Of a stretch of 24,661 nucleotides of DNA, positions 1 to 24,661 are shown piece after piece. Where the stretch lies: positions 1-24,661 of the IMG/VR virus record IMGVR_UViG_3300036652_000920. One strand, 5' to 3'. Source of the stretch: a virus. The position numbers and the translations under genes are program-made. Each line of letters begins with the position of its first letter. Position 1 is the stretch's first letter. A model generated the notes under the pieces. That model did not search any database, was not told the origin of the DNA, and saw only the letters and a list, made by a program, of their open reading frames with translations.

Positions 1-210
1 GTCCTGGGCCGACTGGGGCGTGTAGGGCAGCAGCCACCTGGTGTCGGGCCCGGTTCCGCTGACCAGCTTGTGGTTGGTGTCCCCGTAGCGAGCCTCCTGG
101 CGAGCCCTCTCCTGGGCGACCATCTCCAGAACGGCCCGGGTGCGGTCTCCGTGGAGCGGCATCCCCGGGGGGAGCCCTTCTGCGCGGTTGTTGACTGGGA
201 TCACGCTCAC
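1..210 (-). CDS. N-terminal part of a phage MazG-like protein (runs off the window)
   Basis: The minus-strand frame is open from a GTG at 210 to the window edge (70 codons), so the C-terminus is missing. The GTG overlaps the stop of the upstream gene as GTGA, the commonest junction in this block. Residues around 34-48 (QERARQEARYGDTNH) match the opening of phage MazG-like/NTP-pyrophosphohydrolase-type proteins, whose N-terminus usually reads QERxRQ..WGxQNH. The acidic metal-binding helices of the family would lie beyond the edge and cannot be checked. If the assignment is right it would hydrolyse a non-canonical or unwanted dNTP, which would suit a phage that may use a modified base. The GTG at 204 or the internal ATG near 162 are alternative starts. 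Confidence 0.55.
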   Translation of the reverse strand, partial: MSVIPVNNRAEGLPPGMPLHGDRTRAVLEMVAQERARQEARYGDTNHKLVSGTGPDTRWLLPYTPQSAQD

Positions 211-386
211 GCCAGCAACCCGGCGTCCGCGCCAGAGTGCCCGACGACCTGCCTGTACAGCTCGCACCGCTCCCACACGCAGAGCAGCTCCCCTGCCAGG
301 TTCTCGTGCTGGATTCGGCGGCAGCTCTCGCACACCGGGAACCGGGGTGCAAACCGGCCAGTGGCCGCGTTGCGTCGTAATGTCAC
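207..386 (-). CDS. Small cysteine-rich hypothetical protein (59 aa)
   Basis: Short basic protein with CESC near residue 20 and a second pair, C..(W)ERC, about 20 residues later, which could form one zinc site of the ribbon type. The chosen GTG at 386 overlaps the TGA of the DUF6011 gene (GTGA) and sits 4-5 nt after AAGGAGG. An ATG at 389 is in frame, but it would leave almost no gap after that ribosome binding site. The next gene also overlaps by GTGA, so this is the middle of a translationally coupled trio. I do not recognise the family; a nucleic-acid or protein-binding zinc ribbon is only an inference from the cysteine spacing. Confidence 0.6.
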   Translation of the reverse strand: MTLRRNAATGRFAPRFPVCESCRRIQHENLAGELLCVWERCELYRQVVGHSGADAGLLA

Positions 387-1177
387 CATTCCTCCTTGTT
401 GGCGCAGATGGGGCCCAGGCCGAGTGCCCGGGAGGTCTCGTCGGTCAGCTCGAGGCCGCAGCGCCCGCAGTGGCCCAGCAGCCGACCATAGAGCTCGGCA
501 GCCGCCTTCGGGTCCTCCTTGATGGCAAGCAGGGCCTCGTTCAGCTGGCCGTTGTAGGGGTGCTCGGACGGCCCGGCCTGCACCGTGATGCGACCGTTGC
601 GTCCCACCCGGTAGAACTGCGCCGGGGCGCCCTCGGGCTGGAAGGCGTAGCGCCCGGTGCGGATGCCGTGGGCTGCGACCTTGGCCCGGGGAGCGGCGAA
701 CAGCGCGTCGATGAGCTCCGAGGCCTGCGTCATGGAGAGGGTGGCGACGTCCACCTCGGCGCCGTAGGCGCGCTCGGTGAGCAGGTTGGCGATCAGCTCC
801 CGCTGCTTCTCCGACGCCATCCGGACGGCTGGGGCAGTCTTCATGGCCAGAAGCTTCTCGATCATGGCGGAGGCTGCACGCTTGTCGGCGGGGACCCACG
901 CGGCGGGGTCCAGGCGACGCTCGCTCACCAAGCTGGCAATGAAGCTCAGCTGCTTGGGGGTGGCGGGGTCGGCGCGGTGGGAGGGGGACCCGGGGCGACG
1001 GGTGGCGGTCTCCTCGTCGGCGACGGGGGTGGCGGTGGTGTGCAGCCGCTGCGCCTCGGCCTCGGCGAGCAGGGAGTCCATGTAGGCGTCGGCGTCGGCC
1101 CACTGCGGGTCGGGGTTCTCGGTGCGGTACGCGGCGGCCTCGCGGAGGGTGTGGAGGTCCCAGCTGTCGTAGGTCAT
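383..1177 (-). CDS. DUF6011-type zinc-ribbon protein with helical repeats (264 aa)
   Basis: The C-terminal ~25 residues (CGRCGLELTDETSRALGLGPIC) match the DUF6011 zinc-ribbon signature CxxC...LTD..S...G.GP.C known from actinophage proteins. The middle has two similar helical units, TPKQLSFIASLVSERRLD and ASEKQRELIANLLTERAYG, each followed by a second helix (SAMIEKLL, ASELIDALF), the pattern of DUF3072-like modules. The segment before the ribbon may be a small beta domain (FYRVGRNGRITVQ). The ATG at 1177 is preceded by AAGGAGA with 5-6 nt spacing and by the promoter/leader cassette at 1195-1255, which heads this unit. The ORF can be extended upstream only into that leader. Function unknown; DNA binding is plausible. 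Confidence 0.75.
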   Translation of the reverse strand: MTYDSWDLHTLREAAAYRTENPDPQWADADAYMDSLLAEAEAQRLHTTATPVADEETATRRPGSPSHRADPATPKQLSFIASLVSERRLDPAAWVPADKRAASAMIEKLLAMKTAPAVRMASEKQRELIANLLTERAYGAEVDVATLSMTQASELIDALFAAPRAKVAAHGIRTGRYAFQPEGAPAQFYRVGRNGRITVQAGPSEHPYNGQLNEALLAIKEDPKAAAELYGRLLGHCGRCGLELTDETSRALGLGPICANKEEW

Positions 1178-1194
1178 GATGTTCTCCTTGTGTC

Positions 1195-1255
1195 TGGCGG
1201 GCCCCTGTGGCCCAACGGGTAGAGCGTACCCCACGCCAGGGTAGTTGCGCTACTA
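1195..1255 (-). promoter_or_regulatory. Intergenic promoter/leader cassette, copy 1
   Basis: Read on the minus strand: CGCAA-loop mini-hairpin (GTAG/CTAC), then TGGGG followed by the -10-like TACGCT (1228-1223), then the leader hairpin GGGCC-ACAGG-GGCCC (core 1211-1201), then AAGGAGA and the ATG at 1177. The arrangement recurs upstream of several other genes. TACGCT fits the actinobacterial TAnnnT -10 pattern. I see no TTGACA-like -35. The upstream gene's TAG stop (1255-1253) touches the element. Confidence 0.65.
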
Positions 1256-1399
1256 GCGGAACATTCGGAAGATGGACCGGACGACCTGCCGACGGATGAG
1301 CCGCTTGGCGAGCCTGCCCTGCTGGGCCGCCTGCGCGTCCCCGATGCCTCGCTGGGCGAGGTACAGCGCCCGGCGGAGCCGCTCGAGGTCGGAGGTCAC
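1253..1399 (-). CDS. Small basic helical protein (48 aa)
   Basis: GTG at 1399 overlaps the stop of the zinc-finger gene (GTGA) and runs to TAG at 1253, which abuts promoter copy 1. The protein is one long amphipathic, arginine-rich helix (LERLRRALYLAQRGIGDAQ... RLIRRQVVRSIFRMFR) with net positive charge. I do not recognise the family. Position at the end of a two-gene unit and the tight coupling argue that it is translated. It could bind nucleic acid or a membrane surface, but nothing specific supports either. Confidence 0.55.
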   Translation of the reverse strand: MTSDLERLRRALYLAQRGIGDAQAAQQGRLAKRLIRRQVVRSIFRMFR

Positions 1400-1563
1400 T
1401 TGGTCATCGCCTTGTGGTACTGGGCGACGGCGCGGTCGATGCGAACCTTGTGGGGCAGGGTCGGCAGGCCCTTGGGGGTGCGGCACGACTCGTCGGTGGT
1501 GGCCCCGCAGTCGTGGCAGTTGCTGCCGAGGGCCAGTTGGTCGAAGCGGCTGTCGCGAATCAT
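1396..1563 (-). CDS. Phage zinc-finger protein (55 aa)
   Basis: ATG at 1563 has a good ribosome binding site (GAGAGGAG, 6 nt spacing) behind promoter copy 2. The core CHDCGATTDESCRTPKG near residues 16-32 followed by a histidine (LPHKVR) matches a short zinc-binding motif (CxxCGA....CRTxxG....H..R) that is common in actinophage and streptomycete proteins. The rest is helical. It probably binds nucleic acid or is a small regulatory partner; the specific role is unknown. Confidence 0.7.
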   Translation of the reverse strand: MIRDSRFDQLALGSNCHDCGATTDESCRTPKGLPTLPHKVRIDRAVAQYHKAMTK

Positions 1564-1576
1564 GATGTGCTCCTCT

Positions 1577-1609
1577 CGGGACCCCCGTGGGCCCGACGGG
1601 TAGAGCGTA
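1577..1609 (-). promoter_or_regulatory. Promoter/leader cassette, copy 2
   Basis: Minus strand: TGGGG-TACGCT (-10-like, 1609-1604), TACCCGTC, then a degenerate leader hairpin GGGCCC-ACGGG-GGTCCC (one mismatch), then the ribosome binding site of the zinc-finger gene at 1563. The -10-like box directly follows the terminator hairpin at 1610-1646, and the -10 to start distance (about 43 nt) matches the other copies. Confidence 0.6.
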
Positions 1610-1646
1610 CCCCACGGTGGGGTAGTTGCGCTACCCCACCGTGGGG
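1610..1646 (-). terminator. Perfect 16-bp hairpin with CGCAA loop
   Basis: Arms 1610-1625 and 1631-1646 are perfectly complementary and flank a five-base loop, CGCAA on the minus strand. It begins 5 nt after the stop of the XRE gene. There is no clear U-tract, as is usual for actinobacterial/phage hairpins. The stem sequence differs from that at 13489-13523 yet stays perfectly paired, which argues for selection on structure. Confidence 0.6.
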
Positions 1647-1651
1647 TCCTG

Positions 1652-1945
1652 CTACGCGGTCTTGCGAGGGTACTTCAAGCCCATGGCTCGGGCAATGGAG
1701 CGGCCTTCAGCACGAGCCGCCCGAACACGGGCCTGCTTCTCAGGGTCCTTGAAAGGGTGGCCCCCGCCGAGCTTCCGGGTGCCCCGCTCCATGCCCTTCA
1801 GCACCTCCATGACGCGGTTGGTCTCTTCGACGGATGCGCGCCCCTGCTCGACGCGAACGAACGCGCTGTAGGTGAGACCAGCCGCTTCCGCGACTCGGTC
1901 CTGCGAGAGGTTCTTCCTCTCGCGCAGGTCTCGAATGTGGCTCAT
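1652..1945 (-). CDS. XRE-family helix-turn-helix protein (97 aa)
   Basis: Residues 4-60 form a Cro/C1-type HTH: IRDLRERKNLSQDRVAEAAG is helices 1-2 and TYSAFVRVEQG the recognition helix region, followed by EETNRVMEVLKGM. The C-terminal ~35 residues are basic (KDPEKQARVRAARAEGRS...KYPRK) and may add DNA contacts. ATG 1945 has AGGGAGA 6 nt upstream and lies behind promoter copy 3. It has no oligomerisation or protease-like domain, so it is Cro-sized rather than lambda-CI-sized. It could be the immunity repressor, a Cro analogue, or a regulator of the repeated promoter cassettes; the sequence alone does not decide. It stands alone between two promoter elements. Confidence 0.8.
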   Translation of the reverse strand: MSHIRDLRERKNLSQDRVAEAAGLTYSAFVRVEQGRASVEETNRVMEVLKGMERGTRKLGGGHPFKDPEKQARVRAARAEGRSIARAMGLKYPRKTA

Positions 1946-2000
1946 ACTGTTCTCCCTGTTGGGTGTCGGTCTCCCCCCGAGGCCCAAGACCGTACCCCAC
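1946..2000 (-). promoter_or_regulatory. Divergent copy of the promoter cassette (copy 3) upstream of the XRE gene
   Basis: Minus strand: TGGGG-TACGGT (1994-1989) then a leader that has lost the GCCACAGGGGC hairpin, then AGGGAGA and the ATG at 1945. The box and spacing (about 48 nt to the start) fit the other copies; the leader does not. No strong hairpin separates it from the WhiB stop at 2015. Confidence 0.5.
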
Positions 2001-2014
2001 GCCTAGCCGCCTCG

Positions 2015-2371
2015 CTAGTGGTATCGCTCCTCGTGCAACCCTAAAGAGCTAACCAGCATGGTCTTCCCACACTCCCAGCAGGTGGCGTTCCGCCCCTTGT
2101 TGATGGCAGCTGTGATGGTATCTGCCCAGCTCGGGGACTGGACGGAGACACCTCGAGCCTTCCGCTCTTGGCGCCGCTCGGTCTCGGTTGTCCCGGCCCA
2201 GATTCCTCGGTGCTCGTGGGCCAGGGCCCAGTCCAGGCACTTCTCCAGCAGCGGGCACGGCGGGTCCAGGCAGATAGCCTTGGTCCGCTCGACGACCTGG
2301 GGGCTGGTGCCCTTCCGGGGGAAGAACCGCTCCGGGTCCTCGCCTACGCAGTGAGCCGTCGTCCCACCCAT
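2015..2371 (-). CDS. WhiB-family Fe-S regulator with C-terminal C2H2 finger (118 aa)
   Basis: The first ~75 residues carry the WhiB plan: C8, GEDPERFFP, C34, C39, C45, LDWALAHEHRGIWAG (the glycine/tryptophan turn) and a basic stretch TERRQERKARG. The four cysteines would hold a [4Fe-4S] cluster that senses NO/redox state and docks on the primary sigma factor. Two oddities: the central spacing is CX4C (CLDPPC), not the usual CX2C; and the C-terminus ends in CWEC...H....H (C98, C101, H113, H118), a C2H2 zinc finger not typical of WhiB proteins. ATG 2371 has GGAGGGTGA about 8 nt upstream and overlaps the LuxR gene by 28 nt. Phage WhiB proteins such as TM4 gp49 repress host whiB2; a similar host-takeover role is possible here. 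Confidence 0.82.
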   Translation of the reverse strand: MGGTTAHCVGEDPERFFPRKGTSPQVVERTKAICLDPPCPLLEKCLDWALAHEHRGIWAGTTETERRQERKARGVSVQSPSWADTITAAINKGRNATCWECGKTMLVSSLGLHEERYH

Positions 2372-2643
2372 GGCTTCACCCTCCGATCCACCGCTGGAGC
2401 GATGACAACTTCTGCCTGGCCGGTGGCGGCCAGGACGGCACAGCGGGTCCGGTCGTAGCTCCCCATCGCCTTGAACAGCCCCTTGGCGGCGTACTTGACC
2501 TGGCCTATCGAGAGGCCCAGCTCACGGGCGATACGGAGGTCAGACCAGCCCTCGCACATGCCGTAGAGCACCTTCGACTGGCGCTCGGTCAGAGTGACCG
2601 TAAGGATCTCGTCGGGCCACGGCGGGGGAGTCCAGGTTGTCAC
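2344..2643 (-). CDS. Stand-alone LuxR/GerE-type HTH protein (99 aa)
   Basis: Residues ~15-75 match the LuxR C-terminal DNA-binding domain: LTERQSKVLYGMCEGWSDLRIARELGLSIGQVKYAAKGLFKAMG follows the pattern LT.RE..VL..ia.G.s...IA..L..s..TVk....ni..KLg. There is no receiver or autoinducer domain, so it is a minimal single-domain regulator. The GTG start at 2643 overlaps the stop of the upstream gene (GTGA). It overlaps the WhiB gene, so the two regulators are almost certainly co-expressed. It may control late or host genes; targets are unknown. Confidence 0.8.
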   Translation of the reverse strand: MTTWTPPPWPDEILTVTLTERQSKVLYGMCEGWSDLRIARELGLSIGQVKYAAKGLFKAMGSYDRTRCAVLAATGQAEVVIAPAVDRRVKPWVGRRLTA

Positions 2644-2900
2644 CAGGCACGCCGAGCGACCGCCGCGAGAACACCGAGCACAGCGACAACAGCCAGCAGG
2701 CCGATGGCCCAGTCCCAGCCCGACCAGTGGCCGGGGTAGCTGTAGTACATCGGGTATCCATACCAGTGGCTGAAGTGCGGGTGAGGACCATAGTAGACGT
2801 GCCCGCCGTAGACGCGCCGAGGGTAGACGTGAACCACAGTGGTGTGGTGGTGGTAGTGGTGCACCGTTGTCCGGCTGCCACCTCTGGCGAGCGTAATCAT
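2640..2900 (-). CDS. His/Tyr-rich single-pass membrane protein (86 aa)
   Basis: Residues ~10-58 are dominated by His, Tyr, Val and Gly (VHHYHHHTTVVHVYP, YGGHVYYGPHPHFSHWYGYP). They are followed by one hydrophobic helix, DWAIGLLAVVAVLGVLAAVA (about 64-82), and a short basic tail RRAW. With the basic residues after the helix, the His-rich part would most simply lie outside the membrane. Such a region could bind metal (Cu, Ni, Zn), but no metal-transport domain is present. ATG 2900 overlaps the stop of the preceding small gene. Family not recognised; a role in the host envelope, for example superinfection exclusion, is conjecture. Confidence 0.65.
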   Translation of the reverse strand: MITLARGGSRTTVHHYHHHTTVVHVYPRRVYGGHVYYGPHPHFSHWYGYPMYYSYPGHWSGWDWAIGLLAVVAVLGVLAAVARRAW

Positions 2901-3034
2901 AGTCCGGCCCTCATTCCGCAGGAGACCCAGCGGAGCGTGGCAGCGGTGCGGTCGAGCACGGAGGCGAGTCGGTTGAGCTGGTGACTGGCGTGCCAGGTAG
3001 CCGACTCGACGCAGAAGGCGAGAGCGTTGGTCAC
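2897..3034 (-). CDS. Small helical hypothetical protein (45 aa)
   Basis: GTG at 3034 overlaps the stop of the 31-aa membrane gene (GTGA), and its own TGA overlaps the next ATG. The sequence (ATWHASHQLNRLASVLDRTAATLRW) predicts one amphipathic helix; two cysteines are far apart. No family is recognised. Its reality rests on the perfectly nested stop-start junctions on both sides. Confidence 0.55.
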   Translation of the reverse strand: MTNALAFCVESATWHASHQLNRLASVLDRTAATLRWVSCGMRAGL

Positions 3035-3126
3035 TTCCGCTGCTCCGCGAGGCGGATCGCGGTGCCTACAACAAGCGCCACGATCGAGCCCGACAACAGC
3101 CATACAACAGCCATCAACAGCAGCAT
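3031..3126 (-). CDS. Tiny single-pass membrane protein (31 aa)
   Basis: ATG 3126 starts 2 nt after the stop of the P-loop kinase. The product is one hydrophobic helix (LLLMAVVWLLSGSIVALVVG) plus a basic tail RLAEQRK, so type II-like topology is likely. There is no convincing Shine-Dalgarno, but a TGGGG-TACAGT box lies just upstream, so a leaderless transcript is possible as well as coupling to the kinase gene. Function unknown. Confidence 0.55.
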   Translation of the reverse strand: MLLLMAVVWLLSGSIVALVVGTAIRLAEQRK

Positions 3127-3143
3127 GACTAGACTGTACCCCA
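3127..3143 (-). promoter_or_regulatory. Possible leaderless promoter box at the kinase 3' end
   Basis: On the minus strand TGGGG-TACAGT (-10-like box 3138-3133) lies inside the last codons of the kinase gene, 6 nt before the ATG at 3126. The box matches those of the intergenic cassettes. With usual -10 to +1 spacing the transcript would begin at or next to the ATG, which is common in actinobacteria. Confidence 0.4.
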
Positions 3144-3641
3144 CTCGGTGACGACGCGTAAGCCCTCGCGACGGCAAGCTGCCGCAACGTTGTCGGCCTT
3201 CGTGGCGGCCACCTTGCAGTACTGCTCGGTGAGCTGCTTCCCACCTCGAGCGGCCCGGCGCTCGGCCGCCACCTCCGGGCTCACCTGTAGGTGAACCACG
3301 GTGAGGTCTGTCTGGGCCGCCAGCGCCGACAGGAACCCCATGTGGCACAGGCGGGCTCCCTCTCCGAAGACCCAGTCCAGGCCGAGCAGCGGCAGCGCCT
3401 GTAGCCAGAGAAGGGCCTGAGGCGCCACCGAGAGGCTGAGAGCGTCCGTCCCGGGGTACTCGGGCCGAAGGTGCCCCAGATACGCTCCAGAGCCCTTCTC
3501 GGGGTGCGACAAGACATGCCCGAACATCTCCCGGGTCGTCCACTTCTGGTAGGGCCCGACTTCCCAGCCCTCCAGCATCTGGGCCATCAGGGTGGACTTG
3601 CCCGCCCCGGGCCCTCCTATGATGTAGACGCCTCGCGTCAT
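3129..3641 (-). CDS. P-loop kinase, probable 5-hmdU DNA kinase catalytic subunit (170 aa)
   Basis: A Walker A motif GGPGAGKST is at residues 9-17, followed by a kinase-type core: a possible Walker B/NMP region (GLDWVFGEGARL), strand LTVVHLQVSPEVAAERRAARGG with paired arginines as in a lid, and a final helical part (EQYCKVAATKADNVAAACRREG). The length and plan fit small NMP/T4-Pnk-like kinases. Known background: phages with hypermodified thymidine phosphorylate the 5-hydroxymethyl group of hmdU in DNA with a P-loop kinase (HMUDK; phages ViI, M6, SP10). The neighbours here (HMUDK helical-domain protein, ThyA-like protein, AADT-like protein) make that role the best inference. It starts at the ATG 5 nt after the ThyA stop; the weak ribosome binding site suggests coupling. 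An ordinary dNMP kinase is the alternative. Confidence 0.7.
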   Translation of the reverse strand: MTRGVYIIGGPGAGKSTLMAQMLEGWEVGPYQKWTTREMFGHVLSHPEKGSGAYLGHLRPEYPGTDALSLSVAPQALLWLQALPLLGLDWVFGEGARLCHMGFLSALAAQTDLTVVHLQVSPEVAAERRAARGGKQLTEQYCKVAATKADNVAAACRREGLRVVTEWGTV

Positions 3642-3647
3642 CCGGAC

Positions 3648-5084
3648 TCAGGCCCACAGCTTCTTTGCCAACGCGAGAGTCATACCCATCATGAGGTCGA
3701 CCTGGGCGATTTTCTCATCCTGGTCGGTGAGCTGTTCCAGGATGCCGAACTCCTTCCCGATGTCTCCCCCGTAGACCTCGCCCACGCCAGCTAGAATCGG
3801 CTGCACGTCTGCCGGACCACCGTCGAGACCGGTGAGCCAGCAGCGCATCTTGGCCAGGTACACCAGCAGGTCGATGGCGGTGTCGGCCTGGGTCTCGTCG
3901 GACGTGTCCAGGCCGGTACCGATGCGGTCGACCTTGCGAGCGATGTTGCCCAGGATGCCCATCTCCCCGCGCCGCTTCCAGCTGTCCCCGTAGGCAGCGT
4001 GCTTCTCCGCGTGCAGGGTGTTCACATAGCCCAGGAAGTCCGGTTCGGGGGCCGGGGCCACCGGGGCAGGCTCCTGGGGCTTCCCGGCAGGCGCGGTGGA
4101 CGCGGCACAGGCAGCGTGCAGCCGAGTACCCTGGAGCGGCACCAGCGGAGCCACGTCCCCGCTCCAGTACCACTGCAACACCCGCAGCCAGCTCCGCATC
4201 ATGGGCTCCGGGAAGGTGTCGGCGTCAACCTGGGCCCCTGTGCGGATGCTGTGCTCGTACTCGAACCACATACGCACGAGAGAGTCCAGGTCGGCGAGGT
4301 CCTTGACGCCGTCGAGCCGGGGCGAGTCGGAATGGGGCATCAGCGGGCTGTTCCGGCGGATGCGGTCGGCCTTCGCCCAGTGCTGCTGGTACAGGTGGAA
4401 CGACGTCGTGCTGAAGTGCAGCGAGCCGACGCTCAGCCCAGTCAGCCCAGCGACGACCTCGAGCAGCACCGACCACTCGAAGGCATTGATGCCGCTCCAG
4501 CCCCACATGGCGTCGTTGCTTCGGATGCCGACGTGGAGGTCCACGAACCCGAGCCGACTGCTGAAGCTGAGCCAGTTGTTGCAGGCGATGTCCTTGCCCG
4601 GCTTGGTGTCCTCCGTCGGGTCCCACAGCGTGGCCACGGCCTGCCGCGACCCGGGGCTCTCCTTCAGCGTGTCGACCACGTAGGCCAGCTGGTCCACCCC
4701 GTGGTAGTTGCGCAGCCGGGGCCCATAGCCCGCGCGCCAGCTAACGCCGTCGTCGGTGAAGTCGGCCGCGCGGGGCAGGTACGGCGCCAGCCCGGCGACG
4801 TCGTTGCGCCCAGCCAGGACCCACATCGTCTCGACGATCTGGGCGGCGATGTTGGCCTTGCGGTCGGGCAGGGTGATCTCCCGCTGCCACGGCCTGCTCA
4901 GCGTGATGCCGACGTGCATGAGCTCCAGGGTGCGGCCCGCGCGCGACCCGAACTCGGAGCCGTCGGCCAGCAGGTCGCCCATCAGGACGGGCAGCGCCCG
5001 GTCGACGTTGTCGAAGTGATAGTTGAAGTTCACGATGTCCTTCTCGTATGTGGTTGTGCCCCAGCCCTCGGTCGCCGGTCGCAC
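3648..5084 (-). CDS. ThyA-like dUMP (hydroxy)methyltransferase fused to a MazG-like domain (478 aa)
   Basis: Residues ~15-320 follow the thymidylate synthase fold: catalytic Cys168 in KDIACNNWLSF, RSNDAMWGWSGIN at 188-200, and FHLYQQHW near 229-236 in place of DaHIYxNH. Asn200 matches the FN asparagine that reads uracil; dCMP hydroxymethylases carry Asp there, so dUMP is the likely substrate. The usual PPCH is replaced by IACN. A Pro/Ala linker (325-349) leads to a helical domain (350-478: HAEKHAAYGDSWKRRGEMGILGNIARKVDRI... DTAIDLLVYLAKM) of the MazG-like/DUF1599 type. In the context of HMUDK and AADT genes, making 5-hydroxymethyl-dUMP is likelier than dTMP, with the MazG-like part perhaps trimming dTTP or dUTP pools. 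The GTG at 5084 follows GGGGAAGA; longer in-frame starts overlap the upstream stop and add a low-complexity N-terminus. Confidence 0.8.
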   Translation of the reverse strand: MRPATEGWGTTTYEKDIVNFNYHFDNVDRALPVLMGDLLADGSEFGSRAGRTLELMHVGITLSRPWQREITLPDRKANIAAQIVETMWVLAGRNDVAGLAPYLPRAADFTDDGVSWRAGYGPRLRNYHGVDQLAYVVDTLKESPGSRQAVATLWDPTEDTKPGKDIACNNWLSFSSRLGFVDLHVGIRSNDAMWGWSGINAFEWSVLLEVVAGLTGLSVGSLHFSTTSFHLYQQHWAKADRIRRNSPLMPHSDSPRLDGVKDLADLDSLVRMWFEYEHSIRTGAQVDADTFPEPMMRSWLRVLQWYWSGDVAPLVPLQGTRLHAACAASTAPAGKPQEPAPVAPAPEPDFLGYVNTLHAEKHAAYGDSWKRRGEMGILGNIARKVDRIGTGLDTSDETQADTAIDLLVYLAKMRCWLTGLDGGPADVQPILAGVGEVYGGDIGKEFGILEQLTDQDEKIAQVDLMMGMTLALAKKLWA

Positions 5085-5154
5085 GGCCGACGTCTTCCCC
5101 ACGCGGCCCCACGGTTCCAATCGTGGGCGAGGTGGCGCACCGAGGGCTGGGAGT

Positions 5155-6111
5155 CTAGATGAGGGTGTAGTAGTCAGGGAGGACGGGGTCGGGCTGCGGG
5201 CCCGGGTGGGCGGGCTTGTAGGGCCGGTCAGCCACAGGCCCCTGGCTGTACCGGTGGTACTTGCTGTATTCACAGAGCAGGTTGCTGCCTATGTCCATCA
5301 GGCTTGGTACACGGTACCCCAATCGCGGGCATTCCGGTAGTGCACGCAGAGCACCGTACACGGCCTTGACCGTGTCACCTACCCGAGCGTTCGGGTTGAC
5401 GGCCTTGGCGCCCTTGATGGACCCCGGGCCGGGGATCAGAAAGTCGTCCTCGCGGTCCTCTCCACACTGGTATCCCCAGTCGGTGAGCACCTGCATCGCC
5501 ATGAAGTCTCCCACGCCCTTGTTGCGCTTCAGGGCGTTGAACCTCACCGATTGGGTGGGCGCCACCTCCCAGGAAGGCATGACGTCGTCGGGCGAGCCAG
5601 GGGTGAACAGCCGCTGCGTCAGGTTGATGATGGAGTCCAGCTTGTCGGTACCGGGCGTGTCCGACTGCGGGAACACCAGGTAGGCGCTCGTGAAGAAGGG
5701 GCGCTCAGCGCTGGCCTTCGTCCTCGTGATCTTGTGCGGGGTGTCCTTGTGGGCCCGCTCCTGAACGGTCTTGGTCTTGACGGACCCCCGGTACTCCTTC
5801 CAGGCCGCTCGGACGTCCTCGAGAGCCTCGACCGTCGGGTAGCCACCCAGCATGACCGAGAGGTACTGCCACGTCTCGATGCGCCCAGTGTGGCGGTACA
5901 GGAACGCCCGCATGAGGGTGTCTCGTGGGCTCAGCCCCGGCTCGAACAGGTCGGTGAGCAGGAACTGAGTGCCCGGGTCCAGCACGCGGAAGACGTTGGT
6001 GAATTTCCGGGACGCCAGAATGGGGTCGTCGGTCCACGGCTGCGGGGCCCCGGCCTGCCGCTTCTCCCAGATGCGGTGCCGCTCAACTACGAACTGCAGG
6101 AAGTCGTCCAT
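5155..6111 (-). CDS. 5-hmdU DNA kinase helical-domain protein (aGPT-Pplase clade 2 type, 318 aa)
   Basis: The N-terminus FLQFVVERHRIWEKRQAG..QPWTDDPIL...FTNVFR (residues 4-41) is the signature of the family first described by Iyer and colleagues as alpha-glutamyl/putrescinyl-thymine pyrophosphorylase clade 2 and later renamed the 5-hmdU DNA kinase helical domain. The rest is helix-rich, with GVGDFMAMQVLTDWGY (~207-222) resembling a helix-hairpin-helix DNA-contact segment. ATG 6111 forms a TGATG junction with the upstream gene; earlier in-frame starts overlap that gene. It likely recognises hmdU in DNA and works with the separate P-loop kinase two genes downstream. C-terminal ~30 residues are Pro/Tyr-rich and probably disordered. 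Confidence 0.8.
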   Translation of the reverse strand: MDDFLQFVVERHRIWEKRQAGAPQPWTDDPILASRKFTNVFRVLDPGTQFLLTDLFEPGLSPRDTLMRAFLYRHTGRIETWQYLSVMLGGYPTVEALEDVRAAWKEYRGSVKTKTVQERAHKDTPHKITRTKASAERPFFTSAYLVFPQSDTPGTDKLDSIINLTQRLFTPGSPDDVMPSWEVAPTQSVRFNALKRNKGVGDFMAMQVLTDWGYQCGEDREDDFLIPGPGSIKGAKAVNPNARVGDTVKAVYGALRALPECPRLGYRVPSLMDIGSNLLCEYSKYHRYSQGPVADRPYKPAHPGPQPDPVLPDYYTLI

Positions 6112-6317
6112 CACAGCTCGACCGACACAATCCGCACCGCAGTGACCATTGGGCCCCTCCGGTAGCACATGAGCGCGCCCAGGGTGCGCGCCTCGTTGTC
6201 TTCAGCTGTCATGCCCAGCCTCTTCTCTTCCACGTCGACCGTGACGTAGTGGGTGCGGATGTTGGCTGGTGTGGGCGGTCGTACCCGCGCCACGTCAACC
6301 TCCAGCTCATAGAGCAT
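6111..6317 (-). CDS. Small hypothetical protein (68 aa)
   Basis: Starts at ATG 6317 within the end of the zinc-ribbon gene and ends in a TGATG junction with the hmdU kinase helical gene. The sequence alternates in a beta-like way (THYVTVDVEEKRLGM ... MVTAVRIVSVEL) with a helix (AEDNEARTLGALM) between, suggesting a small alpha/beta fold. I do not recognise the family. It is inside the modification operon by coupling. Confidence 0.65.
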   Translation of the reverse strand: MLYELEVDVARVRPPTPANIRTHYVTVDVEEKRLGMTAEDNEARTLGALMCYRRGPMVTAVRIVSVEL

Positions 6318-6453
6318 CGAGGGGCAGCTCGTCCCAGGTGTAGCCGCACCGCCCGCACGTGCGGCGGATCAGGCCGATGAACATGTAGCGGGCGCTGGCG
6401 TAGGAGCTGCCGCACTTCACGCAGCGGCTATGTGGGGAGAAGGGCCGCGTCAC
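6307..6453 (-). CDS. Zinc-ribbon miniprotein (48 aa)
   Basis: A 49-codon frame starts at GTG 6453 (GTGA overlap with the gene upstream) and ends 11 nt inside the next gene. It encodes CVKCGSSYASARYMFIGLIR followed by RTCGRCGYTWDELPL: two CxxCG knuckles about 20 residues apart, the classic zinc ribbon. Its smallness would make gene finders miss it. It probably binds nucleic acid or serves as a small partner of a modification enzyme; no specific family is assigned. Confidence 0.7.
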   Translation of the reverse strand: MTRPFSPHSRCVKCGSSYASARYMFIGLIRRTCGRCGYTWDELPLDAL

Positions 6454-6740
6454 TTCAGCTCCCGGATGGCCTCGAGGATGAGCTCGTCAGCCTTGTCGGT
6501 GTCGACGTCCTCCAGGTAGCCGTCGGAGTCAAACTCGCCGCTGACGAACTTGCCCCGCACGAGCGCCGCGTACACCTCCCACTCCCAGCCGGAGTTGCCG
6601 AACGGGCGCTTGCCGCTGAAGCCCTCGCCCTCCCGCCACACCGTCGCGAGCAGCCTGACCAGGTACTCGCGCACCGAGGACGCTTCGGCGTCGTTGTCGT
6701 GCGGGTCCATGGGGCACTTCAGAACACCCTGGGCACTCAT
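6450..6740 (-). CDS. Conserved actinophage hypothetical protein (96 aa)
   Basis: ATG 6740 overlaps the stop of the PLP-enzyme gene (ATGA) and has GGAGGAGAG 6 nt upstream; longer frames are not needed. The protein (SSVREYLVRLLATVWREGEG... NSGWEWEVYAALVRGKFV...DKADELILEAIREL) is acidic and mixed alpha/beta. I recall closely similar short proteins (LL.TVWREGEGFSGKRPFGNSGWE.DLY.AL...) as frequent hypotheticals in actinophages, not tied to modified-base clusters, so it may be a passenger. No catalytic motif is visible. Confidence 0.75.
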   Translation of the reverse strand: MSAQGVLKCPMDPHDNDAEASSVREYLVRLLATVWREGEGFSGKRPFGNSGWEWEVYAALVRGKFVSGEFDSDGYLEDVDTDKADELILEAIRELK

Positions 6741-7603
6741 GCGAACTCTCCTCCAACGATCCAGAAGCAGGTAGTGCCGTCGCGGCGGGTCCACCACTCG
6801 GGCTGCACCAGGTTGAGCCACCGGATGCATTTTCCTTCGTAAGTCGGGTGAAAATTGATACCGTCCAGCGACTCCTTCATCCGGTCACCGTAGCTGGCCC
6901 ACACGTCATGCAGCGTGAGGAAGTGCAGGTTGACACCCGGGATCTCCATCCCACGGCCAACGAGGGCCAGCCGGTTGGCTGCCCAGGTTCGCCGGTCGGG
7001 CCCGATCTCCATGAGGTAGATGTCGCGCAGTGCGGCGGGGCGCGCGTCGTGCAGGCCGTACAGCACACCACAGGCTGTGTTGGACGAGCCGAACGGCAGC
7101 ACCAGGGTCTCTACCTCGTCAGGCAGGTTGGCGGTCTGGGGCGCCCCCACCCGCAGGAACGCCTCGATCTCCTCTCTCCCGGCGTCGGGCGGCGTGGTTA
7201 TGCCGTAGGGCATCCTCCAGACGCCGGGCTCTCGAGCGGCCTCCAGGGCCGCTCTCTGCAGGGCTGTGTTGTAAGCGACGGGGATGGCCCGCACGGTGGC
7301 CCCGGCGTCCACCGCGATGCGGATGGACGGATGGCGCACGGCCTTCTCCGGAGTGGTGGCGCCCACGATGATCTCACACTCGAGGCCGAAGTCGCGGGCC
7401 ACCACGGCCGACATGGCCGCCTGCGGCGACAACACCGACTGGGCCGACACCACCGTCATGACGTCGCCCCGGGCAGCCGCCTGCCCGATCAGGTGCTGGC
7501 AGGCTCGCAGCTTGGAGCCGTTGACGCCCGGAGGGTCGATGCGGTGAGCGTCCTCCCGCTTGAACCAGCGTCCGCCTCGGAGCTCGACGGGGGTGAGGGT
7601 CAC
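6737..7603 (-). CDS. Fold-type II PLP-dependent enzyme (288 aa)
   Basis: The sequence fits the tryptophan synthase-beta/ACC deaminase/D-cysteine desulfhydrase superfamily: PLP lysine probably Lys31 in NGSKLRACQ, SAQSVLSPQAAMSAVVARDFGLECEIIVG (53-81) as the SNH..A.A..A...G segment, and the phosphate-binding loop PFGSSNTACG (170-179). It is shorter (288 aa) than most members (320-340 aa). GTG 7603 forms a GTGA overlap with the gene upstream; longer in-frame starts lie inside it. PLP chemistry is known in thymidine hypermodification, where amino acids attached to the base are decarboxylated or rearranged, so tailoring of an aminoacyl-thymidine in DNA is the best inference. Free amino-acid metabolism is the alternative. 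Confidence 0.8.
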   Translation of the reverse strand: MTLTPVELRGGRWFKREDAHRIDPPGVNGSKLRACQHLIGQAAARGDVMTVVSAQSVLSPQAAMSAVVARDFGLECEIIVGATTPEKAVRHPSIRIAVDAGATVRAIPVAYNTALQRAALEAAREPGVWRMPYGITTPPDAGREEIEAFLRVGAPQTANLPDEVETLVLPFGSSNTACGVLYGLHDARPAALRDIYLMEIGPDRRTWAANRLALVGRGMEIPGVNLHFLTLHDVWASYGDRMKESLDGINFHPTYEGKCIRWLNLVQPEWWTRRDGTTCFWIVGGEFA

Positions 7604-8307
7604 TTGACTTCCAATCCGATGGGTGCGGCAGGGGTGGGCACGAACGCGGCAGGCTGCCCGGTGCGGGAGAACGACATCACGGTAGACCAGCGGTGCCAGA
7701 ACCCCGCCACCATCCAGTAGCCGTAGAGCTCCTCGAGCCGGTGCGCCAGCGCGCCGAGGTAGGCGGGGTAGTTCACGCAAGTTCCCTCGCCGAGCAGTGA
7801 CTCGTACTTCCGGCGGTGGAGGTGCAAGTATCGAGCGGCGACGTCGGTGAGGACGACGCCCTTGGGCTCTCCAGCGAACACCCGGTCCAGCAGGGCCCGG
7901 TGCTGGGTGCCCTCCCGCGTCTTCCACGCCGTCAGGTCGCCGAAGTCCAGCCCGACGATGTCAGCCTCGTCGTAGTGGACCGGGTTGTAGGAGTCAGCCT
8001 CCATCACGAAGACCCCTGGTACGTGGGCTGCGATGTGCCGCACCGCCTCGGTGCTGGTGTCGTACACGCCGTGGTACCGAGGAGCCCAGAGCTCCTCGAT
8101 CATGAGGGACTGGGCCCCCAGCCCGCCGAAGTACTCCATCGCGGTGTGGACGTTGGGGTGCAGCCCGGCCAGCGCCCGGTAGGCGTGCCACCCCGCCGTC
8201 AGGTGGGCGCTGGCTCCCCGGGGAGACCGCAGCGCCCAGTTCAGGAACCACTCCTGCTTGGGCTCCTCGACACTCATGGTCCACCGCTCGAGGATTGTCA
8301 GCTCCAC
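7600..8307 (-). CDS. Rossmann-fold, methyltransferase-like protein (235 aa)
   Basis: Features like class I SAM-dependent methyltransferases: a glycine-rich turn MEYFGGLGAQSLMIEEL (~58-74) as motif I, an acidic position in HGVYDTSTEAVRHI as motif II, ADSYNPV as motif III and ADIVGLDFGDLTAW (~115-128) as motif IV with an aspartate in place of NPPY. A C-terminal part (ELYGYWMVAGFWHRWSTVMSFSR) is aromatic and beta-like. GTG 8307 has AAGGAG 5-6 nt upstream and overlaps the homing-endonuclease gene by 10 nt. Its place between the AADT-like and PLP genes suggests a tailoring step on modified thymidine. The methyltransferase reading is from motif shape only; a non-catalytic Rossmann protein is possible. 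Confidence 0.55.
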   Translation of the reverse strand: MELTILERWTMSVEEPKQEWFLNWALRSPRGASAHLTAGWHAYRALAGLHPNVHTAMEYFGGLGAQSLMIEELWAPRYHGVYDTSTEAVRHIAAHVPGVFVMEADSYNPVHYDEADIVGLDFGDLTAWKTREGTQHRALLDRVFAGEPKGVVLTDVAARYLHLHRRKYESLLGEGTCVNYPAYLGALAHRLEELYGYWMVAGFWHRWSTVMSFSRTGQPAAFVPTPAAPIGLEVK

Positions 8308-8927
8308 GAACGCTCCTTCCGTACATCGGTCGAACCATCGGCGCGGCCGATGCGGCGTGCACCCTTACGCTGGTTGCAGACGAGGTGGCTCAGCCATAGG
8401 TTGTCGAGATCGTCCGTTCCTCCAGCCCGCGCTGGGGTGATGTGGTCCACGGACCGAGACATCGGAGTGCGGGCTGGAAGGCTAAAGTCGATAGGTAACA
8501 AGCACAACTGGCAGAGGTCTCCGTCACGCTCGTGAAGGACGTCCCCGACCTCGGCGAAGGATCCTCTGAACCCGCCGTAGGTGTTGCCGATCATGTTGTC
8601 ATGCGCCTTTGCACGGGCAGCGGCGAAAGCTGCCTCCTGGGCGGGTGTGCGGGCTCGACCCTTCATTGTTCGTGACAACGACGCGGCCTGTTTAGCCCGA
8701 GACGCGTCGGTATGCGCAGCGCGGGCCGCAACGACGGCAGCCTTCTGGGCTTCTGTGGGGGTACGCCCCGCCCAAGAAGCCTTGAGTGCCGCTCGGTGCT
8801 CGGGGCTTTTGGGCTTCCCCGAGTTGGAAGCGGATATTTTGGCCCTAGTCTCGGCGGACAGGGTCTTTCCTCGGCGCGAAGCAGACATCTTTGCCCGGGT
8901 CTCAGGAGTGTGAGGACGGCCTACCAC
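8298..8927 (-). CDS. NUMOD3/HNH homing endonuclease (209 aa)
   Basis: The N-terminal ~75 residues contain three or four NUMOD3-type DNA-binding repeats (HTPETRAKMSASRRGK, LSAETRAKISASNSGK, KSPEHRAALKASWAG, and later TPAQEAAFAAARAKA). They are followed by an HNH nuclease: CQLC near 141-144, SVDHITPARAGGTDDLDNLWLSHLVCNQRKG near 162-192. This matches freestanding group I intron-style homing endonucleases of phages. The GTG at 8927 has AAGGAG upstream and overlaps the AADT-like gene by 7 nt, and its end overlaps the methyltransferase-like gene by 10 nt, so it has been accommodated neatly in the operon. No intron is visible around it. Base composition is somewhat less GC-rich than its neighbours, in keeping with later arrival. 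Confidence 0.88.
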   Translation of the reverse strand: MVGRPHTPETRAKMSASRRGKTLSAETRAKISASNSGKPKSPEHRAALKASWAGRTPTEAQKAAVVAARAAHTDASRAKQAASLSRTMKGRARTPAQEAAFAAARAKAHDNMIGNTYGGFRGSFAEVGDVLHERDGDLCQLCLLPIDFSLPARTPMSRSVDHITPARAGGTDDLDNLWLSHLVCNQRKGARRIGRADGSTDVRKERSWS

Positions 8928-9958
8928 CTGCGCTCCTTCCGGATACCGAAGTCACCGCGCGCCACCTTGCGGTCAAACTCTGACTCTTCGATAAGAGCAG
9001 AGAAGCTGCTCAGGAGTGGGATCTGACCGGTTTCACGGAACCAATCCTGCTTCACCGGAGCGAGACCGGGATCGTTCGGCGTGTCCTCCAAGCGAAGTTG
9101 GGTAGGGAGATACTTCTTACGAGTTTCCCACAGCAGGTCGAACCGACGGCCGAACCTGGCCTCTGCCTTACGAATCCTCTCGTAGAACATATCCGAGTAG
9201 ACATTCGGATACCTTCGTCGAGGTTTCCACCAGGATTTCCACGTGCAAAACGCCGACTCCAGGGTCAGCCGTCCGGCGTCCGGGTGGTCAACCTCGGCCA
9301 GCAGGCCGTCGGCGTACCGCTCCAGCTCCGGCACGATGCCCAGCATGTCGGGCGTGCCCTCGTCCCAGTACACGGCGTCGTACCCCGCCACCGTCGCGAT
9401 GCCGTTGCGGTGCGACTTGGACCCTGCCTTGTCCTCGAGCATCCAGGTGCCCGCGTCGGGGACGGATGGCCCCAGCAGGATGCGCGCGTACTCGATCATG
9501 GACCAGGTAGACAGGCGACCCATGTAGGGCTGGCTGAACGCCCACTTCCAGGTGGCGTCCCAGCCCAGGCGCCCGGCGCCGAGCCAGGTGGTGCCCGGAT
9601 GGTGACCGTAGACCTCGTGCCACTGCTCGGTAGCGACGCCGAACTTGCTCTTCTGGTGGCGCCGGTCGGTGTCCCACTCGAGCTTCTTGAAGTGCTCGTT
9701 CCAGAAGGCCACGGCGTCGGCCCAGCGGTCGGGCGTGGGCGCGGCCTCGAGCAGGAGCAGGGACGTCACGGCGTTCTGGGTGTTGCCGTTCAGCCACACC
9801 AGCCACGCCCTCTGGTCCTCGTCCAGCTCGAGCTCTTCAGCTATGGCGGGCAGCATCTGGTACACCGCGCCCGGGTGGCTCTTGTACTCCAGGTGCATCC
9901 TGTAGAACTCCAGGAAGCTCTCGCGCCGGTTCTCCGGAAGCCGGTAGTCGATGGTCAT
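8921..9958 (-). CDS. Amino acid:DNA transferase-like protein (aGPT-Pplase clade 3 type, 345 aa)
   Basis: The N-terminus FLEFYRMHLEYKSHPGAVY (15-33) and QRAWLVWLNGNTQNAVTSLLLL (49-70) are the hallmark of the family named alpha-glutamyl/putrescinyl-thymine pyrophosphorylase clade 3. Further conserved-looking charged segments are DTDRRHQKSKF (~97-107), EDKAGSKSHRNG and TWKSWWKPRRRYPNVYSDMFYERI. In phages M6 and ViI, enzymes of this broader group displace the phosphate(s) of phospho-hmdU in DNA with an amino acid (amino acid:DNA transferases). ATG 9958 has GGGAG 5 nt upstream and overlaps the 46-aa gene. The amino acid used (glycine and serine are known elsewhere) cannot be told from sequence. 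Confidence 0.78.
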   Translation of the reverse strand: MTIDYRLPENRRESFLEFYRMHLEYKSHPGAVYQMLPAIAEELELDEDQRAWLVWLNGNTQNAVTSLLLLEAAPTPDRWADAVAFWNEHFKKLEWDTDRRHQKSKFGVATEQWHEVYGHHPGTTWLGAGRLGWDATWKWAFSQPYMGRLSTWSMIEYARILLGPSVPDAGTWMLEDKAGSKSHRNGIATVAGYDAVYWDEGTPDMLGIVPELERYADGLLAEVDHPDAGRLTLESAFCTWKSWWKPRRRYPNVYSDMFYERIRKAEARFGRRFDLLWETRKKYLPTQLRLEDTPNDPGLAPVKQDWFRETGQIPLLSSFSALIEESEFDRKVARGDFGIRKERRW

Positions 9959-10095
9959 ACTGGCTCCCACTCGATGCCGACCGAGTTGAGACCCTCGGAC
10001 ACGCGGTCCCAGAAGTCAGCCGGGAACGCCGTACCGTCCTCGTGGTCCTTGGGCCAGACGTAGATCTGCGGGTCCTGGCCGAACTCGTCGCTCAT
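9955..10095 (-). CDS. Small acidic hypothetical protein (46 aa)
   Basis: A 47-codon frame starts at ATG 10095, 1 nt after the stop of the upstream gene, and ends in an ATGA overlap with the AADT-like gene. The product is acidic and aromatic (DEFGQDPQIYVWPKDHEDG..FPADFWDRVSEGLNSVGIEWEPV). No motif is recognised. The two tight junctions are the main evidence that it is translated; it could be a small partner of the transferase. Confidence 0.6.
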   Translation of the reverse strand: MSDEFGQDPQIYVWPKDHEDGTAFPADFWDRVSEGLNSVGIEWEPV

Positions 10096-10096
10096 G

Positions 10097-10567
10097 TCAG
10101 CGGTGTCCTATCGAGTTGTGGATGTGCACGTCGAAGTACCAACGACGGGCAGCCGTTCGATCTGCCCAGGGGCGCGAGTGTAGCCCGCACAGCGGGCAGT
10201 CGACTTGGACGTACCCGGGTGCCGTATTACTGGCAGCGAACTGAGGTTCTAGGGCCACGAAGATGTCGGCGAGGCGAACCGATGCGAGCTTGTGGGTTGC
10301 CGTCCACACCATATCCGGACGCGGCCCTACCGTGACGTATCCCAACTTCACCAGAAGGTCTCGCATGCGGTAGAACCTCTGGCGGTCGCAGGCAAAGACG
10401 CTGCGCCGCATGAAGACGTTGGTCTCTGGCGCTACCTCCAGCACGGCCTTCATGCGCTCCAAAATCTCGGTAGTGGCCCTGGGCCCACCCGGGGAGGCAG
10501 GCTTGCGCGGGCCCCGGTTTCCCTTGGGGATGTGCACCAGACGCTCGGTGTTCGATGTGACGTTCAT
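10097..10567 (-). CDS. Hypothetical protein with wHTH-like core and C-terminal Zn motif (156 aa)
   Basis: Residues ~33-85 (TTEILERMKAVLEVAP... VFMRRSVFACDRQRFYRMRDLLVKLGYVTVGPR) look like a winged-helix: two helices, a recognition-type helix and a beta wing. The C-terminus has CPLCGLHSRPW and, about 20 residues later, HIHNSIGH, a possible Zn-binding CxxC...HxH. The N-terminus is basic and Pro/Gly-rich. ATG 10567 overlaps the stop of the polymerase gene (ATGA). Possibly a DNA-binding accessory of the polymerase or a regulator; no family is recognised. Confidence 0.6.
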   Translation of the reverse strand: MNVTSNTERLVHIPKGNRGPRKPASPGGPRATTEILERMKAVLEVAPETNVFMRRSVFACDRQRFYRMRDLLVKLGYVTVGPRPDMVWTATHKLASVRLADIFVALEPQFAASNTAPGYVQVDCPLCGLHSRPWADRTAARRWYFDVHIHNSIGHR

Positions 10568-12393
10568 CCCTTGCGGTACCTCTCTGTGACGAACCCCTCA
10601 CCGTCGAGGGGCAACCCTGTGGCCCACGTGGGCACCTGCGTCATGATGCGGGTGATCTCCTCGAGCTCGTCGCTCTCGACGATGACCTCGTCGTGGACGT
10701 GGCCCACGGTGCGGTAGCCCGCGTCCTCGAGCCGCACCAGGGCCTCCGCGAGAACGTCCCGGGCGATGGCCTGCGTCACGTTTTCTGCGAGCCTGCCTCC
10801 GTAGGTGCCGATGGTCGCCCCGCCACGCTTGGGGTCGTTGTAGACCCAGCTCTGCTTGAAGATCTTCTTCCCGGTCTTGGGGTCGGTCACGGAGTACCGG
10901 CGCCACTTGACGCCGTGGTAACAGATGGCCCGGCCCGACGGCAGCTCGATCTGCATGTCGGTGCCGGAGCGGTGGACCGTGATGTGCGGGCCCGCCTGCC
11001 CTCCACCGTCCACGGCGTCCTCGATCTTCCGCCACAGCCCCACGATGCGCGCGTTGGCCCGGCGCCACGCCGTCACTAGACCCAGCAGTGCCTCGTCGTC
11101 GCCCTCGGCGCCCATGGCCCGCAGGCTTCCCACGCTGCCGTTGTAGCCCAGCGCCAGCACGGCCACCTTGCCCTGGAACCGGGTGAGGGTGTTGCCCGGG
11201 GTGGACATACGCTCGGCCGTCTCGACGTAGATGTCTCGGCCGTCTCGGAAGGCCTGGAGCGCCCACTCCTCGCCCGCCATCCAGGCCAGCACGCGGGCCT
11301 CGATGGCTGCGTAGTCCACCACCGTGAACGGGCCCACGAACATCGAACGGACGAGCGCCTTCAGGGTGTGGGGGTCGGCCCCCAGGCCCATCTTGAGGTC
11401 CAGGATGGCGGCCTCGGGGTCGTCCACGGTGGCACGCGGCAGGTTCTGGGGCTGGACGCGCTGCCCGGTCCAACGGCCCGTGTGGGCCCCGAAGAACCGG
11501 AAGCCACCCCGGATCCTCGAGTCGGGCGACACCACCTCGAGCGCGGCGGTGAACTTGCCGCCCGCTGCCAGGGCCAGGTCCTGCCGCAGCTCGAGCACTT
11601 GCTTGTGGGTGGGGTCGGTGTCTGGGTCGTCCAGCTTGGCCTGGATGGTCTCGGCCCTCAGGTTGGGTAGGTCCAGCCCAGCCTCGGCAGCCCACGCCAT
11701 CACCTGAGGCTGGCTGGCCGGGTTCTCCACGCCCGTGAGGCGGGTGAACTCCTCCTTGTTGGCGACCTTGTTCTCCTCGACCGCGCGGGCCGCGAACTTG
11801 CACAGCTCCAGGTCGATGGCCATGCCCCGGTCGTTGATCCGCTGGTCGACCACCCACACGCGGCGCTCCGCGGTCGTGGGCCAGTCGCCCAGCTTGGCGT
11901 GCACGTCCATCATGGTCTCGACGTCCTGGACGCAGTAGCTCAGGAACTCCAGCCATTCGGCCGGGTGGGTCTCCGCTGTGTTCCACCCTCCGTCCCGATT
12001 GGGCACCGTGAACAGCTTGATGAGCCTGCTGCCGGCCGAGTCCTTCTCGGCCGCCTGGAGGGCTCTCGCGGCCCCGTCCAGGCTGGTCGGGTAGCCGTAC
12101 TCGGCGGCCAGCGCGGCGGTGTCCACCCACTGCTCCGGGTCCAGCAGGCGCCAGTCCAGCACGCCCAGGCAGACCCGCTCGAACTGTGCGTTGTGGGCCA
12201 CCTTGATCTCGGCGGGGTCCAGCAGCCCGGGGATGGCGAGGATCTCGTCGTGCCCCACGGCTACCTTCACCGGACCTCCGGTGGACCAGCCCGCCATCAG
12301 CACCTGGAAGTCGAGGTCCTCGGAGTACTTGTACGCGCCATGAGTTTTCAGGTCGGTCCGGCTGCGGGTCTCGATGTCAACCCAGATCGTCAC
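10564..12393 (-). CDS. Phage family A DNA polymerase (609 aa)
   Basis: The N-terminal 3'-5' exonuclease starts at once: TIWVDIETRSRTDLKTHGAYKYS (DxE, ExoI), AHNAQFERV (ExoII) and a YCVQDVETMMDV ExoIII-like segment. The polymerase part shows motif A VVDYAAIEARVLAWMAGEEW, motif B KVAVLALGYNGSVGSLRAMG and motif C GHVHDEVIVES with the catalytic HDE. There is no 5'-3' exonuclease domain, as in other phage PolA proteins. GTG 12393 shares its G with the TAG of the upstream gene; longer frames overlap that gene. It is the replicative polymerase of this phage and would have to accept hmdUTP or a thymidine analogue if the modification model is right. It has 'YNG' where many relatives have 'YGG/YQG'. 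Confidence 0.95.
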   Translation of the reverse strand: MTIWVDIETRSRTDLKTHGAYKYSEDLDFQVLMAGWSTGGPVKVAVGHDEILAIPGLLDPAEIKVAHNAQFERVCLGVLDWRLLDPEQWVDTAALAAEYGYPTSLDGAARALQAAEKDSAGSRLIKLFTVPNRDGGWNTAETHPAEWLEFLSYCVQDVETMMDVHAKLGDWPTTAERRVWVVDQRINDRGMAIDLELCKFAARAVEENKVANKEEFTRLTGVENPASQPQVMAWAAEAGLDLPNLRAETIQAKLDDPDTDPTHKQVLELRQDLALAAGGKFTAALEVVSPDSRIRGGFRFFGAHTGRWTGQRVQPQNLPRATVDDPEAAILDLKMGLGADPHTLKALVRSMFVGPFTVVDYAAIEARVLAWMAGEEWALQAFRDGRDIYVETAERMSTPGNTLTRFQGKVAVLALGYNGSVGSLRAMGAEGDDEALLGLVTAWRRANARIVGLWRKIEDAVDGGGQAGPHITVHRSGTDMQIELPSGRAICYHGVKWRRYSVTDPKTGKKIFKQSWVYNDPKRGGATIGTYGGRLAENVTQAIARDVLAEALVRLEDAGYRTVGHVHDEVIVESDELEEITRIMTQVPTWATGLPLDGEGFVTERYRKG

Positions 12394-12590
12394 TAGAACC
12401 CGTCCCAGTAGTCGCCCTCGTCGGGCCCGTCGATGGACAGGGGGTCCTGCGCACGCCGGGCCTGCTTCCGCTTGCGGTTGTCGGGCCCGAACCTCGCCGG
12501 GCGGTCGATCTTCTCTCCGCACAGCAGGCAGTGGCCTCGCACGTTCGACACGCCGTGGACGCCATACACTGACGCCGCGCAGAACGTCAT
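12393..12590 (-). CDS. Small zinc-knuckle hypothetical protein (65 aa)
   Basis: ATG 12590 overlaps the end of the dCMP deaminase (ATGA). The protein has CLLCGEKIDRPARFGPDNRKRKQARR: one CxxCG knuckle followed by a basic stretch, then an acidic tail ending DEGDYWDGF. One further cysteine near the N-terminus (FCAASVYG) could complete a site. Single-knuckle proteins like this often sit beside phage polymerases, but I do not recognise a named family. Confidence 0.6.
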   Translation of the reverse strand: MTFCAASVYGVHGVSNVRGHCLLCGEKIDRPARFGPDNRKRKQARRAQDPLSIDGPDEGDYWDGF

Positions 12591-12955
12591 GGGGCGATGA
12601 CCGTCCGGACGATGCCCGCCGTCAACGCGCGGCGGGCGCACGGTGCGCACGGCTGCCGGGTGACGTAGAGCGTGGCGCCCCGGGCCTGCAGACCCGCTCG
12701 CTGCAAGGCGTTGTCCTCGGCGTGCAGGCATAGCTCGTCGTCGGCCTGCGGGCTGCCGCTGGCGCAGCTACGACCCGCCCGTGGGCAGCCACCGTCGCCG
12801 CAGTTGGGTGCCCCGCGCGGGGTGTCGTTGAACCCAGTGGCAACCACGTCATGGTCGGGGCTCATCACGACTGCGCCCACCCGGTCCCGCGTGCAGCTGG
12901 ACCAGGTGGCGACGGCCCGCGCCAGAGCCACGGCCCGTCGGTCCCACTTCGTCAC
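12587..12955 (-). CDS. dCMP deaminase (122 aa)
   Basis: Zinc-dependent cytidine/deoxycytidylate deaminase: VGAVVMSPDHDVVATGFNDTPRG (26-48), catalytic H78-A-E80 in CLHAEDNAL and PCAPCAR at 102-108 (C103, C106). An additional cysteine-rich stretch, C52, C57, C64, may hold the second structural zinc seen in phage dCMP deaminases. It converts dCMP to dUMP, the substrate of the ThyA-like enzyme. At 122 aa it ends right after the final core strand (GIVRTVIAP), shorter than most (about 150-190 aa), so the C-terminal helix that often packs in the hexamer is absent. GTG 12955 overlaps the upstream stop. Confidence 0.9.
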   Translation of the reverse strand: MTKWDRRAVALARAVATWSSCTRDRVGAVVMSPDHDVVATGFNDTPRGAPNCGDGGCPRAGRSCASGSPQADDELCLHAEDNALQRAGLQARGATLYVTRQPCAPCARRALTAGIVRTVIAP

Positions 12956-13140
12956 CGCGTGACTTCCTTCAGCATGGGCGACATGTCGCCACCGTCGAGC
13001 CAGCGCAGGACGTCGGCCACGCCTCGGGCGTAGGCGCGGTTCATGGTGTTCTCCGACCGCTTCTCGGCGATGTCGGCCATGCGGCGCAGCCGCTTGCGGT
13101 CCTCGACCGTCATGAGCGGGCGCTTGGGTGCGGGGGCCAT
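12952..13140 (-). CDS. Small basic helical protein (62 aa)
   Basis: ATG 13140 (TGATG junction) to TGA 12952 (GTGA with dCMP deaminase). The sequence is nearly all helical and charged (VEDRKRLRRMADIAEKRSENTMNRAYARGVADVLRWLDGGD). No motif is recognised. It is coupled on both sides, so co-translated with the deaminase. Confidence 0.65.
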   Translation of the reverse strand: MAPAPKRPLMTVEDRKRLRRMADIAEKRSENTMNRAYARGVADVLRWLDGGDMSPMLKEVTR

Positions 13141-13436
13141 CAGTTCACGCCCAGGTGGTTCCGCAGGCAGGTCTCGAGCTCGTCCGTCGTGTGGTCGTCG
13201 ATGGTGACCGTGCAGTTGACGCAGGGGTTGTCGTCCACGACCTCCACGACGTAGCTGTGGCGGTAGGAGTCCGACGGGCCCGCCTCGTACAGCAGGGTCG
13301 TCGCGGTAGGGCTGAATCGGGCGCCCCGGACGGCCAACACGCGCCCATCGGCCAGGCGGATCCGGGGGGCCGGGAGACCCTGGCGTGCGTTGAAGCTCGC
13401 GAGGTGCCCCAGCTGGTTGGCCTGCATCTCGATCAT
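13140..13436 (-). CDS. Hypothetical protein (98 aa), first gene of the dCMP deaminase/polymerase unit
   Basis: ATG 13436 has GAGGAGA 6 nt upstream and lies 46-51 nt after the -10-like box of promoter copy 4. The protein has a beta-rich middle (PRIRLADGRVLAVRGARFSPTATTLLYEAG, HSYVVEVVDD) with CVNC near residue 76 and a helical end (TDELETCLRNHLG). Family unknown. As promoter-proximal gene it probably sets the start of the long unit that carries the polymerase and, downstream, the modification genes. Confidence 0.7.
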   Translation of the reverse strand: MIEMQANQLGHLASFNARQGLPAPRIRLADGRVLAVRGARFSPTATTLLYEAGPSDSYRHSYVVEVVDDNPCVNCTVTIDDHTTDELETCLRNHLGVN

Positions 13437-13487
13437 CGTGTTCTCCTCGGCGATTGGCGGGCCCCTGTGGCCCACGGGTGGAGCGTA
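13437..13487 (-). promoter_or_regulatory. Promoter/leader cassette, copy 4
   Basis: Minus strand: TGGGG-TACGCT (13487-13482), CCACCCGTG, then leader hairpin GGGCC-ACAGG-GGCCC (core 13471-13461), then GAGGAGA before ATG 13436. It is the likely start of the long leftward polymerase/modification transcript. It is part of a 77-bp sequence repeated exactly at 20293-20369. Confidence 0.65.
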
Positions 13488-13530
13488 CCCCACCCGGGGG
13501 TAGTTGCGCTACCCCCGGGTGGGTGGAACT
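13454..13530. repeat. 77-bp exact direct repeat, copy A
   Basis: Identical over 77 bases to 20293-20369, in the same orientation. It contains the terminator hairpin, the -10-like box and the leader mini-hairpin. Flanking bases differ immediately on both sides. Confidence 0.9.
13489..13523 (-). terminator. 15-bp hairpin with CGCAA loop after the ssDNA-binding gene
   Basis: Arms 13489-13503 and 13509-13523 pair perfectly around the loop CGCAA (minus strand). It begins 10 nt after the stop of the DUF2815 gene and directly precedes the -10-like box of the next unit. No U-tract. An operator role is an alternative because the arms also form a palindrome on DNA. Confidence 0.6.
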
Positions 13531-13532
13531 TG

Positions 13533-14081
13533 CTAGATCAGCGCTGCTTCCGCGTCCGCGAAGTCGTCCTCGGCGCGGGTACGGCCACCCAGGGCCGGAC
13601 CGTCATCCAGGAACTGCACGTTGTTGAGCCCGAACGAGATCCCCCGGTTGCCGCTGTTGCTGTAGGGGAAGGCGTTCATGCTCACCCGGGCGTAGCAGCC
13701 CGAGTAGACCTGCGTCGGATCGATGACGGCGTTCAGGCTCGCGTCGACGACGCCGGGGCGGGTCTTGGACGAGAGGGCCATGTAGTAGTGGCCCGCGTAC
13801 TCCGGGTTGCGCTCCAGATCGGCCTCCTCGTCCCCGTCGTGCAGGGTCGTCTTGAGGGCGGTCGGGATCTTCCCACCGAACACCTTGGTCTTGCCGGCCT
13901 CCGCCGCTGCGGCCTGGGCCTTGCGGATCTTGTCCATGGTGGTGGTGTCGGACTTCGGGATCAGGATGGTGGTGCTGTACTTCGCCTCCTGGTCCGGGTT
14001 GTTCGAGTAGGGCTCGAACAGGTGGACGTAGGACAGGCGGACCTTGCCGGTCACGACCTTGGTGGGGGACTGCTCAGGCAC
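13533..14081 (-). CDS. DUF2815/Enc34-type single-stranded DNA-binding protein (182 aa)
   Basis: Matches the DUF2815 family: TGKVRLSYVHLFEPYS near the N-terminus, YSTTILIPKSDTTTMDKIRKA (~35-55), LKTTLHDGDEEAD, EYAGHYYMALSSKTRPGVVD and the strongly conserved QVYSGCYARVSMNAFPYSNSGNRGISFGLNNVQFLDDG (~123-160), with an acidic tail. Enc34-like proteins of this family bind ssDNA with an OB-type fold during phage replication. GTG 14081 has AAGGAGA upstream. It pairs with DUF2800, PolA, SNF2 and VRR-NUC genes in a replication module seen in many phages and prophages. Confidence 0.88.
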   Translation of the reverse strand: MPEQSPTKVVTGKVRLSYVHLFEPYSNNPDQEAKYSTTILIPKSDTTTMDKIRKAQAAAAEAGKTKVFGGKIPTALKTTLHDGDEEADLERNPEYAGHYYMALSSKTRPGVVDASLNAVIDPTQVYSGCYARVSMNAFPYSNSGNRGISFGLNNVQFLDDGPALGGRTRAEDDFADAEAALI

Positions 14082-14097
14082 TTCGGTTCTCCTTGAT

Positions 14098-14457
14098 TTA
14101 CGGTGTTACGGCAGGGACGAGCCAGTCAGTCCAGTCGCGCACCTCCCAGCCTAGAGCCTCGGCGACGTGACGCTCCAGCTGGGCTCCCCGGCTGGCTTCC
14201 CATCCGGGGAGCATGGCCAGCCCATCGGCCATGTGGAGCATCGAGATCAGGTCCGCGCGGAGGTAGTCCTCCCACGGAAGCAGTTCCTCGCTCGGGTGGC
14301 AGGGCCCCTTGCAGGAATGCGCGGTGATGATGGTGCACACCCTGTGCGGGTTCAGCACCGTGTGCCCCACGGAACTGAGCGCTGCTTCTGCCGCCGTGAA
14401 GAGCGGCTTGTTCAGGTCGGGGTACCCGGTGATGGGGCCGCTGATGTACAGCCTCAC
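14098..14457 (-). CDS. DUF4406 nucleoside deoxyribosyltransferase-like protein (119 aa)
   Basis: The start LYISGPITGYPDLNKPLFTAAEAALSSVGHTVLNP is typical of DUF4406, related to nucleoside 2-deoxyribosyltransferases: the GPI(T) turn and the NP motif near residues 7-37. DYLRADLISMLHMADGLAMLPGWEASRGAQLERHVAEALG (~75-110) is the second half with the GWE.S.G..LE signature. GTG 14457 overlaps the upstream stop. Likely acts on nucleotides or their N-glycosidic bond; a link to base modification or salvage is possible. A CHPS/CKGPC pair in the middle is unusual. Confidence 0.85.
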   Translation of the reverse strand: MRLYISGPITGYPDLNKPLFTAAEAALSSVGHTVLNPHRVCTIITAHSCKGPCHPSEELLPWEDYLRADLISMLHMADGLAMLPGWEASRGAQLERHVAEALGWEVRDWTDWLVPAVTP

Positions 14458-14750
14458 GTGAAATCCTGCTGGGCGTGCCGGACTGCCGGGGCGTCCGGAG
14501 CCCACAAAGACCTGGCGCCCGGCTCCGGCGTAACCGGCTCGTCGTCCACGTAGTCGGCGAACAGCCCACCGACACGAACGATGAGTTTCCTCATCTCGGC
14601 GTAGCTGGCGCTCAGCTCGCCGTGCCGGGTCTTGGACTCCCGCAGCATGGCCCGCAACTGGGGCGTACTGCGACGGGCGATCTTCTCCATGATGCCATTC
14701 AGCTCGGTGGCAACGATGGCGATCTCGAGGACGTTCCGTTCCATTGCCAT
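14454..14750 (-). CDS. Helical hypothetical protein (98 aa)
   Basis: ATG 14750 overlaps the TAA of the DUF2800 gene (TAATG) and the end overlaps the DUF4406 start (GTGA). Mostly helical (VLEIAIVATELNGIMEKIARRSTPQLRAML, SYAEMRKLIVRVGGLFADYVDD), with a Pro/Ala-rich tail; coiled coil is plausible. No family recognised. Position suggests a role in the replication/recombination module. Confidence 0.7.
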   Translation of the reverse strand: MAMERNVLEIAIVATELNGIMEKIARRSTPQLRAMLRESKTRHGELSASYAEMRKLIVRVGGLFADYVDDEPVTPEPGARSLWAPDAPAVRHAQQDFT

Positions 14751-15904
14751 TACAGCGTCTCCTTCTGGAACTCTTCAGCCGCTCTGGCTGATGGGTTGAT
14801 AGCGGCCCTACGATCGCTCTCCGGCACCAGAGACGGGCTGCCGGGGCCCCTGGTAATGAAGGGGCCCACGGCCACATCGAAGTCGCCCCCGAGGAGCTTC
14901 TCCAGGTCGCCGATACCCCGCATCTTCCGGGTGCTGACTTCGTCCTTGTCGTAGCCGATGGAGGTCAGCGCCTCCAGGGCACCCTCCGGGTCGGTGATGG
15001 ACCGGCGACCGCCCGACATCACCACCTTGAACCCCGGGATGGTCTTGCCCTTGGAGTAGACGAGGTCCAGGCAGTAGTCCTTCACCGCCGCGCACCACTT
15101 CTCGATCGCAGGGATGCGCTCCAGCGAATCGGCCAGCTCGACCTCGTCCAGGAGCTCGGCCGGAGCGAAGTCGCCCTGCACCGAGTACTCCATCTGAGCC
15201 CGGCACTGGCCGGACACAGGACACCAGCGGCAGGCCTCGTCGCTGGGCCCGAACGGCGCGTCGGGCCCCAGGGCAAGCTCGGCCGTGGGGATGATGCTGT
15301 CGCGCCACCCCCGCAGCTCGTTGGCCGTCAGCTCCTCGGTGCTGACGTGGCCCAGCCGAGGCTGGAAGATGTGCAGACGCACCACCTGTGCCTCGCCCAG
15401 AAGGTCGCCATAGGCCTCGAGCGCGCCCACCCCGTACAGCCGGATCTGCGGGTTGCCCTGTGCCTCCACCTTCACGCCCAGGCCGTACTTGAAGTCGCAG
15501 ACCTCCACGACATTGGGCGAGACGATGACGGCGTCACTGGTGCCCCAGCAGTCGGGCACACCGGTGGGCAGTCGCTGCTCGAGCAGCAGCTGGCCGAGCG
15601 GGTTGTCCTGCAGCCGGAGACGCAGGAACCGGACGTAGTCGTCAGCGTAGACGAGCATCTCCTCCTCGGCCTCGGGCAGGATGTCGAACTCCTGCCTCCA
15701 GGCCGGGGCCCAGGAGAGGTCTTCCGACTCGCCCAGCAGGCGCACCCGGGCCATGTGCTCCGCCAGGGCGTGGGCCGCCGTGCCCTCCCGTGCATACACG
15801 CTGTCCGGCTGGTCGGGCACCGTCTCCGCCATGCGGATGCTCGCCGGGCACCGCAACCACCGTTCCGCTGCACTCGGGCTCAACGTAGCGTGCAGCCCGC
15901 TCAC
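14750..15904 (-). CDS. DUF2800 Cas4/RecB-like nuclease (384 aa)
   Basis: DUF2800 hallmarks: LSPSAAERWLRCPASIRMAE (residues ~8-27), REGTAAHALAEHMAR (~39-53), GTSDAVIVSPNVVEVCDFKYGLGVKV (the D...D-x-K PD-(D/E)XK core, ~120-146), then PQIRLYGVGALEAYG, and DEACRWCPVSGQCRAQ, a C-terminal cysteine cluster with the early C19. These cysteines likely hold an Fe-S cluster as in Cas4/AddB. It probably processes dsDNA ends for recombination-dependent replication. GTG 15904 overlaps the stop of the upstream gene (GTGA). Confidence 0.9.
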   Translation of the reverse strand: MSGLHATLSPSAAERWLRCPASIRMAETVPDQPDSVYAREGTAAHALAEHMARVRLLGESEDLSWAPAWRQEFDILPEAEEEMLVYADDYVRFLRLRLQDNPLGQLLLEQRLPTGVPDCWGTSDAVIVSPNVVEVCDFKYGLGVKVEAQGNPQIRLYGVGALEAYGDLLGEAQVVRLHIFQPRLGHVSTEELTANELRGWRDSIIPTAELALGPDAPFGPSDEACRWCPVSGQCRAQMEYSVQGDFAPAELLDEVELADSLERIPAIEKWCAAVKDYCLDLVYSKGKTIPGFKVVMSGGRRSITDPEGALEALTSIGYDKDEVSTRKMRGIGDLEKLLGGDFDVAVGPFITRGPGSPSLVPESDRRAAINPSARAAEEFQKETL

Positions 15905-16308
15905 GCCAGGGCCGCGAGGAACGCTCCGATGTTCTCCGGGGCGACCTCGGAGACGCGCTTGGAGCCCACGGTGGCCAGCGCGGCCTTGACCTTGGCTGCC
16001 TCACCGCTGGAGACCAGCTGGGTAGCGGCAGCGACGGCGTCGGCCATGGTGGGGGCATCTTCCGCCGGGGCGGGCTCGGGCTCCGCCGGGGCGGGCTTCT
16101 TCACCGGCGTGCCGTTGATCGGCTTCTTCGGCTCCTCGACGGTGACCTCGAGCTTGCCGCCCTCGGCTCGTGCAGCGGCCTGTGCCTCGGCGAGCGTCCC
16201 GTCGGCAGCAACGACAGCCTCGACGGAGGGCCACGCTCCCTCGGCCAGAACGGCCAAGACCTTGTGGTCGAGCGGGGACAGATTGCTGGTGTCAATTTCG
16301 ATCTTCAC
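15901..16308 (-). CDS. Hypothetical Ala/Pro-rich protein upstream of the nuclease (135 aa)
   Basis: An N-terminal domain (MKIEIDTSNLSPLDHKVLAVLAEG... ) and a C-terminal helical domain (TMADAVAAATQLVSSGEAAKVKAALATVGSKRVSEVAPENIGAFLAALA) are joined by a Lys/Pro/Glu-rich linker (EEPKKPINGTPVKKPAPAEPEPAPAE). The C-terminal pattern resembles small phage proteins encoded next to DUF2800/DUF2815 genes. GTG 16308 has AAGGAGACACC upstream and follows a TACGTT box at 16346-16341, so it heads the nuclease/SSB unit. Role unknown; an adaptor for replication proteins would fit the linker design. Confidence 0.75.
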   Translation of the reverse strand: MKIEIDTSNLSPLDHKVLAVLAEGAWPSVEAVVAADGTLAEAQAAARAEGGKLEVTVEEPKKPINGTPVKKPAPAEPEPAPAEDAPTMADAVAAATQLVSSGEAAKVKAALATVGSKRVSEVAPENIGAFLAALA

Positions 16309-16340
16309 GGTGTCTCCTTGTGTACGGTTGTCCGACGTTG

Positions 16341-16350
16341 AACGTACCTC
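16341..16350 (-). promoter_or_regulatory. -10-like box TGAGG-TACGTT (variant cassette, copy 5)
   Basis: Minus strand TACGTT (16346-16341) preceded by TGAGG lies 33-38 nt before the GTG at 16308. The leader lacks the GCCACAGGGGC hairpin but contains ACGTT-G-AACGT, an 11-base palindrome overlapping the box (16335-16345), which could be an operator. Confidence 0.45.
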
Positions 16351-16356
16351 ATCCAG

Positions 16357-16370
16357 CTAGCGAAGGCTAG
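16357..16370 (-). terminator. Short hairpin over the stop codon of the upstream gene
   Basis: Five-base-pair stem CTAGC/GCTAG closed by a CTTC tetraloop; the TAG stop (16369-16367) lies within the first arm. It is short and has no U-tract, so it is at best a weak terminator. Confidence 0.3.
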
Positions 16371-17020
16371 GGAAGTTCCCAGAAGCCCTCCTCCCCCGGC
16401 TCCGGCAGCATCGACTTGACGGGGGCGAACCCCAGCAGGCCCGCACGGGTACCGAAGAACGGCACCTCTGGGTACACAACCCGGAGACGATCGGCCAGCT
16501 TGCGGTCGGGCGACGACTTGGGCCCCTCGCCCGTGCCTGCCGGGCTCTGCAGCGCGACGATCTCGGCCTTCTCGCTTCGGAACCCCTGCGTGCCCAGCAA
16601 CGTCCGGCCTGTGGCCTTCACCACGCCCATGATGAACGGGCCCTGGCCCCGGCCCGTCAGCTGGAGCTCGATGTGGTCCGGCTCGGTGTAGGCGTAGAAC
16701 CCACAGGTGCACTTCTCGTCGGGTGACTCGTGCGCCTCGGTGCCGATGCCGAACACGGCGTGGCACTTGGCCACGTTGACGCCGGGGCGCCAGGGCTTGG
16801 CCGTCTCGACGTGGCGGGCCCGCAGTCGGCCGTACTTGTCCACCTTCCAGACGCGCAGGCCGTACACCTCGCCGAGGGCCAGGTCGAACGGGAGACCGGT
16901 GAACTCCGGGCCCGGCTTGTCCGGGCCGTACGAGAGGCTGATGCCGCCGGGGCCCGAGATGACACCGCCCTGGGTGTAGCCGAGTATCTGCTGGATCTGC
17001 CGGGAGTACGGGCTAGACAC
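16367..17020 (-). CDS. Phage hypothetical protein with CxCGFYA motif (217 aa)
   Basis: GTG 17020 has AAGGAG 7 nt upstream. After a short N-terminus the protein is beta-rich: EFTGLPFDLALGEVYGLRVWKVDKYGRLRA, then W...VNVAKCHA, DEKCTCGFYAYTEPD (CxCGFYAY) and a region that looks like a phage sheet-rich domain (GPFIMGVVKATGRTLLGTQGFRSEKAEIVAL). I recall the CxCGfYA segment from actinobacterial and phage hypotheticals but know no function. It lies between the SNF2/Acb2-like genes and the nuclease unit. Confidence 0.72.
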   Translation of the reverse strand: MSSPYSRQIQQILGYTQGGVISGPGGISLSYGPDKPGPEFTGLPFDLALGEVYGLRVWKVDKYGRLRARHVETAKPWRPGVNVAKCHAVFGIGTEAHESPDEKCTCGFYAYTEPDHIELQLTGRGQGPFIMGVVKATGRTLLGTQGFRSEKAEIVALQSPAGTGEGPKSSPDRKLADRLRVVYPEVPFFGTRAGLLGFAPVKSMLPEPGEEGFWELP

Positions 17021-17120
17021 GGGCGGGCTCCTTGACGGGTGCGGCGGGCTCGGTGACGGGCACCGACTCGGGCATGGGCTCCAGGTCGATGCGGCGGCGA
17101 ACGGGTCCGATGTCTCCCAT
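17013..17120 (-). CDS. Tiny Pro-rich conserved protein (35 aa)
   Basis: ATG 17120 overlaps the stop of the Acb2-like gene (TAATG) and ends after overlapping the next GTG. It begins MGDIGPVRRRIDLEPMPESV and continues as a Pro/Glu/Ala tail. Short proteins with the same beginning (MG.IGPVRR..E.EP) occur in this position in other actinophages as far as I recall. Below usual gene-finder length. Function unknown; it may be an intrinsically disordered peptide that binds a partner. Confidence 0.7.
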   Translation of the reverse strand: MGDIGPVRRRIDLEPMPESVPVTEPAAPVKEPARV

Positions 17121-17341
17121 TACTCCTTCTCTCTTGCGTCGGCGATGGACTGGCGAACGAAGCAGTCCTTGGCCTCCAGCAGCTTACGCAGCCCCGCCGA
17201 CAACTCGGGGCCGTCCTGGAGGGCATTGGTCATCTGGTGGGCCAGGTCGTGGATGGGCTTGCTGAATTCCTGCGAGCTCGGGGGCAGATGGTCGTACTCG
17301 AACCACCACAGCAGCTGGGTGGTCGCCGGGTGTCTGCTCAA
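17120..17341 (-). CDS. Probable Acb2/Tad1-hairpin protein, cyclic-nucleotide sponge candidate (73 aa)
   Basis: All-helical small protein: HPATTQLLWWFEYDHLPPSSQ, then EFSKPIHDLAHQMTNALQDG and PELSAGLRKLLEAKDCFVRQSI. The second half, a helix-turn-helix hairpin with PEL..GLRKLLEAKD..VR, matches in pattern the Acb2/Tad1 hairpin domain (PE-R-..A...L.EA). Known Acb2 proteins sequester CBASS cyclic di-/trinucleotides, and Tad1 sequesters Thoeris signals, so it could be a counter-defence sponge. Similar ~75-90-aa proteins are common in actinophages. ATG 17341 overlaps the end of the SNF2 gene. Binding residues cannot be verified without structure or alignment; a plain helical hypothetical is the alternative. 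Confidence 0.6.
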   Translation of the reverse strand: MSRHPATTQLLWWFEYDHLPPSSQEFSKPIHDLAHQMTNALQDGPELSAGLRKLLEAKDCFVRQSIADAREKE

Positions 17342-18642
17342 AGAGGACTCCTTAGATGGTCCAGCAGGACCTGCTGGGTGGTGGTCTTGCCCTTCAGCCG
17401 TTGAGCGATGAGCTTGTCAACGGTCCGTTCGCACTCCAACGTGTGGATGACGACGGGGTGCGTCTGCCCCTGGCGGGCCAGCCGGGCGTTGGCCTGCTGG
17501 TATAGCTCCAGGTCCCACGTCAGGCTGGTCCACACCAGAGTGTGGCCACCCGACTGCAGGTTCAGGCCGTGGCCCGCCGACGCCGGATGCGCCAGCAGCA
17601 TGGGCACCTCTCCCCGGGCCCAGGCCTGGATAGCCCCCGGGTCGTCGAGCATGCGGGCCTGCGGGAACGCAGCCTTGATGCGCGCGGCCTCGGGGATGTA
17701 GTTGTAGAACACCAGGATGTTGTCGCCGGTACCGTCCGCCACCTCCTGCAGCGCGTCCAGCTTGGCGTTGTGCAGCGGGGCGTAGGTGCCGTCCTGCTCG
17801 TCGCTGTAGATGAACCCGGCCGACACCTGCGACAGCTTGTTGGTCAGCACGACCGAGCTAGAGGCGCTGTGGGTGCTCGTATCCAGCTCGAGCAGTAGCT
17901 CCCGGGCGAACTGGTCGTACTGTCGCCGTGCCGCCGGAGGCAGCTGGACGTCGACCACGTTGTAGGTGACGGGCGGCAGCATGTCTAGCTCGTCGTACGA
18001 ACTCATGTAGAGGCACATGTCCTCCAGCAGCGAACGGATGCGCTCCTCAGATCCCTCTCGAGGTCGCCACCCGATCACGACACCCGACGGCAACTGCCCC
18101 GTCGGCACGAAGTACCGCTCCCGGTAGCCTCCCAGCGCCGTGCCCAGCCGCTGGCCCTTGTCCAGCAGGAACATCTGGGCCCAGAGGTCAAGGTAGCCGT
18201 TGGGCGCCGGGGTGCCCGTCAGCCCCCAGACGTGGCTGGCAGCGGCAGTGAGCTTGCGGGCGGCCTTCCACCGCTGGCTGTTCCGGTTCTTGAACGAGCT
18301 GAGCTCGTCTAGGATGACGGTGCGGTAGCCCGGCTTGGCGTCAGCCAGGTTGTCCCGGCTGATGACTGTGACGTCCGCACCTGCCGCGAGAGCGGCCTGC
18401 CGCTGGGTGGGGGTACCCGCTGCAAGGGCCAGCGTCAGATCGGGCCTCCAGAGGGCTCTCTCGGCGGGCCAGACGTGCTCAGCGACCCGCTTGGGCGCGA
18501 CCACCAGCGCGGGCAGGTGGCGCGGCTCGAGCGCCGACAGCGTGGTGGCGGTCTTCCCGAGCCCCATGTCAAGGAACAGGCCAGCACGGTCCTGCTTGCG
18601 CAGGAAATCACGTGCTAACTCTTGGTAGGCATGAAGCTTCAT
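17338..18642 (-). CDS. SNF2-family DNA helicase/translocase (434 aa)
   Basis: A compact SF2/SNF2 ATPase: LHAYQELARDFL (Q-like), Walker A DMGLGKTATTLSAL (~23-36), LVVAPKRVAEHVW (Ia), motif II LDELSSFKNRNSQRWKA, motif III GLTGTPAPNGYLDLWAQM, then the second RecA lobe with NILVFYNYIPEAARI, motif V HPASAGHGLNLQSGGHTLVWTSL and motif VI QANARLARQGQT. ATG 18642 forms an ATGA overlap with the upstream gene; the much longer frame above is not supported. SNF2 proteins of this type accompany VRR-NUC, PolA, DUF2800 and DUF2815 genes in phage replication modules and probably remodel forks or recombination intermediates. Confidence 0.92.
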   Translation of the reverse strand: MKLHAYQELARDFLRKQDRAGLFLDMGLGKTATTLSALEPRHLPALVVAPKRVAEHVWPAERALWRPDLTLALAAGTPTQRQAALAAGADVTVISRDNLADAKPGYRTVILDELSSFKNRNSQRWKAARKLTAAASHVWGLTGTPAPNGYLDLWAQMFLLDKGQRLGTALGGYRERYFVPTGQLPSGVVIGWRPREGSEERIRSLLEDMCLYMSSYDELDMLPPVTYNVVDVQLPPAARRQYDQFARELLLELDTSTHSASSSVVLTNKLSQVSAGFIYSDEQDGTYAPLHNAKLDALQEVADGTGDNILVFYNYIPEAARIKAAFPQARMLDDPGAIQAWARGEVPMLLAHPASAGHGLNLQSGGHTLVWTSLTWDLELYQQANARLARQGQTHPVVIHTLECERTVDKLIAQRLKGKTTTQQVLLDHLRSPL

Positions 18643-18947
18643 CGGGCCCGCCGTTCCTGCACGCTGTCGGGCATGAAGCCCTCGTCGTCGGCCTGCCCGG
18701 GGGTTCCGTGCCGCTCGCACGGTCGTCTCCCGGCCCAGCCGTGATTGCGGCAGAAGGGGTCGGAGTGGTGCTCGCAGCACGAGCAGCAGAAGCAGTCTGT
18801 CCTCTCCCCCTCCACCCAAGGCCCGGCGTAGACCTTGCGGTACCGCAGGACGCCGTCGTAGCGGTTGATCTCCTCGACCCAGACCTCGCCACCGTCGCTG
18901 GGCAGGCGACGGTGGTCCCTCGAGGACGTCTTGGGATAGGTCCCCAT
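18639..18947 (-). CDS. Cysteine/histidine-rich putative zinc protein (102 aa)
   Basis: ATG 18947 (TGATG with the EXLDI gene) to TGA 18639 (ATGA with SNF2). The middle carries CFCCSCCEHHSDPFCRNHG and PCERHG (six or seven Cys, several His within ~35 residues), enough for two zinc ions. The N-terminus (WVEEINRYDGVLRYRKVYAGPW) is beta-like. No family is recognised; it may be a small RING-like or zinc-knuckle partner of the helicase. Confidence 0.68.
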   Translation of the reverse strand: MGTYPKTSSRDHRRLPSDGGEVWVEEINRYDGVLRYRKVYAGPWVEGERTDCFCCSCCEHHSDPFCRNHGWAGRRPCERHGTPGQADDEGFMPDSVQERRAR

Positions 18948-19411
18948 CAGGGCACGACCACGGTATTCCACTCGGCGTCGATGCGGTCGTCCTGCTCCGA
19001 CAAGTCGGCCAGGAGCGTCCGCGACAGCCTGGTGTACCGGCCATCCACCGCCATGCTCTTGATCAGCTCGGCGGGGGTCTTCCAGACGTCGACGTAGACC
19101 TGCGAGTCCTGCCCCCAGCCAGTCATCACCCCGCTGGGGTTGCAGGAGCGGCAGGGGTAGGTGTCGCTCGGCTCGGCGCTGATGGCGTCGTACCCCTCCA
19201 GCCGGGAGCAGTCCCGGCTGGCGTGCACCACGCGGTAGTGGACGGCCCGCCTGACCACGAAGCTGCCCGCCTCCGTCCGCCACACGTCGATGTCCAGCCA
19301 CTGGGGCTTGCGGTGGTCGGGTGTGTCCGTGCTCTCGGACGTCAGCAGCTCCCCCGCGAACACCACCCGGCGACCGTATCCATCTGTGACGGTGATCTCA
19401 GTCCCAGCCAT
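18947..19411 (-). CDS. EXLDI-type phage protein (154 aa)
   Basis: The middle follows the pattern I know as EXLDI: VFAGELLTSESTDTPDHRKPQWLDIDVWRTEAGSFVVRRAVHYRVVH (W.EI.LYRT.gG.YVv.R.G.S..yH), here as WLDIDVWRT. A CRSC pair and a helical end (AELIKSMAVDGRYTRLSRTLLADLSEQDD) follow. ATG 19411 has GGAGGGAGACG just upstream and overlaps the HTH gene by 14 nt. The HTH/EXLDI gene pair occurs in other actinophages. Its biochemical function is not known. Confidence 0.75.
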   Translation of the reverse strand: MAGTEITVTDGYGRRVVFAGELLTSESTDTPDHRKPQWLDIDVWRTEAGSFVVRRAVHYRVVHASRDCSRLEGYDAISAEPSDTYPCRSCNPSGVMTGWGQDSQVYVDVWKTPAELIKSMAVDGRYTRLSRTLLADLSEQDDRIDAEWNTVVVP

Positions 19412-19673
19412 CTCCGTCTCCCTCCATCCACTGCTTCCGGTACTGCTTCGTCACCTTGACGACGGTCACGGTCTTGCGGCTCTTGTGGAACTTCTCGCGG
19501 CAGGCCTCGATTGTGCGGCCCAGCAGCTCGGCCAGCTCGGCCAGCATCTCGGAGCTACCGTCCCAGGCCTCCAGCCACTCCAGTTCGTCGGCGGACCACG
19601 GTTGACTGTCGCGATTGGCGGTCGCCCGGGACTCGTGATTGCGCTGCTTGCGTAGTTCGTTGTGCTTACCCAT
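19398..19673 (-). CDS. SANT/Myb-like helix-turn-helix protein (91 aa)
   Basis: Core QPWSADELEWLEAWDGSSEMLAELAELLGRTIEACREKFHKSRK (~24-66) follows the SANT pattern W...E...L........ ...iA..lgRt..ac..r. The N-terminus is basic (KHNELRKQRNHESRA), the C-terminal helix (YRKQWMEGDGDGWD) ends acidic. ATG 19673 has CAGGAGAC upstream, behind promoter copy 6; the longer frame starts inside that promoter. A DNA-binding regulator is the reasonable reading; targets unknown. It begins the unit that contains the SNF2 gene. Confidence 0.78.
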   Translation of the reverse strand: MGKHNELRKQRNHESRATANRDSQPWSADELEWLEAWDGSSEMLAELAELLGRTIEACREKFHKSRKTVTVVKVTKQYRKQWMEGDGDGWD

Positions 19674-19683
19674 CTTGTCTCCT

Positions 19684-19720
19684 GCCCCTGTGGCGTGGTC
19701 GGTAGAACGAACATACCCCA
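19684..19720 (-). promoter_or_regulatory. Promoter/leader cassette, copy 6
   Basis: Minus strand: CCCC-GCAAT-GGGG mini-hairpin, then TGGGG-TATGTT (-10-like, 19715-19710), then the leader core GCCACAGGGGC (19694-19684) and CAGGAGA before ATG 19673. It shares the box and leader core, but the arms and spacer are diverged. Confidence 0.6.
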
Positions 19721-19735
19721 TTGCGGGGCCGAACA

Positions 19736-20125
19736 CTAGCCCAGGCGAGCACGCAGCGCGCGGGCCGAGTAGACCACGGGCCCGGCGCCCTTGGTGCCCA
19801 GCGCGGCGGTCTCCACGTCGGTGGCGATGGCCGACAGTTCGGCGGCCTCGTCCTCCGTCAGGCTGACGGTGCGGTCGCGGACGCTGTCGGGCTTGGCCGC
19901 CCGCAGCTTCTCCGCCAGCGAGCCGCCCCGGGAGATGGCCTCGTCAGCGATGCGCCAGCCCACCCACGTTCGGACCTTCTCGGGCTGCTGAGCGGCTGCC
20001 CGGTCTGCCTGGTGGTGCTTGATGTTGTCGTCCGCCAGTGCGGCACGGTGGTCGGCGGTGTTGCGGGTCTTCCCGCAGACGGTGCACTTGCCCTTGCTGC
20101 CGTCGGTCGATGCGAACTTGTGCAT
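19736..20125 (-). CDS. Hypothetical protein with N-terminal CxxC knuckle (129 aa)
   Basis: ATG 20125 lies 3 nt after the 22-aa gene. The first ~30 residues contain CTVCGKTRNTADH (CxxC...H), a zinc-knuckle shape; the rest is helical and Ala/Glu-rich (DEAAELSAIATDVETAALGTKG). The C-terminus SARALRARLG is basic. Not recognised. It closes the three-gene unit begun at promoter copy 7. Confidence 0.68.
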   Translation of the reverse strand: MHKFASTDGSKGKCTVCGKTRNTADHRAALADDNIKHHQADRAAAQQPEKVRTWVGWRIADEAISRGGSLAEKLRAAKPDSVRDRTVSLTEDEAAELSAIATDVETAALGTKGAGPVVYSARALRARLG

Positions 20126-20128
20126 GGT

Positions 20129-20197
20129 TCAGTCCTCCTGGTCGATGGTGCGGTTGTAGGCGTCGTCGCAGTAGTCGTCGTCGCGGTCCGGTGTCAT
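20129..20197 (-). CDS. Tiny acidic peptide (22 aa)
   Basis: ATG 20197 overlaps the stop of the 26-aa membrane gene (ATGA), TGA at 20129, 3 nt before the next start. Composition is strongly acidic (TPDRDDDYCDDAYNRTIDQED). The nested junctions are the only support; it could be a translated spacer that couples its neighbours rather than a functional product. Confidence 0.45.
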   Translation of the reverse strand: MTPDRDDDYCDDAYNRTIDQED

Positions 20198-20274
20198 CGG
20201 CGCATCTCCTGGCGGATCATGTAGGCCGCGAGGACCACGGCGGCGAGGTAGCAGATGAGCGAGAAGCCGTTCAT
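20194..20274 (-). CDS. Tiny membrane peptide (26 aa)
   Basis: ATG 20274 follows GAAGGAGAT at 6-7 nt spacing and promoter copy 7. The product is one hydrophobic helix (FSLICYLAAVVLAAYMI) with a basic tail RQEMRR. Good start signals and position as first gene of a unit support it despite its size. Function unknown. Confidence 0.55.
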   Translation of the reverse strand: MNGFSLICYLAAVVLAAYMIRQEMRR

Positions 20275-20326
20275 GTCGTTGATCTCCTTCGGTTGGCGGG
20301 CCCCTGTGGCCCACGGGTGGAGCGTA
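20275..20326 (-). promoter_or_regulatory. Promoter/leader cassette, copy 7
   Basis: Same as copy 4: TGGGG-TACGCT (20326-20321), leader hairpin GGGCC-ACAGG-GGCCC (core 20310-20300), AAGGAGA, ATG 20274. Confidence 0.65.
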
Positions 20327-20369
20327 CCCCACCCGGGGGTAGTTGCGCTACCCCCGGGTGGGTGGAACT
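20293..20369. repeat. 77-bp exact direct repeat, copy B
   Basis: Identical to 13454-13530 over 77 bases, same orientation, 6839 bp apart. The last base of identity lies next to the end of the 45-aa gene, whose TAG begins at 20370. Confidence 0.9.
20328..20362 (-). terminator. 15-bp hairpin with CGCAA loop
   Basis: Arms 20328-20342 and 20348-20362, loop CGCAA on the minus strand, beginning 6 nt after the stop of the 45-aa gene. Same sequence as the hairpin at 13489-13523. No U-tract. Confidence 0.6.
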
Positions 20370-20505
20370 ACGGCTTGACGAGCCAGGGCTTCTCGAGGCA
20401 CTCGATGAAGCGGAGCAGGAACGGCGTGCCGAACATCCGCTGCATCATCGCGAACACCTCGAGGATGGCCCACAGCTCCAGGATGACCCGGGCGACGATG
20501 GTCAC
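20368..20505 (-). CDS. Small hydrophobic protein (45 aa)
   Basis: GTG 20505 overlaps the DUF2786 gene stop (GTGA), TAG at 20368. TIVARVILELWAILEVFAMMQRMFG is a hydrophobic helix, possibly membrane-inserted, followed by PFLLRFIECLEKPWLVKP. Not recognised; support is position, coupling and the terminator just downstream. Confidence 0.5.
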   Translation of the reverse strand: MTIVARVILELWAILEVFAMMQRMFGTPFLLRFIECLEKPWLVKP

Positions 20506-21221
20506 CGGCCGAGCGCCCGGCTGGCGACGGCGTTGCGGCCTGCCTGGGTGCCCGCCGACCGCGCGCTGGCTCCGCCGTCGCGGCGGTTGGTGGCGCGGCC
20601 CCGGCCCACCTGGATGTTCTGGTCGATCCAGGCGTCGACGGCCTCGGCCCGGTCCACCAGGACCAGCTCCGCGCCGGAGCCCGCCTCGTGCACGACCCGG
20701 TTGCGGGTCTCCCGCAGACGGCTGCCCGCTCCCCGGGCGAACCCGAAGATGAACTCGCGCCGGGCCAGGTAGGCGTCGTTGTCCGTGGCCCAGGGCTGGG
20801 AGGGCTTGCCCTCGTCCTTCCACCATGCCTTGGCAGCGGGGATGGCCTGGGTCGACAGGGAAGTGTACAGGGTCTTGGCGTCGGCGACGTCGTCCTCGTG
20901 GCCGATGAACCAGATGACCTTGTAGCCGGTACCGTTGGACTGGAGGGTCCGGACGTTGAAGCTCGGGCCGACCTCGTGGCCGATGCGCAGCAGGGCGATG
21001 GCGTAGCCGTGGCCGTCCTTGATGGTGATCCGCTCGGTGACGATGGGGGTGGTCTTGCGCGTCGCGCCGACCTTCTTCGCCTCCAGCTGGGCCCGCTCGA
21101 CGCCGTGCTTGAGCATCAGCTCCTCGGCCTTAGCCATGAAGGCCTCGGCCTCGTGCTGGTTGGTGGTGCCCTCGGCCTTGGCGAGCAGCTTGGCGATCGT
21201 GGACTCGATGTCGGTGGCCAT
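20502..21221 (-). CDS. DUF2786-domain protein (239 aa)
   Basis: The N-terminal 40 residues (ESTIAKLLAKAEGTTNQHEAEAFMAKAEELMLKHGV) are the DUF2786 helical motif (i.KLLALA..T..EhEA..A..KA..Lm...gi). The middle is alpha/beta (GYAIALLRIGHEVGPSFNVRTL, YKVIWFIGHEDDVADAKTLYTSLSTQ, FIFGFARGAGSRLRETR), and the C-terminus is basic and disordered (GRGRATNRRDGGASARSAG). DUF2786 proteins are common in phages and plasmids of actinobacteria; the function is unknown, though a nuclease-like or DNA-binding role has been guessed. ATG 21221 has AAGGAGA behind promoter copy 8. Confidence 0.82.
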   Translation of the reverse strand: MATDIESTIAKLLAKAEGTTNQHEAEAFMAKAEELMLKHGVERAQLEAKKVGATRKTTPIVTERITIKDGHGYAIALLRIGHEVGPSFNVRTLQSNGTGYKVIWFIGHEDDVADAKTLYTSLSTQAIPAAKAWWKDEGKPSQPWATDNDAYLARREFIFGFARGAGSRLRETRNRVVHEAGSGAELVLVDRAEAVDAWIDQNIQVGRGRATNRRDGGASARSAGTQAGRNAVASRALGR

Positions 21222-21290
21222 CGTGTTCTCCTTCTCTCAGGGCCCCTGTGGCCCAACAAGGTACAGCGTACCCCATACCGGATGCATCCG
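21222..21290 (-). promoter_or_regulatory. Promoter/leader cassette, copy 8
   Basis: Minus strand: palindrome CGGATGCATCCG (21279-21290), TGGGG-TACGCT (21270-21265), GTACC completing GGTAC-GCT-GTACC, leader core GCCACAGGGGC (21252-21242), then AAGGAGA and ATG 21221. The CGCAA hairpin is replaced by the 12-bp palindrome. Confidence 0.6.
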
Positions 21291-21297
21291 CTACCCC

Positions 21298-21558
21298 CTA
21301 TTTCCAGGCACGCGCCTCGGCGGCTCCGGTCACCACGTCGACGCTGGTTCCCAGCGCGCCCGCGCGAGAGTGCCACAGCTTCTGAATAGGGCTCAGGCGC
21401 CCGCCCGGCGCCTTGAGTTCCACGAATCGCACCACGCCCCCGGGCAGCAGGACGACCCTGTCGGGGTTGCCCGCGTTGACCGGTGCGAACTTGAAGCTGA
21501 GCCCACCAAGTTCACGGACGCGCTTGTTGAAGATTGCCTCTACAACACTCTCCCTCAT
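21298..21558 (-). CDS. VRR-NUC domain nuclease (86 aa)
   Basis: VRR-NUC core: MRESVVEAIFNKRVRELGGLSFKFAPVNAGNPDRVVLLPGGVVRFVELKAPGGRLSPIQKLWHSRAGALG, with E7, the GxPDR motif (PDRVV, ~32-37), the E-x-K of VRFVELKAP (~45-50) and Q-x-x-W/H in the following helix, the usual PD-(D/E)XK set. At 86 aa it is the minimal phage type. ATG 21558 is chosen because everything upstream is in the divergent control region; no good ribosome binding site precedes it, so a leaderless or weakly led transcript is possible. It likely cleaves branched DNA together with the SNF2 protein. First leftward gene. Confidence 0.9.
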   Translation of the reverse strand: MRESVVEAIFNKRVRELGGLSFKFAPVNAGNPDRVVLLPGGVVRFVELKAPGGRLSPIQKLWHSRAGALGTSVDVVTGAAEARAWK

Positions 21559-21590
21559 CGGCCTACCGTATACCCCAACAATGCCGTAGG
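21559..21590 (-). promoter_or_regulatory. Putative leftward promoter for the VRR-NUC gene
   Basis: Minus strand TTGGGG-TATACG ends about 9 nt before the ATG at 21558, resembling the TGGGG-TAnnnT boxes of the cassettes (last base differs) and compatible with a leaderless or very short leader. On the plus strand TAGGGT (21587-21592) could serve the rightward gene. Assignment is tentative. Confidence 0.4.
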
Positions 21591-21631
21591 GTGTACTGGC
21601 GGTGGTCTGGCCTACACCACCGCCAGTACAC
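21591..21631. promoter_or_regulatory. Perfect 16-bp inverted repeat in the divergent control region
   Basis: Arms 21591-21606 (GTGTACTGGCGGTGGT) and 21616-21631 (its exact complement) flank a 9-base spacer. It lies between the divergent gene starts and directly before the ribosome binding site (21634-21639) of the prim-pol gene. It could be a regulator operator on DNA, or an mRNA hairpin controlling translation or attenuating transcription of the replication operon. Confidence 0.75.
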
Positions 21632-21643
21632 CTAAGGAGAACC

Positions 21644-24151
21644 GTGGAGCCACTACAGGCTGCCCGACATCTAGCTGCTGCCGGGGTGCCCATCTTCCTG
21701 GCCCGGTACAGTGCCAACAACCTGGGGTTCCGGCTCCCCGAAGGATGGGAGAAAACTCAGCCCGACCCAGGGGTGGTCGACGCCTGGAAGCCCGGCATGG
21801 CGCTCTGCGCTGTCATGGGGCACGTGGTGGACGCCATCGACGTCGACCCTCGCAACGGCGGCACCCTCGAGGCTCTGCAGGCCGCGCTGGGCGGAGAGCT
21901 CCCCCGGGTGTACGGCGTGCAAGCGACTCCTTCGGGAGGAGCCCACTACCTCATCGCGAGCCTGGGCGTGCGCAAGGCCCAGTCGGTGGTGCAGGGCGTG
22001 GACATTCAGGCGGGTAACGCCGACGGCGTGGGCCGGGGGTTCATCTTCCTGGCGCCCACGGTGCGCGACTCCAAGTCCACCGGTCAGCCCACGGGCTACT
22101 CCTGGGAGATCGACCCCGATCTTGGTAGCCTGCTGCTGGGCGACGACGAGACCGGTGCCGGGCTGGCCGAGTTGGTGGAGGCGCACCACGGGCGGGCCCG
22201 GGGCAAGGTCAACTCCGACGGCAGCTACATGGGACCTCTGTACTCCGAGCTGGGGGAGGCGCAGCGGGCCGAGTCCGACGCGCTGGTGGCCGAGAACGTG
22301 GCTCGGTGGCGGTCCATGCTCGAGGCGTGCACCGCATGGCCCGAGGGGATGCGAGACGACCGCGGACGTGGCTGGGAGGCCCTTGCCTATCAGTGTGCGT
22401 GGGCCCTGGCGAAGATGGCCTCGTGCCCCTGGATGCGCATCGACGAGACCGGCGCCGAGCTGGTGTACAACGAGATCCTCCCGCCTGCCCTGGCCGACGA
22501 CGAGACCTGTGCCGGCAAGTGGTTCGAGGGCATCGTCGAGAAGGCTGCGGGCGACCCAGTCGACGTGCCGCCGTGGGTGGAGCGCGGCGACGTGGAGGAC
22601 GACTTTGGCCGGGTCACGCGACCGGAATGCGACGCCACCAACCCCGCCCACGTGTCCACCTGGCTCGACAGCGAGGTGGGCCGGGGCAAGCTGAGCGGCG
22701 TGTTCCGCCGCAAGGACGACCTCATCTACACGCCCCGTGTGGGCGAGCACGGCTACATCCCTCCCGACAACCCGTTCGACAGCGACGGGCCCAGCCAGGT
22801 CAAGCGCATGTCGCCCCTGCAGCTGGCCAACCGCATTGACGCCTGCTACCGCGTGACCCACACCCTGAAGGACGGCACCCGCAAGGACGTCCTCTTCCCG
22901 GAGGAGGTGGCCAAGCGAGCCCTCAGTGACCTGGACGAGCTGCGCAACGTCTGCCACCTCCGCATGGTGAGCCACACGCCGATTGTGCGGGGTGACGGGT
23001 CCGTGCTCGACGAGCCCGGCTTCGACCGCGCGTCCGGCGTGCTGTACCTGCCGGAGCGCGGCCTGCACGTGGACCCCGTGCCCGAGCACCCCACCGACGG
23101 CGACGTGGCCGCAGCCACCAAGCTCCTGCTGTCCATGCTGCAAGACTTCCCGTTTGTGACGGTGCACGACCGGGCCAACTACCTGGGGTGCCTGCTCATC
23201 CCCCTGATAAGAAACCTGGTGCCGCCACCCTACAAAATGCTCATCCTGGGAGCGCCTCAGCGCGGCTCGGGCAAGAGCCTGCTGGCGCTGATTATGCGCA
23301 TTGTCCACGGTGGGGTGTTCCGTAGCGAGATCCCCCGGGAGGAGGACGAGCGCCGCAAGGTCATCACGTCCATTCTGGACTCGACGTCGGCCCCGGTGGT
23401 GCAGTTTGACAACGTGTCGGGCGCGCTGCGGTCGGCGACGTTCGACGGCCTGCTGACCTCGGCCACCTGGAGCGACCGCAGGCTCGGGCTCAACGTCAAC
23501 GTGGAGCTGACCAACGACCGTCTCTGGGTCCTCACCGGCAACAACGTGATGATCGGCGGCGACCTGGACCGGCGTGTGCTGTGGTCCACCATCAATGCCA
23601 ACCTGGAGCACCCGGAGCTCCGCCCGGCCGAGGGCTTCGCAATCCCCGACCTGGAGGGCTGGGTGGCGGAACACCGGGGCGAGGTCATCCAGGCCATGCT
23701 CGTCCTGGTGCGAAGCTGGGCAGCAGCGGGCATGAAGGTGCAGCCCGCCCCTACCTCCGACTCGTTCGGCCGCATGACGCAGGTGCTGCAGGGCGTGCTG
23801 GACCACGCGGGCATCCCCGGCGTCATCGGCGACCAGGACGCCAAGCCCGACCTCCCCGACATGGACGCCGAGGACTGGGCCGTGTTCCTGCGGGCCGCGC
23901 ACGGCCTCATGGGCGACTCGTGGTGGACGACCCGTGAGCTGGTGGACCAGATCGAGGGCGACGACCTGCCCGGTGACCTGGCCGACAAGCTCCGCCACAG
24001 CAGCAGCGGCGTGGTCAAGTCGCTGAGCAAGATGCTCGGCAACAAGAAGAGCCAGTGGGCCAGCGGCCTCAAGGTGGAAGGAGCGGGCGGCCGCAACCGG
24101 GCAATGAAATGGCAGATAGTGTCCCGAAATGAGAAGGAGAACCCCCAGTGA
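21644..24151 (+). CDS. Bifunctional primase-polymerase/helicase (835 aa)
   Basis: N-terminal prim-pol (AEP) domain: HVVDAIDVDPRNGG with the metal-binding D66 and D68, GVQATPSGGAHYLIAS with H101 in the nucleotide-binding GG.H motif, then a segment around 110-160 (VDIQAGNADGVGRGFIFLAPTV). A middle region leads to a C-terminal P-loop ATPase of the D5/VirE-like type: GAPQRGSGKSLLALIM (~536-551), Walker B-like APVVQFDNVSGAL, and the WVLTGNN sensor. So it both primes and probably unwinds at the origin. GTG 21644 has AAGGAG 4 nt upstream; the longer frame runs through the palindrome and is rejected. The C-terminal ~90 residues are a wHTH-like DNA-binding extension (TTRELVDQIEGDDLPGDL). It is the only large rightward gene; an origin may lie in the divergent region just upstream. 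Confidence 0.92.
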   Translation: MEPLQAARHLAAAGVPIFLARYSANNLGFRLPEGWEKTQPDPGVVDAWKPGMALCAVMGHVVDAIDVDPRNGGTLEALQAALGGELPRVYGVQATPSGGAHYLIASLGVRKAQSVVQGVDIQAGNADGVGRGFIFLAPTVRDSKSTGQPTGYSWEIDPDLGSLLLGDDETGAGLAELVEAHHGRARGKVNSDGSYMGPLYSELGEAQRAESDALVAENVARWRSMLEACTAWPEGMRDDRGRGWEALAYQCAWALAKMASCPWMRIDETGAELVYNEILPPALADDETCAGKWFEGIVEKAAGDPVDVPPWVERGDVEDDFGRVTRPECDATNPAHVSTWLDSEVGRGKLSGVFRRKDDLIYTPRVGEHGYIPPDNPFDSDGPSQVKRMSPLQLANRIDACYRVTHTLKDGTRKDVLFPEEVAKRALSDLDELRNVCHLRMVSHTPIVRGDGSVLDEPGFDRASGVLYLPERGLHVDPVPEHPTDGDVAAATKLLLSMLQDFPFVTVHDRANYLGCLLIPLIRNLVPPPYKMLILGAPQRGSGKSLLALIMRIVHGGVFRSEIPREEDERRKVITSILDSTSAPVVQFDNVSGALRSATFDGLLTSATWSDRRLGLNVNVELTNDRLWVLTGNNVMIGGDLDRRVLWSTINANLEHPELRPAEGFAIPDLEGWVAEHRGEVIQAMLVLVRSWAAAGMKVQPAPTSDSFGRMTQVLQGVLDHAGIPGVIGDQDAKPDLPDMDAEDWAVFLRAAHGLMGDSWWTTRELVDQIEGDDLPGDLADKLRHSSSGVVKSLSKMLGNKKSQWASGLKVEGAGGRNRAMKWQIVSRNEKENPQ

Positions 24152-24540
24152 AGAAGATCATCCCCGCCGTGCTCGCGCTCGGCGCGCTCGCGGGCTGCAG
24201 CAGCGCAGCAGACAACGCCAGCTCCAACCTCTCGACCCAGGCCGACAACTTCCAGGTCGAGCGCCAGATCGTGTTCTACAACGGCATCACCGACAAGTAC
24301 ATCGCTGAGGTGACCGGGCTGTGCTCGATCGGGAACGACTCCACCAGCAGCCAGGTCAACTACACCTGCAAGACCGGGCCTGACAGCTACATCAAGAACT
24401 TCCTGCACATCAGCGACAACGTCACCTGGTTCGCGCTCCAGATCGCACCCAACAAGGTCGACCCGTACCACATGCAGATCATCCTGCGGCCGGAGACGCT
24501 CATCCCCAACGTCTCGGTCCAGACCAGCGGGAGCCACTGA
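24148..24540 (+). CDS. Beta-sandwich lipoprotein (130 aa)
   Basis: GTG 24148 overlaps the prim-pol stop (GTGA) and has GAAGGAG upstream. Residues 1-16 are a lipoprotein signal peptide: KK, hydrophobic helix, lipobox LAGC with Cys17. The mature part (NFQVERQIVFYNGITDKYIAEVTGLCSIG, YTCKTGPDSYIKNFLHISDNVTWFALQ, HMQIILRPETLIPNVSV) matches a family I recall from mycobacteriophage annotation as a beta-sandwich lipoprotein, with a likely disulfide between the two cysteines. It would be anchored on the outer face of the host membrane. Phage lipoproteins often block superinfection; the coupling to the replication gene is unusual. Confidence 0.82.
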   Translation: MKKIIPAVLALGALAGCSSAADNASSNLSTQADNFQVERQIVFYNGITDKYIAEVTGLCSIGNDSTSSQVNYTCKTGPDSYIKNFLHISDNVTWFALQIAPNKVDPYHMQIILRPETLIPNVSVQTSGSH

Positions 24541-24541
24541 G

Positions 24542-24661
24542 ATGAACCGCTACATGGCTGAAGGGGTGGCCGACGACCTGGTGCAGGGGCGGACGGTGAT
24601 CGTGGTGTCGTCCTCGCCACGAGACTCCATGGGCGAGGTGCTCTACAGGCTTCAGAGCTCC
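24542..24661 (+). CDS. Partial hypothetical ORF at the window edge (at least 40 aa)
   Basis: ATG 24542 begins 1 nt after the lipoprotein stop, with GGGAG about 10 nt upstream, and stays open to the end. The visible sequence (YMAEGVADDLVQGRTVIVVSSSP...MGEVLYRLQ) has a helix-strand-turn shape resembling the start of a P-loop or AAA-type protein, but no Walker A is seen before the edge. Function not assigned. Confidence 0.6.
   Translation, partial: MNRYMAEGVADDLVQGRTVIVVSSSPRDSMGEVLYRLQSS

Follow-up and report, generated by a model that had tools for sequence, protein, structure and literature searches.

Genes of the leftward operon

The window, meaning the whole 24,661-nt stretch of viral DNA that was analyzed, contains one leftward operon on the - strand at positions 3129-9958 (Table 1). 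The original prediction read this operon as a thymidine-hypermodification cassette of an actinophage, and all of the proteins that it named are encoded on the - strand at or near the positions that it assigned to them. Specifically, profile matches bear out the presence of a 5-hmdU DNA kinase helical domain protein (HMUDK_hel), a P-loop kinase, a ThyA-like enzyme and a fold-type II PLP enzyme, as well as the placement of a family A DNA polymerase (PolA) and a dCMP deaminase upstream of the operon, and the model of the methyltransferase-like protein shows a class I SAM-methyltransferase fold. The probable start of PolA was judged from its counterpart in a related contig, L008. Two small ORFs within the operon span (6111-6317 and 6450-6740) are added to the gene list. 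The proposed actinophage origin of the window is supported by relatives in Glutamicibacter and Mycobacterium phages, support of a kind that falls short of proof.

The earlier gene list also overlooked an HNH/NUMOD3 gene. This gene is flanked at both ends by an 11-bp repeat, and no HNH gene occurs between the transferase and methyltransferase-like genes of L008; on these two grounds it was ruled out as a pathway enzyme, and the endonuclease gene is an insertion that probably lies outside the pathway.

Table 1. Features of the operon and its upstream neighbors, in window coordinates
Feature	Position	Strand	Matches or remarks
P-loop kinase (Ploopntkinase3)	3129-3641	-	PF18751 8.5e-17
ThyA-type protein, predicted dUMP 5-hydroxymethylase	3648-5033 (ORF to 5273)	-	PF00303 5.5e-18
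5-hmdU DNA kinase helical domain protein (HMUDK_hel)	5155-6111 (ORF to 6168)	-	PF18723 1.7e-41
Small ORF	6111-6317	-	without family; within operon
Small ORF	6450-6740	-	PHROG 15618 1.3e-18; within operon
Fold-type II PLP enzyme, ViI type	6737-7603 (ORF to 7927)	-	PF00291 7.5e-11, PHROG 3650 5e-64
Methyltransferase-like protein, undescribed family	7600-8307	-	class I SAM-methyltransferase fold (model)
HNH homing endonuclease (NUMOD3 + HNH)	8298-8927	-	PF07460 1.2e-10, PF01844 4.5e-10
Amino acid:DNA transferase (ADDT / aGPT-Pplase clade 2)	8921-9958	-	PHROG 3271 4.9e-59
ORF, 156 aa	10097-10567		between PolA and transferase gene
Family A DNA polymerase (PolA)	10564-12393 (ORF to 12522)	-	PHROG 17 2.3e-107
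dCMP deaminase	12587-12955	-	PHROG 174 7.3e-36, PF00383 7.1e-18

Core enzymes and their relatives

The product of 8921-9958 had been labeled an aGPT-Pplase clade 3 or amino acid:DNA transferase-like protein, and it is the transferase part of this label that stands. Searched as a single sequence, the protein has no Pfam match even at E 10, the clade 3 profile PF18746 included; the transferase of Glutamicibacter phage Montesquieu, searched alone, also lacks a Pfam match. PF18724 is matched by 21 of 25 aligned members of the family, by the L008 protein (69% identical to the window transferase; 1.9e-11) and by Det7 gp175 (1.8e-57). Two distant relatives reach PF18746 at 0.0061 and 0.012, below the cut-off, as against 6.9e-44 and 1.8e-57 for ADDT, and the clade 3 label was rejected. 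The AF2 model of the window transferase (pLDDT 93.1) finds its best fold match in the PaMx11 5-PmdU glycinyltransferase 8z2m (Z 18.0 over 247 residues at 3.2 A, with 14% identity), followed by the sister entry 8z2n (Z 17.9) and then by a DNA glycosylase (Z 8.3); with Foldseek, the match to 8z2m reaches only E 0.046. Through its relatives and its fold, the protein belongs with the ADDT group (clade 2), and its predicted activity is the attachment of an amino acid to phosphorylated 5-hmdU within DNA. Within this group, the ADDT profile recovers Det7 at 1.3e-35 and the ADDT of Pseudomonas phage M6 only at 6.7, and alignment of the transferase profile with the M6 protein by hhalign yields a probability of 4%. 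A first pattern scan with the window transferase alone gave zero matches.

The PLP enzyme starts at a GTG codon at 7603 that overlaps the stop of the upstream methyltransferase-like gene (GTGA), and a lysine that we take to occupy the site expected for PLP is invariant in all six aligned sequences. The protein resembles ACC deaminase and D-cysteine desulfhydrase. Outside the actinophage group it is most closely related to the PLP enzymes found in ViI-type phages: a profile built from four actinophage-type sequences recovers the Det7 protein at 5.7e-57 and that of M6 at 2e-7. Of the pair that the original prediction called unfamiliar, the PLP enzyme is thus a familiar member. Its relatives and those of the ADDT occur in largely the same phage host groups, and it is a predicted side-chain decarboxylase.

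For the ThyA-type protein, whose start at 5033 is probable and whose C-terminal extension is conserved in the alignment, the best PDB match of the profile is a CMP 5-hydroxymethylase (3.3e-43). The uracil-reading asparagine noted in the original prediction aligns with an aspartate of the CMP hydroxymethylase 5jnh, and the protein is a predicted dUMP 5-hydroxymethylase. HMUDK_hel, beginning with an ATG at 6111, scores 142.9 bits against a PF18723 cut-off of 25 and has relatives in Microbacterium, Vibrio and Pseudomonas phages, including M6. The P-loop kinase is 35-36% identical to Montesquieu MONT_40 and MONT_39 and is a predicted partner of HMUDK_hel or hmdUMP kinase; PF18748, the model matched by the M6 kinase, is absent from its list of matches at E 1. 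The best PHROG of this kinase carries the label 'terminase small subunit'.

HMUDK_hel, the ThyA-type enzyme with its asparagine, ADDT and the PLP enzyme recur jointly across contigs, and a thymidine-hypermodification operon, as first proposed, is the best reading. Among 26 loci besides the window, several of which are fragments, a kinase gene was present in 26, a PLP gene in 24, a ThyA gene in 18 and an HMUDK_hel gene in 15. The core cassette, being found also in Montesquieu and over 20 other viral contigs, is therefore of an already known kind.

The methyltransferase-like protein

That 7600-8307 is a real gene is indicated by an ORF of L008 that shares 63% identity with it across 238 aligned positions. 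Single-sequence searches with the window ORF returned no family match, and searches with the family gave Methyltransf_25 at E 0.11 for one of six members in Pfam, zero matches in PHROGs, and in NCBIfam only a plastocyanin match (0.0015) for one member. The best AF2 model is of moderate confidence (pLDDT 72.4, pTM 0.77; 46.8-58.5 for the other four models) and adopts a class I SAM-methyltransferase fold. The Foldseek matches listed are methyltransferases or proteins of methyltransferase fold, the TM-scores being only about 0.4-0.5, and the model superimposes on VIA with a Z of 14.8 (rmsd 2.8, 150 residues). AzeJ is also among the fold matches, at Z 13.3, tied with many others. An FGGxG sequence present in all 15 family members follows strand 55-59 of the model and corresponds to the glycine-rich loop of motif I. 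Base methyltransferases acting on DNA carry DPPY-type or Pro-Cys motifs, neither of which was seen in the six-row alignment of the family. An intramolecular or aminocarboxypropyl-transfer role, to which the AzeJ match could point, is possible as well, these roles being indistinguishable by fold.

Pattern scans of viral contigs built on one and three sequences recovered 4 contigs with the gene, and those built on six recovered 15. All 15 also hold a core gene of the cassette, and the methyltransferase-like gene lies between the ADDT and PLP genes in two separate branches of its tree, while another arrangement places it next to HMUDK_hel; in several contigs it lies kilobases from the core genes. 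It is absent from 9 of 16 transferase-bearing records of at least 30 kb, and hence appears to be optional. A tblastn search with the L008 protein found nothing below E 0.067 in L003, L005, L009, L010 or L011, and no relatives were found in phage records or, by short-peptide-pattern scans that can miss relatives, in bacterial and archaeal genomes. Among the papers listed in literature searches, no title or abstract opening presents a methyltransferase that tailors hypermodified thymidine, which is weak evidence of absence; one listed article (PMC6449724) uses the word methyltransferase often.

Proposed pathway, alternatives and known systems

Considering the gene content, families, folds, gene order and co-occurrence observed, we think it likely that the core of the operon serves thymidine hypermodification of the ViI type, and we infer the reactions as follows. 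The dCMP deaminase would supply dUMP, which the ThyA-type enzyme would convert to 5-hydroxymethyl-dUMP; this would be phosphorylated and then placed in DNA by the phage polymerase, such that PolA would be required to accept 5-hm-dUTP. HMUDK_hel and the P-loop kinase would turn the hydroxymethyl group in DNA into a phosphate or pyrophosphate, which ADDT would displace with an amino acid, for which serine is our first guess in view of the ViI-like transferase. The PLP enzyme would then decarboxylate the side chain, leaving an aminoalkyl group, and the methyltransferase-like protein may, as an optional step, methylate this side chain, most likely on the amine. Very probably, the cassette attaches a side chain derived from an amino acid to thymine in the DNA of the phage itself, a kind of modification known from some other phages. 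The further suggestion of a new side chain gains support from the methyltransferase fold and from the core gene present in each of the 15 contigs found with the methyltransferase-like gene. Tentatively, and with slightly more doubt than belief, we propose for the methyltransferase-like family a tailoring role not described before, in which it methylates the amino-acid-derived side chain on thymine in the DNA of a group of actinophage-like viruses, giving a base unknown so far, such as an N-methylated 5-(2-aminoethoxy)methyl-dU.

A more doubtful but still credible reading is that of an ordinary ViI-type pathway ending in a known base, for example 5-NeOmdU, with the methyltransferase-like protein only travelling along and having its target elsewhere, for instance in DNA, RNA or protein of the host or the phage. 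The resemblance of the core cassette to that of ViI-type phages, the contigs in which the gene lies at a distance from the core, and its absence from over half of the larger records that hold the cassette are all consistent with such a passenger, but the core gene present in all 15 contigs found with it, its recurrent positions within the cassette and the lack of either base-methyltransferase motif in the six-row alignment count against this reading. Somewhat unlikely is the use by the transferase of glycine or another amino acid in place of serine, which would yield an N-linked glycyl or related base, as in PaMx11 or M6, rather than a serine-derived O-linked one. A glycinyltransferase is indeed the top structural match, but the fold list has no transferases besides the two PaMx11 entries, and the fold is therefore uninformative on substrate; the M6 enzyme, moreover, escapes the profile that ViI-type relatives match strongly, and no radical-SAM domain, the mark of the isomerase of the M6 subtype, was detected among the 20 proteins scanned from the window, itself a fragment.

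Very improbable is a role of the PLP enzyme and kinase in auxiliary amino-acid metabolism unrelated to DNA, to which the likeness of the former to ACC deaminase and D-cysteine desulfhydrase might point. Their Montesquieu counterparts MONT_40 and MONT_41 are described in PMC9331655 as an ABC transporter and an ACC deaminase, and an amino-acid import/synthesis cassette is proposed. The 'ABC transporter', however, is a short P-loop protein with PF18751 as its best Pfam match (3.1e-9, above the cut-off) and ABC_tran below the cut-off (1.4e-4), and the proximity of PLP and ADDT genes in 24 of 26 loci, together with the host groups largely shared by their relatives, speaks against this reading. These two genes of an isolated phage can accordingly be reread as members of the core cassette.

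If the side chain is indeed the target of the methyltransferase-like enzyme, phage DNA would contain yet another hypermodified thymidine, a methylated one, and the existence of related phages with and without the gene makes this directly testable. Of wider use would be new modified bases, the chemistry of restriction resistance and enzymes for DNA labeling.

Among known systems, Rhodococcus phage Tonitrus, for whose gene set thymidine hypermodification has been predicted in print, and mycobacteriophage Prince resemble the window as actinophage sets with an aGPT2/ADDT relative, but carry a TET/JBP-type or thymidine hydroxylase gene and a ParB-like nuclease gene; no PLP gene was found in a 9.8-kb Prince-like locus (L048), whereas the window has one. 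In M6, whose DNA contains 5-NedU, genes for ADDT, a PALP-family PLP enzyme, a P-loop kinase, HMUDK_hel and ThyA are clustered as in the window, and ORFs that we take for PolA and dCMP deaminase come after the cassette. Its kinase, however, matches PF18748, the ADDT and PLP enzyme of M6 are only remotely related to those of the window, and one of its ORFs is, judged by eye, presumably a radical-SAM protein. The PaMx11 glycinyltransferase shares the fold of the window transferase, but at 14% identity its glycine specificity is not transferable. Montesquieu (OV696619) has, like the window, HMUDK_hel, ThyA, ADDT (59% identical), a PLP enzyme (43%), kinases and PolA; it differs in having two PF18751 kinases, against one in the window operon, and in lacking the methyltransferase-like gene, with no gene between those for ADDT and the PLP enzyme.

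Salmonella phage ViI-type viruses (Ackermannviridae), whose DNA carries 5-NeOmdU according to PMC11721090, have the ADDT and PLP enzyme families in common with the window. Their conserved set, as described in PMC6336734, comprises a dUMP hydroxymethyltransferase, two kinases, a PLP enzyme and two aGPT-type proteins, and so includes a ThyA-type hydroxymethylase and kinases as in the window plus a second aGPT-type protein. For the extra methyltransferase-like gene of the window, no match was seen in the stretches L005 (41 kb) and L010 (31 kb). Finally, ViI-type genes are scattered and accompanied by a T4 gp43-like polymerase, whereas the window presents a compact operon with PolA. The methyltransferase-like gene, whose product may make a new DNA base, is the new element of this operon, while the core is of a known pathway type.

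Gene content and context of the operon

The finding of a probable thymidine-hypermodification operon is real and was mostly read correctly in the original prediction. The transferase, PLP enzyme, 5-hmdU DNA kinase helical protein (HMUDK_hel), ThyA and P-loop kinase, which together form the core cassette, and the methyltransferase-like protein are all encoded on the minus strand as claimed, the dCMP deaminase and polymerase do lie upstream, and the HMUDK_hel assignment was borne out by profile search (see table). Several adjacent genes overlap; specifically, GTGA at 7603-7600 is common to the methyltransferase-like stop and the PLP gene start.

Genes of the operon and its upstream neighbors
Gene	Position	Strand	Assignment or placement
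dCMP deaminase	12587-12955	-	most upstream of listed genes
PolA	10564-about 12393	-	next downstream of dCMP deaminase
156-aa ORF		-	between PolA and transferase
Transferase	8921-9958	-	ADDT group, by relatives and fold
HNH endonuclease	8298-8927	-	NUMOD3 1.2e-10, HNH 4.5e-10
Methyltransferase-like protein	7600-8307	-	by fold; without Pfam or PHROG match
PLP enzyme	6737-7603	-	PALP PF00291 7.5e-11
Two small ORFs		-	between PLP enzyme and HMUDK_hel
HMUDK_hel	5155-6111	-	PF18723 1.7e-41
ThyA	3648-5033	-	Thymidylat_synt PF00303 5.5e-18
P-loop kinase	3129-3641	-	Ploopntkinase3 PF18751 8.5e-17

The window (24,661 bases, 67% G+C) is nearly without close DNA match among phage records: 38 matched, all Mycobacterium or Mycolicibacterium phages and none aligned across >80% of the window, and the 20 matches listed share a single short segment inside 17137-17221 (87-89% identity to mycobacteriophages). 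At the protein level, the relatives suggest kinship with actinobacterial phages, with Glutamicibacter phage Montesquieu and mycobacteriophages topping the list for the transferase. On the plus strand, opposite to the leftward genes, a large ORF (21602-24151) resembles a DNA polymerase/primase PHROG. An 80-nt element occurs in four copies (13451-13530, 20290-20369, 1573-1652 and 1192-1271), two of which share 99% identity at a distance of 6.8 kb, with the other two at 69% and 64%; by eye it apparently contains an inverted repeat, the two best copies lie at starts of leftward ORFs, and it may be regulatory.

Assignment of the core enzymes and the HNH insertion

Searched alone, the window transferase matched no Pfam model, and hhalign against the M6 amino acid:DNA transferase (ADDT) gave a probability of 4%. 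Among the 25 proteins of the transferase alignment, 21 hit the ADDT model (PF18724) with an E-value of at most 0.01, and six of seven relatives scanned singly also hit it, including the 69%-identical protein of L008, a viral contig with a related cassette (1.9e-11), and Det7 gp175 (1.8e-57); the Montesquieu transferase scanned singly gave no ADDT match. The AF2 model (25 sequences; pLDDT 93.1, pTM 0.91) found as its best solved structure the PaMx11 5-PmdU glycinyltransferase 8z2m (Foldseek E 0.046, probability 1.00; VIA Z 18.0, rmsd 3.2 over 247 residues), followed in the VIA ranking by its sister entry 8z2n and then by DNA glycosylases, none above Z 8.3. Because both the relatives and the fold point the same way, the transferase is an ADDT-group protein and does not belong to aGPT-Pplase clade 3, its earlier label.

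A ThyA profile built from five rows, M6 included, found CMP 5-hydroxymethylase 5jnh as its best solved relative (3.3e-43), then thymidylate synthases (2.6e-25 and weaker). The Asn noted originally is indeed present, aligned to the Asp of 5jnh; an Asn here reads uracil, and the enzyme fits a predicted dUMP hydroxymethylase. ThyA and HMUDK_hel are similarly close to M6 and to Vibrio phages. The C-terminal third of ThyA carries an extension (including LHxEKHxAYGDSWKRRGE), kept in L008, the related contig G001 and Montesquieu and absent from M6, for which no Pfam match was listed and PHROG matches were weak (0.0014-0.01). The top PHROG of the window kinase is labeled terminase small subunit, probably wrongly; the kinase's relatives in mycobacteriophage records carry that annotation or are called adenylate kinase.

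At the junction of the transferase and methyltransferase-like genes, the HNH segment (8298-8941) is read, from sequence comparison, as a homing insertion. L008 lacks an HNH gene at this junction, while G001 carries a related one immediately after the transferase. Additionally, the 11-mer CGGAAGGAGCG flanks the insertion on both sides (8941 and 8321); random pairs of 70-base operon stretches had some 11-mer in common in 13 of 5000 draws (pairs <100 bases apart skipped). The HNH C-terminal end, RKERSWS, is similar to the transferase end, RKERRW, as if the HNH had captured the former 3' end of the transferase gene.

The methyltransferase-like family

The methyltransferase-like ORF has no match in Pfam, PHROG or phage records, and shares 63% identity over 238 aligned positions with its L008 counterpart. 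In agreement with the original reading, the modeled fold is that of a class I SAM methyltransferase: the AF2 model from three sequences (pLDDT 72.4, pTM 0.77; other four models, 46.8-58.5) retrieved 1160 PDB chains in Foldseek with E-values up to 0.001, of which the 50 listed are methyltransferases or share their fold (TM-scores about 0.4-0.5), and reached VIA Z 14.8. Among viral models, two uncultured Caudovirales proteins annotated AdoMet_MTases matched at 1.5e-13, the next best at 4.4e-7. A glycine-rich FGGxG loop and D[FC]GDLT are each present in all 15 family sequences (18 matching ORFs minus three second copies from the same contigs), while two further motifs, apparently conserved in six rows, occur in only 10 and 11 of them. 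Across the six aligned rows strand 2 always closes with an acidic residue (Asp or Glu), and Asp105 is invariant; an acidic residue after strand 2 together with a conserved Asp is the pattern expected for SAM binding.

Fifteen contigs were found in a scan with the profile of this family only; three of them are one phage by sequence (protein identical across the stretch compared). Each of the 15 carries a core gene, since 13 encode ADDT, IMGVR 3300047667_001040, which breaks off at the methyltransferase-like gene, retains the PLP gene, and 3300045742_000176, apparently ending inside ThyA, has HMUDK_hel and ThyA. Conversely, the gene occurs in 9/27 transferase-bearing records (7/16 among records of at least 30 kb). 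The gene sits between the ADDT and PLP genes in the window, L008-type relatives and a separate branch (G030-G033) of the FastTree tree, in which some deep branches are weakly supported; immediately upstream of HMUDK_hel in two contigs (G005, G007); and elsewhere in the remainder. Because positions vary while the partner set stays constant, these data argue for, without proving, a function shared with the cassette rather than simple hitchhiking.

Recurrence and relation to known pathways

A transferase profile scan of viral contigs gave 27 loci; after leaving out L024 and L050, which are closely related to L025 and L048, adding Montesquieu and replacing L042 by L023, a longer locus on that contig, 26 were examined besides the window. 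These counts, not wholly independent given several short fragments and the nearly alike pairs L026/L027 and L046/L047, were 26/26 for the kinase, 24/26 for the PLP gene (in L032 present elsewhere on the contig), 18/26 for ThyA and 15/26 for HMUDK_hel. In Montesquieu (OV696619, 5950-15117), an isolated cheese-rind phage, the core cassette shows identities to the window of 59% (ADDT), 43% (PLP enzyme), 42% (ThyA), 31% (HMUDK_hel) and 35-36% (two kinases). Its describers regarded MONT_40 as an ABC transporter and MONT_41 as an ACC deaminase, possibly for amino-acid import or synthesis (PMC9331655); the 'ABC transporter' looks like a P-loop kinase, and the PF18751 match and gene context speak for hypermodification instead. 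Vibrio phage VPALA has an annotated DNA methyltransferase gene (10339-11115) directly after its ADDT and HMUDK_hel genes, with no significant tblastn match to the window's family at that locus. Thymidine hypermodification was already predicted for the actinophage Rhodococcus phage Tonitrus, which has a TET-like protein among its genes (PMC11955845).

By tblastn, 374 records matched the transferase and 347 the PLP enzyme, alike mainly from Salmonella, Vibrio, Klebsiella, Escherichia and Dickeya phages (Mycobacterium phages: 27 and 3, respectively); two matching phages checked, SilasIsHot and Det7, are Ackermannviridae. Both enzymes are nearer to ViI-type Det7 than to M6 by profile: 5.7e-57 against 2e-7 for the PLP enzyme (four actinophage-type rows) and 1.3e-35 against 6.7 for ADDT (25 proteins). 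The conserved Ackermannviridae set is described as a dUMP hydroxymethyltransferase, two kinases, a PLP enzyme and two aGPT-type proteins (PMC6336734), and in Kutterviruses Vi01 and CBA120 ~40% of thymidine is replaced by 5-NeOmdU (PMC11721090).

In the proposed pathway, dUMP would be hydroxymethylated and incorporated into DNA, where HMUDK_hel and the kinase would activate the modified base; ADDT would then transfer an amino acid, putatively serine, chosen solely from kinship with the ViI type, and the PLP enzyme would decarboxylate it. The putative methylation is preferably placed last, on the reasoning that a PLP enzyme requires a free primary amine. Enzymes of these kinds reportedly act this way in ViI and M6. 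Taken together, the cassette core is a new member of an already known type, and it is the methyltransferase-like family that is new and makes chemistry on this system worthwhile.

Follow-up and report, generated by a model that had tools for sequence, protein, structure and literature searches.

The 73-amino-acid protein P0002, encoded in the 24,661-base virus record analyzed here (the window), is best read as a member of a phage-borne clade, unannotated and so far unrecognized, that is sister to the Acb2/Tad1 hairpin. Phages use Acb2/Tad1 proteins to capture the molecules with which bacterial immune systems signal an infection. Homology of the P0002 family to this hairpin superfamily, taken in its broad sense, can be asserted with little hesitation; that P0002 is itself a nucleotide-signal sponge is likely. 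If the family does consist of sponges, several hundred sequenced phages carry an uncounted counter-defense gene, whose altered conserved residues would let it be used directly in probing for signals left unbound by the known sponges.

The reading frame of P0002 (MSRHPATTQLLWWFEYDHLPPSSQEFSKPIHDLAHQMTNALQDGPELSAGLRKLLEAKDCFVRQSIADAREKE; 73 aa, translated from the window), which includes the stretch PELSAGLRKLLEAKDCFVR, is a real gene and not a chance ORF, because it has a ribosome-binding site (AAGGAG), start and stop codons that overlap those of its neighbors, and homologs in phages. Its TTG shares 4 bases (TTGA) with the stop codon of the SNF2-family helicase gene, its own stop overlaps the next ATG (TAATG), and many homologs begin at the same position. 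The initial annotation, which had placed an ORF at these coordinates (17120-17341), is borne out on that point. It had also placed the gene between SNF2 and nuclease genes, which is accurate for the SNF2 gene directly upstream, but three ORFs, of 35, 217 and 135 aa, precede the DUF2800/PD-(D/E)XK nuclease gene. The same minus-strand replication operon includes genes for an Enc34-type ssDNA-binding protein and a PolA-family polymerase (Table 1). The true start of the SNF2 gene lies further inside than the maximal ORF start. Translational coupling within such an operon would supply P0002 early in infection and, as P0002 illustrates, a putative counter-defense gene can be embedded in a replication operon in this way.

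Table 1. Coordinates of P0002, its operon neighbors and other features mentioned in the text (window positions unless another locus is named)
Feature	Coordinates	Strand	Remarks
P0002 ORF, 73 aa, Acb2/Tad1-hairpin-like	17120..17341	minus	phrog_5120/phrog_1761; TTG start 17341, stop TAA 17122-17120
Ribosome-binding site AAGGAG	17348..17353	minus	6 bases before the P0002 TTG; read from sequence
SNF2-family helicase gene (PF00176)	17338..19044	minus	directly upstream of P0002; 19044 is the maximal ORF start
35-aa ORF	17013..17120	minus	directly downstream of P0002, runs into next gene; read from sequence
217-aa gene, function unassigned	16367..17020	minus	next in operon
DUF2800/PD-(D/E)XK nuclease gene	14750..15904	minus	same operon as P0002
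Likely thymine hypermodification genes	3648-7927	minus	
Likely thymine hypermodification genes	12587-12955		
80-base intergenic repeat, four copies	1192-1271, 1573-1652, 13451-13530, 20290-20369		two copies 99% identical
Xandras gp101 family (phrog_1454)	L179:7262-7456		
In-frame hairpin-protease fusion	L017:5167-7881		
In-frame hairpin-protease fusion	L031:5350-7875		
In-frame hairpin-protease fusion	L051:5587-6336		

Homologs of P0002 are found by tblastn in 348 of 50,697 phage records, and at least 585 further homologous stretches occur in viral contigs; the carriers include phages of Vibrio, Mycobacterium, Erwinia, Acinetobacter, Gordonia and others. Databases label the family hypothetical, and the Acb2/Tad1 profile misses it. 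P0002 matches phrog_5120 (E 1.2e-32) and phrog_1761 (E 7.5e-27), both annotated as of unknown function, “hypothetical”, and searches of Pfam, NCBIfam and PADLOC returned no match at E≤1. An alignment of the sister clade (A4) matches the P0002 alignment at E 5e-39, and by this similarity the two are plainly one family. Fifteen columns are invariant among 60 aligned divergent copies (F14, H18, E46, G50, R52, K53, L54, L55, E56, A57, K58, D59, C60, V62 and R63), most of which are kept at ≥93% in a wider set of 177 sequences, with G50 and C60 alternating with Ala; R52, K53, E56, K58, D59 and R63 make up a near-invariant set. An “Occludin homology domain”, the annotation given in Acinetobacter phages, was rejected as a chance assignment (Pfam matched 2 of the 60 members, weakly). 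The A1 profile finds its best PDB match (E 0.0033 over 45 columns) in residues 426-472 of 8jaj chain a, a phage virion protein named Gp22, and this too is probably due to chance.

A search with the Acb2_Tad1 hairpin profile, which the initial annotation had suggested as a check, was run, and P0002 does not match PF24729 (Acb2_Tad1_hairpin; curated cut-off 27 bits) even at E≤1. P0002 is outside the curated definition of that family and is not filed as a member. As a positive control, a hand-typed Acb2 consensus scored 78.9 bits against PF24729 and also matched the solved Acb2 p26. Relatives of P0002 reach only 13-16 bits, below the cut-off; among these, Brevibacterium phage AGM16 gp27 (16.4 bits, E 0.011) and a relative in Vibrio phage martha 12B12 (14.1 bits, E 0.057) align in the correct register, and PF24729 is the sole Pfam match of each. 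In a Pfam scan of the 60 members of A1, PF24729 had the largest number of matching members, 5 of the 60, all of them weak (best E 0.045), and none of 8 annotated phages carrying the P0002 family that were searched attains the cut-off. This profile taken alone would have led to rejection of the hairpin assignment.

A sequence search of the PDB with P0002 yielded chance matches only, and Acb2 is absent at E≤10 from whole-PDB profile searches with A1 and A3, the latter listing a designed helical protein first and nothing relevant. With A4, the Acb2 homolog 43 entry 9ptq ranks second (E 0.061). Four P0002-family profiles score 8.2-23.6 bits against the Acb2 homolog 43 segment, above all 2000 shuffles; by the same scoring p26 is no better than chance and T4 Vs.4 is weak. 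Direct hhalign comparison of the P0002 family with the PaP2 Acb2 family was null (E 0.07-0.44).

The link between P0002 and Acb2/Tad1, which profile comparison indicates is real but remote, runs through intermediates. A study of the mycobacteriophages Xandras and BigBubba (PMC11953737) describes the product of Xandras gene 101 as a CBASS antagonist. Xandras gp101 exceeds the PF24729 cut-off (59.1 bits, E 5e-16) and belongs to phrog_1454 (E 1.3e-29), a family matched also by the AGM16 gp27 and martha 12B12 relatives (E 3.9e-6 and 3.7e-5, respectively) and weakly by T4 Vs.4 (E 0.0015). Annotation as hypothetical extends to phrog_1454 itself, in nearly all of the 60 best of 383 matching phage records. 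In the PDB, the Xandras-family profile finds 9ptq, described as Acb2 homolog 43 “in complex with 3'cADPR”, at E 5.9e-12 and Tad1 at E 4.6e-5, and the structure predicted for L180, a gp101 copy with 98% identity, has 9ptq as its top PDB match, with T4 Vs.4 ranking second to fourth. The P0002 family and its sister sets in turn align with the Xandras family in hhalign at a probability of 89.8-97.2% (single-comparison E 1.8e-6 to 2.8e-11), at 95.2-97.6% on reduced columns, and at 93-96% with other alignments, which reproduce the match in one register. The strongest alignment spans mainly helices 2 and 3 (34-45 columns). When the columns of the Xandras alignment were shuffled 200 times, scores averaged approximately 10 with a maximum of 19.0, and the reversed alignment scored 11-12.6, against real scores of 41.0-57.3.

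Similar comparisons can be drawn for the predicted fold. AlphaFold2, supplied with the family alignment, models P0002 with a mean pLDDT of 96.2 and helices at residues 5-12, 21-40 and 45-72. The predicted fold is that of Acb2, whose protomer consists of a short helix and two long antiparallel helices (PMC12043709). In BFVD, a collection of predicted viral structures, Acb2/Tad1 hairpin proteins are the best named matches to the model beyond its own family, at ranks 7, 9, 11, 12, 13, 14, 17 and 19; several matches in this list are unnamed, and significance drops fast after rank 9. Foldseek with VIA-align against the PDB lists many unrelated helical bundles and leaves Acb2 unlisted, a comparison that says little for a hairpin of this size. 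The relationship to Acb2/Tad1 proposed in the initial annotation is upheld by way of the Xandras intermediate, the scoring against Acb2 homolog 43 and the fold matches, though not as a PF24729 match. Chance convergence of short amphipathic hairpins with unrelated functions, for which one could cite the null comparisons with PaP2 Acb2, the shortness of the alignment, the low-complexity-like character of the helices and the designed protein ranked first with A3, is already disfavored by the column-shuffle, reversal and sequence-shuffle controls, by the agreement of independent alignments on one register and by the fold matches of both the L180 and P0002 models, and we regard it as very improbable.

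The residues of P0002 can be set against those of its closest counterparts. The Xandras gp101 family is homologous to P0002 by profile comparison, has the same predicted helices (at 2-7, 16-39 and 44-67), and shares with it an F-x-[YFH] motif before helix 2 and the pattern LPxGxE...K-L-x-EA; unlike P0002, it exceeds the PF24729 cut-off, and its invariant GRE and TKLEEAMFWANAAIAR are absent from the P0002 family. In the ungapped register of helix 3, Xandras GRE-K-A-V-V-K-T-K-L-E-E-A corresponds to P0002 GPE-L-S-A-G-L-R-K-L-L-E-A, such that Arg41 of Xandras is replaced by Pro45 and Thr48 by Arg52, each strongly conserved within its own family. Acb2 homolog 43, also a compact hairpin of similar length, contains an LP-x-G-x-E-K-S...KLxEA stretch in the register of P0002, but its GREK...KTKLEEAMF reads GPE...LRKLLEAKD in P0002, with the same exchange of Arg for Pro at the start of helix 3 and of Thr for Arg, and the C-terminal half of its helix 3 is unlike that of P0002. 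Since the P0002 clade departs from the Xandras family where helix 3 begins, and R52, K53, E56, K58, D59 and R63 are fixed in it, its preferred signal is probably different from the one favored by known Acb2 proteins.

PaP2 Acb2 (p26) and T4 Vs.4 have the same protomer architecture, a short helix with two long antiparallel ones, but P0002 is approximately 20 residues shorter, and its direct profile similarity is not significant for PaP2 Acb2 and weak for T4 Vs.4. An aromatic residue (Tyr, Phe or Trp) occupies the position of P0002 Y16 in 88% of the 177 sequences. In one hhalign comparison Y16 falls on the Xandras position of the nucleotide-binding Tyr of Acb2, and shorter alignments stop short of it; Y16 may be the counterpart of this residue, which precedes helix 2 as Y11 in PaP2 and Y8 in T4. 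In T4 Acb2, Y8A disrupts cyclic dinucleotide binding (PMC12657218). A hand alignment places T4 R79, near the end of helix 3, in register with P0002 R63. Tad1 carries a C-terminal helical hairpin homologous to the Xandras family and, in addition, an N-terminal beta domain (PMC12043709) that is absent from P0002.

On the sponge reading, P0002 would assemble into multimers, as Acb2 and Tad1 do, with nucleotide pockets at the subunit interfaces. There it would sequester, without degrading, a defense second messenger, conceivably a cyclic di- or trinucleotide or an ADP-ribose signal, such that effectors of the CBASS, Thoeris or type III CRISPR type would stay off. A literature search found no report of ligand binding for the phrog_5120/phrog_1761 clade.

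The genomic surroundings of the hairpin gene bear on this proposed role. By tblastn of 80 loci with flanks of up to 6 kb, none of 12 window genes, including those for SNF2, the nuclease, the ssDNA-binding protein and PolA, was found beside the hairpin, and the same loci hold no conserved partner gene, the largest cluster of common neighbors comprising 8 loci. In annotated phages the hairpin gene has neighbors that encode capsid, portal or baseplate proteins or that serve lysis, replication or nucleotide metabolism. Since it has no constant neighbors and moves between contexts, it fits a mobile accessory with a counter-defense role. The translational overlap with SNF2 and the co-located ssDNA-binding protein, nuclease and PolA genes might suggest that P0002 is a small accessory factor belonging to the replication operon, such as a helicase or nuclease cofactor or a DNA-binding protein; with those partners at none of the 80 loci, and with homology pointing to Acb2/Tad1, this alternative is improbable.

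Three loci encode the hairpin as an in-frame N-terminal extension of a prohead protease (Table 1). A conserved linker, VIDAR[ST]IETR[ST]APVL, leads to the HK97-type protease, and in L017 and L031 the frame continues through a major-capsid-like region. The fusion loci contain internal GTG/TTG starts, and a separate protease start is possible. Together with the capsid, portal or baseplate genes that lie beside the hairpin gene in several phages, these fusions could mean that the same fold has been co-opted for protein binding or assembly in virion morphogenesis or capsid maturation, with no function as a signal sponge. This seems unlikely, given that early, replication or lysis regions hold the gene in the window as well as in other phages, that no structural neighbor is constant across the 80 loci, and that the charged invariant residues of helix 3 would equally suit a ligand site. 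A more far-reaching version of the sponge reading, tentative and on balance doubtful, is that phrog_5120/phrog_1761 constitutes a large unrecognized Acb2/Tad1 sponge branch in phages of many bacterial groups, which traps a different, possibly undescribed signal and in some phages is built onto a capsid protease-MCP polyprotein, tying the sponge to capsid supply.

Two other aspects of the window may be mentioned. It contains a set of likely thymine hypermodification genes, comprising a thymidylate-synthase-like gene, a 5-hmdU DNA kinase (HMUDK_hel, E 1.7e-41), a dCMP-deaminase-like gene and, as judged by eye, a gene resembling a PLP enzyme. Its 80-base intergenic repeat holds a long GC-rich palindrome, and the segment at 13480-13530 folds at -36.3 kcal/mol (z -5.5); the repeat is possibly a terminator or regulatory element.
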